Assembly: GCA_009783465.1 (NCBI GenBank)
Contig: WRDM01000001.1
Location: forward strand, 1-64,000
DNA from: Phycisphaerae bacterium
GTDB taxonomy: Bacteria; Planctomycetota; Phycisphaerae; SM23-33
Direction: 5' to 3'
Length of the DNA: 64,000 bases
Shown here: piece by piece, positions 1-64,000 of the stretch
Position numbering within the stretch: the stretch's first letter is position 1
Layout of the letters: each line of letters opens with the position of its first letter
Position numbers and translations under genes: made by a program
The notes under the pieces: generated by a model
Databases searched by the model: none
Told to the model about the DNA's origin: nothing
The model's input: the letters and a program-made list of their open reading frames with translations, nothing else

Positions 1-2806
1 AGCTGTTGACCTCGCGGCCATCGGGGAGCGTCATTTTCTTGACAGGCATGCGGACGTCCTGGGTCTGCGTGGTCATGCTGACGAGGGTAAACCGCATGGC
101 GTCGGCGCCGTGGCTGTCGATGATATCCAGCGGGTCGATGCCGTTGCCGAGGCTTTTGGACATTTTTCGCCCTTCGCCGTCCTGGATCATCGCGTGGATG
201 AAGACGTCGGAGAAGGGGATGTCGCCGACGCAGTATTGTCCCATCATGACCATGCGGCTGACCCAGAGCGTGATGATTTCGCGCGCGGTGCAGAGCACGT
301 TGCCAGGGTAGTACGTTTTCAGTTCCGGCGTTTGCGTCGGCCAGCCGAGCGTGGAGAACGGCCAAAGGGCCGAAGAAAACCAGGTGTCCAGCACATCGGA
401 ATCGCGGGTGTAGCCCATGGCCTCGAGTTTCGCTTCGATCTCCGGGTATCCCGGCGCGACGCAGATGTAGGTGCAGCGTTTTTCGTTATCGAAGCGGGTG
501 GCGAGCACGTTCGTCGGTGCGAGCTGGTTCAGGTCGTCGGGCGTCTCATCGTTGCGCCAGACGCGGCTCCAGACGGGGATCTGGTGGCCCCACCAGAGTT
601 GGCGGGAGATCGGCCAATCGCGGAGGTTTTCCAGCCAGTTTCGGTAGTTGTTGGCGTAGCGGTCGGGCGTGAATTTCAGCCGCCCGTCCAGCAACGGCGC
701 GAGCGCCAGACCGGCGAGGCTGTCACGTGACGCGGGCGTCCCGCCCGCGTTGTGCGTTCCATGAACCAAGCCATTGAAGGACGAAGAATTGCCTTCGGAA
801 TCTGCCGCCGAGGGCGAGACGCCCTCGGGACACGCGGGCAAGATGCCCACGTCACGGGGCTTGTTCACGGCCACGTACCACTGGTCGCTGAGATACGGCT
901 CGATGGGCACGTGGCTGCGATAGCTGTGGCCGACTTCGTGCGTGTAGTCGCGGACGTTTTCGAGGAGTTTTTCCGTGCGGAACCATTCGACGATGGCCTT
1001 GCGGGCTTCGAAGCGGTCCATGCCGATGAACGCCTCGACGTCGGGATTTTTGATCGTCTCCCAGTCCGTCCAGCCATGCTTGTGACTGATCGTGCCGTCA
1101 GGGGCAAGCACGTTGATCTGCACGTACGGCGCGAAAAGGCCGGAATAGTTCGTCGGGGCGATGGTGCGTGCGATTGTCGTCTCGTGCCGCCGCCCGATTT
1201 CATAGTCGTTGGTGTCGTGCGCGGGCGTGACCTTGAGAAATCCCGTGGAAAACCGGGCCTTTTCGTCGGCGGATTCGGGATCGGGCAGCACGACGTGTTC
1301 ATCGGCGATGATGGGAATGATTCGTCCCACGATCGGCAGCCGCACGGTTTTTCCCACAAGATATTTCGCCCGCGGATCGGCGGGATGCATCGCCACGGCG
1401 GTGTCGCCAAGCATCGTTTCAGGGCGCGTGGTGGCGACGGTCACGTGCGTTAACGTGACGCGGGCATCTTGCCCGCGTGTCTCGAGGGCGTCTCGCCCTC
1501 GCTGTGCGTTCCCGCCAACGAACGGCCAATTCTGCAAACCGATTCTCCCCGGATTTTGCGCCACATAATTTATGGCATGGTTGAAATCTTCCTCATCGCG
1601 AATCAGGTGGTCGTAATATTCATCTTGCCATAGTGTGCCGGTTCGTCCCAACATCGCGTTGATTTGTTTGGCTGTGAATGATTTCCAGCTATGCAGAATG
1701 TCTTGGAGACTATGGTCCGCCAGCGGGTGTATGACCACATGCACGTGATTCGGCATGACGCACCAGGCAAGCAACTCATATCGTTCCAGATCGAAATGTT
1801 TCAGTGCATCAGCGACAACCTGAGCGATTTCCGGCTTTTTCAGGAGGCATTCGCCGGCCCCGGCGTCGAGGAAACTCTCGACCCGGTCGCTGTAGAGCTT
1901 GTCAAGCTCATATTCCTCGCGAGCGGTAAGTTCACGCTGTTGCTGTTTCGCTCGCGTAGCGATGTCCTCTCGCTCCTGTTTCCAGCCCATCAGCACGTGC
2001 TTGGGCATGGCGTCGTCCAGGCGGAAAGTGACGGCATACGTGCCGCCCGGACGTGTCCAGTGGGGAAGGTAACGGCCTTGGTTTTTTTCGAGATAGTGGT
2101 CGTCTGGCACGTTTGCCGCGGGCGAGACGCCCTCGGGACACGCGGGCAAGATGCCCGCGTCACGAATCACCACCGGCTCCGTCAACGGATACCGCAAATA
2201 GTAGAAATGCCCAGCCACGCTTTCGTGTTCCACCTCGTCGTCGGCGAGAACGGTTTGGGTGGCGGGGTCCCAGTTGACCAGTCGCTTGCCGCGGTAGATC
2301 AGCCCGTCGGCGAAGAGTTTGAAGAACGTCTCGCGGACGGCGGCGGCGCAGGTGTCGTCCATGGTGAAGCGCGTGCGGTTCCAGTCGCAGGAGCAGCCCA
2401 TCGTGCGGAGCTGGCCGAGGATGCGGGCTTCGTATTCGTCTTTCCATTCCTGGATACGGCCGACGAATTCGGCGCGCTCGAAGTCGGTGCGTCGTCGGCC
2501 TTCTTCGGCGAGGATGCGTTTTTCGACGACGGTCTGCGTGGCGATTCCCGCGTGATCGGTGCCGGGCATCCAGAGCGTGTTGAACTGCTGCATTCGCCGC
2601 CAGCGGATCAGCACGTCCTGAAGCGTGTTGTTGAGGGCGTGCCCCAGATGCAGGGCGGCCGTCACGTTCGGCGGCGGAATGACAATGCAGTACGAATCCG
2701 CCGCGTTGGCGGGATCGGCGTCGAATGCGGCATGCTGTTTCCACAGGTCGTAGATCGGCTGCTCGACGCTCTTGGGGTCGTACACTTTGGCTAATTCGGT
2801 TGTCAT
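1..2806 (-). CDS. valS: Valyl-tRNA synthetase with in-frame transposase and REP insertions (3' end outside window)
   Basis: Charges tRNA-Val with valine in the cytoplasm. The frame is open from the ATG at 2806 to the window edge (935 codons). Visible landmarks are the HIGH-type HLGH at residues 53-56, LVNWDP, the editing-domain entry VATTRPETMLGDTAV (about residues 453-467), and a KMSKSLGNGIDP signature near 125-165. Two stretches are foreign. Residues about 215-451 are a REP-flanked Y1 transposase, and residues about 651-695 are a second REP insertion after EPYLSDQWYVAV. I translated both codon by codon and neither contains a stop or breaks frame. alaS ends 38 bases upstream on the same strand, so the two probably form an operon. 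The synthetase assignment is certain. Whether the mature protein keeps the inserts is unknown. Confidence 0.95.
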   Translation of the reverse strand, partial: MTTELAKVYDPKSVEQPIYDLWKQHAAFDADPANAADSYCIVIPPPNVTAALHLGHALNNTLQDVLIRWRRMQQFNTLWMPGTDHAGIATQTVVEKRILAEEGRRRTDFERAEFVGRIQEWKDEYEARILGQLRTMGCSCDWNRTRFTMDDTCAAAVRETFFKLFADGLIYRGKRLVNWDPATQTVLADDEVEHESVAGHFYYLRYPLTEPVVIRDAGILPACPEGVSPAANVPDDHYLEKNQGRYLPHWTRPGGTYAVTFRLDDAMPKHVLMGWKQEREDIATRAKQQQRELTAREEYELDKLYSDRVESFLDAGAGECLLKKPEIAQVVADALKHFDLERYELLAWCVMPNHVHVVIHPLADHSLQDILHSWKSFTAKQINAMLGRTGTLWQDEYYDHLIRDEEDFNHAINYVAQNPGRIGLQNWPFVGGNAQRGRDALETRGQDARVTLTHVTVATTRPETMLGDTAVAMHPADPRAKYLVGKTVRLPIVGRIIPIIADEHVVLPDPESADEKARFSTGFLKVTPAHDTNDYEIGRRHETTIARTIAPTNYSGLFAPYVQINVLAPDGTISHKHGWTDWETIKNPDVEAFIGMDRFEARKAIVEWFRTEKLLENVRDYTHEVGHSYRSHVPIEPYLSDQWYVAVNKPRDVGILPACPEGVSPSAADSEGNSSSFNGLVHGTHNAGGTPASRDSLAGLALAPLLDGRLKFTPDRYANNYRNWLENLRDWPISRQLWWGHQIPVWSRVWRNDETPDDLNQLAPTNVLATRFDNEKRCTYICVAPGYPEIEAKLEAMGYTRDSDVLDTWFSSALWPFSTLGWPTQTPELKTYYPGNVLCTAREIITLWVSRMVMMGQYCVGDIPFSDVFIHAMIQDGEGRKMSKSLGNGIDPLDIIDSHGADAMRFTLVSMTTQTQDVRMPVKKMTLPDGREVNS
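724..856. repeat. REP-family insertion inside valS
   Basis: Contains GCGGGCGTCCCGCCCGC near 732-748, then GAGGGCGAGACGCCCTC at about 810-826 and a degenerate third hairpin to about 855. It is read in frame as part of ValS, giving residues such as LPACPEGVSPS and NAGGTPASRD. Flanking synthetase sequence is continuous on both sides. Confidence 0.85.
1455..2164 (-). mobile_element. REP - Y1 (REP-associated tyrosine) transposase - inverted REP, inserted in frame within valS
   Basis: The segment has an inverted pair of REP doublets at its ends (1455-1500 and 2116-2164). Between them lies a RAYT-like open frame: GRYLPHWTRPGGTYAVTFRL at its N-terminus, the HUH motif HVH at valS residues 354-356 within VMPNHVHVV, and a candidate catalytic tyrosine in EYYDHLIRDEEDF (Tyr397/398) followed by YVAQNP. 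These match the Y1/IS200-like single-strand transposase family that mobilises REPs. The frame continues from valS into the transposase and back into valS with no stop codon. The original transposase start is not obvious. The domain looks catalytically complete. Confidence 0.9.
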
Positions 2807-2844
2807 GATGTATTGCTCGTGAATCCGTTACGTTATCGTGTGGT

Positions 2845-5487
2845 TTATCCGAGTTTTTCTTTCGCGTATTCCGCGGCCAGGCGTAGCGCGTCGTCGAGAC
2901 CTTCGGGTTTCTTTCCTCCGGCTTGGGCGAGAGTGGGTTTTCCGCCGCCGGAACCGTCGACGGCCGGGGCGGCCGCCTTCACCCAGTCGCCCGCTTTGAT
3001 CTTGCCCGACTTCGCCAGCGCGTCATCCACCATCGCGACGAGGGTAACTTTGCCCTCCGCCACGCCGCCGACAAAAATCGCGACGTGCCCCTGCTGCCGC
3101 AACTGATCGCACCGCGTCCGCAGCGTCTCGGTGTCGCCGGCCGCCGAACGGGCAATCACCGCCTTGCCCGTGGCTGTCTCCATCGCCGCCACCACGGCCA
3201 AATCATTCCCACCCCCGGAGGCCGGCTTCTTCCGCAACTCCTTGATCTCCTTCTGCATCGCCTCGACGCGGGCGGGCAGTTCCTCCGCGGAGCAACGCAG
3301 CAATGCGCCCAGTTCACGAAGAACCTGTTCCTGCTCGCGCACATGCTTCAGGGCCGCGGGACCGGAGACGGCGGTGATTCGCCGCACACCCTTGGACACC
3401 GACTCTTCGCTGACAATCTTGAACAATCCAATTTCCCCTGTGGCCTTAACGTGCGTGCCGCCGCAAAACTCCACCGCGTCAACGAATTCCTCATTGCTGA
3501 TCGTAATCACGCGCACCGGGTCGGGATACTTTTCACCGAACATCGCACGCACATCAGGAATGGCCTTCGCCTGGGCCAGCGGCATCACCGTCGCGATCAC
3601 CGACTCATTCGCCTGCACGCTGACGTTCACACGCGACTCAATGCAGTCGAGTTGCTCCCGCGTCACGGCCTGACCGTGCGTGAAGTCGAATCGCAACCGT
3701 TCCGACGACACCTCACTGCCGGCCTGGTTCACCTCGTCGCCGAGCACACTTCGTAACGCAGCATTCAGCAAATGCGTGGCTGTGTGGTTCCGCATCGTGC
3801 CAGGCCGCTTCAAGTCGTGCCCCGGCTGTACGTCCTGCCCCACCCGCAGCGTGCCGTCCACCTGTGTGCCGACATGCAGCACGCACTGACCAGCCTGAAT
3901 CGTGTTGTCCACGCCGAACAAGCCGCCCTCAAACCACAGCACGCCCGTGTCGCCGACCTGTCCGCCCTGCTCGGCGTAAAAGTTGGTCTTGTCCAACACA
4001 ACGGACGCCTTTGTGCCGGCGGCCAGTTCACCGTCGCGAATGAATTCGTCGCCGATCACCCAGCCAAGCACCTTCGCCGTGATCGTCTGCTCCGCGTACT
4101 TCGCCGAATCGTCCGTCGCCGGCAGGCCGACGATCGCCGCCGTTTTGAACTGCTCCCCGCCGCCGCTGGTGGCTTTGTGGCGGGTCATTTCGGCGTCGTA
4201 GCCTTCGGCGTCCACGGCCAGGCCTCGCTCTGCCGCCATCAGTTGCGTCAGGTCCAGTGGGAAGCCGTACGTCGCGTATAAATCAAACGCCAGCTTGCCG
4301 CTAATCGTTTTCCCGCCGTCGGCCTGCAATTTGCCGGCCTGCTTGTCGAAGAGGTCAATCCCGCGATCCAACGTTCGGCCAAACGATTCCTCCTCCGACC
4401 GGATCGTCTCCATCACGTACGCCTGCCGGGCGCGGATTTCCGGGAAGCTCTCGCCCATCAGTTCGACGACGGTCGGCACGATCTGGCTGAGGAACGCCCC
4501 TTCCATGCCCAGGTATTGCCGCCCGTAGCGACACGCGCGGCGAAGGATGCGGCGAAGCACATACCCTCGGCCCTCGTTGGACGGGATCACGCCGTCGGCG
4601 ATGGCGAACGTCAGCGTGCGCGAGTGGTCGGCGATCACGCGATAGGCGATGTCCCCGACGTCCTCCAGCGCCCCGCCGTACGGGCGGGCCTTGGCGAGTT
4701 TTTCCGTCGCGCGGAAAATGCCGCCGAACACGTCGATGTCGTAGTTGCTCTCCACACCCTGCAACACGCGGCTGATGCGTTCGAAGCCCATGCCCGTGTC
4801 GACGTGGCGGGCAGGCAGCGGGCTGAGTTTGCCGCTCTCGTCGCGGTTGAACTGCATAAAAACGTTATTCCAGATCTCAACGACGCGCGCGTCGCCGGCG
4901 TTCACCAATGGCCCGCCAGAAAAATCCGGCGTGAAATCGTAATGAATCTCGCTGCAAGGCCCACAAGGCCCTGTCTCGCCCATCTCCCAGAAATTATCCT
5001 TCTTGTTGCCCGGATGAATCCGCTCCGCCGGCAAATACTGCAGCCACAACGCGCGGGCCTCGTCGTCGGGGGCGAGGTTCTCCTTCGAATCGCCCTGAAA
5101 ATACGTCGCGTGGAGACGCTTCGGGTCAAGCCCCCACACCGCCGTCAGCAACTCCCACGCCCAGCCGATCGCTTCCTTCTTGAAGTAATCGCCGAAACTC
5201 CAATTCCCCAGCATCTCGAAAAACGTGTGGTGATAATGATCCTTGCCCACGTCCTCAAGATCGTTATGCTTGCCGCCGGCGCGGATGCACTTCTGACTGT
5301 TCGCGGCCCGATTATACGCCCGCTTCTCGCGGCCTAGGAAAATATCCTTGAATTGATTCATGCCCGCGTTGGTAAACAACAGCGTCGGATCCTCCGCCGG
5401 CAACAGCGAACTCGACGGCACAAACACATGGCCACGTTGTTCAAAAAACTCAATAAACTCACGCCGAATCTGATTACAGGTTTTCAT
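2845..5487 (-). CDS. alaS: Alanyl-tRNA synthetase
   Basis: Charges tRNA-Ala and edits mischarged serine or glycine. At 880 residues it has the normal length. The N-terminal catalytic part shows FFEQRGHVFVPSSSL, TNAGMNQFKDIFLG and GNWSFGDYFKKEAI. The editing site has H568 and H572 (HTATH) with CGGTH at C675-H679 as further zinc-site residues. The C-Ala domain ends in GGKPTLAQAGG. The frame extends upstream to 5565, but that part runs through a repeat, so I chose the ATG at 5487, where MKTCNQIRREF matches the family start. It is followed 38 bases later by valS. Confidence 0.97.
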   Translation of the reverse strand: MKTCNQIRREFIEFFEQRGHVFVPSSSLLPAEDPTLLFTNAGMNQFKDIFLGREKRAYNRAANSQKCIRAGGKHNDLEDVGKDHYHHTFFEMLGNWSFGDYFKKEAIGWAWELLTAVWGLDPKRLHATYFQGDSKENLAPDDEARALWLQYLPAERIHPGNKKDNFWEMGETGPCGPCSEIHYDFTPDFSGGPLVNAGDARVVEIWNNVFMQFNRDESGKLSPLPARHVDTGMGFERISRVLQGVESNYDIDVFGGIFRATEKLAKARPYGGALEDVGDIAYRVIADHSRTLTFAIADGVIPSNEGRGYVLRRILRRACRYGRQYLGMEGAFLSQIVPTVVELMGESFPEIRARQAYVMETIRSEEESFGRTLDRGIDLFDKQAGKLQADGGKTISGKLAFDLYATYGFPLDLTQLMAAERGLAVDAEGYDAEMTRHKATSGGGEQFKTAAIVGLPATDDSAKYAEQTITAKVLGWVIGDEFIRDGELAAGTKASVVLDKTNFYAEQGGQVGDTGVLWFEGGLFGVDNTIQAGQCVLHVGTQVDGTLRVGQDVQPGHDLKRPGTMRNHTATHLLNAALRSVLGDEVNQAGSEVSSERLRFDFTHGQAVTREQLDCIESRVNVSVQANESVIATVMPLAQAKAIPDVRAMFGEKYPDPVRVITISNEEFVDAVEFCGGTHVKATGEIGLFKIVSEESVSKGVRRITAVSGPAALKHVREQEQVLRELGALLRCSAEELPARVEAMQKEIKELRKKPASGGGNDLAVVAAMETATGKAVIARSAAGDTETLRTRCDQLRQQGHVAIFVGGVAEGKVTLVAMVDDALAKSGKIKAGDWVKAAAPAVDGSGGGKPTLAQAGGKKPEGLDDALRLAAEYAKEKLG

Positions 5488-5553
5488 GGTAAAACAGATT
5501 GTACGAGGGGACGGGCGTAACGACAAGACGCCAGAAACGCAACGCCAGGGCCA

Positions 5554-5756
5554 TCGTATGCACATTCCTCATTATCGCACGGGATTCCTGTTCAGGCGCC
5601 ACTGGCCGCAGGCCCTGCCAGTTTGCGTTGTAAGACGATGTGGGCGACAGAACGCTTCGCCTGTCACAACGATCGGCAACGCAAAATGGCAGGACCTGCG
5701 GCCAGGTGCGCCTGAACAGGAGTGTCACGCGGCAAACCGAATAATGCCCATGCGGT
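5554..5756. repeat. Long inverted repeat, family C copy 1
   Basis: Imperfect hairpin of about 200 bases filling the gap between alaS and the dehydrogenase. The arms carry GGCCGCAGGCCCTGCCAGTT and its complement. The outer ends resemble those of the copy near 30.3-30.5 kb (GCACGGGATTC and a CGTATGCAC end). Confidence 0.8.
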
Positions 5757-5770
5757 TTCCCACGTCGTCG

Positions 5771-6811
5771 CTACTCGTAACTCAGCATCGCCTTCAAATA
5801 TTTTTGCGGGTCCTTGTCGATCATTTCGTACGCCCGCTGGGCCTGGGTGAACGGGACCGTGGTTGACGTAAAGTGGCGAAAGTTGAGTTTGCCGGCGGCG
5901 ATGAGGTTGACCACTTCGCGGATGACGCGGGGACGGTCCCAGAAATCCGGGCGGAGCGGGCAGCCCCAGACGCCCATGGAGGCTTTGAGCGTCACGCGGT
6001 TGTGCAGGAATTCCTCGCTGAGGTTGATGTGGGCGTGGACGTCAGGGTACATGCCCGCGGCGATCACCGTGCCGCCGACGGCGGTCGCCTGCACGGCCTG
6101 GGCGAGGGCGCGCGTCGTGCCCGAGCATTCGATAATCACATCGGGAGGCCTGCCGTCGTTGAGGCGGCGGATGGTCAGCCCCGGCAGGTCGGCCAACGGA
6201 TCGACGCCGATGGCGCCCACCGTGTCCGCCGCGATTTTTCGCCGCTCCGCGATCGGATCGACCATAAACACCCGCCGCGCGCCACGCAACGCGCACAACT
6301 GCGCCGCCATCTGACCCACCACGCCCCCGCCGAACACCACGGCCACGTCGCCAAGGTGAATGTCCGCGTCGTTCACCGCCACCATCGCCACGCCCGTCAG
6401 ACTCACCATCACGCCCGACTCGTTCGGCACCGACTCCGGCAACACGGCCATCTCGTACCCCATCGTCAGCAGCGCGTGCGTCTGATGCTGCGCGACCGAC
6501 CACACGCGGTCGCCCACGCGGACGCCCTCGGTGCCGGGACCTACCTTTTCCACCACGCCGATGTTGTCATACCCCGCGTAACGGAACGGATAAAACGGCG
6601 GCGCGTCGGGGCCTTTGTCGATGAACATGCGATGCTCGTTCATCGTGCGGGTCATAAACGGTGTCGCGCCACGATAGGACGCCAACTCCGTCCCATGACT
6701 GATCGCCGACAACACCGTCCGCGCCACCATCTGTCCCGCCGCGGGCTCCCCAATCGGCAGGTCCTCATACGCCACAGTAAACGGCTTGGAAAACACCAGT
6801 TTGCTCGCCAT
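5771..6811 (-). CDS. Zinc-type alcohol dehydrogenase-like (MDR superfamily) oxidoreductase
   Basis: A 346-residue medium-chain dehydrogenase/reductase, probably NAD(P)(H)-dependent. The N-terminal half is GroES-like (SAISHGTELASYRG, FRYAGYDNIGVVEKVG, GDRVWS). The Rossmann half has VVFGGGVVGQMAAQLCALRGA around residues 155-175 and D190 after VFMV, which favours NAD. The usual catalytic zinc motif GHE and the four-cysteine structural zinc loop are not evident, so it belongs to a divergent branch whose substrate I cannot name. AAGGAG lies just upstream of the ATG. It is transcribed alone between two intergenic gaps. Confidence 0.85.
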   Translation of the reverse strand: MASKLVFSKPFTVAYEDLPIGEPAAGQMVARTVLSAISHGTELASYRGATPFMTRTMNEHRMFIDKGPDAPPFYPFRYAGYDNIGVVEKVGPGTEGVRVGDRVWSVAQHQTHALLTMGYEMAVLPESVPNESGVMVSLTGVAMVAVNDADIHLGDVAVVFGGGVVGQMAAQLCALRGARRVFMVDPIAERRKIAADTVGAIGVDPLADLPGLTIRRLNDGRPPDVIIECSGTTRALAQAVQATAVGGTVIAAGMYPDVHAHINLSEEFLHNRVTLKASMGVWGCPLRPDFWDRPRVIREVVNLIAAGKLNFRHFTSTTVPFTQAQRAYEMIDKDPQKYLKAMLSYE

Positions 6812-6880
6812 GGTTTGGCTCCTTTTCGTTTCGACAACAGAATGAACACGTATTGATTATTCTTGCAAAGAATGGAAACG

Positions 6881-7822
6881 TCAATCGCGGAGCGGTTTTT
6901 CCAGCATGAAGACGTCGCCCCCTTGGGACGATACTCCGTCGCCAACAATGCAAAAACCGAGTTTCTCCGCCAGTTTTAGGCTTGGCGTATTGTCTTTCCG
7001 CACCATTGCGGTTGCTGTCGCATAGCCCAGCTTTTGGGCATGACGCAACATGTCCGCGCACGCCCGGGAGGCCACATGTTTACGCCGGTACTCGGGAATG
7101 ACGCGCACGCCGACACTCACGGCGTTTTTTTCCTTTTCATACAGCGACACATCGCCAGCCAGCCCCGAATCTGTTTGAATCGCGAACATTTCAAAATACG
7201 AGCCTTCATACGTCGATGTATGCCATGCTCCAATCATCACCAGAATTTCTTCGCGTGTTTTTCCGGTATAAAAATTCCGCGCAAGAAATTCACCGTCGTT
7301 TTCGTGATAATGCCGCAATGAAACACGCGGACGTTTTTCCGCGAACTGTTGCTCCAGGCGGAGAAGTGTTTCTTTGTTCTTCAAACCCGACCGGAATCCC
7401 GTGAGGGCGCCGTTTTTTCCAAGCACGCGGTGGCAGGGAATAAGAATCGGGATCGGATTGCGGTGATTGGCCATGCCGACCGCCCGTGCCGCCTTCGGAT
7501 GGCCCGCCAGGGCGGCCAGCGCGGAGTAACTGATCGTCATTCCGTAGAGCAGTTCACGTTGCATGGTTGCCCACACGCGTTGGAAAAATTCGCCGCCCGC
7601 TGGTTTCAACGGCACATCGAACGTTCTACGTTCGCCCGTGAAATATTCCAGCAATTGCATGGCCGCCCTGTGTAAAACCTGCGTAGTCGCGTTGTGATGG
7701 CCCGCGAAATCGGACACGTCGCAAATGCCCGGCATGTCACCGTGAAATACATTGGTAATGTATTCGCCAGCGGCGACGATGGTTAATTTTCCAATCGGGG
7801 TTTCCATGCGAATGCCGTTCAT
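6881..7822 (-). CDS. O6-methylguanine-DNA methyltransferase fused to a GNAT acetyltransferase
   Basis: Residues 1-160 form an Ogt/AdaC-type suicide DNA repair protein. The acceptor Cys130 lies in IPCHRV, and the following NGALTGFRSGLKNKETLL is typical. Residues about 168-313 look like a GNAT N-acetyltransferase (VIPEYRRKHVASRA as the acetyl-CoA loop, then KLAEKLGFCIVG). I chose the ATG at 7822 because it overlaps the surE stop as ATGA; an in-frame start at 7840 is also possible. The fusion suggests linked repair and acetylation, but the acetylation substrate is unknown. The coupled position behind surE implies co-transcription. Confidence 0.88.
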   Translation of the reverse strand: MNGIRMETPIGKLTIVAAGEYITNVFHGDMPGICDVSDFAGHHNATTQVLHRAAMQLLEYFTGERRTFDVPLKPAGGEFFQRVWATMQRELLYGMTISYSALAALAGHPKAARAVGMANHRNPIPILIPCHRVLGKNGALTGFRSGLKNKETLLRLEQQFAEKRPRVSLRHYHENDGEFLARNFYTGKTREEILVMIGAWHTSTYEGSYFEMFAIQTDSGLAGDVSLYEKEKNAVSVGVRVIPEYRRKHVASRACADMLRHAQKLGYATATAMVRKDNTPSLKLAEKLGFCIVGDGVSSQGGDVFMLEKPLRD

Positions 7823-8781
7823 CGTTCGTCCCTCATCCATTGTCGCATTTCGTTCAGCCTGCCGTGGTTTGTCATGTCGGTGTGGAGCGGGGTGATGGTG
7901 ATGTATCCGGCGGCGAGTTGGGTGACGTCGGTGTCGGTGGGGTCGGGTCGGTGGGCGTAGGTGTCGCCGAGGCGGTAGCGTTTTGTGTGCGGATCCTGAT
8001 CCATATGCTGGTCCCAGTCCGTGTCCTGATCCTGGTCTGGGTTGGCGGGGTTAGGGATGAGGACGTATTCATCGTCGACGCCGGAGGTGGATTGCGGCAC
8101 GACGCGGACGGCGGGGGAGGAAACAGGCACAATGTTTTCCTCAGGTTTGCCCAATGGATCGCACAGCGCGGGCGAGACGCCCGCGCCACGGGAAGGCGGC
8201 ACGACGCGGACGGCGGGCAAGACAACCGTGTCACGAGAATGCGGTTGTCCTGTCAGTGGTGGGATGTTGACGTTGATGAGGTCGCCGGGCGCGAGGCCTC
8301 GAGCGAGGAGTTGATTGAGGACGCGTCGGCAGTGGGCTGCGACGGCGGCGAATTGTTCGGGGGTGAGCGGTTGGTTGTCGTGGAGGGCGGCGGAGAACGC
8401 GACGGCGGGGATGCCGAACATGGCGGCCTCGGCAGCGGCGGCGACCGTGCCGCTGTAGAAGACGTTGACGCCGACGTTGGCACCGGCATTGATGCCCGAG
8501 AGGACCAGGTCCGGCGGCGAGGGCAGGAGGTTGCGAATGGCCAATCGCACGCAGTCAGCGGGTCGGCCGTCGACGCTCAGCCCGTCAAACGCGGCCTGGA
8601 CGTGGGCGACACGGAGTCGCCGCACCGTCAGCGGATGTGTCAGCGTAATGGAGTGCCCCGCCGCCGACTGCGGACCGGCCGGCGCGACCACCGTCACCTC
8701 GCCCAGGTCCGCCACGGCCTGCCGCAGCGCCGCCAGGCCCGGCGCGGCAATGCCGTCGTCGTTGCTCAGAAGAATTCGCAC
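7819..8781 (-). CDS. surE: 5'/3'-nucleotidase SurE with a REP insertion
   Basis: Metal-dependent nucleoside monophosphate phosphatase of the stationary-phase survival family. It opens with MRILLSNDDGIAAPGL, then has SAAGHSITL, DGRPADCVRLA and LVLSGINAGANVG with a metal-binding Asn. At 320 residues it is longer than the usual 250 or so. The excess lies around residues 189-230, where a REP hairpin and a duplicated PAVRVVP segment interrupt the C-terminal part. The family sequence resumes with YRLGDTYAHRP and TQLAAGYITITPLHTDMT. A pseudopilin gene ends 21 bases upstream and the methyltransferase/GNAT gene overlaps its stop. Confidence 0.93.
   Translation of the reverse strand: MRILLSNDDGIAAPGLAALRQAVADLGEVTVVAPAGPQSAAGHSITLTHPLTVRRLRVAHVQAAFDGLSVDGRPADCVRLAIRNLLPSPPDLVLSGINAGANVGVNVFYSGTVAAAAEAAMFGIPAVAFSAALHDNQPLTPEQFAAVAAHCRRVLNQLLARGLAPGDLINVNIPPLTGQPHSRDTVVLPAVRVVPPSRGAGVSPALCDPLGKPEENIVPVSSPAVRVVPQSTSGVDDEYVLIPNPANPDQDQDTDWDQHMDQDPHTKRYRLGDTYAHRPDPTDTDVTQLAAGYITITPLHTDMTNHGRLNEMRQWMRDER
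8094..8217. repeat. REP insertion in surE bounded by a 22-base direct repeat
   Basis: The REP core GCGGGCGAGACGCCCGC sits at about 8168-8184. An identical 22-base sequence beginning GCGGCACGACGCGGACGGCG occurs at 8094-8115 and again at 8196-8217. Both copies are translated as PAVRVVP within SurE. Confidence 0.8.
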
Positions 8782-8802
8782 GCGATCCGCTCCGGTGAGT
8801 AT

Positions 8803-9675
8803 CTAGGGTTTTTCTCCGCGGGCGGTGGCGGTGAAAAATTGCCACACCCGTTCGGCCCGCAGCGCATTGTACTCGCCGTACATGGCCGATATCGCGCCGG
8901 GCGGCGAACTGTAGGCCAACACCGTGCCGTCGTCCTCGACAAGGCGGACCGCGCCGCCGCCCAGGAGCACGTTGAACCGTCGGCCATGGCACCAGCGGCG
9001 CTCGACCGCCCCGGCCGCGCGGGTGTCCTGATCGATGAACATATCGCTGACGATCGCGTCCGCGGAGGGATCGAATACACCGCCGCTGGGGCATTCGCTG
9101 TACTGGTAGTCCATGCGAAGCTGCGGCGAAGTGACCTCCACGCTGAACATCGTCTTCGTCTGCCCGCCGGCGGCATGGAGGTAGACGGTCAACGCGTCCC
9201 AGTCCGGGTGCGGCGGCGTGCGCGTCGGCCAAATGTCCAGCGAATACGGCATGCGAAGGCCGTACGTGCTGAACCGCCCCTTGGGGAAATACCCCGCCCT
9301 GCCGTCCTGGAGGGCGGCGGACGCGCCGGGACACATCAGTTGCGATTCGCGGATCATCCCCTGCCGGCGGAGAGCGTGGAGGTTCACGTCGCGGTCGCCC
9401 GCGCGGAACAGACTGCCCGATTCGGCGCCGCCGTAATGGCCCGAAAGCGGCAGGTTGGGACTGCCCGAATCGCTGAACAGGAACGGCGGCAGGTGGTTGC
9501 GGGACTCGGCCGTGTACACGCCCAGCGCGATGCTCACATGGTGCAGCTGGGCCGCACAGGCAGCCTGCCGCGCCGCCGACCGGGCACCGGACAGGCCCGG
9601 CGCCGCAATCGCCACCACCACGCTGATCACGGCCAGCGTCATCAGAAATTCCACAAGCGTAAACCCAGTCCGCAT
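8803..9675 (-). CDS. Type II secretion/pilin-like pseudopilin with prepilin peptidase signal
   Basis: N-terminal MRTGFTLVEFLMTLAVISVV is a class III prepilin signal: the cleavage site is after the Gly of GFTLVE, followed by a membrane-spanning helix. The remainder is a planctomycete-style globular pseudopilin of about 250 residues with a CPG motif and a late WCHGRRFNVLLGGGAVRLV strand. It is exported to the inner membrane and is probably processed by a prepilin peptidase encoded elsewhere. Start: the ATG at 9675 is used; an in-frame GTG lies at 9693. The gene ends 21 bases before surE. Its specific role is unknown. Confidence 0.82.
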   Translation of the reverse strand: MRTGFTLVEFLMTLAVISVVVAIAAPGLSGARSAARQAACAAQLHHVSIALGVYTAESRNHLPPFLFSDSGSPNLPLSGHYGGAESGSLFRAGDRDVNLHALRRQGMIRESQLMCPGASAALQDGRAGYFPKGRFSTYGLRMPYSLDIWPTRTPPHPDWDALTVYLHAAGGQTKTMFSVEVTSPQLRMDYQYSECPSGGVFDPSADAIVSDMFIDQDTRAAGAVERRWCHGRRFNVLLGGGAVRLVEDDGTVLAYSSPPGAISAMYGEYNALRAERVWQFFTATARGEKP

Positions 9676-9699
9676 CCCCAAACTGTGCAACACCGCCCG

Positions 9700-9864
9700 C
9701 CCAGTGTCAATAGGCTGACACCGGACAGTGCCACTTTAGGTGGCACTGAACGATGGCGTATATATGATGCGCCATCATGAAATCACGCGTCAACAATAAA
9801 ATCTTCAATTTTCTATAAAAATCTTCATTGCGGTTTCGGGGGCATACGATGACCGTTGGGGAAC
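9700..9864. other. Intergenic region with two short hairpins
   Basis: Lies between two divergent genes. GTGCCAC...GTGGCAC (about 9727-9746) and GATGGCG...CGCCATC (about 9753-9777) form compact hairpins, followed by an AT-rich stretch (9785-9830). They could be operators or a terminator for neither gene. No clear promoter is visible. Confidence 0.4.
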
Positions 9865-10254
9865 ATGAGCGAGTCAAAGATCAAGCGTGGCTGGGAGTTT
9901 GATCCCGCGTTTATCGAGCGGTTCGAACAGTGGATCGAGACAGTCGGCATGCAGAAGAACGCCGCGGCCGAGTTGGGTCTTTGGATTGTCATGCGCCTGC
10001 CGGGAGACGCGCTCCTTCAGTGCCGGGAGGCGATGACTCGCGGCTCGTCCGATATGCTGCTCTCGCTGGCGGCAATGACTCGCGACGAGGAGGTGCTGCT
10101 GGCCGACTTCCGCCGGCTACCTGCCGCCGCCCGCGAAAGCATTCTATCCCACGCGCGGGAGCAGGTCCTGCAAGAAGAAGGCGGCTCGACCGATGGCGCT
10201 CCGCCGAAACCCCATGCCCGCAACCGCGGGGCCGCGAAGCGGCGCCTTTCATAG
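9865..10254 (+). CDS. Hypothetical protein, 129 residues
   Basis: I do not recognise a family. The protein starts MSESKIKRGWEFDPAFIERF, is largely helical and charged, and ends in a basic Ala/Arg/Lys-rich tail (HARNRGAAKRRLS) that could bind nucleic acid. An in-frame TTG three codons earlier is less likely than the ATG at 9865. Codon third positions are GC-rich like the neighbours, which supports it being real. It stands alone and diverges from the pseudopilin-surE group. Confidence 0.55.
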   Translation: MSESKIKRGWEFDPAFIERFEQWIETVGMQKNAAAELGLWIVMRLPGDALLQCREAMTRGSSDMLLSLAAMTRDEEVLLADFRRLPAAARESILSHAREQVLQEEGGSTDGAPPKPHARNRGAAKRRLS

Positions 10255-10321
10255 CCCCACAGCGCAAAAAGGCAGGCCATCGCGAAGCGTTTTACCGCGG
10301 TCAATGTCCCTCTTCGCGTCG

Positions 10322-10522
10322 CTACCCTCCGCCGACCAGGGTGACGATCTCCAGGCAATCGCCGTCGCGGAGCAGGGTGTGCTCGTACTGGGCGCGGCGG
10401 ACGATTTGCCGGTTGAGTTCGACGGCCACGCGGCGAGGCTGAAGGTTCATCTCCGCCAGCAGGCCGCCCAGCGTCACCGACGTTTCACGCGTCTGCGGTT
10501 GTCCGTTTACGATGATCTGCAT
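10322..10522 (-). CDS. thiS: Thiamine biosynthesis sulfur-carrier protein ThiS
   Basis: A ubiquitin-like 66-residue protein ending in VGGG, so the di-glycine tail needed for adenylation and thiocarboxylation by ThiF is present, plus one extra Gly. It opens MQIIVNGQPQ and has VAVELNRQIV and LRDGDCLEIVTLVGG, all typical of ThiS. It supplies sulfur for the thiazole ring of thiamine. No other thi gene is adjacent. I chose the ATG at 10522 rather than an upstream TTG because MQIIVNG is the family start. Confidence 0.88.
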   Translation of the reverse strand: MQIIVNGQPQTRETSVTLGGLLAEMNLQPRRVAVELNRQIVRRAQYEHTLLRDGDCLEIVTLVGGG

Positions 10523-10652
10523 GGGCGTAGTATACCACAATGGCCCCAATAGTCGCCGGGCCGTATCGTACAGGGCGATTGCATCAAAAATTCCCCATTT
10601 TTCGCATAAGAATCTGGTTTGGCGCGAGTTTTGGATATGGCCCTGCCCCGCG

Positions 10653-11939
10653 TCATTCCTTCGTCGGGTCCGCCAGCCGACCCAGGAAAAGAATCGCGCC
10701 AGTCTGGTTGTGGCGGATCATGAACAGAAATGGATGATCGGCCTTGAATTTTTTGGGTTCTTCTTCGTCGTCGCTTGCGCTGTCCATGGCTTCGACCGTC
10801 GCGGCCGCCGCTTCCGTGCCGACCTCATTCACGTCCACGAACGCCTTGTGCGCCACCACACGGATCCACACCCGCTCGTCGGCCACCATGCCGGAAAAAT
10901 CCGCCCCGTCCTTGCCGGCGACAAACGCCTGCTTCATGCCCAGCGCCTGGAGCGGCTTTATGGCGTCAAACTCCCGCGTAACCTTGAACCGCGGCAGCGT
11001 CACCCACACCTCCGACGGCGTGAACTTCGTCCAGGCCTCCAGTTGATCGGCCGAGAGGCTCTTCTCCAACTCCGCCAGTCCGTCGGCCTTTTTCGGCAGC
11101 ACGAACACCATCGAGAATTTGCGTCCCTTGTACGGCATAGAGAGCACCTGGGCGTCGTCGGTTTCGGCGTAGTCGAACCTGCCCTCCTGGAACATCATCT
11201 TGACCTTGACCGTCTTGTCGCCTCCAAGCCGGAAGTCGCCGTCTTTGGTCCAGTCCGTGGTAAACTTGTCCGCCCAGTCGCTCTTGAAGTACACCGCGTT
11301 GGCCAGCACCAGCACCGTGTTGTCGGTGAACATGTCCGCCCGCACAATGTCCTGGATGCGGTCCTTCGTTTTCTTCGCGACCCAGCCGTTGATCTCCTTC
11401 GCGGCGGCCTCCGACTTGGAAAAATCCAGCGTGGAGGACTCGGACTGAAAATGCTGCTTCATCACCTCGGCATATCTCTCAACCAACTGCTTCCGCTGGC
11501 CCACCCACAGGCCGTTGGCGACGGACAACTCCTTCGCCCCTCCCGAAACAGCGTCCGTGTTCAACCGTGTGGCAAAAAACTCATGATACACATGGGCAAC
11601 CACCTCTTCCGCCGGGCCCCGCTCTCGCGTCGGAAGCCCCAATATCTTCGCCATCTCCGCGTGCGTTTCGCCCCGCGCACCGACACTCGCCATACTCAAG
11701 GCCGTGTGAAGGCTCAGCGGCGAGAAAAAGACATTCCCCTCCGCGCCAGCCAATTGGCCATACATTTTCAGCCCGAACGCGTTCATCCCGCGAACGTAAC
11801 CCGCCATCTCCCCATCCATGCGTATGTTTATACCGTCCGATTTTTCCGCGGGCGAGTCCTTGTCCTCCGCCATCGCCCCGCCGCCAACTCCGCACGCCAT
11901 CGCCGCCACGACCGCCACCGCAATCCGTGACCATCGCAT
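10653..11939 (-). CDS. Serpin family protease inhibitor (exported)
   Basis: A 428-residue serpin with an N-terminal signal peptide (MRWSRIAVAVVAAMACGVGG, cleavage near AMAED). Core serpin elements are visible: NVFFSPLSLHTALSMASVGA, LVLANAVYFKSDW, then the hinge of the reactive-centre loop GTEAAAATVEAM, and the end DHPFLFMIRHNQTGAILFLG. The small-residue hinge is typical of inhibitory serpins that trap a protease. The presumed cleavage region AMDSASDDEEE is unusually acidic, so the target protease is unclear. AAAGGGAG precedes the ATG at 11939; the frame extends upstream into a repeat and was not used. Confidence 0.93.
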   Translation of the reverse strand: MRWSRIAVAVVAAMACGVGGGAMAEDKDSPAEKSDGINIRMDGEMAGYVRGMNAFGLKMYGQLAGAEGNVFFSPLSLHTALSMASVGARGETHAEMAKILGLPTRERGPAEEVVAHVYHEFFATRLNTDAVSGGAKELSVANGLWVGQRKQLVERYAEVMKQHFQSESSTLDFSKSEAAAKEINGWVAKKTKDRIQDIVRADMFTDNTVLVLANAVYFKSDWADKFTTDWTKDGDFRLGGDKTVKVKMMFQEGRFDYAETDDAQVLSMPYKGRKFSMVFVLPKKADGLAELEKSLSADQLEAWTKFTPSEVWVTLPRFKVTREFDAIKPLQALGMKQAFVAGKDGADFSGMVADERVWIRVVAHKAFVDVNEVGTEAAAATVEAMDSASDDEEEPKKFKADHPFLFMIRHNQTGAILFLGRLADPTKE

Positions 11940-12044
11940 GTGTGTCTCCCTTTCGACCGTGGGGAGAGGCTTATGAAACATCAGGCCCGATCTCCCGTAA
12001 GTCGTCGCCGAACAGTCTAACAGCCTGACCGTCTGGGTGCACGT

Positions 12045-12205
12045 CACATTTGCAGGTGGAAGTCGCCCAACCCGGCCGCAGGCCCTGCCAGTTTGCGTTG
12101 TAAAACGGTGTGCCAAGCGAACGGTTCGCTTTGCACACCGTTTCGCAACGCAAACTGGCAGGGCCTGCGGCCAGACCAGGCTTTGCGATAAGTTTCACCT
12201 ACAAG
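12045..12205. repeat. Long inverted repeat, family C copy 2
   Basis: Hairpin with arms of about 45 bases (12072-12116 and about 12130-12174) sharing GGCCGCAGGCCCTGCCAGTT with the copies at 5.6 and 30.4 kb. The outermost parts (AGGTGG and its partner near 12197) pair weakly. It lies between the serpin and dnaN. Confidence 0.8.
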
Positions 12206-12246
12206 CGTGACGCACACCCCGGAGCGGAAAACCCCTCGATTTCCCC

Positions 12247-12275
12247 TTGCCTTCCCGCGTCGGCGTGCGTATAAA
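12247..12275 (+). promoter_or_regulatory. Putative sigma-70-type promoter of dnaN
   Basis: TTGCCT (12247-12252) and TATAAA (12270-12275) are separated by 17 bases, about 26 bases ahead of the dnaN start. The Shine-Dalgarno AAGGAAGG follows at 12290-12297. Confidence 0.6.
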
Positions 12276-12301
12276 ATCAGTCTTCATTCAAGGAAGGTTC
12301 T

Positions 12302-13399
12302 ATGAAGATCATTGCGCAGACGGCGGCACTTCAGGAGGCGTTGAACCTGGCGGGCAATATCGTGGCTACGCGCACGCCCAAGCCGATTTTGCAGTGCGTC
12401 AAGCTGGTGGCCGCCGAGGGCATGCTGACCGTGCTCGCGACCGACCTGGAGGCCGGCGGACGGTTTCAACTGTCCGCCGTCCAGATCGACGAGGAAGGCG
12501 AAGCGCTCGTCCCCGCCGACCGCCTGATGGGCATCGTGCGCGAGTCCAGCGACGAAAGCCTCACCCTCCAGACACAAAAAGACGCCCTCGTCATCAAGGG
12601 CAAAGGCAGCCATTTCCGCATCTTCGGCTACGAGGCGGCGGAGTATCCCGCCATCACGGAGTTCACCGAGGAGGGCGACTTCCAGATTCGTGCGGGCGAG
12701 CTGTCGGGCATGATCAACCGGACGCTGTTCGCGACGGCCAAGGCGCACAGTCATTACGCCATCAGCGGCGTGCTGTGGGAGGCATCGGGCAAGAAACTCA
12801 CGCTCGTCGCCACCGACGGGCATCGGCTGGCCTTATCCCGCGGCCAGTTGAACAAACCCGCCGGGCGGGACACCACCGCCATCGTGCCGGGCAAGTTGAT
12901 GGGGCTGATTTCACGCATCGCCGGCGGCGGTGACGAGATGCTCGACGTCAAACTGCTCGAAAACCAGATCCTCATCCGCTCGGCCCGCGCGACGCTGGCC
13001 AGCTCGCTCGTGCAGGGCAACTTCCCGAAATACGGCGACCTGATCAACCGCGAGTTCAACCGCAAAGCCACCCTCAGCGTCGGCCAATTCGAGCACCGCA
13101 TCCGCCAGGCTGCCCTGCTGACCAACCAGGAAAGCCGCGGCGTGCGGCTGAGCTTCGCCTCCGACACCGTCAAACTCACCAGCCGGGCGCCCGAAAGCGG
13201 CGAAGCCGAACTCGAATGCCCCGCCACGCTCGAGGGCGAGGCCGTCGACATCGCCTTCAACCCGACGTTCCTGATCGACGCCCTCAAAGTCACCGGCGTC
13301 GAGAGCGTCACGCTGGAAATGTCCGCCTCCAACAAACCCGCCATCCTCCGGGCAGGAGCCGACTTTCTGTACGTCCTCATGCCGGTGGATCTGACGTAA
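12302..13399 (+). CDS. dnaN: DNA polymerase III beta sliding clamp
   Basis: Ring-shaped processivity clamp of the replisome, 365 residues and full length. It starts MKIIAQTAALQEALNLAGNI, carries ATDLEAGGRFQL, VLWEASGKKLTLVATDGHRLA and the C-terminal LYVLMPVDL that forms part of the client-peptide pocket. AAGGAAGG is positioned well before the ATG. dciA follows after a REP-filled gap of about 180 bases. recF and dnaA are not in the window. Confidence 0.96.
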   Translation: MKIIAQTAALQEALNLAGNIVATRTPKPILQCVKLVAAEGMLTVLATDLEAGGRFQLSAVQIDEEGEALVPADRLMGIVRESSDESLTLQTQKDALVIKGKGSHFRIFGYEAAEYPAITEFTEEGDFQIRAGELSGMINRTLFATAKAHSHYAISGVLWEASGKKLTLVATDGHRLALSRGQLNKPAGRDTTAIVPGKLMGLISRIAGGGDEMLDVKLLENQILIRSARATLASSLVQGNFPKYGDLINREFNRKATLSVGQFEHRIRQAALLTNQESRGVRLSFASDTVKLTSRAPESGEAELECPATLEGEAVDIAFNPTFLIDALKVTGVESVTLEMSASNKPAILRAGADFLYVLMPVDLT

Positions 13400-13578
13400 C
13401 GTAGCACGGGCGTCTCGCCCGTGAGTCGCATGGGCGTCTCGCCCATGCAGGTGTGATGCCACAACAGGGGCGCCTGGAACCGTGTGGGCGGCAACAATAT
13501 CGTTACTGTGAAACTCCAGCCAATCTCACCACGGGCGGGACGCCCGTGGGACTCATGGGCGAGACGCCCATGCTACGG
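13400..13578. repeat. Paired REP elements between dnaN and dciA
   Basis: Two REP doublets in opposite orientation (13400-13447 and about 13527-13578). The cores are ACGGGCGTCTCGCCCGT and ATGGGCGTCTCGCCCAT, and the outer ends are CGTAGCA and TGCTACG. The whole block can fold into one large stem with a loop of about 80 bases. Confidence 0.85.
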
Positions 13579-13580
13579 CC

Positions 13581-13961
13581 ATGAACGACGCGCAATTGCA
13601 AACGATCTGGCAGCAGCGGAGGGCTTCGGGCGGCGGTGTGCCGTTGAGTGGGCCTCTGTCGCTGTTGATGAAGCGTTCGCTCGCCAAGCGGGTGCGGCAG
13701 CTGGGCGCGCTGGCGAGCGTCTGGGACGAGCTTGTCCCCGCCACCATCCGCGACCACACCGCCCTGGAAGGCTTTTCCGGCGGGACGCTCACCGTGACCG
13801 TCGACAGCGCCAGCCATCGCTTCCAGCTCCAGACCCTCCTGGCCGCCGGGCTGCTGAAACAACTCCAGTCCCGCCTGCCAATGGCGCTGAACAAAGTCAA
13901 ACTCGTCCCAGGCCAATTCTACTGCCTCGACGAAACCGGCGCGCCGCGATACGAACTGTGA
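13581..13961 (+). CDS. dciA: DciA-type (DUF721) replicative helicase loader
   Basis: A small 126-residue protein of the DUF721/DciA family, which loads the replicative helicase DnaB in bacteria lacking DnaC/DnaI. The family core is WDELVPATIRDHTALEGFSGGTLTVTVDSASHRFQL, followed by LPMALNKVKLVPGQ. The position after dnaN fits. The ATG at 13581 directly follows the REP block, so no strong Shine-Dalgarno is seen. A dnaB gene is in the same window near 37 kb. Confidence 0.8.
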   Translation: MNDAQLQTIWQQRRASGGGVPLSGPLSLLMKRSLAKRVRQLGALASVWDELVPATIRDHTALEGFSGGTLTVTVDSASHRFQLQTLLAAGLLKQLQSRLPMALNKVKLVPGQFYCLDETGAPRYEL

Positions 13962-13980
13962 CAGGGCAAATGCATGGAGC

Positions 13981-14106
13981 GTGACGCGGGCGTCTCGCCC
14001 GCGTGTGGCGAGGGCATCTTGCCCTCGCGAACCGTTCCGCACGGCTGACGTCATGGAAACATACAGCATGTCGTAGCCGGACGCGGGCAAGATGCCCGCG
14101 TCACGT
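13981..14106. repeat. REP pair downstream of dciA
   Basis: GTGACGCGGGCGTCTCGCCCGCG then GAGGGCATCTTGCCCTC on the left, and the inverted ACGCGGGCAAGATGCCCGCG plus TCACG on the right. These are the GTGACG-ended subfamily also found flanking the transposase in valS. Confidence 0.85.
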
Positions 14107-14141
14107 CACATGCGATTGCCCTGGAACTGTGACGGAAAGCG

Positions 14142-14169
14142 TTGACGTTTCGGCAGACTGTGATATGCT
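14142..14169 (+). promoter_or_regulatory. Putative extended -10 promoter of the PEP-CTERM gene
   Basis: TTGACG (14142-14147) and TATGCT (14164-14169) with a 16-base spacer. TG one base ahead of the -10 box makes it an extended -10 type. It lies about 95 bases upstream of the start codon. Confidence 0.5.
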
Positions 14170-14263
14170 CATGGTATCGTGCCGGGGTGTTTGCCCGGCG
14201 ACGACGGAGTAGCTCGTGTCTTGATTGTCTTCATTCGTAAAGAGAAGGAACAAGGAGAAGAGG

Positions 14264-15322
14264 ATGAAACGTACATTGATCGTAGCCGCGGTGGCGGCCG
14301 TGGTGTTCGCCGGTCCGGCGATGGCGGGTGAGGTTTATGCAAACGGTTCGGGGATCAACCTGGTTTCCCTTCGCGACAATGTCGCTTCGGCGAACGGCAA
14401 CCCGGGCGGGGGTCAGGTGCTCTACCAAACGGTGAATTGGGACGCTCGTTTCGCCCCACGCTTCGGGGAGGACGACGCTCCGGGATGGTGGCAGGTCGAG
14501 TTCCAGAACACGTACAATGTGGAACACTACGAGTTTTTCACCATCGCCAGCCAGTACACCAGCCTCACGTATCGTGTCGAGGCCTGCGTGTTTGACGGAA
14601 GCGAATGGGTCTGGGTGGATCAGACCGGCCCGATCGCGATGACGAACGGGGATAACGATTGGATTAATCCCTGGCTGACCGGTTCGTTCGCGCCGGGAGG
14701 CGTGGATGCCAAAGGCGTGCGGCTGACGATTCTGGACCATCAAGGCTATAGTGAAATCTGCCTGGGCCTGGCCAACATCACCGGCACGAACACCCTGCCC
14801 GTGACACCCAACCTTTCCCTGGCGCAGTCCGCATGGAACAACACCTCCGTGACCGTGAACGGCCAGTCGTATCCGAACCTCATCGACAACTTCGACGGCC
14901 GCAGCAACCACAACGCCTGGCTCTCCTACGCGGGTGGCCCCATCGAGATGATTGTGACCCTGGACGACCTGTACTCGGTCGGTTCGGTGGCGATGTCGGT
15001 CAACGGATACACCCATACCTGGGCAACGGAAGTCCAGGTGTTCATCTCGCCCGACCTCTCCGGAAACGAATGGATCGAGGCCACGGGGATCCTGACGCCC
15101 AACTGGCACTCTCATGGCTATTTCCAAATTGACTTCGTCGACGAATCCGGCAGCCCCCTCACCTTCGACGCCCAGCGCGTTCGGTTTGACGTCAGCGGCG
15201 GCGGCAGTGACAGCCAAATCATGATAGAACAGCTCTACGTCTACGGCGCTCCGGTTCCCGAGCCGGCGACGATGACGCTGCTGGCACTGGGCGGCCTGGC
15301 ACTGCTGCGGCGGAAACGGTAA
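14264..15322 (+). CDS. Exported PEP-CTERM sorting-domain protein
   Basis: A 352-residue secreted protein. The signal peptide is MKRTLIVAAVAAVVFAG with cleavage near AMAGE. The body is beta-rich, with discoidin-like segments (WWQVEFQNTYNVEHYEFFTI, VQVFISPDLSGNEWIE) and no recognised catalytic motif. The C-terminus is PVPEPATMTLLALGGLALL followed by RRKR, a textbook exosortase-recognised PEP-CTERM tag. AAGGAGAAGAGG is just ahead of the ATG at 14264; an upstream in-frame ATT-like start was rejected. It may be surface-displayed or tied to the exopolysaccharide, as is common in exosortase systems. Confidence 0.88.
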   Translation: MKRTLIVAAVAAVVFAGPAMAGEVYANGSGINLVSLRDNVASANGNPGGGQVLYQTVNWDARFAPRFGEDDAPGWWQVEFQNTYNVEHYEFFTIASQYTSLTYRVEACVFDGSEWVWVDQTGPIAMTNGDNDWINPWLTGSFAPGGVDAKGVRLTILDHQGYSEICLGLANITGTNTLPVTPNLSLAQSAWNNTSVTVNGQSYPNLIDNFDGRSNHNAWLSYAGGPIEMIVTLDDLYSVGSVAMSVNGYTHTWATEVQVFISPDLSGNEWIEATGILTPNWHSHGYFQIDFVDESGSPLTFDAQRVRFDVSGGGSDSQIMIEQLYVYGAPVPEPATMTLLALGGLALLRRKR

Positions 15323-15330
15323 CGCGCGGA

Positions 15331-15370
15331 AAAAATACGAAACCCGAAGCACGAAATACGAAACAAATCG
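15331..15370. repeat. Half-copy of the CGAAGCACGAAAT repeat
   Basis: Carries CCGAAGCACGAAATACGAAA, matching one arm of the hairpin at 26476-26547. No second arm is present here. Confidence 0.5.
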
Positions 15371-15380
15371 CAAACGACAA

Positions 15381-15448
15381 GCGCAGAAAAACCCAAACGC
15401 TCCGCCGTCCAAAACATTTGGATCGCGGAGCGTTTGGAATTTTCTGCG
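15381..15448. terminator. Hairpin downstream of the PEP-CTERM gene
   Basis: Arms GCGCAGAAAAACCCAAACGC and its near complement ending TTTCTGCG form a strong stem of about 24 pairs with a short loop. It could terminate the upstream transcript, although no T-run follows. Confidence 0.5.
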
Positions 15449-15497
15449 TTGGAGCGTTGAAATTTTGTTGAGGCTATAGCGTTGTCGGTGTGTCGTT

Positions 15498-15935
15498 TCG
15501 GTGTGGAATACAAAGCGACCGGGCCTCCCCGGCCCCGCGTGACAGCCGGCGGCATACAGCCCCAACGGGGCGTCTTGGGTAGCCCAGGGTGAGCGGTACG
15601 CCGCGAACCCTGGGGATAAGTTTTTCGTTTCTCCTTTCATCGTGCCTGACGCCACTGGCCGAGGGCGCACCGTCATGCGAGTACGACATCGAACGACGCG
15701 CACAGGGACATAGCATGTCGTTCGATGCCGAATTCACACGACGGTGTGACTTGTAGCCAGTGGCGTCAGGCACGAAAAAACCAAAAACGCCCGAAAACCC
15801 AGGGTTCGCGGCGTACCGCTCACCCTGCGTAGCTCGAAGAGCGAAGCAGGGGGCTACCCAAGACGCCCCGTTGGGGCTATGTGCCGGCGACTTCCGCGCG
15901 GGGCCGGGAAGGACAGTCGGTTGTTTTCCACGAAA
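15498..15935. repeat. Composite nested inverted repeat, about 440 bases
   Basis: The left arm (15520-15650) contains CCCAACGGGGCGTCTTGGGT, CCAGGGTGAGCGGTACGCCG and GTGCCTGACGCCACTGGCC. The right arm (15755-15920) carries the same blocks inverted in reverse order. The right arm has an extra stretch (about 15827-15850) that includes its own small hairpin. No gene lies in 15323-16065. Confidence 0.8.
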
Positions 15936-15988
15936 AATCTGGCACATCGCATCACACAGGATAAATCAATCACATCGAATTTCGAATA

Positions 15989-16024
15989 CCTTGTGGCTTG
16001 TGGCTAGTGGCTTGTGGCTTTGGT
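15989..16024. repeat. Single arm of the GGCTTGTGGCTAGT tandem family (E)
   Basis: Tandem GTGGCTTGTGGCTAGTGGCT motifs about 45 bases before the aldo/keto reductase start, with no inverted partner nearby. Confidence 0.65.
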
Positions 16025-16065
16025 GTGTATAGTGATGCCAACGGAAAAAACCAAAGGAGACTGTC

Positions 16066-17055
16066 ATGGAATATCGTTCGTTGGGCACAAGCGAGTTGAA
16101 GGTCAGCGTGATCACGTTCGGGGCGTGGGCCATTGGCGGGGCGATGTGGGGCGGGGCGGATGAGACGAAGGCCGTCGAGGCCATTCGGGCGTCCGTCGAC
16201 GTGGGCGTGACGACCATCGACACGGCCTATCTGTACGGATTCGGCGCCAGCGAGCGGTTGGTCGGCAAGGCCGTCGCGGGCATCCGCGACCGCGTGCAGA
16301 TTCTCACGAAGTTCGGCCTGCGCGAGCACTACGGCCAGGGCGAGTATTTCTTCGATCTCCAGGACCAGGGCAAGACGTATCCGATCTGGAAAATCGCCTC
16401 GAAAAAGAGCATCATGGAGGAGTGCGAGCGAAGCCTGCGCGACCTCGACACCGAGTACATTGATCTGTACCAGTGCCATTGGCGCGACCACACGACGGCT
16501 GTGGAAGAAACGGCCGAGGCGATGGCGGCGCTGATCAAGCAGGGCAAGATCCGGGCCGCCGGCGTGAGCAACTTCACGGCGGAGGAAATCGCCGCCGCCA
16601 ACAAGGTCGTGCCCATCGCGAGCAATCAGCCGCCCTACAGCATGGTCGAACGCGGGATCGAAGCCGACGTGCTGCCCTACTGCCGCGAGCACACCATCGG
16701 CACCATCGTTTACAGTCCGATGCAGCGAGGCCTGCTCACGGGCAAATTCGACCCCGCCCATCAGTTCGCCCCCGGCGACCACCGGGCCTCCGCGGTGCAC
16801 TTCAAGCCCGAAAACATCCGCCGCGTCAACGCGTTCCTGAAGGGCATCGAACCGATCGCCGAAGAGCACAACGCGACGATCGGCCAGGTGGTGCTGAATT
16901 GGACGATCCAGCAGCCGGGCGTGACGGCCGCCCTGGTCGGCGCCCGCGACGCCGATCAAGCCCGCGCCAACGCCGCCGCCGCCAATTTCCGCCTGACGCC
17001 CAAGGAAATCCAGGAGATCAACCAGCGGCTTGGCGAGTTGACGCTGGAGCGGTGA
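16066..17055 (+). CDS. Aldo/keto reductase
   Basis: A 329-residue NADPH-dependent TIM-barrel reductase. It starts MEYRSLGTSELKVSVITFGA. The catalytic set is visible: Asp50/Tyr55 in TIDTAYLYGFGASE, Lys in ILTKFGL, and a His in LYQCHW. SNFTAEEI and a late ALVGARDADQARANA cofactor-binding loop complete the fold. AAAGGAGA precedes the ATG. Its stop overlaps the start of the decayed toxin gene (TGATG). Substrate is not predictable. Confidence 0.93.
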   Translation: MEYRSLGTSELKVSVITFGAWAIGGAMWGGADETKAVEAIRASVDVGVTTIDTAYLYGFGASERLVGKAVAGIRDRVQILTKFGLREHYGQGEYFFDLQDQGKTYPIWKIASKKSIMEECERSLRDLDTEYIDLYQCHWRDHTTAVEETAEAMAALIKQGKIRAAGVSNFTAEEIAAANKVVPIASNQPPYSMVERGIEADVLPYCREHTIGTIVYSPMQRGLLTGKFDPAHQFAPGDHRASAVHFKPENIRRVNAFLKGIEPIAEEHNATIGQVVLNWTIQQPGVTAALVGARDADQARANAAAANFRLTPKEIQEINQRLGELTLER

Positions 17056-17193
17056 TGGATTCGATATCGAAAAAACCACGAGTCTACATCGAGACAAGCG
17101 TCGTCAGTTACGATTGTGGAGGCGAACTATAGGCCACCGCTGATTGCGACTCCGGAGGAAATTTTAAAATCTCCCATAGGAGAGTTGCCATGA
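17055..17193 (+). pseudogene. Remnant of a VapC-like PIN-domain toxin (both ends present, middle deleted)
   Basis: The first codons read PRVYIETSVVSY, the typical start of a PIN toxin including its first acidic residue, and then run into a stop at 17130. In the +1 frame from about 17113, VEANYRPPLIATPEEIL resembles the usual toxin C-terminus and ends in a TGA that overlaps the antitoxin ATG (ATGA at 17190). So about 100 codons with the other catalytic residues have been deleted and the frame has shifted. It cannot make an active ribonuclease. Confidence 0.75.
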
Positions 17194-17408
17194 AAGACCC
17201 CATAAAAGATCCGATCCTTATTGATCCCATCGTCGAAGAAATTCACAGAATGCGGGCCGAGCGCGCCAAACAATTTCCCACCCTTGAGGCCTTAGTCAAA
17301 CATCTGCGGCAGCGCGAAGCCTTGTCGCGGGCCCGTGGCGTGAAGTTTTCCGATCCGCCAAAACGGCGAAAACCGCGTGGCGCGAGGAAAACGACAAGCG
17401 GTAAGTGA
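17190..17408 (+). CDS. Orphan antitoxin-like protein next to the decayed PIN toxin
   Basis: 72 residues, MKDPIKDPILIDPIVEEIHR, then a helical region and a basic C-terminus (PPKRRKPRGARKTTSGK). DPIVEEIHRMRAERAKQFP matches the short proteins that accompany PIN toxins of the YIETSVVSY type. AGGAGAG is well placed before the ATG. The N-terminal DPI motif is duplicated (DPIKDPILIDPI), which is unusual. It may now be functionless or serve as a trans-acting antitoxin. Confidence 0.65.
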   Translation: MKDPIKDPILIDPIVEEIHRMRAERAKQFPTLEALVKHLRQREALSRARGVKFSDPPKRRKPRGARKTTSGK

Positions 17409-17431
17409 CACGAGGGAGGAGGATCGACGAC

Positions 17432-19174
17432 GTGACCACGCGGGCTGGGAGACTTGGGAAGCGGGTGTGGCAGGTGGCGCCGCCGTTTGACGGCGCGGCG
17501 GATCTTGCCCGGCAGTTGAATACCGCGCCGATGGTGGCGCAGCTATTGCACAATCGCGGCGTGACGGACGTGGAGGCCGCCCGAAAGTTTCTCGATCCTA
17601 AGCTGACGCACTTGCATGATCCAGGCCTGCTGGAGCAGATCGACGTGGCCGCCGAGCGGATTCTGCGGGCCGTCCGCGACGGCGAAAAGATCACGCTTTA
17701 CGGCGATTACGACGTGGACGGCATGACGGGCGTGGCCATTCTGCGAGCGGGGCTGGGACTGCTGGGCGCGAACGTGGACTACTACGTGCCCCACCGCCTG
17801 GAGGAAGGCTACGGCGTCAACGCCGAGGCGGTGGACAAGCTCATCGCCGCGGGCACAAAGCTGATTATCACGATCGACTGCGGCATCTCCGCCCACGAGC
17901 CGCTCGCGCGGGCAGCCGGGGCGGGCGTCGACGTCATCATCACCGACCATCATGCCGCCGGGGCTTCCCTGCCGCCGTGCGTGGCCGCGGTGCATCCCAA
18001 ACTTTCACCCGCCTATCCCAACGGTGATCTCTGCGGCGCGGGCGTGGCGTTCAAGCTGGCCTGGCACGTCGCCCGGCTGGCGGAGGGGACCGACCGTGTC
18101 AGCGACCGGCTTCGCGAGTTTCTGCTGGAAGCAACGGCGCTGGCGGCGCTGGGCACCATCGCCGACGTCGTGCCGCTTCGGGGCGAAAACCGCGTCTTCG
18201 CAACATACGGGCTGAAGGCGCTGCCGCAGACCAAGCACCACGGCCTGCGGGCGCTGCTCGAGAGCGCCAACCTCGCCGGGCAGGACGTGGACGCCTACCA
18301 TGTGGGGTTCGTGCTGGCGCCGCGGCTCAACGCGTGCGGGCGCATGGGACACGCCGCGCTGGCGGTGGAGTTGCTGACCACCGCGCCGCCGCAAAAATGC
18401 CACGAAATCGCCGCGTACCTCATTCAACAAAACGAACGCCGCCGCGAGGTGGAGCGCGCGATGTACGAGCAAGCCTGCCGGATGGTCGAGCAGCAGGCCC
18501 AGGCAGGCCGGGCGATCGTGCTGGCGTCGCCCGACTGGCACGCGGGCGTGGTGGGCATCGTCGCGTCGCGGCTGACGGAACGGTTCCATCGCCCCACCAT
18601 CATGATCGCCCTGTCGGGTTCGAGCGGCCACGGCAGCGGGCGGTCGATCGCCGGGTTCCATCTCGTCGACGCCCTGTCCGCCTGTCGCGAGCACCTGATC
18701 AATTTCGGCGGACACGCGATGGCGGGCGGGCTTCGGCTGGAAACGGCGAACGTGAAACCCTTCGCCGACGCCTTCGTCGCGTACGCGGCCGACCACATCG
18801 CGCCGGAACAGCTTCAGCACGCCCTGCGGATCGACGCGTCGGCGGACGTCGGCGAGTTGAGCGTCAGTCTGGCGAAACACATTGAAAAGCTCGCCCCGTT
18901 TGGCCAGGGCAATCCCGCGCCGGTCGTCGCGTTCCGCAACGTCCGCGTGCTGGCGGCGCCGCGACGGATCGGCAAGGCCGGCTCGCATGTCAGCCTCGTG
19001 CTGGGACAAAACGGCGCCAACGTCCGCGCGGTGGGATTCGGCATGGGCGACCTCGCCGACGACCTCGTGGGCATCACCCACATCGACGCCGCCGCCGAAA
19101 TCACCCTCAACACCTTCAACGGCCAAACCAACGTCGAACTGCGACTCAAGGATGTCCAGTTGCCAGAGGCGTAG
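17432..19174 (+). CDS. recJ: Single-stranded-DNA-specific exonuclease RecJ
   Basis: A 5'-3' exonuclease of recombination and mismatch repair. DHH-type metal ligands are visible: YGDYDVDGMTG, IITIDCGIS and VIITDHH, with GRSIAGFHLVDAL and NFGGHAMAGGLRL in the DHHA1 domain, then an OB fold with LAPFGQGNPAPV. I prefer the GTG at 17432 because GGGAGGAGG sits ten bases upstream; a GTG at 17405 would add nine residues and overlap the antitoxin stop. Length of 580 residues is normal. Confidence 0.95.
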   Translation: MTTRAGRLGKRVWQVAPPFDGAADLARQLNTAPMVAQLLHNRGVTDVEAARKFLDPKLTHLHDPGLLEQIDVAAERILRAVRDGEKITLYGDYDVDGMTGVAILRAGLGLLGANVDYYVPHRLEEGYGVNAEAVDKLIAAGTKLIITIDCGISAHEPLARAAGAGVDVIITDHHAAGASLPPCVAAVHPKLSPAYPNGDLCGAGVAFKLAWHVARLAEGTDRVSDRLREFLLEATALAALGTIADVVPLRGENRVFATYGLKALPQTKHHGLRALLESANLAGQDVDAYHVGFVLAPRLNACGRMGHAALAVELLTTAPPQKCHEIAAYLIQQNERRREVERAMYEQACRMVEQQAQAGRAIVLASPDWHAGVVGIVASRLTERFHRPTIMIALSGSSGHGSGRSIAGFHLVDALSACREHLINFGGHAMAGGLRLETANVKPFADAFVAYAADHIAPEQLQHALRIDASADVGELSVSLAKHIEKLAPFGQGNPAPVVAFRNVRVLAAPRRIGKAGSHVSLVLGQNGANVRAVGFGMGDLADDLVGITHIDAAAEITLNTFNGQTNVELRLKDVQLPEA

Positions 19175-19194
19175 TGGCGGCCATTCGTCCAATC

Positions 19195-19430
19195 GCAGAG
19201 TTGGCTTGCCTCTTTGCGTTGCCGAACGTTCCTGGAGACAGAATATAGCTTATCCGACTTCGCGAAGACTGAGCGAGATTACACGGATTGAAGGATTTGG
19301 GGATTTTTCGTTCCATACGGCCATCCTGAAATCCGTTAATCCGTGTAATCCCGCTCAGTCTTCGCGAAGTCGGATAAACACTCATTAGGCGGCCGGAACG
19401 TCCTACCGCGCAAAGAGGCAATCCATCGCG
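19195..19430. repeat. Nested inverted repeats downstream of recJ (family D copy 1 inside an outer pair)
   Basis: The inner stem, 19250-19377, has arms TCCGACTTCGCGAAGACTGA and its complement, plus GATTACACGGATT. An outer pair TTGGCTTGCCTCTTTGCG (19201-19218) and CGCAAAGAGGCA (19409-19420) encloses it. A similar outer half occurs at 10261-10300. Confidence 0.8.
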
Positions 19431-19662
19431 AAACATTTTTCGCATACCTTTTCCCTTGTCATTTCGCCAATCCGGGGTACAGTGTTTGTTATACATGGCC
19501 GTCTGTTTTGCCAGCATCCGCGTTACCTATCCAACCCGTGTAACAGACGAACGCCAAAAAGTTGCTTGCATTTCGTGACGACGCAAACAGGCCGCCTACA
19601 ATGGGCGACTGACCATATTGTTTTTGTTTTACTTTTTTGCGTGCGGAGACGGAGACAGGGCC

Positions 19663-19893
19663 ATGTCAAAAGGCAAAGTGAAGTGGTTCAACGACACCAA
19701 GGGGTTCGGGTTCATCATGATGGACGGCGAAAATCGCGATGTTTTCGTTCATCATTCCGCAATTCGGACGGAGGGGTTTCGCACGCTGCTCGAAGGCGAA
19801 GCCGTCGAGTTCGAACTCGTCGACGGCCCCAAAGGCCCCAAAGCGGAAAACGTGATGCGAACCTCGGGGTCGGGGGCGGTGGCGGAAGCCTGA
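19663..19893 (+). CDS. Cold-shock domain protein (CspA family)
   Basis: A 76-residue OB-fold RNA chaperone. [17 protein letters not shown] carries RNP1 and DVFVHHSAI carries RNP2. The C-terminus is slightly longer than CspA and ends [18 protein letters not shown] lies before the ATG at 19663. The monocistronic layout with about 490 bases upstream, mostly repeat-derived, is typical. A large stem follows the stop. Confidence 0.95.
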
Positions 19894-19903
19894 CGCGGCG
19901 GAC

Positions 19904-20017
19904 AACGTGACGCGACGGGTTGGCTTGCCGTTTTGCGCTGTTGAAACATCGCAAAACGGCAAGCCAACCCCGCCATATCGTTCGCCAACACGCGGGCAAG
20001 ATGCCCGCGTCACGTTG
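19904..20017. repeat. REP pair enclosing a GGTTGGCTTGCCGTTTTGCG hairpin
   Basis: The outer arms are AACGTGACGCG and CGCGTCACGTT (REP ends). Inside is a near-perfect stem GGTTGGCTTGCCGTTTTGC with its complement (19918-19969), and a REP core at about 19991-20007. It lies between two convergent genes and may end both transcripts. Confidence 0.75.
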
Positions 20018-20294
20018 ACGCGTCCGCCTTGGGCCGATAGAGCACCACCATGCGTCCGACGACGGCGATCAGGGCCGCGCCGGTGGCCTGGGCCAATGCG
20101 TCGGCCATCGCCTGCCGTTCCTCACCGGGGCCGGCGGGGATGTTGATTTTCACCAGCTCGTGCCGATCCAGCAGGCGGGAAATCGTGCCGGCCACCGCGT
20201 CGGTCAGGCCGGCCTTGCCGACGGCGCCAGTGGCCCCGATCCGCTGCGCCCGCCCGCGAAAATACGTCTTCTGTTGCGATGTCAATTCAACCAT
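20010..20294 (-). CDS. YhbY-family (CRM domain) RNA-binding protein
   Basis: A 94-residue protein associated with 50S ribosome maturation in relatives. It reads MVELTSQQKTYFRGRAQRIG, then AVGKAGLTDAVAGTI, HELVKINI and a C-terminal VVGRMVVLYRP; the GKAGLT segment corresponds to the GxxG loop region. I chose the ATG at 20294 since GGGAG is six bases upstream; it overlaps the end of the phosphoesterase gene, so the two are translationally coupled. Confidence 0.85.
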   Translation of the reverse strand: MVELTSQQKTYFRGRAQRIGATGAVGKAGLTDAVAGTISRLLDRHELVKINIPAGPGEERQAMADALAQATGAALIAVVGRMVVLYRPKADAST

Positions 20295-21147
20295 TGGAAG
20301 CTCCCAGTGCAACGATAGGCCGCAAGCGGGCGACGATGCCGTCGTACGTCGCCGCCTCGCGGGCGTCCATGTGCAACAGTTGGCCGCGCTCGTTGTCGCT
20401 GGAGACGCAGATCGCGTTGTCGGCGATTTTTTCCCATCCGTTGCCGCTGTGGCGATGGCCCAGCACGAAAAAATTCACGCCCAGCCGCCGGGCGATCTCC
20501 TGCAACTGCTCGGCCGTCTGCTGCCGACCCCACGTCCACTCGTAGGCCATCCCGCCGCGAGACATCTCCTCGGACGCGTAGTCGCGACGAGCGAACGCCA
20601 AATCCACCTTGTCCATCCGCGACGCCGACGGCAGTGAATGCGACAACAGCACACCGTTAGGACACCGCACCGCCAGCGGCAGCGACGTCAAAAAATCCAC
20701 CATCGCGGGACCGACCTCCGCCGCCGCCGGGCCGAAACTGTACTCCACGCCCGCCGTGAAAGCCTTGCACACGCCCCGCCCTTCCTTCGTGATCTCGTTG
20801 CCCGTGACCTGCGACAAATCGTGATTGCCCAACAGAAAAATCACCTGCGTCGGATGGGCCACCTTCAACCTCGCCGCCCGCGCGAGCAACTCGACGCTGC
20901 GGTCCCGCCCATTCGCGTCCGGCGGGCCGTGAATGATCTCCTGCAACACCAGCACGCGGCCGGGATTCGCCCCCAGCGCGGCGTACTCGATAATTTTCGC
21001 GAGATTGCCGCGATGACCATGGATGTCGCCCGCCAGCACGACGTCCGTCGTGGCGGCATCGAGCGTCAACAGATTGCCTCGCCGCCGCGCATCCTGGCGA
21101 TTCAACCTCGCCGCCGCCGTGAAGGTTTCAGCAAATGCGTTGGACAC
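20287..21147 (-). CDS. Calcineurin-like metallophosphoesterase
   Basis: A 286-residue phosphoesterase with the dimetal site motifs GDIHGHRGN (about residues 40-48), GNHDLSQ and LGHRHSGNG. The middle aspartate block is atypical: LVLQEIIHGPP replaces the usual GDxxDRG, so one metal ligand may differ. It resembles diadenosine-tetraphosphatase or protein-phosphatase relatives, but the substrate is unknown. It overlaps the yhbY-like gene downstream. Confidence 0.85.
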   Translation of the reverse strand: MSNAFAETFTAAARLNRQDARRRGNLLTLDAATTDVVLAGDIHGHRGNLAKIIEYAALGANPGRVLVLQEIIHGPPDANGRDRSVELLARAARLKVAHPTQVIFLLGNHDLSQVTGNEITKEGRGVCKAFTAGVEYSFGPAAAEVGPAMVDFLTSLPLAVRCPNGVLLSHSLPSASRMDKVDLAFARRDYASEEMSRGGMAYEWTWGRQQTAEQLQEIARRLGVNFFVLGHRHSGNGWEKIADNAICVSSDNERGQLLHMDAREAATYDGIVARLRPIVALGASNG

Positions 21148-21159
21148 GTCACTCTTTCG

Positions 21160-21322
21160 AAAGCCAATAGCCAGTAGCCAATAGCCATCAGGTATGGCAA
21201 AGCCAGCCGTGAATTACTCCGATCCAAACAATCGTCACTTTCCTGCCCACTCCCGCTTTCGTTGTTTTTCGCCGTCGTCGTTCCATACCTATTGACTACT
21301 GGCTGATGGCTAGTGGCTGTTT
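21160..21322. repeat. Tandem-heptamer inverted repeat, family E
   Basis: The left arm has AGCCAATAGCCAGTAGCCA and then AGGTATGG. The right arm has CCATACC and then tandem ACTGGCTGATGGCTAGTGGC. The spacer is about 80 bases. Its right arm overlaps the end of the kinase gene at 21310-21322. Confidence 0.75.
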
Positions 21323-22149
21323 TCTTTCCTCGCCTTTCGCAGCGAGTGCGCGACGAGCGCCAGGCGGGACGCCACTTCGTTCATGGACGACGGGCGTCGC
21401 GAGGGCCTGATCTCGATACAGTCCATCACCAGCTTGGAAAACGGGATCGGCACGAGCGGGTTGAGTTCCTGCGGCTGCTGGACGATCATGTCGACCATCA
21501 GCATGCCTTTTTTCGGCAGCGCGGTGACGATAGGCTTGCCCGTCAGCGCCCAGTAGAGCGTGGCGCCGAAATTGAAGACGTCGGTTCGGGCATCGAGAGG
21601 CCCGCGGTGGACCTGCTCGGGCGCGATGAAATCCGGCGTGCCTTGAATGCGCTGCTTGGTCGTCCCGAGCGGGCAGCTTTGGCCGAGGTCGATGACCTTG
21701 GCCAGCCCCGACGGGGCCACCACGACGTTGTTGGGCTTCATGTCCGCGTGGACGAACCCGCGGGAATTCATGTAGGCCATCGCGGAGGCGACTTGACAGA
21801 AAATCTCCGCCACCTGGAGAATATCCCGCGGCGGGTCGTCCTGAATGGTCGCGCCCTCGCAGAACTCCATGATCAGATGCACTTCGCGAACCGCCAGCCA
21901 GTGTTTGACCTTGCGGATCGAGATCACCCGGCGGATGTTGTCATGATCCAGCCGGCTGGCCACCTCAAACTCATTGACGGCCTGATCGATGAACCGCATG
22001 TCCGCCATGGTGCGCTTGACGACGCGCTTCAGGACGAACCGCTCATTCGACTGATTGTCGCGAATCTGCCAGATCGTGCTTCGGGCCCCGTTGCCAAGAT
22101 ACTGAACAACCTGATAGCCCGGCACCTCCAATGTTTGGCTGATACTCAT
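21310..22149 (-). CDS. Minimal serine/threonine protein kinase
   Basis: A 279-residue Hanks-type kinase with no extra domain. YLGNGARSTIWQ is the glycine loop, FVLKRV the ATP lysine, FVHADMKPNNVVV the catalytic loop, KVIDLGQS in place of the usual DFG, GTPDFIAPEQVH the activation end, and DVFNFGATLYWALTG subdomain IX. Key residues are intact except DFG to DLG. There is no transmembrane helix, so it is probably cytosolic. It is unlinked to a phosphatase gene, and the adjacent phosphoesterase is of a different family. Confidence 0.9.
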   Translation of the reverse strand: MSISQTLEVPGYQVVQYLGNGARSTIWQIRDNQSNERFVLKRVVKRTMADMRFIDQAVNEFEVASRLDHDNIRRVISIRKVKHWLAVREVHLIMEFCEGATIQDDPPRDILQVAEIFCQVASAMAYMNSRGFVHADMKPNNVVVAPSGLAKVIDLGQSCPLGTTKQRIQGTPDFIAPEQVHRGPLDARTDVFNFGATLYWALTGKPIVTALPKKGMLMVDMIVQQPQELNPLVPIPFSKLVMDCIEIRPSRRPSSMNEVASRLALVAHSLRKARKENSH

Positions 22150-22660
22150 CGACGCTCGTGCAAATCGCTTCTACAAAAGTATAAAAAAACAAGAACTAAG
22201 GTCATTTTACCGAAAACCTAAATATCCGACTAGGCGCTTCCATCATTTTCCAAATAATTTATCGACCAATCAGAGTGCATGGGACAGAAAAAAACGGCGG
22301 ACAGCCACCGAGATTGCGATACCCATTGGTGAAATCATACCGCAGACTTGAGGGCATCGCTTCGTTAACTGGTTAACTAGTTAACTGGTGGACTAGCCGA
22401 ATTCACGAGTCAACCGGTTAACCAGTTAACGAAAAGGCTCCTTTGACTTCACGGTACAATTTCACCAACGGGCACCGCAACTTCTGATGTCTGCCGCTTT
22501 CCCCTTGCTCCACTCCCTTCGTAAACCATTCAAATATTATTTTGGCGATTTGTTTCCGTTGTTGAAGCGGCCTCCTTGGGCTGCCGAAGAAAAGATGGGC
22601 CGTAATTGCATGGCGGCGAGGGAACAGCCGCCCGGAACGTACGGCATTAGGTGGTATTCG
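22150..22660. other. Gene-free region between kinase and ParA-like gene
   Basis: About 510 bases between divergent genes. It contains an AT-rich part (22160-22260) that may hold the kinase promoter, one family B repeat (22347-22450) and an open stretch in frame with the ParA-like gene. AGGTGG before 22661 supports the chosen start of that gene. I recognise no RNA gene. Confidence 0.5.
22347..22450. repeat. GTTAAC inverted repeat, family B copy 1
   Basis: The left arm CGTTAACTGGTTAACTAGTT and a right arm with GGTTAACCAGTTAACG enclose a short loop. It is an AT-rich palindrome of about 100 bases. Confidence 0.8.
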
Positions 22661-24964
22661 ATGGCCATTCGAACGTGTATAGCGATTATTAACGAGAAGG
22701 GCGGGACCGCCAAGAGCACCACGTCGGTGAACTTGTCGGCGGCCTTGGGCGAGTTGGGGCAACGCGTCCTGCTGGTGGATCTCGACGGTCAGGCGGCCTC
22801 CTCGCGATGGGTGGGCGTGGAGGAAGACAACCGCCTCGCCGACGCCATGACGCGCGGCACCAAGCTCCAGCCCATTCCCAATGTGCTGCCCAATGTTTCG
22901 CTGATTCCCGCCAGCGGGCGGCTTGACAGCATCGCCCACGACCTGCGCCCCACGCAGGGCGGGCAGATGCGAAAACTCCTCGGCGAACTGGCCGACGATT
23001 TCGACTTCATCATCATCGACTGCCCGCCGAGCCTTGGCAACCGGCTCATCGCCAACGGCATGCTGGCGGCCACCCACGTCATCGTGCCGGTGGAAACGTC
23101 GATTCTCGCGTTGGACGGCTTGAAGATTCTGCTCACCACGCTGGAGGACATTCGCGAGGGGTTCGGCCATAACCTCGTGCTCGCGGGCGTGCTGGCGTGC
23201 CGATACGATTACCGCACACGGCTGAGCCGGTTGGTGCTCGAAGAACTCCGCCGCGCGCTGCCGGGCAAGGTCTTCAACACCGTCATTCGCGAAAACGTCC
23301 GCATGCGGGAGTGCCCCGCCAGCGGGCAATCCATTTTGACGTTCGCGCCCGACAGCTCGGCGGCGGCGGATTATCGCGCCCTGGCCGCGGAGTTGCTCGC
23401 GCCTCCGCAGGCATGGCGAAAGGAAGCCGAGCGGGCCACCGGACAAAACAGCGTGGAAAATCTGCGTAACAACACGTCCGACAAACTGCTCGACGGGCAG
23501 CGAAAAGGCCCGCCCTCCGCGCTGGAGGTCGAAGAAGACCATCTCGACCCCAACCAGGAACTGGATCACCCGACGGCCATGGAAATCGTCACGCCCGACC
23601 AGGCGCCGCAACCCGCCATGGCGGCGGCCCCCGCGCCAGCAGTGCACAACACGCCCGCGGCGCCGATGCGCGACGAACCCGCGGGCGTAAACGAGGCCGC
23701 GACGGGCGGCGGCACGCCAGCGCCGCAAGCAGCGGTCGCGTACACTCCGCCGGCTGTGAAACGACAGGACTCCCCGCCGGAAATCACCAAGGAGCAGATC
23801 CCCACGCCTCCGCCGCTGGACGGCGGAACGGACGCGCTGGCGAAATGGCTGGATCAACTGGCCACGGCGGAGAAACGCATCACCTCGCAGGGAACGGCAA
23901 ATGAGCCGGATCCGGCAAGCCACGAGCCGCCCGACATCGAAACCGACGAGGTTGCGACGGCGCCCGCGATGGCGGCCACGCCCGCCCGCATCGCGCCGCC
24001 GGAATCGGCGTCGCATCACACACCGACCGCGCCGGTGCCCGAAGCCAGGGCCGCCACCGTCAACGAATTGACGATTCCGAACATGATCCCGGAACCGCCG
24101 CCGGCCTTCCGCACGGCGGCCGCGCCGGCCATGCCGGCCGCTCCGGCGCCCGTACCGGCGCCGACTCCGGTCCCCGCGCCGGTGGCGCCACTCGAACCCG
24201 CGCTCGCGCCCGCAGCCATGATCACGCCCGCGGACGCAACGCCGCCTACGCCCGAACCGGCGCCCGCGCCCATGATGGATCTGGCGGCCTTGTTGGCCAA
24301 GGCCACCGCGGTGCCGGAAGGCGCCGGGAAAACCGTCGCGGAAGTTGCGAGCAGCCTGCACGGTTCGCACGGGGCGGCGAACGCCGCGGCGCACTCGGAG
24401 GCGGCGTTCGCGCCGGCGCCTGCCAACAAACCCGCGCCCGCGGCGGCGACAAACGAACTGAGCATGATGGAAATTCTTGCGGGCGTGAGCGCGGCCCCCG
24501 CGCCGGCGACGCCCGCGCCAATCACGCCGCAAGCGGGCGTGGCGCTGCCAAGCCTGACGGACATGCCGACCCTCAACGCGCCGACGCCGCCCAGCGCCCC
24601 GCCGCCAAAACCGACGCAGGCGGACACGCCGCCGCCCGTGATGCCGGCAGCCGCCGCCCCGGCGGCCCCGGTCGACGCCAGGCCCGCCAACGCACCCGCG
24701 CCAGCGCCCGCCAACGTCGCCCCGCCTCCGCCGGCCAGCGAGAAACCCCAAACGCCGCCGCCCGCGACGGAACACGGCGAACATGGAAATGCCAATGGAA
24801 ACGCCAACGGGAACGGGGACAATTTCCCCGCCCTGCGCGCGTACCTCAAACAGATGCAACAGGACGGGAAACTGCCCGCGAAGTCCTCGCCGCAAACCAC
24901 AACAGAGCCTCGAAAAAGTGGAGGCCTGCGATCGCTTTTCCGTAAGGTTGTCGGGCCGAAATAA
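22661..24964 (+). CDS. ParA/MinD-type ATPase with a long Pro/Ala-rich tail
   Basis: Residues 1-250 are a deviant-Walker ATPase: INEKGGTAKSTTSVNLSAAL (Walker A), LLVDLDGQAASSRW, FDFIIIDCPPSLG (Walker B). From about residue 270 to 720 the protein is a low-complexity Pro/Ala-rich chain, almost certainly unfolded. It ends in a basic patch (KSGGLRSLFRKVVGPK). No ParB gene is adjacent. Instead a GspB-like membrane protein with a similar disordered region follows three bases later, so a role in positioning an envelope machine is as likely as chromosome partition. The ATG at 22661 has AGGTGG upstream. Confidence 0.85.
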   Translation: MAIRTCIAIINEKGGTAKSTTSVNLSAALGELGQRVLLVDLDGQAASSRWVGVEEDNRLADAMTRGTKLQPIPNVLPNVSLIPASGRLDSIAHDLRPTQGGQMRKLLGELADDFDFIIIDCPPSLGNRLIANGMLAATHVIVPVETSILALDGLKILLTTLEDIREGFGHNLVLAGVLACRYDYRTRLSRLVLEELRRALPGKVFNTVIRENVRMRECPASGQSILTFAPDSSAAADYRALAAELLAPPQAWRKEAERATGQNSVENLRNNTSDKLLDGQRKGPPSALEVEEDHLDPNQELDHPTAMEIVTPDQAPQPAMAAAPAPAVHNTPAAPMRDEPAGVNEAATGGGTPAPQAAVAYTPPAVKRQDSPPEITKEQIPTPPPLDGGTDALAKWLDQLATAEKRITSQGTANEPDPASHEPPDIETDEVATAPAMAATPARIAPPESASHHTPTAPVPEARAATVNELTIPNMIPEPPPAFRTAAAPAMPAAPAPVPAPTPVPAPVAPLEPALAPAAMITPADATPPTPEPAPAPMMDLAALLAKATAVPEGAGKTVAEVASSLHGSHGAANAAAHSEAAFAPAPANKPAPAAATNELSMMEILAGVSAAPAPATPAPITPQAGVALPSLTDMPTLNAPTPPSAPPPKPTQADTPPPVMPAAAAPAAPVDARPANAPAPAPANVAPPPPASEKPQTPPPATEHGEHGNANGNANGNGDNFPALRAYLKQMQQDGKLPAKSSPQTTTEPRKSGGLRSLFRKVVGPK

Positions 24965-24966
24965 CC

Positions 24967-26478
24967 ATGAAAAAATCCAGACCCAACCTGGTGGCAGGCC
25001 GACTGAGCCACCCCCTCGCGTCAACGGGGAAAAGCACGTACGAGAAAACGCGTATGGGCTTGACCGCTCCTGACGATCCGACGCCCGATGGCGCGACGAT
25101 GGATATGCCGCCGCCCGCCGACGCGACGGAAACGACGCGAGACACGGCGAATGAAACGGCGCACGTCACACCCGACGTGCCCGCCGCGCCCGAGGTGCAG
25201 GCCCCGCCCGAGATACAGGCTCCGCTCGACGTCATTGAACACGCCGTCGCAACACCCGAAGCCGAAACGCCGCAACACGCGACACCGCAGCCATGGGAAA
25301 TCCCCGGCGAAATGGAAGCTCTGTCCGCGCCAGAACCCCAGGCCGATGCCGCGCCCGCAACACCGGAACCTTCGCCCACGCCCGCGCCGTGGGAAATGCC
25401 CGAAGCCGCTGCCGACGAACCGACGAATCCCTGGCAGCACATGATGACGCAGCCGGATATGATGATGCCGCCCGCCGTGCCGGCGGATGATCCCACGCTC
25501 GTCAATCCGTTCGCGCCAGCCGACAACACGACAACAGAACCCGCCGCAACGACGCAACCCGCCACGCAGGCCCTCCAACCGTGGGAAATGCCGCCGGCGC
25601 CCGCCGACACCGCGCCAACACAGCCAGCCGCACAGGCACCGCAGCCATGGGAAATGCCCGCGTCAGCGCCCGCCGACACCGCGCCAGCACAGCCGGCCGC
25701 GCAGGCGCCGCAACCGTGGGAGATGCCCGCGGCGACGCCCAATCTGTCTGATATTCGCGCCCAGGCCATGCAGGCGTGGAGTTCGCAATCGCAGCAGGAA
25801 TCGGAACTGGCTCCGACGGCGCCCATGCAGCCGCGACGGGCCTCCCAGGTGATACACTACATCAAGGTGGCCTCGCCGGCCCTGGGCGGACTGGTCCTGC
25901 TGGCGATCATGTACGCGCTGTGGACGTGGCTCAACGTGGATGCTCCCGCGCCCAAACCGGCGAACGCGGAGACACACAAAGCGCCGATCGTCAAGCCCGT
26001 AAACGAAACGAATGACGACGTCGATGACGAAACGGATGACGACGGAACGGACAACGGCGACGATCCGTTGTTCGCCGACGTCGATATCCCGGACGATTGG
26101 CTCAGCGGCAAGACAATCACGTTCGAGACCGAAGACGATCCGGCGCCCCAGGCCCCCAAGGCGATCACGCCGACCGTCGTCGCCCCGAAACGCCCCATGA
26201 TCCTTCGCGCGCCGCCGTCCGATCTCCGGCTGGACAGCATCGCCCAACTGAGCAAAGGCCCCGCCGCCACCATCAACGGGCGAACCCTGTACGTCGGTGA
26301 CGAGATCAACGGCGCCACGATCATCTCCATCGGGAAATTCACCGTGGACATGGAACTCAACGGCGAACGGTTCCTGCTGGGCTTCACCTTCGAAGAACCG
26401 CCCGAGCCGCCGCCCGTCGAAACGCCGGTGAAAGAAACGCCCACGCCAACCACCGGCCCGGCGACGACGGAAGAATGA
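24967..26478 (+). CDS. GspB-like membrane protein with PWEMP repeats
   Basis: A 503-residue protein. The first 290 residues are disordered and contain five copies of a PWE(I/M)P motif spaced by Ala/Pro/Thr linkers. One transmembrane helix (SPALGGLVLLAIMYALWTWL) lies near residues 300-320. The periplasmic part has acidic and Thr-rich stretches and ends in a small beta domain (ATINGRTLYVGDEINGATI, then ISIGKFTVDMELNGERFLL) that resembles the C-terminal domain of the type II secretion assembly protein GspB. It starts three bases after the ParA-like gene, so co-translation is likely. GspB homology is moderate and the exact partner is unknown. Confidence 0.7.
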   Translation: MKKSRPNLVAGRLSHPLASTGKSTYEKTRMGLTAPDDPTPDGATMDMPPPADATETTRDTANETAHVTPDVPAAPEVQAPPEIQAPLDVIEHAVATPEAETPQHATPQPWEIPGEMEALSAPEPQADAAPATPEPSPTPAPWEMPEAAADEPTNPWQHMMTQPDMMMPPAVPADDPTLVNPFAPADNTTTEPAATTQPATQALQPWEMPPAPADTAPTQPAAQAPQPWEMPASAPADTAPAQPAAQAPQPWEMPAATPNLSDIRAQAMQAWSSQSQQESELAPTAPMQPRRASQVIHYIKVASPALGGLVLLAIMYALWTWLNVDAPAPKPANAETHKAPIVKPVNETNDDVDDETDDDGTDNGDDPLFADVDIPDDWLSGKTITFETEDDPAPQAPKAITPTVVAPKRPMILRAPPSDLRLDSIAQLSKGPAATINGRTLYVGDEINGATIISIGKFTVDMELNGERFLLGFTFEEPPEPPPVETPVKETPTPTTGPATTEE

Positions 26479-26547
26479 AAATTCAAAATTCGAAGCACGA
26501 AATTCAATTGGTTTCGGATTTCGTGCTTCGGATTTTGAATTTTCGCC
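26476..26547. repeat. Short hairpin (CGAAGCACGAAAT family)
   Basis: Near-perfect stem GAAAATTCAAAATTCGAAGC with its complement, about 30 pairs, directly after the stop of the GspB-like gene. It may serve as terminator. Confidence 0.75.
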
Positions 26548-26584
26548 GCCGCTCCGCCGCCCATGCCGTCGCCTATAATCCCCC

Positions 26585-28738
26585 ATGTTCCGCGCGGACT
26601 GCGCACATTGTGGGTTGCCCGTTGGCGGCGGCGTGTCGCGCGGCGGCGACGTGTTTTGTTGTACCGGCTGTTTCCTCGCCAGCCGCATCGTGCGCGGGGC
26701 GGCTGCGGAGGGCGTGCTCACCGCGTCGGCATGGGGCGTGTTGCGGCTGGCGGTCGGCGCGCTGCTGTCGATGGCCGTCATGATGACTGCGCTGCTGCTG
26801 TACTCCGGCAGCGTCGAAGGGCACCTCGTCGACACCTTCCGATGGATCATGCTCGCCCAGGCGCTGCCCGCGTCGGCCCTGCTGGCCTACCCGTTCCTGC
26901 TCGGGGCGGGCGGCGAAATCCGCCGGGGACGGCTCAGTCTCGACGCCCTCATCGCCGCCGGGGCGCTGTCGGCCCTGGGCGTCAGCGTCATCGCGACCGT
27001 CCGAGGCGACGGCCACGTCTACTTCGACACCGCCACCATGCTCCTGACCGTCGTCACATTCGGCAAACTCATCGAAGCCGGCGCGAAGACCCGCGCGGGA
27101 CAATGGCTCGACTCCCTCGAACGGCTGCTGCCGCCCCGCGCGACGTGCCTGCGCGAAGGCCTGCCCGTCGACGTGCCGCGTGGCGAACTCCGGCCCGGCG
27201 ATCTCCTGCTCGTCAAACCGGGCGAACGATTCCCCGCCGACGGCGAAGTCCTCCAGGGCCGATCCGTCGTCGAGGAGGCCGCCTTCACCGGCGAATGGGC
27301 AGGCCGGGAGATCGGATCCGGAAGCGACGTGACGGCAGGCACCGTCAACGGCCTGGCCGCGGTGACCGTGCGGGTCCGCGCCGTTAACGACGACCTGCTG
27401 CTCCGCCGGATCGTCGAACGCGTGCGGCTGGCACAGCGAAGTCCCGGCCGACTCGAACGGCAGGCCCAGCGGGCGGCCTCGTGGATGACGCCCGGCGTGC
27501 TATTGATCGCCGTCGCTGCCGGCGCGGGCGGGCTGGCGGCGGGCGAATCGTCCCGCGCCGCATTGGCCGCCCTGGCCGTCCTCGTGGTCGCCTGCCCGTG
27601 CGCGATGGGCATCGCCGCTCCGCTGGCCACCGCCGTCGCCATCGCCCGAGCCGCCGACGCCGGCGCGCTCGTCCGCGGCGGCGACGTGCTCGAATCGCTC
27701 GGCCTGGTCCGACACGTCTTCTTCGATAAAACCGGCACGCTCACCGAAGGCCTGCCCACGCTCTCGGCCCCGGCGGATGAGGCCGTGCTGCAACTGGCCG
27801 CCGCGGTGGAGGCCGGCTGCGAACATCCGTTGGCGCGGGCCGTCGTGGCGGAGGCGAAGCGGCGGCGCCTGCCGCCCCTGCCGGCCAGGGACGTCGTGTT
27901 ACTGCCGGGCCTGGGCGTGCGAGGCGTCGTCACCGTCGACGGCCAGTCACGAAATGTTGTTCTCGGCAGCGCGTCGCTGCTGGCCGAAACAAGCCTGTCG
28001 ACGCCTTCCCGTGGCGCGGGCATCTTGCCCGCGCGTCCCGAGGGCGTCCCGCCCTCGGCAACGCCAGCCAATGAACAAGGCGTTCCGTTACGGCAAATCC
28101 AACGCGGGCGGGACGCCCACGTCACGGAAATGTTCGTCGCGTGCGACGGCGTCGTGCTGGGCTGGCTGGGGTTTCGCGACCCGCCGCGGCGCGACGCACA
28201 GGCCGTCGTCGCCGAACTGGAACGCATGGGCATCACCGTCAGCCTGCTCTCGGGCGACTCCACCGCCGCGACGGCCTCGCTGGCGAAACAACTGAACATC
28301 CACGCCGACAACGCCCACGCGGCCAAACGCCCCGACGAAAAAGCCGACCTCATCGCCCAAGCCGCCGCGACCGTCACCGCCGCCCGCGGCCGCGCCGCCG
28401 TCGCCATGGTCGGCGACGGCATCAACGACGCTCCCGCCCTCGCGCAGGCCGACGTCGGCATCGCACTGGCCCACGGAAGCGACCTCGCACAACACGCCGG
28501 CGGAGTCGTCCTGCTCAACGCCCAACTGGCCACCCTGCCCCGCCTCATCCGACTGGCCCGCCAGGCCCGACGCGTCATCCGACAAAACCTCGCCTGGGCC
28601 ATCGCCTACAACGCCGTCGCCCTCGCCGCCGCCGCGGCCGGCGCACTCCACCCCCTCCTGGCCGCCGCCATGATGGCCGCCTCCTGCGTGAGCGTCGTGG
28701 GGAATTCACTGCGAATACGCGGGGTTGGGATTTCGTAG
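26585..28738 (+). CDS. CcoI/FixI-type copper-transporting P1B ATPase with a REP insertion
   Basis: A 717-residue heavy-metal ATPase. The N-terminus has CAHCGLP and FCCTGCF, a cysteine-rich metal-binding segment, rather than the usual HMA domain. Transmembrane motif ACPCAMG has C337-P-C339, DKTGTLTEG carries the phosphorylated Asp381, CEHPLARA is the HP motif, and MVGDGINDAPALAQAD the hinge. CcoI types deliver copper to cytochrome oxidase. Residues about 476-514 are a REP insertion within the nucleotide-binding domain, read in frame. No ccoNOP genes are adjacent, so the role is inferred from the sequence alone. Confidence 0.9.
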   Translation: MFRADCAHCGLPVGGGVSRGGDVFCCTGCFLASRIVRGAAAEGVLTASAWGVLRLAVGALLSMAVMMTALLLYSGSVEGHLVDTFRWIMLAQALPASALLAYPFLLGAGGEIRRGRLSLDALIAAGALSALGVSVIATVRGDGHVYFDTATMLLTVVTFGKLIEAGAKTRAGQWLDSLERLLPPRATCLREGLPVDVPRGELRPGDLLLVKPGERFPADGEVLQGRSVVEEAAFTGEWAGREIGSGSDVTAGTVNGLAAVTVRVRAVNDDLLLRRIVERVRLAQRSPGRLERQAQRAASWMTPGVLLIAVAAGAGGLAAGESSRAALAALAVLVVACPCAMGIAAPLATAVAIARAADAGALVRGGDVLESLGLVRHVFFDKTGTLTEGLPTLSAPADEAVLQLAAAVEAGCEHPLARAVVAEAKRRRLPPLPARDVVLLPGLGVRGVVTVDGQSRNVVLGSASLLAETSLSTPSRGAGILPARPEGVPPSATPANEQGVPLRQIQRGRDAHVTEMFVACDGVVLGWLGFRDPPRRDAQAVVAELERMGITVSLLSGDSTAATASLAKQLNIHADNAHAAKRPDEKADLIAQAAATVTAARGRAAVAMVGDGINDAPALAQADVGIALAHGSDLAQHAGGVVLLNAQLATLPRLIRLARQARRVIRQNLAWAIAYNAVALAAAAAGALHPLLAAAMMAASCVSVVGNSLRIRGVGIS
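28009..28127. repeat. REP insertion inside the P-type ATPase gene
   Basis: Cores GCGGGCATCTTGCCCGC (about 28016-28032), GAGGGCGTCCCGCCCTC (about 28040-28056) and an inverted degenerate core at 28104-28118. It gives residues such as RGAGILPARPEGVPPS and RGRDAHVT. Confidence 0.85.
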
Positions 28739-28741
28739 CGC

Positions 28742-28898
28742 ACGGGTAAATACAAACCGTTTGTTCGAGGGGACATTTTCGTTAACTCGTTAACTGGTTA
28801 ACTCGTTGATTCGTCGGAAAATCCACGAATTAACGAGTTAACGAGTCAACCAGTTAACGGAAACGTCCCCTCGAACAAACGGTTTATATTTACCCGCA
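28742..28898. repeat. GTTAAC inverted repeat, family B copy 2
   Basis: The longest copy. The outer arms CGGGTAAATACAAACCGTTT and its near complement extend into GTTCGAGGGGACATTTTCGT and then tandem GTTAACTCG/GTTAACTGG. It lies between the convergent P-type ATPase and ackA genes and is a candidate bidirectional terminator. Confidence 0.85.
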
Positions 28899-28906
28899 GG
28901 TACGTT

Positions 28907-30106
28907 TTACAACGCCTTCACGATTGTTTCCGTGTCGCGGGCGATCATGAGTTCTTCGTTGGTGGGCACGACCCAGACGGGCAGGGCGCTGTCGGGCGTG
29001 GTAATCGGGCCGCACACGCCGCGGAGCGTCGCGTCGTTGCGCTGGACGTCCAGTTTCGCGCCCAGCCTTGAGAGGCCCTCGACCACCATGCCGCGGACGG
29101 GCGTGCTGTTTTCGCCGATGCCGCCGGTGAACACCACCGCGTCCAGCGACGGCAGAATCGTCGAATACGCGCCAATATACTTGACGATGCGATACACAAA
29201 ACACTCCACGGCCAGCCGCGCCTTTTCGTTGCCGCCCTCCACGGCCGTCAACAGGTCGCGCATGTCGTTGGAGAATTCGCTCAGCCCCAGCAGGCCGCTG
29301 GATTTGTTGAGCGCCTTGTCCACCTCGCCGGGCGGCAGCCCCACGCTGGTCATGTAGAACACGACGGCCGGGTCGATGTCCCCGCTGCGCGTGCCCATGA
29401 CAAGCCCCTCCAGCGGCGTCATGCCCATCGAATGATCGACGGCCTGTCCGTTGGCGATGGCGGTCATCGAACAGCCGTTGCCCAGGTGCGCCGTGATGAC
29501 GTTGAGCTGCTCCACCGGCTTGCCCAGCAGCGCCGCCGTCTGCACGCTGACATAGCGATGGCTGGTCCCGTGGAACCCGTACCGCCGCACGTGATGCCTG
29601 GTGTACCACTCCGCGGGCACGGCGTAACGATACGCCTTGGGAGGCAGCGTCGCCAGAAAAGCCGTGTCGAACACCGCCACGTTGGGCGTGCCCGGCATGA
29701 CGGTCATCGCCGCCTCGATGCCCATGAGATTGGGCGGATTGTGCAGCGGCCCGAGCACGAAATTCTCCCGGATGATGTCGATGACGCCCTGGTCGATGAG
29801 GCAGGTGCGGGACATCTGCTTGCCGCCATGCACGACGCGATGCCCGACGGCGTCGATTTCGTCCGTGCTTGCGAGCACGCCGATCCCTGGCTCGACCAAC
29901 AGCGCGAGAATGTACTTCATCCCCTCGGTGTGATTTCGGGCCACGATGGTCCGCGTGTGTTTCTGCCCGCCGACGGTGTGTGTGAGCAACGCTTCGTCGG
30001 ACCCCACGCGTTCGACGACGCCCTTGGCCCGCACGCTTTCGTCGGCCATGTCGAACAACTGATACTTGATCGAACTGCTGCCACAATTCACGACAAAAAT
30101 GTTCAT
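28907..30106 (-). CDS. ackA: Acetate kinase
   Basis: Interconverts acetate and acetyl phosphate with ATP. It is 399 residues, the family norm. Motifs are MNIFVVNCGSSSIKYQLF, HRVVHGGKQ, VFDTAFLATLPPKAY, RYGFHGTSHRYVS, TAHLGNGCSMTAI, and GIGENSTPVRG. The ATG at 30106 matches the family start; the longer frame runs into the repeat. No pta gene is adjacent. Confidence 0.96.
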   Translation of the reverse strand: MNIFVVNCGSSSIKYQLFDMADESVRAKGVVERVGSDEALLTHTVGGQKHTRTIVARNHTEGMKYILALLVEPGIGVLASTDEIDAVGHRVVHGGKQMSRTCLIDQGVIDIIRENFVLGPLHNPPNLMGIEAAMTVMPGTPNVAVFDTAFLATLPPKAYRYAVPAEWYTRHHVRRYGFHGTSHRYVSVQTAALLGKPVEQLNVITAHLGNGCSMTAIANGQAVDHSMGMTPLEGLVMGTRSGDIDPAVVFYMTSVGLPPGEVDKALNKSSGLLGLSEFSNDMRDLLTAVEGGNEKARLAVECFVYRIVKYIGAYSTILPSLDAVVFTGGIGENSTPVRGMVVEGLSRLGAKLDVQRNDATLRGVCGPITTPDSALPVWVVPTNEELMIARDTETIVKAL

Positions 30107-30282
30107 GTCACTCTCAACGCCGCACGGCGGGGGCCTGATGCGGCCATTAGGATAGTTCGCCGGCTCGGGGTCGCCTCGCCGACATGCCAGGAACTCCGCA
30201 GGGTCGCCGCGAAATTCAACGGGTTCTATTCCTACGCCCAAATCGACCGGCTGTCAAGTCTCTCGCTTCACGCCTCAGGGCA

Positions 30283-30486
30283 AACGCATGTGCATTTTTT
30301 GGTTTTCCGCGCGACCGTTGTGTTCCGGCGCCACTGGCCACAGGCCCTGCCAGTTTGCGTTGTAAAACGGTGTGAGCGACGGAACGCTTCGTTTGCCACA
30401 ACGATCTACAACGCAAACTGGCAGGGCCTGTGGCCAGTGGCGCCGGAACATGAATCCCGTGCGAAAAAGAGGAGTACACATGCGTT
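30283..30486. repeat. Long inverted repeat, family C copy 3
   Basis: The fullest family C copy: outer ends AACGCATGTG and CACATGCGTT, then TTCCGGCGCCACTGGCCACA and CAGGCCCTGCCAGTTTGCGT with complements. The loop carries GTGAGCGACGGAACGCTTCG. It fills the gap 30107-30491 apart from about 170 bases next to ackA in which I see nothing else. Confidence 0.85.
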
Positions 30487-30491
30487 GCCTC

Positions 30492-31268
30492 TCACTCCTC
30501 CACGCCCACCACATCGCGATCATTCCTCGCCGTAATCGCCGCGCCGGGCGGGACGATCAGAAAATCCTCGTCCCACTTGGCCCAGAAGAGTTTTTTGAGC
30601 AGGGTCATGTCGCCGGGCCGTTCTTCGAACCGCCAGTTGTGCTTGGCTGCCTCGGCGCGGGCCTGTTCTACGAACGTCGTCTCGTCGCACACGCCCATCG
30701 AGAGATACAAACAGTTGCTGTAATTGGCCCGCCAATCGCCAAGGCTTTCGAGAATGAAATCCGCGTTCTCCTTGCCGTATTGGGCGACCATTTCCTCGTA
30801 CGTGCCCGCCAGGCCGAGTTTGCCCATCACGCCGGTTTTTCCGTACGCCGGCTGCGCGTAGTCGCCCGTGCCGTAGAGGTTCCGCTCCGCCCAGCCGGTC
30901 GTGAGATAATACGTGCCCGGATGCTCGTCGAAGTACGCCTGGTACTTCGCGCGCGAGCCGAAGAACAACGTGATGCAATCGTGGGCGCGCGGCAGGATCA
31001 GCGGCAGTTGCCTCGCCCGCACGCCGGCAACGCCGTCGTTGCATCGCGCGTAGCCCAGCAAAATCGCTTCGTACTGCGAAGCGCCCACCGCGTCGATCGT
31101 CGCCTGAATCTTCGCGACCATGTCCGCCCGCTCGAGATCGTGAAGCCCCTTGCGGAGAAACTCCACGTCCACCTGATGCGGCGTGGAAGCGGCCAGGTGA
31201 CAGGCTTCGCGATAGACGATTTCGCACCCGATAAACTTAAATCGCCGTTGTGGGGAGGTTGTTTTCAT
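30492..31268 (-). CDS. DUF1638-like protein of unknown function
   Basis: A 258-residue soluble protein reading FKFIGCEIVYREACHLAAST near its start, then HQVDVEFLRKGLHDL, ILLGYARCNDG, and RAHDCITLFFGSR, which I associate with the DUF1638 family (often found near methyltransferases and corrinoid systems). Conserved Cys15, Cys86 and His residues could bind a metal or cofactor. It is 5 bases upstream of the hexuloisomerase gene in minus-strand order terms (that gene is read first), so they probably share a transcript. No function can be assigned. Confidence 0.65.
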   Translation of the reverse strand: MKTTSPQRRFKFIGCEIVYREACHLAASTPHQVDVEFLRKGLHDLERADMVAKIQATIDAVGASQYEAILLGYARCNDGVAGVRARQLPLILPRAHDCITLFFGSRAKYQAYFDEHPGTYYLTTGWAERNLYGTGDYAQPAYGKTGVMGKLGLAGTYEEMVAQYGKENADFILESLGDWRANYSNCLYLSMGVCDETTFVEQARAEAAKHNWRFEERPGDMTLLKKLFWAKWDEDFLIVPPGAAITARNDRDVVGVEE

Positions 31269-31273
31269 ACCAT

Positions 31274-31822
31274 TTATTCCAGATTCGCGTGCCGCTGCCA
31301 GAAAGCAGTCTGATCGAGTTTGAGGCGTTCGGAGAGGACGTTGAATACGGCGTCGAGGCAGAGGCTTGTTGCGTGTTCGAAGATGGCCGCCCGGAAGACG
31401 ATGTCGTCGTCGTCAGCCGGGACGAGAACGGTTTTGTCGCCGTCGTGCGCCATCGGGCTGGCGGCGTCGGAGGTGATGACGACGACCGCCGCGCCAAGCT
31501 GCCGGGCACGCTGGACGAAATAATCGCTGATGCCCGTCTTGCCCGTGCAACTGATGGCCACCAGCAGATCGCCAGGCCCGGTGGCGGGCGTGATCGTCTC
31601 GCCGGGAATGTAGGCCGTCAGCCCCGCGTGCATCAGCCGCATGCCGAAGCTTCGCGCGACCAGCCCGCTGCGTCCGGCGCCCCAGACAAACGTCCGCCGG
31701 GCCCGAGGCAGCCGATCCGCCAACTCCAGAAAATCCGCCCACTCCACCCGCCGCATCACGCCGGCAATGCGGTCAAGCAGTTGTTGACCCGCTAATTGAA
31801 CGGCATCTTTTTCCGTGGACAT
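31274..31822 (-). CDS. hxlB: 6-phospho-3-hexuloisomerase (SIS domain)
   Basis: Converts hexulose-6-phosphate to fructose-6-phosphate in the ribulose monophosphate pathway. A single SIS domain of 182 residues, with FVWGAGRSGLVARSFGMRLMH, then LVAISCTGKTG and VVVITSD, and the typical end AIFEHATSLCLDAVFNVLSE. GGGAG lies seven bases ahead of the ATG at 31822. Its partner hexulose-phosphate synthase is encoded just upstream in the same orientation, with a family B repeat between. Confidence 0.87.
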   Translation of the reverse strand: MSTEKDAVQLAGQQLLDRIAGVMRRVEWADFLELADRLPRARRTFVWGAGRSGLVARSFGMRLMHAGLTAYIPGETITPATGPGDLLVAISCTGKTGISDYFVQRARQLGAAVVVITSDAASPMAHDGDKTVLVPADDDDIVFRAAIFEHATSLCLDAVFNVLSERLKLDQTAFWQRHANLE

Positions 31823-31879
31823 CGTTTTACTCCCAAAAGCCACACAGGGCCTGCATAACTCAACGGCAAATGGTGCCGT

Positions 31880-31990
31880 CAGTTCGAGGGAATCTTTTCG
31901 TTAACTCGTTAATTCGTTAACCAGTTTGCCGAACTACGAGTCAACGAGTTAACTCATTAACGAGTCAACGAAAAGACGCCATCGTACAAA
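31880..31990. repeat. GTTAAC inverted repeat, family B copy 3
   Basis: Arms TTCGAGGGAATCTTTTCGTT and the imperfect complement near 31965-31985, with tandem GTTAACTCGTTAATTCG inside. It lies between hxlB and hxlA-rraA. Confidence 0.75.
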
Positions 31991-32037
31991 TCGCTCACTT
32001 TCACCCACACGCCTCGTAAGCCCTATGTGGCTTGTGG

Positions 32038-33324
32038 CTACTTCTTTTCCCATCGCGCCAGGTTCGCCACTTTCGCCAGCGTGCTGCCTGCCCGGATTTC
32101 GTCGCGGAGGCGGTTTTCCGATTCCAGGACGTCCAGCGCGCGGTTGACCATTTCCACCGCGCGGGCTTTGGGAAGCACCATCACGCCGTCGTCGTCGGCG
32201 ACGATCCAGTCGCCCGGCTCGATCCGCTGCCCGGCGATCACGATCGGCACGTTGATGTCGCCGGCGCCCATCGGGTCGCTGGCATGGCTGGTGACGTGGC
32301 GGGTCCAGACGGGGAAGCCCAGCCGACGGATGTCGGCCGTATCGCGGACCGCGCCGTGGCAGACCAGTCCCGCCAGGCCGTTGCCGACGGCGCTTTCGGT
32401 AGCCAATTCGCCCCACAGCGCCGGCGGCTGACCGCCCGCATCGACGACGATCACCTCGCCCTCGCGGGCGACGTCGATCGCCTGCACCGGCTTGGACCAG
32501 TCGCCCGGAAACGTCCGCACCGTGACGGCAGGCCCCGCGACGAGCTTGCCGGGAATCAGCGGCCAGAGGCCTTCCAGGCACGGCTGACGGTGCGAGCCGT
32601 CGGAGAGGTTGCTCGTGCGGACTTGGGAGATCAGGTCGCGGAGGTTGGCGGCGGTGGAGCGTTTGAACAGGGAGGTCGCGACGGCCTGCCCGCTGTCGAT
32701 CGCGCGGCGGATGGCCGCCGTCGCCAACCGCGGATCGACCGCCTTCGTCACCGCGCCGCCGACGATCACCACGTCGGCACCGGCTTCAACCGCCAAGGCG
32801 GCCGTCTCGGAGTTGATCCCGCCCGCGACGGCCAGCGTCAGTTCCGTCACGCGGCGGACCTGCTTTAGTAATTCCAGCGGATCCTCGCCCTGCATCTGTG
32901 CGTCGATGGCGCAATGCACGTCCACCCACGACACGCCCCACTCGGCCAGCCGACGCGAGAACGTCACCGGGTCGGCGACGCCCAGCAGATCGACGGCCAC
33001 CTGCACGCCGTAATGTTTGCCCGTCTCCACGCACTCGCGGATGGTGAACGGCGTGGCCGTCCCGCTGACGGTGACGATGGTCGCCCCCGCCTTGGCGGCG
33101 GCCTCGGTCTCGATCCGTCCGGCGTCCATCGTTTTCATGTCCGCGACGATGGGCGTGTCGGGAAACAGGTCCCGCAGCCGGCGGACGGCGTCGAGGCCCT
33201 CGCTTTTGATCAGCGGCGTGCCGGCCTCCAGCACGTCCGCCCCGCCCGCGACGGCAGCCTTCGCCACCGCCACCGCGCGGCCCAGCTCCAGAAAATCCAA
33301 CGCCACTTGAAGTTTCGTGCTCAT
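32038..33324 (-). CDS. hxlA: 3-hexulose-6-phosphate synthase fused to an RraA-like domain
   Basis: Residues 1-210 form an OMP-decarboxylase-like TIM barrel: LQVALDFLELGRAVAVAK, VADMKTMDAGRIETEAA, VDVHCAIDAQMQG, AVAGGINSETA and VIVGGAVTKA. This is the synthase joining formaldehyde to ribulose 5-phosphate. Residues about 225-428 are RraA/demethylmenaquinone-methyltransferase-like (GPAVTVRTFPGDW, GELATESAVGNGLAGLVCHG, VRDTADI). Such HPS-RraA fusions are known, mainly in archaea. With hxlB next to it the pair may fix or remove formaldehyde or make ribose phosphate. The RraA domain's role is uncertain. Confidence 0.9.
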   Translation of the reverse strand: MSTKLQVALDFLELGRAVAVAKAAVAGGADVLEAGTPLIKSEGLDAVRRLRDLFPDTPIVADMKTMDAGRIETEAAAKAGATIVTVSGTATPFTIRECVETGKHYGVQVAVDLLGVADPVTFSRRLAEWGVSWVDVHCAIDAQMQGEDPLELLKQVRRVTELTLAVAGGINSETAALAVEAGADVVIVGGAVTKAVDPRLATAAIRRAIDSGQAVATSLFKRSTAANLRDLISQVRTSNLSDGSHRQPCLEGLWPLIPGKLVAGPAVTVRTFPGDWSKPVQAIDVAREGEVIVVDAGGQPPALWGELATESAVGNGLAGLVCHGAVRDTADIRRLGFPVWTRHVTSHASDPMGAGDINVPIVIAGQRIEPGDWIVADDDGVMVLPKARAVEMVNRALDVLESENRLRDEIRAGSTLAKVANLARWEKK

Positions 33325-33395
33325 GCCCTCATGGTAACAAGCCAGGGCGGTTGCGACTACTGGCTATTGGATCAAAACCGCCGTACGATGGTGGC

Positions 33396-34367
33396 ATGTG
33401 CATGACGACGAACAAGCGTGGTATGTATGTCGGCCGGGTGGCGGAGAATCGCAAGGTGTGCGATGAGCACTATCGACTGCGGCTGGCGTTGGCGGAATTT
33501 CCCGTCGCGCGGGCGGGGCAGTTTGTGCAGATGCTGTGTCGTGGGCTTGGCGAGCCGGCGGGCGGCGCGGCGGGCCAGTGGGCCCCCGGCGAATGGCCGG
33601 CGCTGTCGCAGCCGGAACTGACGGACAAGGAGCCGCTGCTGCGTCGGCCGTTAAGTCTGGCGGGTTGCCGTCGCGTGGCGGACGGCGTGGAGCTGGAGAT
33701 CATCTACCGCACGGTGGGCGTGGGCACGAGTTGGCTGGGTGCGGTTGGGGCGGGCACGGAGGTGTCGGTGCTTGGGCCTCTGGGCAACGGGTTTTCTATC
33801 CCGTCCGCCGAGTCCGTTGGGCAGGCCGGTCGACGGGCGGCGTTGATCGGCGGCGGCGTGGGCATTCCGCCGATGTTGTTTTTGGCCAGGACACTTCGCG
33901 AGGCGGGGTGCGAGGTGGTCGCCTTCTGCGGAGCGCGGAGCGCCCGACTGATGCCGCTGCGCGTGGTCGCGGGCACGGCGCCGTCGCCGGCCGGCGAGCC
34001 GCTGCTGTGCCTCGAGGAGTTCGCGGAACTTGGCGTGAAAGCGGTCGTCGCCAGCGACGACGCGTCGGTCGGTGTGGGCGGGACGGTCACGGAAGCGTTT
34101 CGACATTACCTCAACGCCCACGTGCCCGCGCCGGACGAGCTGGCGGTCTACTCCTGCGGCCCGGAGCCGATGATGCGCGCGGCGGCGGAGATCTGCCTCG
34201 ATCGCGACTATGCGTGCCACCTCGCGCTGGAGCGTCACATGGCCTGCGGCATGGGCACCTGCCAGTCGTGCGTCGTAAAAATCCGCGACGACAACGAACG
34301 CGGCTGGAACTTCACCCTCTGCTGCACCGACGGCCCGGTCTTCGACGCGAGAGAGATTCTGTGGTAG
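33396..34367 (+). CDS. PyrK-like iron-sulfur flavoprotein (dihydroorotate dehydrogenase electron-transfer subunit)
   Basis: Residues up to 110 are an FAD-binding barrel with LLRRPLSLAGCR, then an NAD-binding part (AALIGGGVGIPPMLFLARTL), and a C-terminal cysteine cluster (CGMGTCQSCVVKI and LCCTDGPVF) for a 2Fe-2S centre. This order is that of PyrK, which passes electrons from dihydroorotate to NAD. An insert (GEPAGGAAGQWAPGEWPALS) precedes the flavin motif. No pyrD is adjacent, so another oxidoreductase partner is possible. Start is uncertain between 33396 and 33402. Confidence 0.85.
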   Translation: MCMTTNKRGMYVGRVAENRKVCDEHYRLRLALAEFPVARAGQFVQMLCRGLGEPAGGAAGQWAPGEWPALSQPELTDKEPLLRRPLSLAGCRRVADGVELEIIYRTVGVGTSWLGAVGAGTEVSVLGPLGNGFSIPSAESVGQAGRRAALIGGGVGIPPMLFLARTLREAGCEVVAFCGARSARLMPLRVVAGTAPSPAGEPLLCLEEFAELGVKAVVASDDASVGVGGTVTEAFRHYLNAHVPAPDELAVYSCGPEPMMRAAAEICLDRDYACHLALERHMACGMGTCQSCVVKIRDDNERGWNFTLCCTDGPVFDAREILW

Positions 34368-34432
34368 CGAAAACCGCCAAAAATTGTTAGCCGCTCCGCA
34401 AAAAGGCGATAAACTATTTGAGGAGTCGCATT

Positions 34433-35290
34433 ATGGTTTCATCGAGAACAGCCCGTGCCTTGTCACCATCCCCGCGCGGCGGGTTTACGCTGATTGAACT
34501 CCTCGTCGTCATCGCCATTATCTCGCTGCTGGTGTCGATCCTCATGCCGACGCTCAGGAAGGCGAAGGAACACGCGATCGTCGCCTCGTGCCAGGTCACC
34601 ATGCGCAGCAGCCTGCTGTTGGCACAAATCTACGCGGCGGATTTCAGCAGCTTCCCCGACGTCCGCGCCCATCCGAATTGGAACAACGCGACGATCACCA
34701 GCCACAGCCGGCTGCTGAGCGGCATGACAGCGTATTGGGCCGAGCAGGTGGATCCGAAAGGATTCGAAACCAATAACTCGCTCATGTGTCCAAGCCCGGA
34801 TCTCAAGCCGTCCATCAACAAACTGCCGCTGCGGTGGCGCCAGGGGTCGTGGATCGAAAACGCCGACCCGACCTGGAGCTGGGACGTCAGAAAACAGCCG
34901 TACTACAAGGCGGTCATGCCCGGCACGAACATTCCCAATGAAAACGACGAACCGTTCGGCATGCTCTCGCTCTGGTACAAGGGACTGAGCGATTTGTTTT
35001 ACAGCCGGACGGCGCTGTCGTTCACGCCCAACGGCGAGCAGCCACGACATGACATCATTCCGCCGCTGCCGCAACTGACGATTCCCATGCTCACCTGCCC
35101 GACGTGGCTGGGCGAAGGGCTAAGCGGATGGTGGGAAGAGAGCTCCGCGTACACGCCCCACGGCGGGTTCCAACTGGTGGGCTACGGCACGTTGTACTAC
35201 AAATTCAACGAAGGCCTGCCGCTGGAGAGAAACATCGGCTTCAGCGACGGGCACGTGACGTATTATCGCAAGCAGTCGAAGGAACGGTAG
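34433..35290 (+). CDS. Pseudopilin with prepilin-type signal (second copy)
   Basis: 285 residues. After a short basic leader (SPSPRG) comes GFTLIELLVVIAIISLLVSI, a class III signal and transmembrane helix. The body has CPSPD and ends in NIGFSDGHVTYY, the DGHV end common in planctomycete pseudopilins. GAGGAG is placed well before the ATG at 34433, which I prefer over the TTG five codons earlier. It is unlinked to other secretion genes. Confidence 0.85.
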   Translation: MVSSRTARALSPSPRGGFTLIELLVVIAIISLLVSILMPTLRKAKEHAIVASCQVTMRSSLLLAQIYAADFSSFPDVRAHPNWNNATITSHSRLLSGMTAYWAEQVDPKGFETNNSLMCPSPDLKPSINKLPLRWRQGSWIENADPTWSWDVRKQPYYKAVMPGTNIPNENDEPFGMLSLWYKGLSDLFYSRTALSFTPNGEQPRHDIIPPLPQLTIPMLTCPTWLGEGLSGWWEESSAYTPHGGFQLVGYGTLYYKFNEGLPLERNIGFSDGHVTYYRKQSKER

Positions 35291-35333
35291 GACGGCAGAA
35301 CACGGTTTTCGTCGCTCCATGGTGAAGCCGTCC

Positions 35334-35450
35334 CGCATGTTCGAAGGAACCTTTTCGTTAACTCGTTAACTGGTGAATTCGTTAACTCGCGGATTTGCTA
35401 ACGAATCAACGAGTTAACGAGTTCACGAAAAGGTTCCCTCGAACATGCGG
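35334..35450. repeat. GTTAAC inverted repeat, family B copy 4
   Basis: Outer arms CCGCATGTTCGAAGGAACCT and its near complement ending CGAACATGCGG, with GTTAACTCG repeats in between. It sits between convergent genes. Confidence 0.85.
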
Positions 35451-35497
35451 TTCGTGTTTGCCCACACGTCGCGAAGACTTGGCCTCCGGCTTCGGCC

Positions 35498-36562
35498 TCA
35501 ATACGCTCCCACGTCCTTGACGATCGCGATGATTCGGCGGAAGTCTTCCAGGCTGACGTTGTCGGGGATCGAGTGGTCCGTGGCCCAGATGTAGCCGCCG
35601 TTTTTCTTGAGTTCCGGCAGTTTTTCGCGGATTTCCTGTTCCATCGCGTCGAGGCGGTCCCAGAGGACCGCGTTCATGCCGCCGTGCAGCACGAGCTTGT
35701 CGCCGTAGCGCCGCTTGGCGTCGAGCGTGTCCACGCCGGCTTTGACCTCCAGCGGGTTGAGCGCGTCCAGGCCGATGTCGAGGAAGTCGCCGATCAGCGA
35801 GCGGATGTCGCCGCAACTGTGCAGCCGGGCCTTCATGCCGCGGCGGTGGGCCCACTCGATCGCCCGGCCATGCACGGGCTTGAGCAGCTCGCGGTACATC
35901 GTCGGCGACATGAACGTATGGCCTTTGTATCCCAGATCGTCGGGCCAGGTCACGCAGTCGAACGTGTAGCCCTCGGCCAGCATCATCTCGAACAGGGCGA
36001 TGTGCGTGTCCAGTTGCGTGTTCCACATGTCCACCAGCCAGTCGGGATCCTCGACCAGGGCCATCAGCACCCGCTCCGTGCCGACCATCCACGAGTGCGT
36101 CACGTCAAAGCCGAACCAGAGGTTGGCTTCGACCCACGCGCCGGCCTGCCGCCAGGTGGGGTAGTCCTTCTTGAGTTGCGCCCAGTTGACGCGATCGCGC
36201 GAGGGCGTGATGCGTTTTTTGATTTCCCGCCACGCGTCGGCGGAGTGGATGCGGAAGTCGATGAAATCCGGCGTGGAGGCGATGTGTTTCCAGTTTTTGA
36301 GTTTCGCGCCCCAGGAGGTTTCGACGACGGTGTATTCGTCGGTCTCTTCGAGGGTGCGCTGCTCGAACTGCGGGCCGTTGTCGGCGCCGACGCCGACGGC
36401 CCAGTCGAGGTCGAAATAATGCTGCCAGTTGGCGCCCGCGGGCATGCCCTCGCGATGCCACCGCTCCAGCGTCGTCCCCCACGGGCTGTCGAGAATCGGC
36501 ACGCGGTCGGCGGCGGTGTGGGCAAACATTCGCGAAAAACGCTCACGACTGGTCATGGCCAT
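35498..36562 (-). CDS. Uroporphyrinogen decarboxylase (URO-D) family protein
   Basis: A 354-residue TIM barrel. SRERFSRMFAHTAADRVPILD at the start, WPDDLGYKGHTFMSPTMYRE, MKARLHSCGDIRSLIGDFLD, LNPLEVKAGVDT and LHGGMNAVLW are typical of the corrinoid methyltransferase-like branch rather than of haem-synthesis HemE: a HxCGD motif replaces the porphyrin pocket. AAGGAGAC precedes the ATG at 36562. It may act on a methylated substrate or a sugar; the partner corrinoid protein is not in the window. Confidence 0.85.
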   Translation of the reverse strand: MAMTSRERFSRMFAHTAADRVPILDSPWGTTLERWHREGMPAGANWQHYFDLDWAVGVGADNGPQFEQRTLEETDEYTVVETSWGAKLKNWKHIASTPDFIDFRIHSADAWREIKKRITPSRDRVNWAQLKKDYPTWRQAGAWVEANLWFGFDVTHSWMVGTERVLMALVEDPDWLVDMWNTQLDTHIALFEMMLAEGYTFDCVTWPDDLGYKGHTFMSPTMYRELLKPVHGRAIEWAHRRGMKARLHSCGDIRSLIGDFLDIGLDALNPLEVKAGVDTLDAKRRYGDKLVLHGGMNAVLWDRLDAMEQEIREKLPELKKNGGYIWATDHSIPDNVSLEDFRRIIAIVKDVGAY

Positions 36563-36584
36563 GGGACGGTCTCCTTGTGTGGCG

Positions 36585-36625
36585 TTCTTTTTACCACAGA
36601 GACGCGGAGGATACAGAGAGAAAAC
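36585..36625. repeat. ACCACAGAGACGCGGAGG-type repeat fragment
   Basis: TTTACCACAGAGACGCGGAG upstream of the URO-D gene resembles an intergenic repeat I recall from related phyla. It occurs once here, so its repeat nature is not shown by this window. Confidence 0.3.
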
Positions 36626-36796
36626 GTAGATGTTGAAAAACGGTCGTTGTGGAAAACTTTTTTCGCGCGGCGGCATGTTGGGGCGGTTGGGGAAGTAACG
36701 GCGGCGGGCGGCGTGTGGACTTTATCGCGCCACGACGATGCGGGCTTGATTTTCATGCGGCAATGGCCATGATGCTCTCCCTTGGAGCCCACACGC

Positions 36797-38212
36797 ATGA
36801 GCACAATGAACACGTCGTACGAGTCCGCATCCTATGCGTCGCAACAGCCGTCGCAGCCGCCGGTGGCGATGGAAGTGAATCTCGGGCGGGTGCCCCCCCA
36901 GTCGATCGAAGCCGAGGCCTGCGTGCTCGGCGCGATGATGCTCGACGCCACCGCCATCGACGTCGTGGTGCAGGCCCTCCAGCCGGAATTTTTCTACCGC
37001 CCCGCCCACGAGCTGATCTACCAGGCCCTGGTGGATCTGCGAAACGCCGGCAAGCCCATCGACCTGGTGCTGGTCCGCAACGAGCTGCTCCAGCGCAAGC
37101 AGTTGGAGCAGGTGGGCGGCGTGGAGTACATCGTCGCGCTGGCTGAGGGCGTGCCGAGCATCGCCAACGTGGAGTATTACGCCAAGATCGTCCGCGACAA
37201 GGCGATGCTGCGGCAGTTGATCGTCGCGGGAACGGAGATGGTTCGCGAAGCCTACGACTGCCGCCAGGACGCCGCCGAGGTGGTCGACGCCGCCGAGCAG
37301 ACGATTTTCAAAATCGCCCAAAGCCAGATCGGCCAGGACGCCTGCGACATCAAAAGCCTCCTCCAGAAAACCTTCGAGGACCTGCACGCCAGCGAGGGCA
37401 AACTCATCACGGGCCTGCCGACGGGCTATCACAAGCTTGACGAAATCACCAGCGGATTCCAAAAGGGCGAGATGCTGATTCTCGGCGCCAGGCCCTCGAT
37501 GGGAAAAACCAGTTGCCTGCTGAACATCGCCGAGCACATGGCCGTGGTGGAACGCAGGCCTGTGGCGATTTTTTCGCTGGAAATGGGCAAGGAGCAGTTG
37601 GCCCAGCGTCTGCTGGCCAGTCACGCGCGGTTCGGGCTGCGGCAGATGCGACGGGGGATGATCGCGCCGGAGGACTGGACGAAGTTGCAGTTGGCGGCGG
37701 GCGATCTGGAGTCGGCGCCGATTTTCATTGACGACTCGCCCGTGCTGACGATTCTCCAACTGCGGGCCAAGGCCAGGCGGTTGCAGGCCGCCCACGGCAT
37801 CGAGGCCATTTTTATCGACTATCTCCAGTTGATGAGTTACTCCGGACGGGCGGACAACCGGCAGGAGCAGGTGACGGAGATTTCGCGCGGCATCAAGGCG
37901 TTGGCACGCGAGTTGGACGTGCCGGTCGTCACGGCTGCCCAGCTCAATCGAGGCACGACGGAGCGGACGGGCAACCGCCCCCGCATGAGCGACCTCCGCG
38001 AATCCGGCTCGATCGAACAGGACGCCGACGTCGTCATGCTGCTGCACAACGAGGATTACTATCACCGCGGCGAGCCGGACTACATGCCCACCAACGTCAC
38101 CGAACTCATCGTCGCCAAGCAGCGTAACGGCCCGACGGACCTGGTCAAACTCACCTTCCTGCCCGACTGCACGCGATTCGAAAGCCTCGCGGCCACCGAC
38201 GCGTTTATGTGA
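36797..38212 (+). CDS. dnaB: Replicative DNA helicase DnaB
   Basis: A hexameric 5'-3' helicase of the replication fork, 471 residues. The N-terminal collar (VPPQSIEAEACVLGAMMLD) and RecA-like C-terminal domain (GARPSMGKTSCLLNIAEH Walker A, IFIDYLQLM Walker B, LKALARELDVP-like region and SDLRESGSIEQDADVV) are complete. The ATG at 36797 has TTGGAG upstream. It ends eight bases into the convergent PilZ-like gene. dciA, its presumed loader, is at 13.6 kb. Confidence 0.96.
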   Translation: MSTMNTSYESASYASQQPSQPPVAMEVNLGRVPPQSIEAEACVLGAMMLDATAIDVVVQALQPEFFYRPAHELIYQALVDLRNAGKPIDLVLVRNELLQRKQLEQVGGVEYIVALAEGVPSIANVEYYAKIVRDKAMLRQLIVAGTEMVREAYDCRQDAAEVVDAAEQTIFKIAQSQIGQDACDIKSLLQKTFEDLHASEGKLITGLPTGYHKLDEITSGFQKGEMLILGARPSMGKTSCLLNIAEHMAVVERRPVAIFSLEMGKEQLAQRLLASHARFGLRQMRRGMIAPEDWTKLQLAAGDLESAPIFIDDSPVLTILQLRAKARRLQAAHGIEAIFIDYLQLMSYSGRADNRQEQVTEISRGIKALARELDVPVVTAAQLNRGTTERTGNRPRMSDLRESGSIEQDADVVMLLHNEDYYHRGEPDYMPTNVTELIVAKQRNGPTDLVKLTFLPDCTRFESLAATDAFM

Positions 38213-38936
38213 GCGCTAAGAAACGGACCAGCTCCGGGCGTTGGCCTGGCGTGATTTCTCCGACGGCGCTCAGGCCCAGCAGCCAGGCGCCGCTGGGTTG
38301 GCGCGTGCAGTGGCGGAGATGGGCACGGAGTTGAAGACTCTGCGCGTCGCCGGGCCGCTGAAGGCGGATGACCAGTTCCGTCTGCGCCGGCAGCGCGATG
38401 TCCTGATCCAGATAAATGCCAAGCGAATCGCTCGTGAAATCGGTGACGCGGCCGCAGGAATGCGGGGTGAGCTCGTCGACGGCCTGGCCTCGCGTCCACA
38501 ACTCCGCGATGACGATTTGATTGCGTCGCAGCCGCTGGCGCGCCACACGGCGGTTGGTGCGGACGACCAGTTCCCGAGGCCGGGGCAACAACACGCCGTC
38601 GACCCATCGGCCTGGATGCAGCGGGAAGAACATGTGGTCGCGCACGGCGGTTCGTCCCTGAACCCACACCGATTCCAGTTCGAACGACAGCCCCAGTTCC
38701 CAATCCTTCGGCAGGAACACTTTATCGCCCTCGGCGGTTTGCGGGGGCGCGATGACGAGATGGTCGTCGATTTGCCCGAGGAAATGGCTCAGCAGTCGCG
38801 TGGGCCCGCCAGGGAGAATGGGACGGGCAAGCACGTCCACCCGGCAGCGGCGCGCGACGGCGTCCAGCAGCGGCGCCTCATCGGCCGGCGGCGTCTGCAC
38901 GGGAACTTCCAGATTGTCCAACTGGACGGAGGCCAT
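38205..38936 (-). CDS. PilZ-like protein, possible c-di-GMP receptor
   Basis: A 243-residue protein with a YcgR-like N-terminal half (DDHLVIAPPQTAEGDKVFL) and a PilZ-like half beginning RRVARQRLRRNQI, with arginines suitable for c-di-GMP binding, and DFTSDSLGIYL where the second PilZ motif lies. That second motif is not a perfect match to (D/N)xSxxG, so binding is uncertain. GGAAAG precedes the ATG. It could control the neighbouring exopolysaccharide locus. Confidence 0.65.
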   Translation of the reverse strand: MASVQLDNLEVPVQTPPADEAPLLDAVARRCRVDVLARPILPGGPTRLLSHFLGQIDDHLVIAPPQTAEGDKVFLPKDWELGLSFELESVWVQGRTAVRDHMFFPLHPGRWVDGVLLPRPRELVVRTNRRVARQRLRRNQIVIAELWTRGQAVDELTPHSCGRVTDFTSDSLGIYLDQDIALPAQTELVIRLQRPGDAQSLQLRAHLRHCTRQPSGAWLLGLSAVGEITPGQRPELVRFLALT

Positions 38937-39536
38937 ACAATCTTTCCTATCGCATCTTTCTTATCGGCATCGTGGCGGCGATGCTTTTGTATCGTATTGT
39001 TTCCAAAACGACGCAACGGCAGCGATTTGACCCGGTGCCGGGAGTGTTTGATCGTGCCCCCGCCAGACGGCAGACGCGCACACTGGACACTTGGGTGAAC
39101 GTGTTCCGTTGATTCGAGAGAACGTTTTCGTTCATTCATCGACTCGTTGACTCGGGAACCCCCGCCAGTCAACGAGTTATCCAGTGAACGAGTTAACGGA
39201 AGTGTTCCCTCGAACTGGCGATGCGATTTTACCGTTGGGCCGCGGAATGCGTTCTCCCAAAAATTGGGGTAGGCAGTATAGCGAACATGGGTATGATAAA
39301 TAGGATCCAGGTGGGGATGAAGTCCGTATTCAGGCCCAGGGGTGATCGGGCCGATGATGAACGTATGGTAGCACGCCCTCTTCGCGGCAAATAGGTGGTT
39401 TTACCCGCGAAACGAGGATATACTCAGGTGTTCGATCGAGTGATGAAATTCCGAAAGGCGAGAAAGGTTTTGCCCGATGGTGCTATCAGCACGGGTGTCA
39501 TTGAGTCATCCGTGACGGCACAGGGGTGGTAATTAC
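38937..39536. other. Gene-free 600-base region upstream of the exopolysaccharide locus
   Basis: It holds one family B repeat (39112-39216) and otherwise no gene, RNA motif or confident promoter. The segment 39240-39530 probably contains the promoter and leader of the polysaccharide locus. I saw no riboswitch consensus. Confidence 0.5.
39112..39216. repeat. GTTAAC inverted repeat, family B copy 5 (degenerate)
   Basis: GATTCGAGAGAACGTTTTCG on the left and GTTAACGGAAGTGTTCCCTC on the right; the inner tandem units have drifted (GTTCATTCATCGACTCGTT). Confidence 0.75.
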
Positions 39537-40349
39537 ATGATGATGGTTACGCGAAAACTGGCAATGGTGTTAACGGTCGGTGTGGCTTGTTTGGCGCTGG
39601 GCGGATGTTACGATCCGCAGGCGGTCAACGAGTTTCTGAAAACCTCGCAATCGCCCGTGTCGTCGGAGGAGTATGTTTTCCTGCCTCCCGACGCGCTGTC
39701 CATTACGTCGAGGCAAGTGCCCGAGATCAACGGGATCACACAGGTCATCCGGCCTGACGGCAAAATCAACCTGCCGCTGATTGGCGAGATCACGGTCGCG
39801 GGCAAAACCCCGCGCCAGGTTGAACTGGCGATGATGGAGGCGGCCAAGGAGTATTACGAGCAGACCGACGCCGTCGTCACGGTCGCGGCGTATAACTCGA
39901 AAAAATTCTACGTGTTCGGACAGGTCGGCACGCCCGGGCCTCAGCCGTACACCGGTCACGACACGCTGCTGAACGCGTTGGCGATCGTTCAGCCGACATA
40001 CCTGGCCTGGCAGCAGCGGATCATCGTCGTTCGCGGCAGCCGGCCTCAGGATGGCGGGTACGCGCCCAGCGTCACGCCCTCTGAAGAGGATTTGACCTAT
40101 TTCCGCCGCTGGGGCGAATGGCGTGAAACGCCCGAGCATCCTCGCGAGACGATGATCGTCAACATGTGGGCCATGGTCAAGCACGGCGACCTCTCGCACA
40201 ACGTGTACCTCCAGCCCAACGACGTCATCTACGTGCAGGCCCATCCGTTCGCGAAGGTGGGCTTGACCTTGCAGGCGCTGCTGTTCCCGGTCCAGCCGGT
40301 CCTGGAAGCGGTGCGTGCGCCGGCCAATATCTCCAACGCCGGGAAGTAG
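39537..40349 (+). CDS. Polysaccharide export lipoprotein (Wza-like)
   Basis: A 270-residue outer-membrane polysaccharide export protein. A lipoprotein signal with lipobox LGGC (Cys24), then the poly-export domain (VIRPDGKINLPLIGEITVAG, KTPRQVELAMMEAAKEYY) and one SLBB-like region (KKFYVFGQVGTPGPQPYTG). It is shorter than Wza (about 380), so the C-terminal membrane helix may be replaced by the LQALLFPVQPVLEAV end. First gene of the polysaccharide locus. Confidence 0.88.
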   Translation: MMMVTRKLAMVLTVGVACLALGGCYDPQAVNEFLKTSQSPVSSEEYVFLPPDALSITSRQVPEINGITQVIRPDGKINLPLIGEITVAGKTPRQVELAMMEAAKEYYEQTDAVVTVAAYNSKKFYVFGQVGTPGPQPYTGHDTLLNALAIVQPTYLAWQQRIIVVRGSRPQDGGYAPSVTPSEEDLTYFRRWGEWRETPEHPRETMIVNMWAMVKHGDLSHNVYLQPNDVIYVQAHPFAKVGLTLQALLFPVQPVLEAVRAPANISNAGK

Positions 40350-40516
40350 CCCCGGCCGCGGGTGTGACGAGACGCTGGCTGTCGGATTGTCGGGCGCGGC
40401 ATGTGAAAAATGCGCTTGACAATCTGACAGTCCGTCGAACTTGTCGCGGATACAGGAAGTATCACAGGAAGTATTGAGGCACCGAAACTGGACACGCAGG
40501 GGCACGAGGAGGCCCA

Positions 40517-42220
40517 ATGGGTAAACCGAAAACACCGCGCGAAGTGCTGCACATGTTGTTCCGCCGCAAGACCCTCTTTTTGCTGGGCGCGGCGTTTTTC
40601 TCCATCATCGTGCTGTGGGGCGCGCACTGGATGCCCCTCAAGTACACCGCCTCGCTGACCTTCGAGCGAACCAACGACGTCGGAAGCACCAGCCGAATCA
40701 AAGGCGCGGGCACGTTCGACGAAATCCGGCCGATATTGAAAACGCGTCTGGGCGGCCCGACGGTATTGAAGGAAGCGCTCCAACGGGACGAGATCGGTCT
40801 GGCAAGGACGTTCCCCCGCAACGCGGATGGCACGCTCACGTCCGAAGGGCATGCCAAGATGGATACCCTGGTCCGCGAGATTCAGCCGGCCCTGCGGATC
40901 CTCTTCATCACCAGCAGCGACCTGATGGACGTGGTATCCATCGAGTTCGAACACGCCGACCGCGACGTGGCGGAGCGGCTGCCCAGGACCCTGTTCGAGA
41001 TGTTTCAGACCTCCACGATCAACGAACTCAACGAGCGTCTGAGCCATTCCAAAGACGGCTTGGAAAAAGAACTCGACGCCGAAAAGGCCAAGCTCGAACA
41101 AGCCCGCATGAAGAAGAATCGCTTTGAGCTGGAGTACCAGGACTCCATGCCCCATCTTCCCACGGGACTCCAGGACCGCCTGAACACGCTGAACAAGGAC
41201 CTGGACCGGGTCGAACGCAACCTGGCGCTGGAACGCAGCCGCCTGGACAAATGGAAAGAGATCGCCGGCGGCGAACGACTCGCCGGAGACCCGACGTCGC
41301 AGCCGGCCGACGCCGACCCGGAACCCGACGAATACCTCATGGGCATCAATCCAAAGCTTGGGCAGTTGCAGGATAAGCTGAAGGATATCGAGGAAAATCT
41401 GCGATTGGCCAAGCTGGCGGGCATGACCGAAAAACATCCGACCTACCAGCAGATCGTGCGACTGATCGAGGAACTCAAAAAACAGATCGAGGCGGAACCG
41501 GAGAAGATCAGGATACAGGAACGGTTTATCAAGGCGAGCGCTCCGTCTGGCATCACCCTGCCGCAGATGCAGGTGGCCGACGCCGAGATGCGCATCAAGA
41601 ACTTTACCGACGAACAGACCGAGCTGGTGCAGGCGATCAACCGGACGAAGGAGTTGATGAATAACTTCCTCAAGATTCGTCAGGATTACCTGGCCCTTTG
41701 CCACAACGAGCAGACCTGCCAGGAGACCGTCGATCGCCTGCAGAAGTCGTACCAGACCGTGGAGGCGGACCTGAAGGCCGAACTGGCCAAACGACGTACG
41801 ATGATCAAGGTCGTCCAGGAGCCGCAGAGGCAATACCTACCTTCTTCGCCGAAACTCTCGCTGATCCTGCTCGTGGCGATCGTCGGAGGCCTGGCCTTCG
41901 GCGGGCTGCTGGTATTCCTGGCCAACGGGATGGACCGCACGGTCGGCACCACGGATGAGGCGATGAAGTATTTCAATATCCCCCTGCACGGCGCGGTGGG
42001 CGAGATTTCCACGCCGAAGGACCGCACGTGGCGGCGGGTGAAGCTCTGGGTCATCACGCCGATCATCGCCATCGTCGTGGTGACCGTGATCGGGGCGTCC
42101 TGCCTGGACACGGTGTTATGGCTCAAGCAGCCCACCAAGCACAAAGAGGAGTGGCGCAAGGCGCCCATAACGTACGTGGTGGACCAGGTGAAAGGCGTCT
42201 TTTCTTCGTCCAAGATATGA
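40517..42220 (+). CDS. Polysaccharide chain-length determinant (Wzz/GumC-like, PEP-CTERM locus type)
   Basis: A 567-residue inner-membrane protein: helix near 20-38, a periplasmic part with long coiled coil (about 170-430), then C-terminal helices near 450-470 and 505-527. It resembles exosortase-locus chain-length regulators in which the tyrosine kinase is a separate protein, here the gene at 43093. It sets polymer length together with the flippase and ligase. Confidence 0.83.
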   Translation: MGKPKTPREVLHMLFRRKTLFLLGAAFFSIIVLWGAHWMPLKYTASLTFERTNDVGSTSRIKGAGTFDEIRPILKTRLGGPTVLKEALQRDEIGLARTFPRNADGTLTSEGHAKMDTLVREIQPALRILFITSSDLMDVVSIEFEHADRDVAERLPRTLFEMFQTSTINELNERLSHSKDGLEKELDAEKAKLEQARMKKNRFELEYQDSMPHLPTGLQDRLNTLNKDLDRVERNLALERSRLDKWKEIAGGERLAGDPTSQPADADPEPDEYLMGINPKLGQLQDKLKDIEENLRLAKLAGMTEKHPTYQQIVRLIEELKKQIEAEPEKIRIQERFIKASAPSGITLPQMQVADAEMRIKNFTDEQTELVQAINRTKELMNNFLKIRQDYLALCHNEQTCQETVDRLQKSYQTVEADLKAELAKRRTMIKVVQEPQRQYLPSSPKLSLILLVAIVGGLAFGGLLVFLANGMDRTVGTTDEAMKYFNIPLHGAVGEISTPKDRTWRRVKLWVITPIIAIVVVTVIGASCLDTVLWLKQPTKHKEEWRKAPITYVVDQVKGVFSSSKI

Positions 42221-42226
42221 GGATGA

Positions 42227-43081
42227 ATGTATCTAAAGCAATACAACCTGCGTGAGTTTCCTTTCGCGATTTCGTGCGACGAGCGGTACTTCTTCGAAAG
42301 TCCCATCCACGCCGAGGCGCTGGCGAACATGATGTACACCGTCCAGCAGCGCAAGGGCATGGTCCTGATCACCGGCGAGGTCGGATCGGGCAAGACGTTT
42401 TTGAGCAATCTGCTGGCCGCCCGGCTGGGGTCGGGCTGCCTGTCGGTGCTGGTGAAGAATCCGCCGCAGTCGGGCAAGCAGTTGCTTCGCGCGTTGGCGC
42501 AGCGGGTGGGCATGAGCGTCCGCGCGTCGATGGACAAGCTGGATTTGATCGAAGAACTCGAGCAGCATCTGGTTCGTATGCAGGCTAGGGGCAGGCTGGT
42601 GGCGCTGATGCTCGACGAATGCCAGGACCTCACGCCGGCGAGTCTGGAAGAGATCCGCCTGCTGTGGAACTGGGAACATCACGGGCACCGCCTGGTGCAG
42701 ATTGTGCTGACGGGTCAGCCGGAGTTACGGCAGCGGATCCGCCAGCCTCACTGGGAACCTCTCCGCCAGCGCATCGTGCTGACGTATCACCTGGGGCACA
42801 TGCAGCCATCCGACACGGTCGCGTACGTGCCGCATCGGCTCCGCGTGGCCGCCAACGAGGGCGGCCCGACGGTGATGTTCACGCCCGAGGCGTTGCAGGA
42901 GATTCACGCCGCCACGGACGGCATTCCGCGGCTGATCAACGTGTTGTGCGACAACGCCCTGTTGGTGGGATACGCCAAGGGCGTCGACGTGCTCGGGCGT
43001 GAGATCGTGGCGGAAGTGTTGCGGGATATGACATGTTGGGATTTGCGCGCGTCGTCAGCGTCGGCCGCGTTTTCGGAGTAG
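42227..43081 (+). CDS. ExeA/GspA-like AAA ATPase of an exosortase-type locus
   Basis: 284 residues. Walker A GEVGSGKT (50-57), LMLDECQDLTP as Walker B, then TGQPELRQRIRQ and GIPRLINVLCDNALL, typical of the ExeA-type ATPases found in XrtA/PEP-CTERM polysaccharide loci. Its start MYLKQYNLREFPFAI is the family start. It follows the chain-length gene by six bases. Its precise role in export is not established. Confidence 0.87.
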   Translation: MYLKQYNLREFPFAISCDERYFFESPIHAEALANMMYTVQQRKGMVLITGEVGSGKTFLSNLLAARLGSGCLSVLVKNPPQSGKQLLRALAQRVGMSVRASMDKLDLIEELEQHLVRMQARGRLVALMLDECQDLTPASLEEIRLLWNWEHHGHRLVQIVLTGQPELRQRIRQPHWEPLRQRIVLTYHLGHMQPSDTVAYVPHRLRVAANEGGPTVMFTPEALQEIHAATDGIPRLINVLCDNALLVGYAKGVDVLGREIVAEVLRDMTCWDLRASSASAAFSE

Positions 43082-43092
43082 CAGGAGTTCGC

Positions 43093-43971
43093 ATGGCCAA
43101 TGTATTTCGAGCAATGAAGCGGGCCCAGCAGGAACAGCATGATGTTCCGATGGCGGCGCCGACGTCGGCGCCGGTGGCGATGGAGTGGGACGAGCCCGTG
43201 CACGCCGCCGTGGCGGCGTACGATCCGCCGGTGCCCGAAGCCCGCGTGGTGCAGACCCCCGTGCTGGGCATCCCTGCCGGCGCGGACACCCAGCTGCTTT
43301 CGGGCGGGCATTACCCGATGCTGTCGGCCCATCACGACCGAGGCGGCACGATCGCCGAGCAGTTCCGGCACATCCGCACCAGCCTGATGTCGCAGTACCC
43401 CGACCAGCGGTTCGTTCTCATGGTAACCTCCGCCGATCCGGGCGAAGGCAAAACCGTCAGCACCGGGAACATGGGCATCATCCTCGCCGAACGCCAGGAC
43501 CGCACCACGCTGGTGATGGACTGCGACCTGCGACGCGCGTCGCTGACCACGCTGTTCCGCTCCAAAAAAATGCTGGGCGTGACCGACATGCTGCGAGGCC
43601 AGGCCACGCTCGCGCAATGCATCCAGCGAACCATTTACCCCAATCTGTACGTGGTGACCGCGGGCACGGGCGAGCGCGGCGAGATCGCTGAACTGCTCGC
43701 CAGGCCCGAGTTGGAAGATATCATCAGCCAGGCGCGGACGCAATTCGACCACGTGCTGATGGACGCGCCTCCGGTGAACTCCGTCGCCGACGCCGGCGTG
43801 CTCGGCCACGCCGTCGGCGAAGCCCTCATGATCGTCCGCATGAACAAAACCAACCGGGAATCGGTGGAGCGGGCGGTCCGGCTTCTCAAGGCCGCCAACG
43901 TAAAAATCGCCGGCATGGTGCTGACGCATCAGAAATACTTCGTGCCGAATTACATTTACAAGTATTCGTAA
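43093..43971 (+). CDS. CpsD/CapB-type tyrosine-protein kinase
   Basis: A 292-residue bacterial tyrosine kinase cytoplasmic unit. TSADPGEGKTVSTGNMGIIL (Walker A at 114-121), LVMDCDLRRAS (Walker A'), VLMDAPPVNSVADA (Walker B). The C-terminus VPNYIYKYS has only three tyrosines, fewer than most clusters. It partners with the chain-length regulator. AGGAG precedes the ATG at 43093. Confidence 0.88.
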   Translation: MANVFRAMKRAQQEQHDVPMAAPTSAPVAMEWDEPVHAAVAAYDPPVPEARVVQTPVLGIPAGADTQLLSGGHYPMLSAHHDRGGTIAEQFRHIRTSLMSQYPDQRFVLMVTSADPGEGKTVSTGNMGIILAERQDRTTLVMDCDLRRASLTTLFRSKKMLGVTDMLRGQATLAQCIQRTIYPNLYVVTAGTGERGEIAELLARPELEDIISQARTQFDHVLMDAPPVNSVADAGVLGHAVGEALMIVRMNKTNRESVERAVRLLKAANVKIAGMVLTHQKYFVPNYIYKYS

Positions 43972-43999
43972 CCCGCACGCGAAAACCAAAGCAAAAAAC

Positions 44000-44105
44000 G
44001 GCTGTAGGCTGTAGGCTATAGGCTGTGGGCGCAGGCTTAGGATGGATTAGGCCTACTGATTCATCAGCCCGCGCCTGCAGCCTACAGCCCACAGCCTACA
44101 GCCTT
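44000..44105. repeat. Tandem GGCTGTA inverted repeat, family E variant
   Basis: Left arm GGCTGTAGGCTGTAGGCTAT, right arm AGCCTACAGCCCACAGCCTA. The loop is about 30 bases. It ends directly at the next gene's start codon and leaves no space for a classical Shine-Dalgarno. Confidence 0.85.
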
Positions 44106-44107
44106 CT

Positions 44108-45304
44108 GTGAAAAAACTGCTCTACATCTCGCATCGGCCCGCGTATCCGCCTGATAAGGGCGAGCGCGTGCGGGCGTATCATCAGATCCGCGAGTTGACG
44201 CGGCGGTTCGAGGTGACGCTGGCGACGCTTGGGCACGGCCCCGCCGACGGGGCCGATCTCGGGCCGCTGCCGACGTGGTGCCAGCATGTCGTCGTCGCGC
44301 CGGCGGCGGGCAAAGCGGGCGTCGTGCTTCATCCCTGGCGATTGGCCCGCGGGGCGTCGCTGACAGAACTGTGGTTTTCCAGTCGAACGATGACGGCCGC
44401 GCTGACTGACCTCTGCCGACAGACGCCATTCGATATCGTCGTGGGCTACTGCTCCAGCGTGCTGCCGTACATGCAGGCCGTGCACGCCCCCGTGCGCGTG
44501 CTGGACCTGGTGGACATCGACAGCGCCAAGTGGAGCAGCTACGCCCAGGCCGCCCGCGGGCCGATGCGTTGGCTGTACCGCCGCGAATCCACCGCCGTCG
44601 CGGCGCTCGAACGGCAGGCCCTGTCGAGTTGCCAGGCCGTCCTCGTCACCAGCGACAGCGAAGCCGCCCTCCTGCCCCCCGCCGGCAACGTCCACGTCGT
44701 CGGCAACGGTGTCGACAGCGACTACTTCAGCCCCGGCCATCCCGTCGGCGACGACCATCCCTCGATCGTCTTCACCGGCACGATGGATTACCGCCCCAAC
44801 GCCGAGGCGGTCTGCTGGTTCGCGGGCGACGTCTGGCCGGCGCTGCGTGAGCGCTGGCCGGCGCTGCAATGGCACATCGTCGGTCGCGATCCGCTGCCGC
44901 CGGTGCGGGCGCTGAGCAAGCTGGCGGGCGTCCACGTCACCGGCTCGGTGCCGGACGTTCGCCCGTTCATGCGAACCGCCAGCGTCGCCGTCGTGCCGCT
45001 CCGCACCGCGCGAGGCATACAGAACAAGATTCTCGAAGCCATGTCGTGTGGCCGGCCCGTCGTCGCGACGGGCGAGACGCTCAAGGGCATCGACGCCCGC
45101 GTCGGACACGAGGTTTTTCAGGCCGACGAGCCGACGCAGTGGGTCGAGCGCGTCTCCGCGCTGCTGGCGGACGGCCCGCGTCGCGAGGCCTCCGGCGTGG
45201 CGGCACGGACGCGGATTCTGGAGCACTACTCCTGGCCCGCCCAGTTGCGGGGCATGGTCTCGCTGCTGGCGGACCTGTGCGACGAAAGGGGCGGACATGG
45301 GTAA
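44108..45304 (+). CDS. Glycosyltransferase (PEP-CTERM/exosortase-associated sugar transferase type)
   Basis: A 398-residue GT-B enzyme. MKKLLYISHRPAYPPDKGER and VLDLVDIDSAKWSSYA match the exosortase-associated sugar transferase family. C-terminal part: IVFTGTMDYRPNAEAVCWFA, GRPVVATGETLKG. It starts with GTG at 44108 right behind a large stem, so initiation may be affected by that structure. Its stop overlaps the flippase gene. Confidence 0.87.
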   Translation: MKKLLYISHRPAYPPDKGERVRAYHQIRELTRRFEVTLATLGHGPADGADLGPLPTWCQHVVVAPAAGKAGVVLHPWRLARGASLTELWFSSRTMTAALTDLCRQTPFDIVVGYCSSVLPYMQAVHAPVRVLDLVDIDSAKWSSYAQAARGPMRWLYRRESTAVAALERQALSSCQAVLVTSDSEAALLPPAGNVHVVGNGVDSDYFSPGHPVGDDHPSIVFTGTMDYRPNAEAVCWFAGDVWPALRERWPALQWHIVGRDPLPPVRALSKLAGVHVTGSVPDVRPFMRTASVAVVPLRTARGIQNKILEAMSCGRPVVATGETLKGIDARVGHEVFQADEPTQWVERVSALLADGPRREASGVAARTRILEHYSWPAQLRGMVSLLADLCDERGGHG

Positions 45305-46856
45305 CGCCCGCGTCTACGCCCGCAACGTGTTCGCCAACTGGTTCGGCTATGCTGCCAATCTGGCCGTCATGTTTTTCCTCACGCCCTTCGTCATCACCAC
45401 GCTGGGCGACAAGGTCTACGGCGTCTGGACACTGCTGGTCCTGCTGACGGGCTACATGGGCCTGGTCGAACTGGGCGTCCGCAACGGCATGGGGCGGTTC
45501 GTCAATTATTACCTGGGCAAGAAAGAGCCCGACAAGGTTAACGGCATCATCTCCACGGCGATGGTGATTTTTCTCGGCTGCGGCGTGCTGCTGCTGATTG
45601 CCGCGTTGACGCTGGGGCATTTTTTCGGACAGTTGTTTCCCAAGACGCCGCCGGAGATGCTTGGCAGCGCCCGGCTGGCGATTTTGTTGATCGCGGCCAA
45701 TTTGTTCATTTCGTTTTATTGCGCGGCCTTTTTGCAGGTATTGGCCGCCCACGAGCGGTTCGAGATTTCCAACGGCATCAATCTCGGCGTGCTGCTATTG
45801 CGCGCGACGGCGACGGTGGTGTTGTTGCGGTACGAGGGAATGGACGACGGTGGCCGCGTGCTGATGCTGGCGTGGATCACGCTGGGCGCGGGCGTGATTC
45901 AGTTGGTGGCGCAGGCGGGGGCGGCGTGGCGGATCTTTCCCGCGCTGCGGATTTCGCCGAAGCTGGCGTCGCGGGCGTGTTTCCGCGAGCTGTACGCGTT
46001 CAGCATCTGGGCGGCGGTCAGCAGCGTGGCCTTGCAGGTGCTGTATTGGTTCGACACGCTGATCATCGGCGTGGTCCTGGGGCCGGCGATGGTGACGTTG
46101 TACTCCATCGGCGGCATGTTCGTCATTTACGGACGCGGGCTGGTCACGGAATGTTCGACCCCGTTCGCCCCGCAGATCATCAAGGATTGTGCCACGCGGA
46201 ATTTCGCCAACATCCGCCAATTGGCCGCCCGGGCCACCGCGATGGTCATGGGCCTGAGCGTGCTGCTGTTCCTGGGTTTTGTGTTTTTCGGCGAGGAGTT
46301 CATCCGGCTGTGGATGATGGACAGCAAAAAGGGCGACGAGTACGCGACGTTCACGAAGTATCAGGACAGTTACAAGGTGATGGCGGTGTTGGCGTTGGCG
46401 CAGCTGGCATCGACCTCGACGATCGTGCTGGGGCACGTGTTCAGCGGACTCAACCGCGTTCGGTTGTCGGCGATGCTGATGGTGGCCCAGGCGGTCGTGA
46501 ACGTGGCCTTGACGCTGACGCTGCTGCTGGTGGGCCTTGGCCTGGTGGGCGTGGCGGCGGGCAGCGCCATTCCGCGGGCCCTGTTCGCGATCCTCAGCAC
46601 GGTGATCGTGCTGAACTGGATCGGTTCGGGATTCAAGGAATTCGCGAAATCGTATCTGGCGTGGTGGGCGGCCCTGGCGGCGGCGTTTGGGGCAGCGTGT
46701 TGGGTGGTGGTCACGTGGATGCCCCACGGCACGTGGCTGTGGTTTGCCGCCAAGATCGCTGTGGCCGTCGCGGTGTATGCTCCGCTGGTCTGGTTCTTCC
46801 TGCTGACCCCCGACGAACGCGCCATGATCAAAGCCAAACTGCCGGGACGGAGATGA
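45297..46856 (+). CDS. Polysaccharide flippase (Wzx-like, MOP superfamily)
   Basis: A 519-residue integral membrane protein with about 12-14 helices, starting MGNARVYARNVFANWFGYAA. FFLTPFVITTLGDKVYGVWT and the long alternation of hydrophobic segments fit a Wzx-type undecaprenyl-linked oligosaccharide flippase. The ATG at 45297 overlaps the previous stop by eight bases and has AAAGGGG upstream. Confidence 0.88.
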   Translation: MGNARVYARNVFANWFGYAANLAVMFFLTPFVITTLGDKVYGVWTLLVLLTGYMGLVELGVRNGMGRFVNYYLGKKEPDKVNGIISTAMVIFLGCGVLLLIAALTLGHFFGQLFPKTPPEMLGSARLAILLIAANLFISFYCAAFLQVLAAHERFEISNGINLGVLLLRATATVVLLRYEGMDDGGRVLMLAWITLGAGVIQLVAQAGAAWRIFPALRISPKLASRACFRELYAFSIWAAVSSVALQVLYWFDTLIIGVVLGPAMVTLYSIGGMFVIYGRGLVTECSTPFAPQIIKDCATRNFANIRQLAARATAMVMGLSVLLFLGFVFFGEEFIRLWMMDSKKGDEYATFTKYQDSYKVMAVLALAQLASTSTIVLGHVFSGLNRVRLSAMLMVAQAVVNVALTLTLLLVGLGLVGVAAGSAIPRALFAILSTVIVLNWIGSGFKEFAKSYLAWWAALAAAFGAACWVVVTWMPHGTWLWFAAKIAVAVAVYAPLVWFFLLTPDERAMIKAKLPGRR

Positions 46857-46885
46857 CGCAGGGAAACCGCGCCGAAATGGCTTAT

Positions 46886-47003
46886 TTTTCGGCTGTAGGC
46901 TGTGGGCTGTAGGCTGTGGGACAGGTTTATGAAGGATTTGGCCTAATCATTCATAAGCCTACCCCTACAGCCCACAGCCTGCAGCCCACAGCCTTTTCGC
47001 CGA
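46886..47003. repeat. Tandem GGCTGTA inverted repeat, family E variant
   Basis: Left arm GGCTGTAGGCTGTGGGCTGT, right arm CTACAGCCCACAGCCTGCAG, spacer of about 40 bases itself palindromic (TTTATGAA/TTCATAAG). It interrupts the otherwise tight operon after the flippase. Confidence 0.85.
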
Positions 47004-47055
47004 AGAACGGACGATTTAGATGCGATGGCCCACCGTCGACAGCCGATAAGTAAAT

Positions 47056-48375
47056 ATGCGAAACGTCCTGATGTTGACATTTTTTTGGCCGCCGAAGTAC
47101 CAGTCGGGCATCTGGCGGCCTATGAAGTTCGCCAAGTACATGCCCCAGCACGGCTGGAAGCCGACGGTGCTGACCGCGAAATTTCCGCTCGACAAGGACG
47201 CGCCCTGCGTGCGCGAAGACAACATTCCGCCGTGCGAAGTGATCCGGGTCGAACCGAACTCTGACCGCACGCTGGCCAGAGCGATGAGCTGGGCCGTCTG
47301 GCCGATGGCAAAACTCCTCGGCAAAAACCGGCAGTGGGTCGAGGATGCGCTCGAGTGGCGGATGGCATGGTCGCTCCAGTGGCCTGACCGAGGCACGTCG
47401 TGCAACCGTTGGATGATACCCATGTTGTCCAACGCGATGGACCTGCTGGCGGGCGACCGGTTCGACGCGGTGTACGTCACCGCGCCGCCGGTGCAATTGA
47501 CCCTGGTGGCCGCCGTGCTGGCGATGCTGCGCCCGAAGCCGATCATCATGGATCTGCGCGACCCCTGGACACAGGAGTTTCAGTACACCCAGCGTGGGTT
47601 TCGCCGCGGGGTGGATGAGTGGGTCGAAAAGAGCTGCCTGCGGCGGTGCGACCGCATCGTCACCGTCACGCCGATGCAAACGGCGGATCTATCGAGGCTG
47701 TACCCGGAACTTACCGGCAAACTGCGGTGTATCACCAACGGGTTCGATCCAGAGGATATCCTTCCCCGGAACGTTCGTGTCCCGGACGGACGGTTGATCG
47801 TGACGTACTGCGGAATGTCGTATGAAAAACTGGACCAGGTGACGCAGGCCGTCCGCCTGGCATGCCAGCGCCGCGAAGCGTTTCGCGAGCAGTTCGAAAT
47901 GCGTTGGATCGGCCCGCAGCCGCGCCACCCGTCCGCGGAGGAAGTGGCCCCCATCAAATACCTGGGGATTTTGCCGAAAAACGACGCGATGCGCATCACG
48001 CAGGAAACCGATGTGTTGTGGTTCGAAGTGCCGATCAACGGCCACAGCCGATATATCTATCCCGGAAAAATGTTCGAGTACATGGTCATGGACCGCCCCA
48101 TTATCGGCACGATTCCCGAGGGGGCGTGCATGGAGAAGCTGCTGCATCCGATGGGCTATTGCCGCTTCTGTTATTCGCGCGATCCGGAAAAAATGGCGGC
48201 ATTGCTCGATCAGGTGTTCGACGACTGGCAGGCGGGCAAGCTGGCCGGCGGCGCGAGCGCGGAGGCGCGGGCGGAACACGTCCGCCGATTCCGCCGCGAC
48301 GTGCTCACCGGGCAGTTATGCGACGTACTAAATGAGGTGACCCGTGGCAGCCGACGGCGACATGACTGTCCTTGA
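47056..48375 (+). CDS. Glycosyltransferase, GT4-like
   Basis: 439 residues. The N-terminal half starts MRNVLMLTFFWPPKYQSGIW and carries AVYVTAPPVQL and IIMDLRDPW. The C-terminal half has IVTYCGMSYEKLDQVTQA and YPGKMFEYMVMDRPIIG, typical of GT4 enzymes that act on lipid-linked intermediates. It overlaps the next gene by 32 bases. Confidence 0.85.
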   Translation: MRNVLMLTFFWPPKYQSGIWRPMKFAKYMPQHGWKPTVLTAKFPLDKDAPCVREDNIPPCEVIRVEPNSDRTLARAMSWAVWPMAKLLGKNRQWVEDALEWRMAWSLQWPDRGTSCNRWMIPMLSNAMDLLAGDRFDAVYVTAPPVQLTLVAAVLAMLRPKPIIMDLRDPWTQEFQYTQRGFRRGVDEWVEKSCLRRCDRIVTVTPMQTADLSRLYPELTGKLRCITNGFDPEDILPRNVRVPDGRLIVTYCGMSYEKLDQVTQAVRLACQRREAFREQFEMRWIGPQPRHPSAEEVAPIKYLGILPKNDAMRITQETDVLWFEVPINGHSRYIYPGKMFEYMVMDRPIIGTIPEGACMEKLLHPMGYCRFCYSRDPEKMAALLDQVFDDWQAGKLAGGASAEARAEHVRRFRRDVLTGQLCDVLNEVTRGSRRRHDCP

Positions 48376-49477
48376 GCCGGCCTCGGCGAAATCCGCCGTG
48401 TGCGCGGGCTGTGCGTCGCCGCTCCCCGCGGCGGGCGGAGAGGCTGCGCGCGGCAAATGTCCCGCGTGCGGGCTGCGGTGGAATGCCGCCGCCGAAGGCC
48501 GAGATCACACCGAGGATATCGCCAACTGCCGCGAGCCACTCGCGTGGCTTCGCGATCGGTTGGCCGGGGCGGAAGAGGTTGCGATCGACACCGCCAACGG
48601 CGATTGGCCGTTGCACCGCGATCCGACGACGACGCGGTGGATGTTCACGCCCCGCGCGCTGCTGCACACGATCGAACGCGGCGGCGGCTGGAGCGCGGAA
48701 CTGCGAACGAGCGGCTGGCGCAGCCGCCTGCCCCGCCTGCGCTGCCGCGTGCGACGCGGCGAAGGGCCCGCGTATACGGGCGGCATCAGCCTGGTGACGT
48801 TGTCCTGCGATCGCGACGCGCAGGAGACGATGCGGATGGTGCTGGAACTGGCCCCCGCGTTCGCCGAGACGGTCGTGCTGTTCGACGGCGAGGCCGTGCC
48901 CGCGTCCCTGGAGCCGCTGGCGGGCATGTCGCGGGCGCCGAATGTGAAGCTGTTCGCCAGGCCGTTGGGAAAGGATTTCGCCGCGCAGCGCAACGCGGCC
49001 ACCCGATTGGCGTCGCGCGACTGGGTGCTTCACCTGGACGCCGACGAGCGGCCCTCGCCGGCCATGCTGGCGGCGCTGCCGCATCTGACCGCCCTGGGCG
49101 AGCGCCACGGTTTTTTGACGATCGGCGTGCCGCGCGTCACGCTGGTGGACGGCCACGCCCTGCCGGGCGACGCGATGGACGACCCACAGTACCGCCTCCA
49201 TCACCGCCTCGAGCGCTGGGTGCGGCCCGTGCACGAGCGGCCGCGGTCGTTCGTACAAAACTGGCGGCGGGCATGGATGGTGGATTATCGCCCGGACGTG
49301 TATTTTCACCATTTGACCCAGACGCGATTTTTGGCTGAAAAAAGCGAATTTTATAATGCGATTCACGAAGGCGCCGGCGACATCGACGGCCTGCGGCAGC
49401 TTCACGACGCGCCGCGGCACGACGACGACCCGGGCGACATCGAGGCCCAGGGCCCGACAACGAGAGACGATTCATGA
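48344..49477 (+). CDS. Zinc-ribbon plus GT2-like glycosyltransferase
   Basis: 377 residues. Residues 20-48 form a CxxC...CxxC zinc ribbon (CAGCASP and CPACGLR). Then comes a piece like the tail of a methyltransferase (WMFTPRALLHTIERGGGW), and from about residue 150 a GT2-like domain (ISLVTLSCDRDAQE, DWVLHLDADERPSP with the metal-binding DxD). The GT2 core is short, so activity is uncertain. The GTG start at 48344 follows GAGGTG. It overlaps the next gene by four bases. Confidence 0.7.
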   Translation: MAADGDMTVLEPASAKSAVCAGCASPLPAAGGEAARGKCPACGLRWNAAAEGRDHTEDIANCREPLAWLRDRLAGAEEVAIDTANGDWPLHRDPTTTRWMFTPRALLHTIERGGGWSAELRTSGWRSRLPRLRCRVRRGEGPAYTGGISLVTLSCDRDAQETMRMVLELAPAFAETVVLFDGEAVPASLEPLAGMSRAPNVKLFARPLGKDFAAQRNAATRLASRDWVLHLDADERPSPAMLAALPHLTALGERHGFLTIGVPRVTLVDGHALPGDAMDDPQYRLHHRLERWVRPVHERPRSFVQNWRRAWMVDYRPDVYFHHLTQTRFLAEKSEFYNAIHEGAGDIDGLRQLHDAPRHDDDPGDIEAQGPTTRDDS

Positions 49478-50613
49478 GACTATGCATCGCGACACGAACC
49501 GCCTTTGTCAGCGGCGGCGAGACCATGCTGCTGCGGTTGGCGAAGGAGTTGGCCAACCTGGAGCACACGGTGTGCGTCGTCTGCCCGGCCGGCTCGAAGG
49601 CGTACGAATTTTTCGCCGACAACAAATTGACGGTCGAGGGCGTCGATCTGCACCTGACGGACTGGCGTCATCCGCTACGGTTTTTCGGCAGTGTTCGCGC
49701 GTTGCGGAAGATCATGAGGACGCACCGCGTGGAGGTCGCCCACGCCAACGATCTCTCGACGATTCAGCCGCTCGGCTGTGCGTGCCGCAAAGAAGGCATT
49801 CCCGTGGTGGTGCACGTCCGGCAGACGGTCAAGCCTGGCGGGCCCGAGTGGTACTTCAAGTACGGCGCGGATCATGTCATTGCCGTGTCGGAGTACATCA
49901 AGCGTCACCTGGTGGAGACGTCGCCGGCGGTGTTCGAGGGCAGGACGAGCGTGTCGCTGGACGGCATCACCGTGGGTCCGCCCGCCGACGCCGACGCCAA
50001 ACGCCTCGCCCGGCAGACGCTGGAGATTCCCGAGGACCGCTTCGTATTCCTCTATGCCAACCAGTTCAACGAGGTCAAGGGGCTGCCGGATCTGATCCAG
50101 GCCGTCGCGCTGCTGCCCGAGGCCCTGCGAAGCCGCCTGCTGCTGTGCGCGGTGGGCGACGACGTGCAGACCGGCGGCGTGTATCGCGAAAACATGATGC
50201 AGTTGGCCCGCGACAAAGGCGTGGCGGAGTGGATTCGTTTTCCGGGCTATCGTCGCGACGTGCCCACGTGGATCGCCGCGTGCGACTGGTGCGTCTCGCC
50301 GTCGCTGGTGGAGCCTCTGGGCACGACGGTCATCGAGTCGCTCTCGTCGGGCAGGCCCGTGATCGGCACCCGCGTCGGCGGCATTCCCGAGATGGTGCTG
50401 GAGAATCAGACGGGGCTGCTGGTGGACGGCGGCCAGCCCGAGCAGTTGTCGGCGGCGATGGCGAAGGCGTTGGCCCAACCGGAGCTGGCCGTCACGCTGG
50501 GCCGCGGCGCGCACGAGTTCGCGCGGCAACAGTTCACCATCGAGCGGCACGCGCAGGAGATGCTCGCGATTTATCGGCTCGCGATAGCCAGCCGGGCGAA
50601 GGGAGGCCGCTGA
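49474..50613 (+). CDS. Glycosyltransferase, GT4 family
   Basis: 379 residues. GGETMLLRLAKELANL, then FLYANQFNEVKGLPDLIQAV and SLVEPLGTTVIESLSSGRPV with the catalytic E-x7-E motif, and GGIPEMVLENQTGLLVDGG. A GT-B retaining enzyme that probably adds a sugar to the repeat unit. Overlaps both neighbours (ATGA and TGATG). Confidence 0.88.
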   Translation: MRLCIATRTAFVSGGETMLLRLAKELANLEHTVCVVCPAGSKAYEFFADNKLTVEGVDLHLTDWRHPLRFFGSVRALRKIMRTHRVEVAHANDLSTIQPLGCACRKEGIPVVVHVRQTVKPGGPEWYFKYGADHVIAVSEYIKRHLVETSPAVFEGRTSVSLDGITVGPPADADAKRLARQTLEIPEDRFVFLYANQFNEVKGLPDLIQAVALLPEALRSRLLLCAVGDDVQTGGVYRENMMQLARDKGVAEWIRFPGYRRDVPTWIAACDWCVSPSLVEPLGTTVIESLSSGRPVIGTRVGGIPEMVLENQTGLLVDGGQPEQLSAAMAKALAQPELAVTLGRGAHEFARQQFTIERHAQEMLAIYRLAIASRAKGGR

Positions 50614-51785
50614 TGTCGAACGCCCACACCGACCCCTGCACGGACCGCCCGCGATTGCTGGCGTTTTCGCAGGTCTATCCGCCCCACGTCGGCGGGTCGG
50701 GGCTGTGGATGTACCGCCTCGTGCAGGCCTGGCCAGGCCCCGTGACGACGCTGTGCCAGGAACATCCACTCTTCCGCACGGACGAGCGCCAGGGCGACAA
50801 CCGGATCCGCCGCATCCCGTTCAATTTCCCCAGTTGGGCGCCCGACACGCTGACCTCGCTGAAGTCCTATTGGACGGCGACGCGGGCCCTCAAGCGGGAG
50901 ATCCGCGCCGACAGGCCAGCGGCTGTGTTGTGCGGCCGGGGCATCCCCGAAGGCGTGGCGGCACGTTGGGTAGGCCGTGTGCCGTACGTGAGCCTGGCGC
51001 ACGGCGAGGAGATCACGACGTGCCTGACCTCGCGGAAGTTGCAGTCCCTGCTGCGTTATTCGTACCGCGGCGCGCGGTTGGTTATCGCCAATTCCAGCAA
51101 CACGCGGCAGTTGGCGATACAGGCCGGGGCGAACCCCGACCGGTGCATCGTCATTCCGCCAGGCGTGGACTCGGCGGCGCTGCGTCCCAGGCCCGCCGGC
51201 GAGCTGCCCTGGCCGATTCCGCCGGGCGCGATGGTGGTCGTCACGGTCGGTCGACTGGAGCCTCGAAAAAATCAGGTCGGCGTGATTCACGCAGTCGCCA
51301 AACTGGTCGCGGAGGGATATAACATTCATTACGTGATCGCCGGCACGGGCGTCGGCAAGGACGCCGTGGAACGGGCCGTCGCGGACACGGGCATGGCCTC
51401 CCACGTGACGCTGGTGGGCGAGGTCTCCGACGCCGACGTCCGCGCGCTGTACCATCGGTGCGACGTCTTCGCCATGCCCAGCGTCCAACACGGGCCTTCG
51501 ATCGAAGGATTCGGCATCGTCTTCCTGGAGGCCGCCGCCGCAGGAAAACCCGCCATCGCGGGCACCGCGGGCGGATCGGGCGAAGCCGTCGTCCACGACA
51601 CCACAGGCCTCGTCGTCGACGGAACCGATATCGACGCGATCTATTCCGCGTTGGCGACGTATTACGATCATCCTGAACTTCGGCACGCGCATGGCCGAAA
51701 GGGGCAGGAGCGGGCACAACAGGAGTTTGACTGGGCTATCGTGGCCAAACGGGCCAACGACGCCATTCTGGCATCCATACGATGA
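50613..51785 (+). CDS. Glycosyltransferase, GT4 family
   Basis: 390 residues starting at an ATG overlapping the previous stop (TGATG). LLAFSQVYPPHVGGSGLWMY in the acceptor domain, VTVGRLEPRKNQVGVIHAVA at the donor-domain start, and EGFGIVFLEAAAAGKPAIAG carrying E-x7-E. A second in-frame start much further upstream lies inside the previous gene and is rejected. Confidence 0.88.
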   Translation: MSNAHTDPCTDRPRLLAFSQVYPPHVGGSGLWMYRLVQAWPGPVTTLCQEHPLFRTDERQGDNRIRRIPFNFPSWAPDTLTSLKSYWTATRALKREIRADRPAAVLCGRGIPEGVAARWVGRVPYVSLAHGEEITTCLTSRKLQSLLRYSYRGARLVIANSSNTRQLAIQAGANPDRCIVIPPGVDSAALRPRPAGELPWPIPPGAMVVVTVGRLEPRKNQVGVIHAVAKLVAEGYNIHYVIAGTGVGKDAVERAVADTGMASHVTLVGEVSDADVRALYHRCDVFAMPSVQHGPSIEGFGIVFLEAAAAGKPAIAGTAGGSGEAVVHDTTGLVVDGTDIDAIYSALATYYDHPELRHAHGRKGQERAQQEFDWAIVAKRANDAILASIR

Positions 51786-53086
51786 AGCATTTTATTTTCC
51801 TAGCCCTGACGACGCTGATCTGTTCCTACAGGTCCATCACCGACCCCTTCTGGGGCGTGGCCCTGTATTACCTGTGGAGCGTTCTCCGCCCGCAGTTCGT
51901 CTGGGACTGGGCGCTGCAAGACTACCCGGAGATGCGGTGGTCGCTCATCGCCGCCCTGGTCACGATGGTCGCGACGGTCGTTCGGTTCGGTCATCTCGAC
52001 CAGCCCAAGGTCAACAAAAATTTCGTGCCGCTGCTTCTGGCATTCGGCATGTGTATTTTGGGCAGTTATCTCACCGCGCGCAACGCGGAGGTGGCCGCCG
52101 AGCCGGGTCGGGAATACGCCAAAATTCTCGTCATGATGATGCTCGCGGCGCTGCTGATCACCCATGCCAAGCACCTTCGCGTTCTGGCGTTTGTCATATT
52201 CGGCTCGTTGATCTACATCATTTACACCATCAACTTCATGTACGTGTTCGAGGGCAGGCTCCAGGTGTTGACCACCGGGTTCTGCGGCCTGGACAACAAC
52301 GGCGCGGCCCTGATGATGGCGATGGTGATTCCGTTCTGTTATTATCTGTTCCAGGCGGAGCATCGCTGGTGGCGGTGGGGATTCCTGATCTGTCTGCTGC
52401 CGGCGGCGCACGCGGTGATGTTGACGTACTCGCGTGGCGCGATGCTCAGTTCGATTCTGGCGTGCGCGGGCATGGTGATCATGCAGAAGAAGCATCGCTG
52501 GAAAACGATCGGCATGGCGTTGGTGATGGGCTTCCTCATGCTGTCGATGGCGGGCGAGAGCGTGCGCGAACGCTTCCTGTCCATCAAGGAACGCGATCAC
52601 GACGAGTCGGCGCAGTCGCGGTTCGGCAGTTGGGCCGCCGGCATGCGAATCGCCTTCGACAACCCCGCTTTCGGCGTCGGGCTGCGAAACAGCAACGGCA
52701 TCATCTACATGTACGGCGCCGACATGGAAGGCCGAACCGTCCACAATCTGCTGATCCAGATGGCCGCCGACAGCGGGCTGCCCTGCGTGACCATCTACCT
52801 GCTGCTGTACTTCTCGGCGATGATCTGGGCATGGAAAGGCGCCACCCTCGTCCGAAACCACACCACCTCCGAACAACGGTGGCACCACAACATCTCGCTG
52901 GCGTGTTTCTGGAGCCTGGGCCTGTTCCTGGTCGGTTCGTTCTTCCTGTCGATGGAGACGTTCGAGCCGCCCTACCTGCTGATCGTGATGGCCGCCACGT
53001 CGCAGAAACTCGCCGAAGGCATGACCGACGCGACGCCCGAAGCGGAAATCCTGGAAGCCATCCCCGAGGCGGAAGCGGCGTCGTGA
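51782..53086 (+). CDS. O-antigen ligase / Wzy-like polymerase (exosortase-associated type)
   Basis: A 434-residue integral membrane protein with about ten helices. FCGLDNNGAALMMAMVIPF and MLTYSRGAMLSSILA are typical of the O-antigen ligase superfamily, and the HNLLIQMAADSGL loop follows. It resembles the putative O-glycosylation ligase of exosortase A loci. ATGA overlap with the preceding glycosyltransferase. It is the likely polymerase or ligase of the locus. Confidence 0.87.
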   Translation: MKHFIFLALTTLICSYRSITDPFWGVALYYLWSVLRPQFVWDWALQDYPEMRWSLIAALVTMVATVVRFGHLDQPKVNKNFVPLLLAFGMCILGSYLTARNAEVAAEPGREYAKILVMMMLAALLITHAKHLRVLAFVIFGSLIYIIYTINFMYVFEGRLQVLTTGFCGLDNNGAALMMAMVIPFCYYLFQAEHRWWRWGFLICLLPAAHAVMLTYSRGAMLSSILACAGMVIMQKKHRWKTIGMALVMGFLMLSMAGESVRERFLSIKERDHDESAQSRFGSWAAGMRIAFDNPAFGVGLRNSNGIIYMYGADMEGRTVHNLLIQMAADSGLPCVTIYLLLYFSAMIWAWKGATLVRNHTTSEQRWHHNISLACFWSLGLFLVGSFFLSMETFEPPYLLIVMAATSQKLAEGMTDATPEAEILEAIPEAEAAS

Positions 53087-53137
53087 AGCACGAAAAACCG
53101 CATAAAACGGACACGGTAGCATCGTTGCAAGAATTTT

Positions 53138-53284
53138 CGCTCATTCGACTTCGCGAAGACCGAGCGGGATTACGCGGATTGAAAAATTAAGTTTTTTCCA
53201 TGCGTATCACACGTTCCGTACGGTAATTCTGTAATCTGTTAATCCGTGTAATCCCGCTCGGTCTTCGCGAAGTCGAATGAGCGC
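53138..53284. repeat. Long inverted repeat, family D copy 2
   Basis: CATTCGACTTCGCGAAGACC on the left and its complement on the right, with GGGATTACGCGGATT and AATCCGTGTAATCCC between. It separates the ligase from the next gene (gap 53087-53397). Confidence 0.85.
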
Positions 53285-53397
53285 GAACGCCAAAATAACC
53301 GATCATATAGTATATATGGAGAGGCCAGGACCGGCTGGGCCTGGGCTTGGCGTGTTTTGACAAAAGACGTTTTGATGGGTGACGAGGAATCGCAAGG

Positions 53398-56232
53398 ATG
53401 AGCATCGGTTCGACACAACGGTTGTGCGGGCTTCACGTTCGGCGTGGGGGCGTGCGTCATGGAAGCGCCGAGCCGGTCACGACGGGGCTGCCGCTGCCCG
53501 CCGGCCGCGTGCGCGACGCGGCGGAGCTGGCGCTGCTGTCGGCGGACATGACACGCTCGCTGCCGCTTCAGTGCGACGTGCTGGAGCGTTGGCCCGACGG
53601 GTCGATCCGATGGGCGTTGCTGGATTGGCTCCTGCCGGCCGGCGCGAACGAAGTGGCCGTGGCCATCCGCGTGCCCGCCTCCGACTCGCCGACAACAACG
53701 AGCGAGCCGGCACCAACGGAAGAACCGCAGGCTGACCGCGACGAAAAACCTGCCGACGCCACGGCCCAAACGCAGGCCGACGCGACGCAACCACAGCCTG
53801 CCATCGCGCAGGCGCCGCCCGACGCGGGATCGTTCAGGCCTTTCCGGGGCAGCGTGACGGCAGCCTTGATGAAAGTGATGGCCAAAGAAATCGCGGACGC
53901 GTCGGCCGACGTGGAAGCCGCCGCCGCGACCGCCCGACGCGAACTGGCCGCCGCACGCGAAACCCAGCCGCCCGTCGACAGCGATGAAGCCGCCTTCGAC
54001 GCCGCTATCGCGATGGCGAACAAGCCCCCATTGCTCGCGACATTTCTGCCGACCGAAGGCAAGCCCTGGTCGGCGGTCCGATTGGCCGACGGACGCGGAT
54101 TGATCGTCGAAGCCCAGGACCAGACCGGCGATACGTTCTGGGCCAAATGGAACGACGTCTGCGAAGAAACCGACGGCCCGCTGCGCCGCTCGATCCATGC
54201 AACCGGCCATCTGGCCGGTCCCGGCGGCGAGTTGGCGGAGACGGAACTGCGGCTGCACACATTCGCGGGATCGCCCGTTTGCCGCGTGGAGTTGACGATT
54301 CGCAATCCCCGCCCCGCGGCGCATCCGGGCGGGTGCTGGGACCTCGGCAACGACGGGGCCGTCCATTTCCGCCGACTGACGGTCGCGCTCGGAGGCCCGT
54401 GGCGACTGACGGCGATTTCGACGCAGCCGGACCTGCCGCCCGGAAAGGTCGAGGGCAACTGGACACTCTGGCAGGCCTCCAGCGGCAAGCCGAACTGGCA
54501 AAGCACCAACCACTACAACCGCAAACACGAAGTGCCGCTGCCCTTCCGCGGCTATCGGCTCATGACGGCCAAGGGCACGCGTGAAGGCCTGCATGCCATG
54601 CCGCTGGCGGTCGTCCGCGGCGCGGGCGCGTCGCTGGGATTGGCCGTCGGTGACTTCTGGCAGAACTTCCCCCAAAGCATCGAATGCCGCGACGGCAACC
54701 TGCTCTACCACCTCTTCCCGCCGCAAATGCCCGACGCCCAGGAACTCAGCGGTGGCGAACAGAAAACCTGGACGTTCCACTGGGCCGCCGGTGACGAATC
54801 CATGGCCGCCGATTCGCTCGCCTGGTGCCGCGAACGCGCCGTCGTGACCGCCGAACCGGAATACTACGCCTCCACCGGCGCGCTGCCGAATTTCGTCCCC
54901 AAAGCCGACGGCGACGCCGGATACGCCGCCCTCGTCGACGCCGCCATGGAAGGCAAAGACACCTTCGACCACAAACGCGACGTCCTCGACGAATACGGCT
55001 GGCGGCACTTCGGCGACATCTACGGCGATCACGAAGCCGTCTTCGCCAAAACCGCCGCGCCCCTGGTCTCGCACTACAACAACCAATACGACGCCGTGTT
55101 CGGCATGCTATTCCAAGGCCTGCGAAGCGGCGACGCCCGCTGGCTGACGGCCATGGCAGAACTCGCACGGCACGTCATCGACATCGACATCTACCACACC
55201 GCCGGCGACAAGTCCGCCTACAACGGGGGCATGTTCTGGCACACGGTGCACTACATCGACGCCGACACGACAGGCCATCGCACCTACCCCGCCAAATCCA
55301 AACGCGGCGGCGGCCCCAGCCCCGGCCATCTGTACTCCAGCGGCCTGATGTACTACTACTGGCTGACGGGCGACCGCTCCGCCAAACAGGCGGCCATCGG
55401 ACTGGGCCAGTTCGTCATCGACTGCGACGACGGCTCGAAGACCGTTTTCCGACACCTCGCCAACCGCCACACGGGATCGGCCACCGAGTCCGCGCCGGAC
55501 TATCACGGCCCAGGCCGGGCCAGCGCCAATTCGCTCAACGCCCTGATCGACGCCCACCGACTCTGCGGCGAGCCGCGTTTCCTCGACAAGGCCCAGCAAT
55601 TGATCCGTCGAAGCATTCACCCCGCCGACGACGTCGCCGGGCGGAACCTGCTCGACACCGAACGCCGCTGGTTCTACACCATGTTCCTCCAGTCGCTGGG
55701 AAAATTCCTCGACTACAAAGCCGACCTCAGCCAACTCGACGACATGTACGCGTACGCGCAGGCGTCGCTGCTGCACTACGCGCGATGGATGGCCGCCAAC
55801 GAATATCCGTATCTCGACAAGCCCGAAAAACTGGAATACCCCACGGAAACCTGGGCGGCCCAAGACATGCGAAAGAGCGAAGTGTTCGCGTACGCCGTCC
55901 GTCACGCGCCGCCAGAGGAGCGGGAGGCGTTTCGCGAGCGGTGCGAATTTTTCTTCCGCGACGCGGTGACGCGGTTGACGGACATGCCCACGCGAACGCT
56001 CGCCCGCCCGGTCGTGCTCCTGCTGACCAACGGGCTGATGTGCCAGCACCTGCGGCTGCACCCCGACGCGTCCGCCGCCGAGCCAACGGAAACGCCCGCG
56101 GACTTCGGCAGACCCGCAAAATTTCGCCCGCAAAAACCCGTCGCCCTCCGCCGAGCCAAACTCCTCGCCACGGGAATCGCCGCACTCGTCGCCGCAGGAG
56201 CGGCCGCCGCGGTGTGGTGGTGGATGCAATAA
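53398..56232 (+). CDS. YetA/PcRGLX-like polysaccharide lyase-like protein with C-terminal membrane anchor
   Basis: 944 residues. The N-terminal RIFT-type barrel (VTTGLPLPAGRVRDAAELAL, WPDGSIRWALLDWLL) is interrupted by an Ala/Pro/Glu-rich disordered stretch at about residues 100-200. A middle part (WNDVCEETDGPLRRSIHATG) and an alpha-toroid (MGLFQGL-like helices) follow, as in exo-rhamnogalacturonan-lyase-like proteins. A C-terminal helix (LLATGIAALVAAGAAAAVWW) anchors it. It has no signal peptide, so topology is unclear. In an export locus it may trim the polymer. The catalytic residues cannot be assigned. Confidence 0.65.
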   Translation: MSIGSTQRLCGLHVRRGGVRHGSAEPVTTGLPLPAGRVRDAAELALLSADMTRSLPLQCDVLERWPDGSIRWALLDWLLPAGANEVAVAIRVPASDSPTTTSEPAPTEEPQADRDEKPADATAQTQADATQPQPAIAQAPPDAGSFRPFRGSVTAALMKVMAKEIADASADVEAAAATARRELAAARETQPPVDSDEAAFDAAIAMANKPPLLATFLPTEGKPWSAVRLADGRGLIVEAQDQTGDTFWAKWNDVCEETDGPLRRSIHATGHLAGPGGELAETELRLHTFAGSPVCRVELTIRNPRPAAHPGGCWDLGNDGAVHFRRLTVALGGPWRLTAISTQPDLPPGKVEGNWTLWQASSGKPNWQSTNHYNRKHEVPLPFRGYRLMTAKGTREGLHAMPLAVVRGAGASLGLAVGDFWQNFPQSIECRDGNLLYHLFPPQMPDAQELSGGEQKTWTFHWAAGDESMAADSLAWCRERAVVTAEPEYYASTGALPNFVPKADGDAGYAALVDAAMEGKDTFDHKRDVLDEYGWRHFGDIYGDHEAVFAKTAAPLVSHYNNQYDAVFGMLFQGLRSGDARWLTAMAELARHVIDIDIYHTAGDKSAYNGGMFWHTVHYIDADTTGHRTYPAKSKRGGGPSPGHLYSSGLMYYYWLTGDRSAKQAAIGLGQFVIDCDDGSKTVFRHLANRHTGSATESAPDYHGPGRASANSLNALIDAHRLCGEPRFLDKAQQLIRRSIHPADDVAGRNLLDTERRWFYTMFLQSLGKFLDYKADLSQLDDMYAYAQASLLHYARWMAANEYPYLDKPEKLEYPTETWAAQDMRKSEVFAYAVRHAPPEEREAFRERCEFFFRDAVTRLTDMPTRTLARPVVLLLTNGLMCQHLRLHPDASAAEPTETPADFGRPAKFRPQKPVALRRAKLLATGIAALVAAGAAAAVWWWMQ

Positions 56233-56256
56233 AAAACTTTCGAACTCGAATAGCGC

Positions 56257-57447
56257 ATGACAACAAGGCACGACAACTCGTCCACCGAATCCCGGCCGCT
56301 GCGTGTGCTGCACGTGCTGCACACGCTGATGCGGGCTGGGGCGGAGCAGTTGATGGTCGAGATGGCCGTGGGATATCGCGGTCGGCTGGCGACGGCGGCG
56401 CTGTGCCTGGACCAACTCGGGCCGCTGGCCGACGAACTGCGGGCGATGGACGTGCCGGTGTATTTCACGCGACGCGGTCCGGGCATGGAGTTGGGGCAGA
56501 CCGCGAAGATCCGCGACGCGATCGCCGAATTCGCGCCCGACGTGCTGCATTGTCATCAATACACGCCGTTTTTTTACGGCTCGCTCACGCGGCTGCGGAT
56601 GGGACTGTCGCCGGGCGGGCGTCGGCGCAGGCCCGCGCTGCTGTTCACCGAGCACGGGCGGCATTATCCCGACCTCGTCAGCGGTAAGCGGAGGCTGATG
56701 AATAAAGTGCTCGTGCCCCAGGCGGCCCACATCACGGCGGTGTGCGAGTTCACGCGGCAGCGGCTGGTGGAGAAGGAAGGCATCGCGGCTGATCGGATCG
56801 AGGTGGTATACAACGGCGTGGATCCGTCGCGGTTTGAGGGCTTGCCGTCGCCTGCGGCGGCGCGGGCGTCGTTGGGGTTGCCGACGGCCGGGCCCCTTGT
56901 CGTGCAGGTGGGCACGTTGCGGGGCGTGAAGGATCATCCGACGGCGTTGCGAGCGTTTGCCCGCGTGGTGCGTGAGTTGCCGGCGGCGCGGATCGCGTTT
57001 GCGGGCGACGGGCCTGACCAGGCCGCCTGCCGGGCGCTGTCGGCGGAGCTGGGCATCGAGTCGTCGGTGCATTGGCTTGGCTCGCGGAGCGACGTGCCCA
57101 ACGTGCTGGCGGCCGGCGACGTGATGCTGATGACCAGCCTGTCGGAGGCCCACAGCGTCTCGCTGCTGGAGGCGATGGCGGCGGGGCTGCCGGTCGTCGC
57201 GACGGCCGTCGGCGGCATTCCAGAAACCGTCGCCGACGGCGAAACAGGCCTGCTCGCGCCACGCGGCGACGACGCGGGCCTGGCCGCCCACCTCGTCACG
57301 CTGCTGCGCGACGACACGCGGCGCCGCCGCATGGGACAGGCCGGCCTGACGAAAGTCCACGACCAATTCCTCCGCTCGCGAATGCACGAACGATACTACA
57401 AGATTTACCAACACTTGTCTCGAAGGGAAAACACGTATGGTACGTGA
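56257..57447 (+). CDS. Glycosyltransferase, GT4 (exosortase-associated type)
   Basis: 396 residues. LRVLHVLHTLMRAGAEQLMV, HCHQYTPFFYGS, VVYNGVDPSRFEG, and VQVGTLRGVKDHPTALRAFA resemble the second sugar transferase of exosortase loci. SEAHSVSLLEAMAAGLPVVA holds the nucleotide-sugar motif. Overlaps the next gene by 11 bases. Confidence 0.87.
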   Translation: MTTRHDNSSTESRPLRVLHVLHTLMRAGAEQLMVEMAVGYRGRLATAALCLDQLGPLADELRAMDVPVYFTRRGPGMELGQTAKIRDAIAEFAPDVLHCHQYTPFFYGSLTRLRMGLSPGGRRRRPALLFTEHGRHYPDLVSGKRRLMNKVLVPQAAHITAVCEFTRQRLVEKEGIAADRIEVVYNGVDPSRFEGLPSPAAARASLGLPTAGPLVVQVGTLRGVKDHPTALRAFARVVRELPAARIAFAGDGPDQAACRALSAELGIESSVHWLGSRSDVPNVLAAGDVMLMTSLSEAHSVSLLEAMAAGLPVVATAVGGIPETVADGETGLLAPRGDDAGLAAHLVTLLRDDTRRRRMGQAGLTKVHDQFLRSRMHERYYKIYQHLSRRENTYGT

Positions 57448-58714
57448 GTTTCTTCGCGTTCTGCATCTGCGCGTGGTTCGCGGCACGGGCGGCGGGCCTG
57501 ACAAAACCACACTTCGTGGCTGTGCCTGGCTGCGACGTCATGGGCATGACGCGCAGGCGTTTTACATGCTCGACGCGCGGGAGGACACCGGGCGTCTCCA
57601 GCAACTCGCCGCCGAGCTGGGCGTACCCATGCACGTTGCCCTGGAACGTTCGCCGCTTTCGCCCGGCACGCTGTGGCGGCTGCGGCGGGTGCTCGCCAGC
57701 GGGCCTTTCGACATCCTGCACACGCACGACTATAAGTCCAACGCGATCGCGCAGTTGGCGCGCGTGGCGCACGGCGGGCGCGTAATCGCGACCGCGCACG
57801 GCTATAATCAAACGACGCGCCGCGAGGCGTTGTATTATGCGCTGGAGCGGGCGTGCTTCCGGCATGTGCGGGCGATTATCTGCCCCACGCGCGACATGTG
57901 GCGGCTGCTGCGGGGTTTCGGCCTGCCGGCATCGCGGCTGCACGTGATCCCCAACGGCATCGAAACGACAGGCCGCGCCAAGCCGAAGGAACGTAGCACG
58001 GGCGTCCTTGCCGCGACGAAGCGGAGCGAAGACGGGTCGCCCGCGATAACCGATCCACTGGCCTCGATGACAGAGGAGGCCAAACCTTCGCCTCCGGAGC
58101 GTGGGCAAGATGCCCACGCGACACGCGGGCGAGACGCCCGCGACACGTTGGTACGTCTGTTGTATCTCGGTCGGCTGAGCGCCGAGAAGGACGTCGCCAA
58201 TCTGCTCACGGCGGCGGCGCGGCTGCGGGAGCGTGGCGTGCGATTCGCGTTGGCCATCGCCGGCGACGGGCCGGAACGGGCGGCGCTGGAATCGCAGGCC
58301 CGCGAGACGAATTTGCTGTCCGACGACCCGGCCTCGCCCGCCCGCGTGGAATTTCTGGGCTTCCGCGCGGACGTCGACACCCTGCTGGCCGAGGCGGATA
58401 TTCTGGTCAATCCCAGTTGGACCGAGTGCATGCCCAACAGCGTGCTGGAGGCGATGTGGGCCGGCGTGGGCGTGGTCGCGACCCACGTCGGCGGACTGTC
58501 GGAAATGATCCGTCACGGCGAGCAAGGCCTGCTGTGCCCGCCACGCGACAGCGACGCCCTCGCCAACGCGATAGCCCAACTGGCAACCAACCGCGACGAA
58601 CGAGGCCGCATGACAAAAAACGCCGCCGCCCGCGTCGACGCGGAGTTTACGTTCGAAAGCCGAATGCAACGGGTCGTGCGGTTATACCGAATGGTGTTGG
58701 AAGAAAGCCACTAG
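57437..58714 (+). CDS. Glycosyltransferase, GT4, with a REP insertion in the hinge
   Basis: 425 residues. The acceptor domain contains GGPDKTTLRGCAWLRRHGHD and FDILHTHDYKSNAIAQLA; the donor domain restarts with LLYLGRLSAEKDVANLL and has WTECMPNSVLEAMWAGVGVV. Between them, residues about 186-238, lies an in-frame REP insertion with RSTGVLA and RGQDAHATRGRDARDT. It falls in the interdomain linker, where length is tolerated. Its last codons and stop (EESH, then TAG) are within the following family E repeat. Confidence 0.87.
   Translation: MVREFLRVLHLRVVRGTGGGPDKTTLRGCAWLRRHGHDAQAFYMLDAREDTGRLQQLAAELGVPMHVALERSPLSPGTLWRLRRVLASGPFDILHTHDYKSNAIAQLARVAHGGRVIATAHGYNQTTRREALYYALERACFRHVRAIICPTRDMWRLLRGFGLPASRLHVIPNGIETTGRAKPKERSTGVLAATKRSEDGSPAITDPLASMTEEAKPSPPERGQDAHATRGRDARDTLVRLLYLGRLSAEKDVANLLTAAARLRERGVRFALAIAGDGPERAALESQARETNLLSDDPASPARVEFLGFRADVDTLLAEADILVNPSWTECMPNSVLEAMWAGVGVVATHVGGLSEMIRHGEQGLLCPPRDSDALANAIAQLATNRDERGRMTKNAAARVDAEFTFESRMQRVVRLYRMVLEESH
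57991..58149. repeat. REP insertion in the glycosyltransferase hinge
   Basis: CGTAGCACGGGCGTCCTTGC on the left, then GTGGGCAAGATGCCCAC (about 58100-58116) and GCGGGCGAGACGCCCGC (about 58125-58141) on the right. The spacer of about 60 bases is not REP-like. Confidence 0.8.
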
Positions 58715-58886
58715 CCACAAGCCACTAGCCACCAGGTATGGAACGACGATGGCAAAGGCGAAAAATTAATACGTTTGTGGCAAGAATCGCGAAAAAATCA
58801 GACGTTGATTTTCCAATGCTCAGTATGATTCTGTTCGCGGTGAAACTCGCCATACCTGGTGGCTTGTGGCTAGTGGCTTGTGGCTC
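58706..58886. repeat. Tandem AGCCACTAGCCAC inverted repeat, family E
   Basis: Left arm AGCCACTAGCCACAAGCCAC, then CCAGGTATGG. Right arm CCATACCTGG and then TGGCTTGTGGCTAGTGGCTT. The spacer of about 110 bases is AT-rich. Confidence 0.85.
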
Positions 58887-58897
58887 TGACTGCAACA

Positions 58898-59503
58898 ATG
58901 AAATCCATCCTCAAACAACTCGCGACGTGCCTCTGCACCCTGGCGGTCCTGCCGGTGCTCGTGCGGTATGGGCTGCTGCGGGCGGTGTTGGGTTCGGCGC
59001 GGGCGTGTCAGGCGGTGTCGCAATCGGCGGCGAAATGGGCCGGGCCCATGGGCGAGAGTTTGCGGCTGGCATTGTTGCGGCGCGTGCTCGCGCGGGTCGG
59101 GCCTGAGGTGGTGGTGTCGTTTGGCAGCCTCTTCAGCAAGCCGACCGCGTGCCTGGAGAAAGGCGTGTACGTGGGCGCGTACTGCGTGCTGGGCGACGTG
59201 CGGATCGGCGAGGACACGCTTATCGCCGACCACGTGCTCGTGCCCAGCGGCGCCCACCAGCACGGCTTCGAGCGGCTGGACGTGCCGATCCGTCAGCAGC
59301 CCGGTCGGCTGGAAACGATCCGCATCGGCGCGGACTGCTGGATCGGCGCCCGTTCGGTGATCCTGGCGGACGTGGGCGATCACTGCATCGTGGCAGCCGG
59401 CAGCGTGGTAACGGCCCCGGTGCCCGACTACGCCATCGTGGCGGGCGTGCCGGCGAAAGTGATCGGGGATCGGCGGACGAAAAAAGAAGCCACTAGCCAC
59501 TAG
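58898..59503 (+). CDS. Hexapeptide-repeat acyltransferase (WbbJ-like)
   Basis: A 201-residue left-handed beta-helix transferase, probably an O-acetyltransferase that decorates the polysaccharide. GVYVGAYCVLGDVRIGEDTL and IRIGADCWIGARSVILADVG are hexapeptide runs; HQHGFER is a plausible catalytic region. The end (KKEATSH then TAG) is supplied by the following repeat. The start could also be at 58880. Confidence 0.85.
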   Translation: MKSILKQLATCLCTLAVLPVLVRYGLLRAVLGSARACQAVSQSAAKWAGPMGESLRLALLRRVLARVGPEVVVSFGSLFSKPTACLEKGVYVGAYCVLGDVRIGEDTLIADHVLVPSGAHQHGFERLDVPIRQQPGRLETIRIGADCWIGARSVILADVGDHCIVAAGSVVTAPVPDYAIVAGVPAKVIGDRRTKKEATSH

Positions 59504-59682
59504 CCACCAGGTAAGGAAATGTTTTCCATGAATCAGAACACACTGTCGAGATGATCATGACACCGAACCACGAGTCAGCGAAGCTACGAGACCGCACTCT
59601 CGAACTGGATGGGCAATTTTACCGACAAGTACCGCAAACCCTTGTCGCTTGTGGCTGGTGGCTGGTGGCTGGTGGCTTTTGT
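59487..59682. repeat. Tandem repeat pair, family E, plus degenerate family B piece
   Basis: Left AGCCACTAGCCACTAGCCAC, right TGTGGCTGGTGGCTGGTGGC. Between them, around 59595-59625, TCTCGAACTGG and AATTTTACCG match the tail of family B copy 5. Confidence 0.7.
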
Positions 59683-59727
59683 CCGAACGTTGTCGCCACA
59701 ACAGCGTAGTGAACGTACGGGGACTGC

Positions 59728-61947
59728 ATGACTCGCACGAGGCCTGAATTTATTGTTTTCAGCGACGACTGGGGGCGGCACCCGTCGAGTTGTCAGCATT
59801 TGTTTGGCCGCATCAGCCGACGGCACCGGGTGCTGTGGGTGGACACGATCGGTCTGCGCAGCGCGAAGGCGGACTCGTTCACGCTGTTTCGGGGTCTCGA
59901 AAAATTGCGCAAATGGGCGCGCCCGTTGCGGCGGGTGAGCGAGAACATGTGGGTGCTCGCGCCGATCATGTTGCCGGCGGCGGGCGAGGATTTTCTCGCG
60001 CGCGTCAACGGCAGGCTGGTCGCGACGGCGATTCGTCGCGTGACGACGCGGCTGGGCTTTCGCGACCCGGTGATGTTCACGTCGGTGCCGACGGCGGTGG
60101 ATTACGTCGGACAACTGGGCGAGTCGCGCGTCGTCTATTACGTCACGGACAATTACGCCCTCTGGCCGGGCGGAAACGCGGAAAAAATCCGCGCCGCCGA
60201 CCGCCGACTCCGCGACGCCGCCGACGTGGTCTTCCCCTGCACGCAGGCGCTATGCGAAACCGCGTGCGAAAAAAGCACGCTCCTGCCGCACGCGGTGGAC
60301 TTCGACCACTTCACCACGCCCGCGCCCGAGCCGCCCGACCTGGCAGCGATTCCGCATCCGCGGGTCTGCTTTTTCGGCCTGATTTACGAAAAAATTGACC
60401 TGCCCCTGCTGGCGAAGCTGGCGGCGGCAAGGCCTGACGTACACGTCGTCCTCATCGGTCCCGTAAAGACGGACGTCTCCATCCTTGCGCCGCACGCCAA
60501 CGTGCACCTGCTGGGTCCAAAACCCTACGACAAGCTGCCAGGCTACCTCCAGGCCATGGACGCCGTCGTCGTGCCCTACGTGCCCGATGATGAAAAACTC
60601 CAGTGCGGGCCTCTGAAAATCCGCGAGTGCCTCGCCGTCGGCAAGCCCACCGTCCTGCAAAACATTCCCGACCTGCGGCAGTTCGCCGACGTGGTGCGGC
60701 TGTACGATTCGCCCGATCAGTTCATCGCGCAGGTGGACGCGGCGTTGGGATGTAGCACGGGCGTCCCGCCCGTGAGTCGCATGGGCGTCTCGCCCATGCT
60801 ACGTTCTGATGCCCTGGCCAACGCGATGCGCCAGCGCGTCCAAGGCCAAACCTGGGACGCCCGCGCCGACCTCGTGCTGGACACGCTCGCCAAGCTCGAG
60901 CCTGCCGCCGCGCCGACAGCGGCCAAACGCCTCACCATTTCCCTCGCGCGGGAAGTGCCCGAGTGGTCGCCCCTGCTCGATCAGCAGGCCGCCGGCGTGT
61001 TTCACGATCCGCGATGGGGTGTGGTCATGCGGCAGGCATACGGCAACGAGCCGTATTACCTCACCGCGAGCGTCGGGCGCGAGCCTGTCGCCGCGTTGCA
61101 ACTGGTGCGACAGGCCAGCACGGTCTTCGGCACGCGGTTGTGCAGCCTGCCGTATTTCGATTCCGCCGACATCCTCAGCCGCGACCCCGACGCGACGGCC
61201 ATGCTGCTGACACAGGCGGCGAACCTGCGCGAAAAGACGGCCTCCCGGTGGGTCGAGCTGCGACTGTCCAACCCGCTGCCGAAACTGCCGACGCGCGACG
61301 ACAAAGTCACCATGCACCTGCCCCTGCCCGCCGACCCCGCCGTGCTGTGGGACCAACTCAAAGCCAAAGTCCGCAACCAGATCCGCAAAGCCCAGAAGGC
61401 CGATCTGCGGGCCGTCCACGGCGGCGGCGAATTGCTCGAACCGTTCCACACGGTCTACCTGCGAACGATGCGCGACCTGGGCAGCCCCTCGCACAGCCGG
61501 ACATTCTTCGAACTGATCCTGCGGCACTTCCCCGAAGCCGCCCGCGTCTTCGTGGTCTACCAGGGCCGACGCCCGCTGGCCGCCTCGCTGACTCTCCGCG
61601 ACCGCCACGCCCTCCGCGTCCCCTGGGCAGGCAGCGACTGGCGATTCAGCCCCCTCTGCGCCAACATGCTGCTCTACTGGGCCATGCTCGAACACGGCTG
61701 CCGCGACGGCGCCCCGACGTTCGACTTCGGCCGAGGCACACGCGACGGCGGAACCTACCAATTCAAAAAACAATGGGGCAGCATCGAAGTCCCCCTCTAC
61801 TGGCAATACCTGTTAGCCGAAGGCGACACCCTCCCCGAACTCCGCCACGACAGCCCACGATACCAAAAGGCCGTCGAAGTCTGGAAACGGCTGCCGCTCA
61901 CCACCGTACGCCACCTCGGGCCGCTGATTGTTCGGAAGCTGAGCTGA
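59728..61947 (+). CDS. Glycosyltransferase-FemAB fusion (exosortase-associated type)
   Basis: 739 residues. Residues 1-385 are a GT-B enzyme (VFSDDWGRHPSSCQHLFGRI, VVYYVTDNYALW, CFFGLIYEKIDLPLL, CGPLKIRECLAVGKPTV). Residues about 400-739 are a FemAB/GNAT-fold protein (FHDPRWGVVMRQAYGNEPYY, KAKVRNQIRKAQKADL, FDFGRGTRDGGTYQFKKQWG) of the kind found in XrtA/PEP-CTERM loci. A REP hairpin pair is translated as residues 342-360 inside the glycosyltransferase part. The fusion is not a known standard arrangement to me. No separate FemAB gene is present. Confidence 0.83.
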   Translation: MTRTRPEFIVFSDDWGRHPSSCQHLFGRISRRHRVLWVDTIGLRSAKADSFTLFRGLEKLRKWARPLRRVSENMWVLAPIMLPAAGEDFLARVNGRLVATAIRRVTTRLGFRDPVMFTSVPTAVDYVGQLGESRVVYYVTDNYALWPGGNAEKIRAADRRLRDAADVVFPCTQALCETACEKSTLLPHAVDFDHFTTPAPEPPDLAAIPHPRVCFFGLIYEKIDLPLLAKLAAARPDVHVVLIGPVKTDVSILAPHANVHLLGPKPYDKLPGYLQAMDAVVVPYVPDDEKLQCGPLKIRECLAVGKPTVLQNIPDLRQFADVVRLYDSPDQFIAQVDAALGCSTGVPPVSRMGVSPMLRSDALANAMRQRVQGQTWDARADLVLDTLAKLEPAAAPTAAKRLTISLAREVPEWSPLLDQQAAGVFHDPRWGVVMRQAYGNEPYYLTASVGREPVAALQLVRQASTVFGTRLCSLPYFDSADILSRDPDATAMLLTQAANLREKTASRWVELRLSNPLPKLPTRDDKVTMHLPLPADPAVLWDQLKAKVRNQIRKAQKADLRAVHGGGELLEPFHTVYLRTMRDLGSPSHSRTFFELILRHFPEAARVFVVYQGRRPLAASLTLRDRHALRVPWAGSDWRFSPLCANMLLYWAMLEHGCRDGAPTFDFGRGTRDGGTYQFKKQWGSIEVPLYWQYLLAEGDTLPELRHDSPRYQKAVEVWKRLPLTTVRHLGPLIVRKLS
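60751..60804. repeat. REP insertion in the glycosyltransferase-FemAB gene
   Basis: TGTAGCACGGGCGTCCCGCC, then ATGGGCGTCTCGCCCATGCT ending in ACG. This is a doublet of the CGTAGCA-ended subfamily, read as STGVPPVSRMGVSPML. Confidence 0.9.
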
Positions 61948-61952
61948 AACCA

Positions 61953-62315
61953 TCACGTCCCGCGAAACACGCAACGGGCGGTGTCGCTTTCCCAGATCGT
62001 CAGCGCCGACAGGCCTGGCAACTGCGGCTTGACGCGGTCCCAGATGTAACGGGCGATCAACTCGCTCGTGGAATTCTCCAAGCCGGCGATCTCGTTGAGC
62101 AGCCGATGATCCAACTGCTCCATGAGCGGCTTGACGGCCGCGACGATCAAGCCGAAATCCATCACCATGCCGCTGGCCGCATCCACCTCGCCGGTGACGT
62201 GCACGTCCACGCGATAACTATGCCCGTGCAGACGGCGACATTTGTGCGCCTCCGCCACGCCGACAAGATGATGAGCGGCCTCGAACCGGAACGTTTTAAT
62301 TAACTCGGCTTGCAT
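61953..62315 (-). CDS. queD: 6-carboxytetrahydropterin synthase (QueD)
   Basis: 120 residues, second enzyme of queuosine precursor synthesis. Zinc ligands are visible in FEAAHHL and HGHSYRV, and the catalytic Cys27 lies in HKCRRLHGH. LDHRLLNEI and STSELIARYIW are further family motifs. queE is encoded on the same strand 145 bases upstream. Confidence 0.93.
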   Translation of the reverse strand: MQAELIKTFRFEAAHHLVGVAEAHKCRRLHGHSYRVDVHVTGEVDAASGMVMDFGLIVAAVKPLMEQLDHRLLNEIAGLENSTSELIARYIWDRVKPQLPGLSALTIWESDTARCVFRGT

Positions 62316-62320
62316 AGTTC

Positions 62321-62459
62321 ACCGTAGCACGGGCGTCCCGCCCGTGAGTCGCACGGGCATCTTGCCCGTGCAAACGTTCCGAGGCGCCTTACGTGCGATT
62401 CTATCCAAAACACGGCCAGACTAGGATACCTTGCATGGGCAAGATGCCCATGCTACGTT
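62321..62459. repeat. REP pair between queE and queD
   Basis: CGTAGCACGGGCGTCCCGCC plus ACGGGCATCTTGCCCGT on the left; ATGGGCAAGATGCCCATGCT ending ACG on the right. Ends are CGTAGCA and TGCTACG. Confidence 0.85.
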
Positions 62460-62460
62460 T

Positions 62461-63093
62461 CTACGGCACACCGATGAGTTTGTGCAGTTGCACACCCAGG
62501 CGGACGTCGAGGCGGGCGTCGAGGATCCAGGCGGCCAGGTCGGCGCCGGCGAGGTGGTCCAGGACGGGCGAGAAAATCACCGCGCCGCATGCCAGCCCCG
62601 CGTGCCGGTCGAGCATCGCGCGGGCGTAGTCAAAATCCGCCCGGTCGGCCAGCACGAATTTCACCTCGTCCCGCGGCGAGAGGTATTCGACGTTCGACAC
62701 AAGGAACGACTCCGCCTCGCCGCTCGAGGGGCACTTGACGTCGACGATTTTCACGACGCGCCCATCCACGCGCGACACGTCCAGGCTGCCGTTGGTTTCC
62801 AGCAGCGTTTCGAATCCCGCGTCGCACAGCCGGGCGAGCAGCTCCGGCGTGGCGGGCTGACACAGCGGCTCGCCGCCGGTGACCTCCACGCGCCGGCAGC
62901 CCATCGCCGCCACCGCCCGCAACACGTCGCCCAGCGGCACGTCCCGCCCGCCGTCCCACGCACGGACGGTGTCGCACCAACGACACCGCAAGTTGCACCC
63001 AGCCAACCGAACAAACGCGCACGGCAACCCCGCCCGCGTGCCCTCGCCCTGCAAGCTCAAAAAAATCTCGCTAACCCGCATCCGAGCGTCCAT
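62461..63093 (-). CDS. queE: 7-carboxy-7-deazaguanine synthase (QueE)
   Basis: A 210-residue radical SAM enzyme. CNLRCRWC holds the cysteines for the 4Fe-4S cluster, with the preceding LSLQGEGTRAGLPCAFVRLAG typical of QueE, and VEVTGGEPL binds SAM. It acts after QueD. Start may be 63093 or the internal ATG at 63081. Confidence 0.93.
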   Translation of the reverse strand: MDARMRVSEIFLSLQGEGTRAGLPCAFVRLAGCNLRCRWCDTVRAWDGGRDVPLGDVLRAVAAMGCRRVEVTGGEPLCQPATPELLARLCDAGFETLLETNGSLDVSRVDGRVVKIVDVKCPSSGEAESFLVSNVEYLSPRDEVKFVLADRADFDYARAMLDRHAGLACGAVIFSPVLDHLAGADLAAWILDARLDVRLGVQLHKLIGVP

Positions 63094-63122
63094 GACGATA
63101 CTATAACGTCGGGAACGAACTC

Positions 63123-63151
63123 TTGACAGTGGAGGACGGTAGCAATATAGT
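63123..63151 (+). promoter_or_regulatory. Consensus promoter of tRNA-Arg
   Basis: TTGACA (63123-63128) and TATAGT (63146-63151) with a 17-base spacer, ending 16 bases before the tRNA. Confidence 0.75.
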
Positions 63152-63167
63152 CATACGTCTGTCGCGT

Positions 63168-63241
<74 letters not shown>

Positions 63242-63839
63242 GTTTCTGTTTTTCTTCAATTTCGCTACTGTTTTCACGATTTTTCACGTCCTCAACGACG
63301 AAATTTTTCTCGTTTTCTGCGGCTGATCTCATGCCTAACAAATTTGAAACAATAGGCAAGCTGATAGGCAAGCTTTTCGGTGGCGATATTAGGGTGTCAT
63401 CGCTAGTACCGGTACCGGTTTTCCTGGCTTGTTGTGAGATTGACAGCATATCAAGGCTCGGAAGTGCGGCGATAGCATCAGCTTCCTGCCCTACGAGAAC
63501 GTGGCTGTAAGTATCCATCGTCAGCCGAATGTCACCATGTCGCATGACAGACTGGGCGACCTTGGTAGCCGACAAATCGGACCAAAATTGCGTCTTGGTT
63601 CCCCTGAAAACCCGCTGGACCATCTTCACGTAGTCTTCTACGTGTTTAGTGGTGTTCCCTTTGGCGGCAAGGAACTGCTTCCAGCCAGGCGCGTCACTGG
63701 TGCCCTCAATATGCTCCACCAACGGACGCAGTACAGCAACACGAGTGACATCAAGAAGTCTGATACGCTCAAGGCCCCCCCTCAAGGCGGGACTCACCGT
63801 TTCCAGCCACTTCGAGGTCACAACGTCGATGGCTTCGCC

Positions 63840-64000
63840 GCCCACGCGAAACCGAACAAGCCGCTCAATCTGCCGCCCAACGACGCGTATTCGGCCATCC
63901 AGATCGCCGTGGCGTTGTCGAAGGCGTTCGGCGTGGGCGTGAACGACTTGCCGCTGTCGCTGGTGCTGTCGTGGTACGAGCAGAAGGCGGTGGCGATCCT
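63840..64000 (+). CDS. Fragment resembling hydroxylamine reductase (Hcp) C-terminal part
   Basis: From about 63849 the plus-strand frame reads [20 protein letters not shown] and [20 protein letters not shown], which fits the C-terminal region of the hybrid-cluster protein Hcp. It runs off the window. The sequence before it does not look like Hcp, and the integrase remnant is encoded on the opposite strand there, so the 5' part seems lost or displaced. Confidence 0.5.

Follow-up and report, generated by a model that had tools for sequence, protein, structure and literature searches.

The window, by which we mean the whole 64,000-nucleotide stretch analyzed here, carries three consecutive genes on its minus strand: hxlA-rraA, hxlB and a gene for a DUF1638 protein. 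This arrangement had been recognized in a preliminary description of the sequence, and all three genes were recovered at the coordinates below, together with the repeats and neighboring genes that frame them.

28907-30241, minus strand: ackA-family acetate/propionate kinase (TIGR00016, 480 bits), the next gene downstream of the DUF1638 gene
30303-30468: long inverted repeat with 72-nt arms, in the interval between the DUF1638 gene and ackA
30492-31268, minus strand: DUF1638 gene (PF07796), 258 aa, of the "b" or window type
31274-31843, minus strand: hxlB, 6-phospho-3-hexuloisomerase with a SIS domain, 189 aa from a GTG start
31882-31987: palindromic repeat element in the hxlA-hxlB gap, with 45-nt arms that are 80% complementary
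32038-33324, minus strand: hxlA-rraA, 428 aa, HPS fused to an RraA-like aldolase/decarboxylase domain (Pfam, NCBIfam)
35498-36676, minus strand: URO-D superfamily protein (PF01208, 52.6 bits)

Five nucleotides separate the hxlB stop from the DUF1638 gene, which would probably be cotranscribed with hxlB; a promoter scan did not find a sigma-70-like site. The interval between hxlA and hxlB is 194 nt (215 nt to the hxlB ATG at 31822) and encloses the palindromic repeat. The window pair is widened in this respect, as the corresponding gap is at most 44 nt in 17 of 19 compared loci.

The HPS-PHI pair

Judged from their sequences, hxlA-rraA and hxlB are a conserved pair of RuMP enzymes with an RraA fusion. 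The preliminary description had named them as such, and both the Pfam and NCBIfam domains and the gene order bear this out, with hxlA-rraA adjoining hxlB in 22 of the 25 family or order genomes that have hxlB. Within HxlA-RraA, Pfam places an OMPdecase/HUMPS domain at residues 3-204 and an RraA-like domain at residues 237-383. The protein passes the HxlA model TIGR03128 (200.2 bits, cut-off 200) and matches NF005442, "bifunctional hexulose-6-phosphate synthase/ribonuclease regulator", across residues 3-428 with 538 bits. This latter score is below the cut-off of 593 bits, which only one of 392 phylum genomes passes, and on sequence grounds we therefore regard the window protein as a relative of the NF005442 fusion type, not an equivalog.

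The nearest solved HPS for the HxlA half is 9lj9_B (E 1.5e-52), in which VADLKTMDTG is aligned with the window's VADMKTMDAG. The D-x-K-x-x-D motif, which we take to be the functional motif of the HPS domain, is present, VADMKTMD being aligned with 9lj9 and 3ajx, while the RraA half matches 3noj (E 6.9e-24). HxlB scores 149.9 bits against TIGR03127, below the cut-off of 160 (E 6.7e-44), and matches 1jeo (MJ1247) at E 2e-22; its true start is probably the ATG at 31822, behind GGGAG, which would give a protein of 182 aa. The window shares domains and the HPS motif with the HPS-PHI (hxlA-hxlB) enzymes of the RuMP pathway and the PRK07028/NF005442 fusion, but differs from the curated HPS-PHI and NF005442 types in that HxlB and the fusion fall under their cut-offs and the pair is spread by a repeat. 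The two enzymes would interconvert ribulose 5-phosphate plus formaldehyde and fructose 6-phosphate, and may serve either in formaldehyde fixation and removal or, in reverse, in the supply of pentose phosphates. In the open-licence PMC literature, no paper was found that treats hexulose-6-phosphate synthase and RraA together.

DUF1638 and corrinoid reactivation

The reading that we favor, and consider reasonably probable, is that two separate functions sit side by side: the HPS-PHI pair, and a corrinoid-reactivation DUF1638 protein serving a split methionine synthase, which lies behind hxlB by chance. It is preferred on account of the genes themselves, their co-occurrence across genomes, the fusions and the conserved residues, from which a transcript, a relocation and a reaction are inferred.

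Membership of the family is clear, with the window protein scoring 126 bits against PF07796 (gathering cut-off 27). For comparison at the level of this shared Pfam family, there are PGA1_c13340 of Phaeobacter inhibens and SPO2162 of Ruegeria pomeroyi, which the relevant passages of PMC5764234 and PMC12478193 link, through mutant fitness or protein abundance, to methionine synthesis or to growth on N-osmolytes; the same part of PMC5764234 reports that a Phaeobacter DUF1638 mutant is rescued by methionine. Unlike these proteins, the window DUF1638 lies behind hxlB and belongs to a subgroup usually found near nadE. Set beside this comparison, the window genome has RACo (G000:C44) and a MetH in pieces: fragments corresponding to 648-851 and 342-595 of 1182, covering corrinoid and pterin parts, were recovered from an assembly that is 70% complete, and neither the activation domain nor a homocysteine-binding piece was found in it.

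That DUF1638 goes with one-carbon systems, as first suggested, proved well founded, and the system in question is of the corrinoid type. In the phylum sample, RACo is present in all 46 DUF1638 genomes versus 79 of 346 others (p 2e-26), and among 60 relatives in all 37 with DUF1638 versus 12 of the 23 without. The two genes lie no more than 5 kb apart in at least 14 of the 46 phylum genomes, by a hand count from coordinates. MetH with an activation domain follows the converse pattern, occurring in 10 of 11 RACo-negative relatives versus 6 of 49 RACo-positive ones. The tie is not one-to-one, given the 12 RACo-positive relatives without DUF1638 and six DUF1638 genomes that also carry MetH with its activation domain. 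Moreover, RACo is nearly universal in the family (33 of 35 genomes), so that co-occurrence there has little power, a point against our reading. Gene neighborhoods were counted on draft contigs by mechanical ORF clustering and then checked by tblastn on 61 stretches, of which L141 and L167 lack a DUF1638 match; L113 and L321 are one place. Among the 59 stretches with a match, 36 are not of the window type; in nine of the 36, genes for a corrinoid protein and for RACo are both found no more than 6 kb away, and L320 is a further locus of this kind.

Fusions point in the same direction. One, L148, joins DUF1638 to RACo, while ten scanned frames (L003, L115, L116, L118, L121, L143, L144, L145, L149 and L156) join it to a hydantoinase-A-type ASKHA ATPase, a count that omits L112, with its two overlapping frames, and includes L143, which ends at a contig end. 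L003 comes from the window's own genome. Unlike the RACo/RamA corrinoid reductases (PF14574), DUF1638 is not itself an ATPase and would be an extra partner.

Six residues, C15, H43, C76, H96, D97 and C98, are invariant in DUF1638 alignments of 28 and 66 sequences, and C15, H43, C76 and C98 are kept in all 60 aligned members, 48 free proteins and 12 fused domains alike. (The wider set holds 80 loci; alignment A2 leaves out L237 and 14 of the other 79.) In an AlphaFold2 model of the window protein (mean pLDDT 91.5), these four would lie at the ends of successive strands, their nearness being judged from strand ends and not from atom distances, and may form a metal or Fe-S site. Counting against such a site, neither a solved structure of a relative nor a clear match in fold backs it. 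Foldseek returned nothing for the model at E 0.001 or better, and the DUF1638 alignment, when compared with PDB sequences, gave a best E of 0.028 and no plausible relative. A second fold search placed asparaginases first (Z 6.4), then racemases and sugar-binding proteins, a likeness that may reflect just a common alpha/beta arrangement.

In the mechanism that we propose, the DUF1638 family would work with ASKHA-type ATPases (RACo/RamA) in returning oxidized cob(II)alamin to cob(I)alamin, either relaying electrons to the corrinoid protein or docking it. The customer in the window genome would most likely be the split methionine synthase without an activation domain. More tentatively, and with somewhat less than even confidence, we suggest that ASKHA ATPases engaged in corrinoid repair have a general partner module in DUF1638, whose Cys3-His domain would bind a metal or an Fe-S cluster and pass ATP-gated electrons to corrinoid proteins. 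The module would occur as a free protein, in fusion with RACo, or in fusion with the hydantoinase-A-type ATPase, which would then represent a further, so far unrecognized class of corrinoid reactivase. The ASKHA fusions, the nesting of DUF1638 within RACo-bearing genomes and the four candidate ligands make testable a role for which the pertinent text of PMC5764234 offers no specific proposal.

The window's own subgroup presents a challenge to corrinoid reactivation, since window-type DUF1638 has a corrinoid gene nearby in 1 of 23 stretches and RACo in none of the 23. Its relatives are instead often found behind nadE and a zinc-ribbon gene (of the 22 other stretches of this type, 12 have nadE nearby and 13 the zinc-ribbon protein), raising the prospect, which we think unlikely, that the "b" type left the corrinoid system and now acts in connection with NAD synthesis or with the zinc-ribbon membrane protein. 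In the part examined of the 17 of 80 wider loci whose records are labelled with other phyla, no common neighbor was seen, which would fit such a departure. However, the residues in common with corrinoid-type DUF1638 are all kept, a zinc-ribbon relative in the window genome sits on a different contig, where the stretch compared gave no nadE match, and at one locus (L139/L323, genome G403) a corrinoid gene directly follows a window-type DUF1638. That DUF1638 senses or chaperones the corrinoid protein, instead of being its redox partner, appears a little less likely again. It is suggested by L167, where a PAS histidine kinase of 727 aa starts with a DUF1638 domain that scores weakly (37 bits, cut-off 27) and the kinase gene overlaps one for a B12-binding and URO-D protein, but this is one distant case among the loci examined, and the other DUF1638 fusions are to ATPases.

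DUF1638 beside the hxl genes

Whether DUF1638 is co-conserved with hxlA and hxlB, as a formaldehyde-handling gene set would suggest, has a different answer for position and for presence. By position, linkage was seen in one of 46 sampled genomes having both DUF1638 and hxlB, namely the window genome, on draft contigs where genes on separate contigs count as not seen linked; a conserved place for DUF1638 in an hxl operon was rejected on this basis. At L197, one of the 80 wider loci, an HxlB-like SIS protein (38% identical) is encoded 1 kb away on the opposite strand.

By presence, co-conservation holds among relatives, in counts that run against our reading: hxlB occurs in 25 of 37 relatives with DUF1638 versus 4 of 23 without (p 0.0002), in 25 of 37 versus 3 of 12 when only RACo-positive relatives are taken (p 0.017), and in 19 of 21 versus 4 of 14 family genomes (p 0.0003). 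Across the phylum sample, hxlB is present in 22 of 46 DUF1638 genomes versus 101 of 346 others (p 0.017), but the association is absent within RACo-positive genomes (22 of 46 versus 38 of 79, p 1.0). A RACo tree (34 genomes, one RACo each, showing a deep division into two clades, a single long row and unsettled bootstrap) offers two to three independent contrasts on supported branches, too few to decide the association.

As the window genome is the only one of those examined in which DUF1638 adjoins hxl, and its relatives go with B12 reactivation and not with formaldehyde, what looks like a three-gene formaldehyde module is probably a coincidence of this locus; the DUF1638 gene would be a lineage-specific arrival, relocated downstream of hxlB. 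The proposal of a single module, in which DUF1638 aids a demethylating corrinoid system and HPS-PHI fixes the formaldehyde released, draws on the 5-nt gap, on the three counts among relatives, and on the relevant part of PMC12057145 (PVC superphylum), which proposes formaldehyde use by hxlAB in a presumed methylamine-fermenting anaerobe. We consider it highly improbable, in view of the other 45 genomes in which linkage went unseen, the even distribution within RACo-positive phylum genomes, and the finding that neither a corrinoid nor a RACo match lies within 6 kb of the window DUF1638. Nor, to our knowledge, does methyl-corrinoid chemistry yield free formaldehyde, whether the methyl group passes to a pterin or to homocysteine. 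As a formaldehyde module the locus would be an ordinary finding; what it suggests about DUF1638, as a by-product, matters more.

The outer genes do not extend the unit. AckA was rejected as a member, having no match in 60 other DUF1638 stretches (L112-L170, L003) or in 19 hxl stretches (L171, L176-L193). The methyltransferase-like URO-D gene noted nearby at the outset does lie 2.2 kb upstream of hxlA, but beyond PyrK-like and pilin-like genes on the plus strand, and its identification as an MtaA/CmuA methyltransferase was rejected (TIGR01463, 37.9 bits versus a cut-off of 235.4). Comparison of the protein with PDB sequences gave nothing at E 0.001. URO-D matches do occur near DUF1638, at 6 kb or less, in 2 of the 22 other stretches of the window type and in 7 of the remaining 36. 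It is not part of the hxl-DUF1638 unit and is no proven methyltransferase. The inverted repeat at 30303-30468 is perhaps a transcript end or a mobile repeat; its core recurs at 5599 and on another contig.

The RuMP pair of the window

To judge from matches to solved structures, the RuMP pair in the window is real. The hexulose-6-phosphate synthase (HPS) half of the hxlA-rraA product aligns with 9lj9 (E 1.5e-52) and 3ajx (E 4e-34), both hexulose-6-phosphate synthases, across the VADMKTMDAG motif; for the RraA half the match is an aldolase/decarboxylase (3noj; E 7e-24), and for HxlB it is MJ1247 (1jeo; E 2e-22). The preliminary description placed these genes and a DUF1638 gene consecutively on one strand, an arrangement borne out by their coordinates:

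32038-33324, minus, hxlA-rraA
31274-31843, minus, hxlB
30492-31268, minus, DUF1638 gene

The hxlB stop lies 5 nt from the DUF1638 start. Downstream of DUF1638 is an acetate/propionate kinase gene, with an inverted repeat of 72-nt arms in between (30303-30468), the core of which recurs at 5599-5621 and elsewhere in the same genome (L317:1617-1714). Upstream of hxlA-rraA, the opposite strand carries genes for a PyrK-like electron-transfer protein and a pilin-like protein; the URO-D gene lies beyond both.

Among 60 relatives of the window's genome (G000), hxlB is found in 25 family or order genomes and directly follows hxlA-rraA in 22, the exceptions being G393, G407 and G408. In genomes outside the order the two genes are mostly not linked; G284 was the sole adjacent fusion-type case noticed in the phylum listings, and in G441 hxlB is adjoined by an hxlA without RraA. 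The hxlA-hxlB gap is at most 44 nt, or an overlap, in 17 of 19 compared loci, and 194-215 nt in the window, where it contains a palindromic repeat. The RuMP part is not new, because hxlAB formaldehyde use had already been proposed for anaerobes within the PVC superphylum, in one lineage (PMC12057145).

The palindromic repeat, built on TTCGTTAACTCGTTAA, lies at 22361-22433, 28778-28845, 31882-31987, 35354-35429 and 39185-39200, several copies being intergenic. It gives 12 matches at up to two mismatches against 0.03 expected, and among 323 other loci exact copies turned up in just two, both of them covering the window's own sequence. Separately, very long minus-strand open frames at 24016-25024 are probably composition shadows of the proline/alanine-rich plus-strand gene opposite (22487-24964).

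DUF1638, hxlB and the corrinoid reductase

That the three genes form one formaldehyde unit, as had been proposed, is not supported: across draft contigs, DUF1638 and hxlB are seen linked in 1 of the 46 genomes that hold both, namely G000 (counted once). In G405 both lie on one contig at a distance of 20 kb, and that DUF1638 is of the fused type. The expected co-conservation holds for presence among relatives but fails for linkage. Both genes occur in 25 of 60 relatives; within the family, hxlB accompanies DUF1638 in 19/21 genomes vs 4/14 lacking it, and among relatives carrying the ATP-driven corrinoid reductase RACo (PF14574) the figures are 25/37 vs 3/12 (p 0.017), a co-occurrence for which a tree could not settle whether it exceeds shared descent. 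In the phylum sample (n = 392; DUF1638 in 46, hxlB in 123, both in 22), RACo-positive genomes show no association (22/46 vs 38/79, p 1.0).

What DUF1638 follows is RACo, present in 46/46 DUF1638 genomes of the phylum sample vs 79/346 others, and in 37/37 vs 12/23 relatives. DUF1638 is not a member of the hxlA-rraA/hxlB pair; most likely, a DUF1638 gene linked to B12 ended up downstream of hxlB in the window's lineage.

Neighborhoods differ by DUF1638 type. In 9 of 36 other-type stretches (L113, L146, L148, L152, L153, L154, L157, L162 and L163), DUF1638 is accompanied within 6 kb by a corrinoid protein as well as RACo, and L320 adds a tenth genome. The 23 window-type stretches, comprising the window and 22 whose proteins are 50-71% identical to its own, have a corrinoid protein in one (L139) and RACo in none. 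In a wider set of 80 loci, the 55 less similar ones (<53% identity) include 22 with a corrinoid protein, 15 with RACo, and 20 each with a homocysteine methyltransferase and with a URO-D protein, vs one with a corrinoid protein and none with RACo among the 25 window-like loci. Of the 22 other window-type genes, 12 have nadE and 13 a zinc-ribbon protein that matches no Pfam family, again within 6 kb. The latter (L122:5044-6846 and 12 more stretches) mostly sits between nadE and DUF1638; a relative of it in G000 is on a different contig from the window.

Fusions, conserved residues and methionine synthase

DUF1638 is fused to RACo in a single 803-aa frame (L148) and, in ten frames, to two hydantoinase-A domains, which argues for a common working step with two kinds of ASKHA ATPase. 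Most hydantoinase-A frames show weak similarity to MutL, a B12-enzyme repair protein; that of L143 is cut by the contig end. One of the ten, a fusion to a hydantoinase-A-type ATPase, is the second DUF1638 gene of G000 (L003:5844-8828). More distantly, at L167:5474-9347, a weak DUF1638 domain opens a PAS histidine kinase whose gene overlaps one for a B12-binding and URO-D protein.

C15, H43, C76 and C98 are conserved in 48/48 free proteins and 12/12 fused domains. In the predicted structure (mean pLDDT 91.5), each comes after a separate strand in a run of four (9-14, 32-37, 68-72 and 90-93), which, judged from strand ends rather than coordinates, would be the usual active-site position in such folds. 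DUF1638 may act as a metal or Fe-S relay in ATP-driven corrinoid reduction.

Across the 60 relatives, RACo and the activation domain of methionine synthase (MetH) tend to replace each other. The domain is present in 10 of 11 RACo-negative genomes, the eleventh (G404) being 57% complete; no MetH copy with it was seen in 43 of 49 RACo-positive genomes, and six have both. G000, 70% complete, has MetH corrinoid and pterin pieces only. These observations fit Phaeobacter genetics, where methionine rescues both a DUF1638 mutant and a RamA-like mutant (PMC5764234), and the prediction for Ruegeria (PMC12478193). An overlap similar to that of Phaeobacter was noted in Sinorhizobium by the authors of PMC5764234.

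Follow-up and report, generated by a model that had tools for sequence, protein, structure and literature searches.

A gene in the phycisphaeral genome studied here encodes a glycosyltransferase (GT) fused to a FemAB-like transferase, and comparisons with relatives indicate that the REP doublet within this gene is a passenger and not the cause of the fusion. The gene lies in the window, i.e., the 64,000-nucleotide stretch of contig WRDM01000001.1 that was analyzed (Table 1), which belongs to a 2.48-Mb draft assembly of 70 contigs that is approximately 70% complete. We favor, with considerable confidence, a two-step account: an indel would have fused two neighboring genes, and a REP would have been inserted later and independently. 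The likeliest mobilizer of this REP is a REP-associated tyrosine transposase (RAYT) that is itself embedded in frame in the valyl-tRNA synthetase gene (valS).

Table 1. Coordinates and supporting evidence for the features of the window
Feature	Position	Strand	Evidence or remark
valS (valyl-tRNA synthetase)	1..2827	-	TIGR00422; cut by contig end, 3' part on contig C30
REP element in valS, in frame, third there	726..856	.
REP doublet 3' of RAYT (valS orientation), in frame	1454..1506	.
RAYT, in frame inside valS	1514..2101	-	NF047646, PDB 4er8
REP doublet 5' of RAYT (valS orientation), in frame	2112..2164	.
REP element in P-type ATPase gene (26585-28738, +), in frame	28010..28126	.
XrtA-type exopolysaccharide locus	39537..53190	+	Upstream of fusion; export protein, chain-length determinant, ATPase, tyrosine kinase, glycosyltransferases, O-ligase-like protein
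REP element in neighboring GT4 gene (57437-58714), in frame	57993..58147	+	Between the two domains of the gene; left arm degenerate
Fused GT4-type glycosyltransferase/FemAB (XrtA-associated) gene, 739 aa	59728..61947	+	Open frame, domain matches, four fused homologs
Glycosyltransferase half, residues 1-395, GT-B fold, MshA-like	59728..60912	+	PF13692, Foldseek 3c48, alignments
REP doublet, 51 bp, in frame (about 17 residues), GT C-terminal segment	60752..60802	+	GTAG foot to CTAC foot
FemAB half, residues 402-739, FemX-like fold	60931..61944	+	TIGR03019, Foldseek 9wqx/1xe4, AlphaFold pLDDT mostly >90

A fused GT-FemAB gene in an exopolysaccharide locus

The 739-codon frame is open throughout, with no internal stop. 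In a Pfam profile search, its N-terminal half was assigned to GT group 1 (PF13692; 29.3 bits versus a cutoff of 27), with a match to PF00534 below the cutoff, and its C-terminal half matched Acetyltransf_6/FemAB. Residues 421 to 738 also matched TIGR03019 (pepcterm_femAB) with 281.7 bits against a curated cutoff of 260.35, and FemAB homology begins at about residue 402 in the alignments. The reading of this open reading frame as a GT-FemAB fusion in the initial annotation was therefore upheld by both profiles and by the fused homologs described below. Foldseek related the N-terminal half to MshA (3c48) and the C-terminal half to FemX-type aminoacyl transferases (9wqx/1xe4). The AlphaFold model, built from 31 sequences, had a mean pLDDT of 82.8, with high confidence in both halves and values of <50 at residues 343 to 397; with a pTM of 0.53, the placement of the two halves relative to each other is not confident. 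On the basis of the fold's resemblance to FemX, the FemAB half is predicted to carry out aminoacyl or acyl transfer.

The surroundings of the gene also suggest an exosortase-type setting. Genes for export, chain-length determination, an ATPase, and a kinase lie upstream of the fusion in an XrtA-type exopolysaccharide locus, although most matches in this locus were below the NCBIfam equivalog cutoffs. Three exosortases are encoded in the genome, all on contigs other than that of the fusion. The C-terminal half resembles the TIGR03019 family in its score and in its probable location in an XrtA-type polysaccharide locus, but it is fused N-terminally to a GT4-type glycosyltransferase, whereas the other members compared were mostly single-domain proteins. 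A literature search of open-access journal papers found no paper on FemAB together with exosortase.

Functional coupling of the GT and FemAB steps, as suggested by the initial annotation, is plausible from gene arrangement, because the two genes adjoin or overlap in several unfused relatives and are truly fused here. A single polypeptide with both enzymes and a flexible linker might glycosylate and then aminoacylate or acylate one surface-glycan or lipid-linked substrate. The fusion is accordingly a modest but useful clue that the GT and FemAB steps of exosortase-type loci may share a substrate.

Origin of the fusion

Full-length fused homologs occur in three genomes of the same order that belong to another family (G035, G036, and G037; 46 to 51% identity) and in one genome of the same class from a further family (G062; 50% identity). 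The linkers of the fused genes are homologous and of similar length. A sequencing or assembly artifact masking a stop between the domains might be suspected from the fragmented draft (70 contigs, 70% complete), and the initial annotation had raised this concern. However, no stop was found inside the frame, which is open in five independent assemblies, including that of the window, with homologous linkers; we rejected this origin as extremely improbable.

In G006, a member of the same family as the window genome, the GT and FemAB genes are separate and overlap by 4 bp (GTGA), with a Shine-Dalgarno-like AGGAG upstream. Because of this overlap, a small indel is enough for either fusion or fission. 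Separate but adjoining genes were also seen in Candidatus Auribacter (Auribacterota) and in isolate R3-B46. In the first step of our account, neighboring GT and FemAB genes of an exosortase-type locus would have become one frame through such an indel where they overlapped.

The fused gene is genuine and recurs among relatives. In neither the GT tree nor the FemAB tree do the fused sequences fall on one side of a branch, and at least two changes are forced, so that either several fusion events or at least one reversal took place. A single fusion ancestral to the clade, later split in G006 and G044, has a probability that we place just short of even. Such a history agrees with the similar linker lengths of the fused genes and with a GT clade that unites the window, G062, and the f2 genomes with only three unfused sequences inside it (98). 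The two changes forced in both trees and the grouping of the window GT with the unfused G006 and G044 (97 in the GT tree) count against it. The trees do not choose between these histories, because one fusion and one split also amount to two changes.

The REP doublet as a probable late insertion in the GT half

The doublet within the fused gene (GTAGCACGGGCGTCCCGCCCGTGAGTCGCATGGGCGTCTCGCCCATGCTAC) is exactly 51 bases long and consists of two inverted REPs, with GTAG at positions 60752 to 60755 and CTAC at positions 60799 to 60802. Its fold comprises two hairpins (z = -5.7). These feet and hairpins, together with the 19 exact genomic copies versus none in a control (see below), substantiate the earlier recognition of a REP at this site. 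The doublet encodes approximately residues 342 to 359, and its peptide (CSTGVPPVSRMGVSPMLR) is an insertion of 16 to 18 residues that is unique to the window in an alignment with fused and separate homologs. A conserved C-terminal GT motif (MR..V...TWDARA) follows the REP peptide, and FemAB begins some 40 residues later. The REP thus belongs to the C-terminal part of the GT, with FemAB about 40 residues away, whereas the initial annotation had placed it in the linker, immediately ahead of the junction.

The further proposal that the REP joined the two genes, for which recombination or slippage involving REP copies could be imagined, did not survive comparison with relatives. The REP does share the open reading frame and is no more than about 40 codons away from the junction. 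However, the four fused relatives G035, G036, G037, and G062 have no REP core at the locus, an outcome that the initial annotation had itself named as a refutation. In addition, the REP is off the joint, and the 4-bp overlap of the separate genes in G006 requires no mediator. G006 is also an example of what the initial annotation proposed to look for, namely, a relative with separate genes and no REP. Moreover, a second FemAB gene of the same genome carries a REP and is unfused. Given the REP-free fused relatives, we rejected the REP as the fusion agent and assign this scenario only a marginal probability.

In the second step of our account, the 51-bp doublet would have been inserted into the GT part after the fusion and independently of it. 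The landing place is a low-confidence, probably flexible stretch that leads from the GT core to FemAB. The insertion would have been tolerated because its length is a multiple of three, its reading frame is stop-free (STGVPPVSRMGVSPML), and the receiving stretch is probably flexible. It belongs to a REPIN-like population of the same genome that seems to have been active recently.

An abundant REP population in coding frames

The assembly contains 612 REP cores, compared with 1 in a reversed control. The 48-bp doublet sequence of the fused gene was found in 19 exact copies and in 52 copies within three mismatches (none in the control). Because copies are identical, recent spread of the element is suggested. 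With a GTAG foot, imperfect palindromes, an inverted pair, and a high copy number, the repeat belongs to the GTAG-tagged, REPIN-like elements.

We classified 42 REP clusters in 321 kb of the genome using a home-made codon-usage model. Nineteen of these clusters (45%) were flanked left and right by the same open coding frame, versus 52.5% of random positions. Where coding sequence on the same strand flanked the cluster on both sides, the frame was open in 19 of 27 cases (binomial P = 9e-5 against an expectation of one third). One or two single-core matches, such as that at C2:19906 (MurD-like motif), look like chance. Besides the elements in Table 1, a REP element lies in frame within the FemAB domain of the second, unfused FemAB gene (contig C5, L141:5873-7606, +). 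This longer element includes an exact copy of the same 48-bp doublet, and the adjacent PfkB kinase gene (L141, 7697-9163) has another exact copy in frame. In this genome, REPs are not extragenic but frequent in-frame passengers of enzymes.

Two other repeat observations were made in the window. Downstream of the fusion, a REP element (62323-62457) separates putative QueD-like (61953-62315, -) and QueE-like (62461-63093, -) genes. A second, intergenic repeat family with GTTAACTCGTTAACTGG units, partly in inverted pairs, occurs at positions 22311-22396, 28728-28813, 31876-31926, and 35304-35389.

A RAYT embedded in frame in valS

The 942-codon frame at the start of the window was identified as valS by TIGR00422 (692.6 bits, over the cutoff). 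Its 3' remainder is found at the end of contig C30 (L127), and the gene is whole in relatives. Inside this frame is a RAYT that scored 87.9 bits against NF047646, and 82.3 bits within the valS frame (cutoff, 80), and that also matched the TnpAREP structure (PDB 4er8). It has the motifs PNHVH (HUH) and YVAQNP (Tyr), both invariant in a six-row alignment. The RAYT and its REP flanks form a unit that is wholly in frame with valS, so that the transposase is an internal part of the synthetase frame and not free-standing. It was the sole NF047646 match found in the approximately 70%-complete assembly. The genome also has a free-standing IS200-like Y1 transposase without REP flanks (L061; G000:C23:13560-13904, -).

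This in-frame, REP-flanked RAYT is the likeliest candidate for mobilization of the doublet in the fused gene. Alternatively, the REPs may owe their movement to another RAYT, missing from the assembly, the copy in valS being only a relic. We regard this as rather unlikely, even though the genome is only about 70% complete and many relatives hold several standalone RAYTs. Against a relic, 58 of 59 relatives have the HUH motif and most have the Tyr motif, and dN/dS was approximately 0.08 to 0.15 in most measurable pairs, although one pair reached 0.44. The REP doublets that directly flank the valS RAYT also argue for its involvement, as does REP abundance, which tracks the valS-type RAYT subfamily within the family: the median was 246 cores in genomes with the subfamily and 10.5 in those without it (P = 2e-5, uncorrected for relatedness).

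Embedded RAYTs in relatives

With the window genome included, 17 genomes that span four families have an in-frame RAYT at this valS site. The site is a hairpin between ...YLRYPL and THVTVATTRPETMLGDT; in G005, a RAYT occupies a second valS site. In full-length examples, the ValRS domains are complete around the RAYT, and the host proteins presumably still work. Members of the RAYT subfamily also lie in frame in DinG-type helicases, N6/N4 and type ISP methyltransferases, a DUF1156 protein, and EtfB, the last in an electron transfer flavoprotein gene of G025 (L164). The RAYTs of the DinG-type helicases L163, L166, L169, L171, and L172, from several genera of one family, follow a VVMTSATL motif, and the insertions look as if they occupy one site.

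Frames of at least 450 aa enclose 31 of the 32 strongest RAYT matches in the class. We considered whether such long frames were an artifact of GC-rich DNA. This was rejected, since the remaining RAYTs in those genomes mostly occupy frames of approximately 160 to 350 aa and host domains are present on both sides of the inserts.

A strict single origin of the valS RAYT was not supported, as the valS label requires at least two changes on the RAYT tree. Between G294 and G143 (L156 and L157), divergence at fourfold sites was 0.19 of 74 for the RAYT versus 0.55 of 83 for valS (P = 3e-6). This difference hints at lateral transfer into the same site or at conversion.

These observations point, by a narrow balance of probability, to a RAYT lineage of this phylum that lives as an in-frame domain of host enzymes. 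It would have entered the hairpin loop of the ValRS editing region repeatedly, as well as one DinG-type site, and would seed stop-free REP pairs across the proteome. Habitually embedded in frame, such a RAYT could be kept because its clean loss would be impossible without damage to the host gene. REP pairs seeded from it would then land in frame in many proteins, the GT-FemAB fusion among them.

Comparison with known elements

Intragenic REPs are already known, including those in tRNA synthetases (Di Nocera et al. 2013, PMC3733652), as are REPINs (Bertels and Rainey 2011, PMC3116915). The elements described here share with GTAG REPs and REPINs (PMC3733652, PMC3116915) the GTAG foot, imperfect palindromes, inverted pairs, hundreds of copies, and a genomic RAYT. 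The known ones, however, are mostly intergenic, whereas about 45% of our sampled clusters are in frame, with little avoidance of coding sequence. Palindromic elements of Rickettsia likewise lie in frame within unrelated proteins (Ogata et al. 2000, 2002, as reviewed in PMC10969869), but their sequence differs, as judged without alignment, and here there is a candidate transposase that is itself embedded in frame.

The valS RAYT shares the HUH and Tyr motifs, the flanking REPs, and an above-cutoff family score with NF047646 and TnpAREP (PDB 4er8). Members of NF047646 are usually, although not by definition, free-standing, whereas those described here are internal domains of ValRS, DinG-type helicases, methyltransferases, or EtfB. 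A search of open-access journal papers returned no paper on RAYTs together with valyl-tRNA synthetase and no description of an in-frame RAYT in ValRS, and a search of a plasmid collection gave no match. In the principal survey of this superfamily of transposases, unexpectedly long proteins were excluded (PMC6006769), and surveys that drop unusually long RAYT proteins would miss the embedded group.

Inteins offer a further parallel, as in-frame genetic parasites at conserved sites of essential genes. Here, however, there was no sign of protein splicing, and four ValRS-RAYT frames had no Pfam match to an intein or Hint domain. If the embedded lineage is as we propose, it would have an intein-like lifestyle without protein splicing, and its residence in an essential gene across many genera would explain the persistence of the REP population. 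The in-frame REPs would also constitute a natural experiment on how much insertion proteins tolerate.
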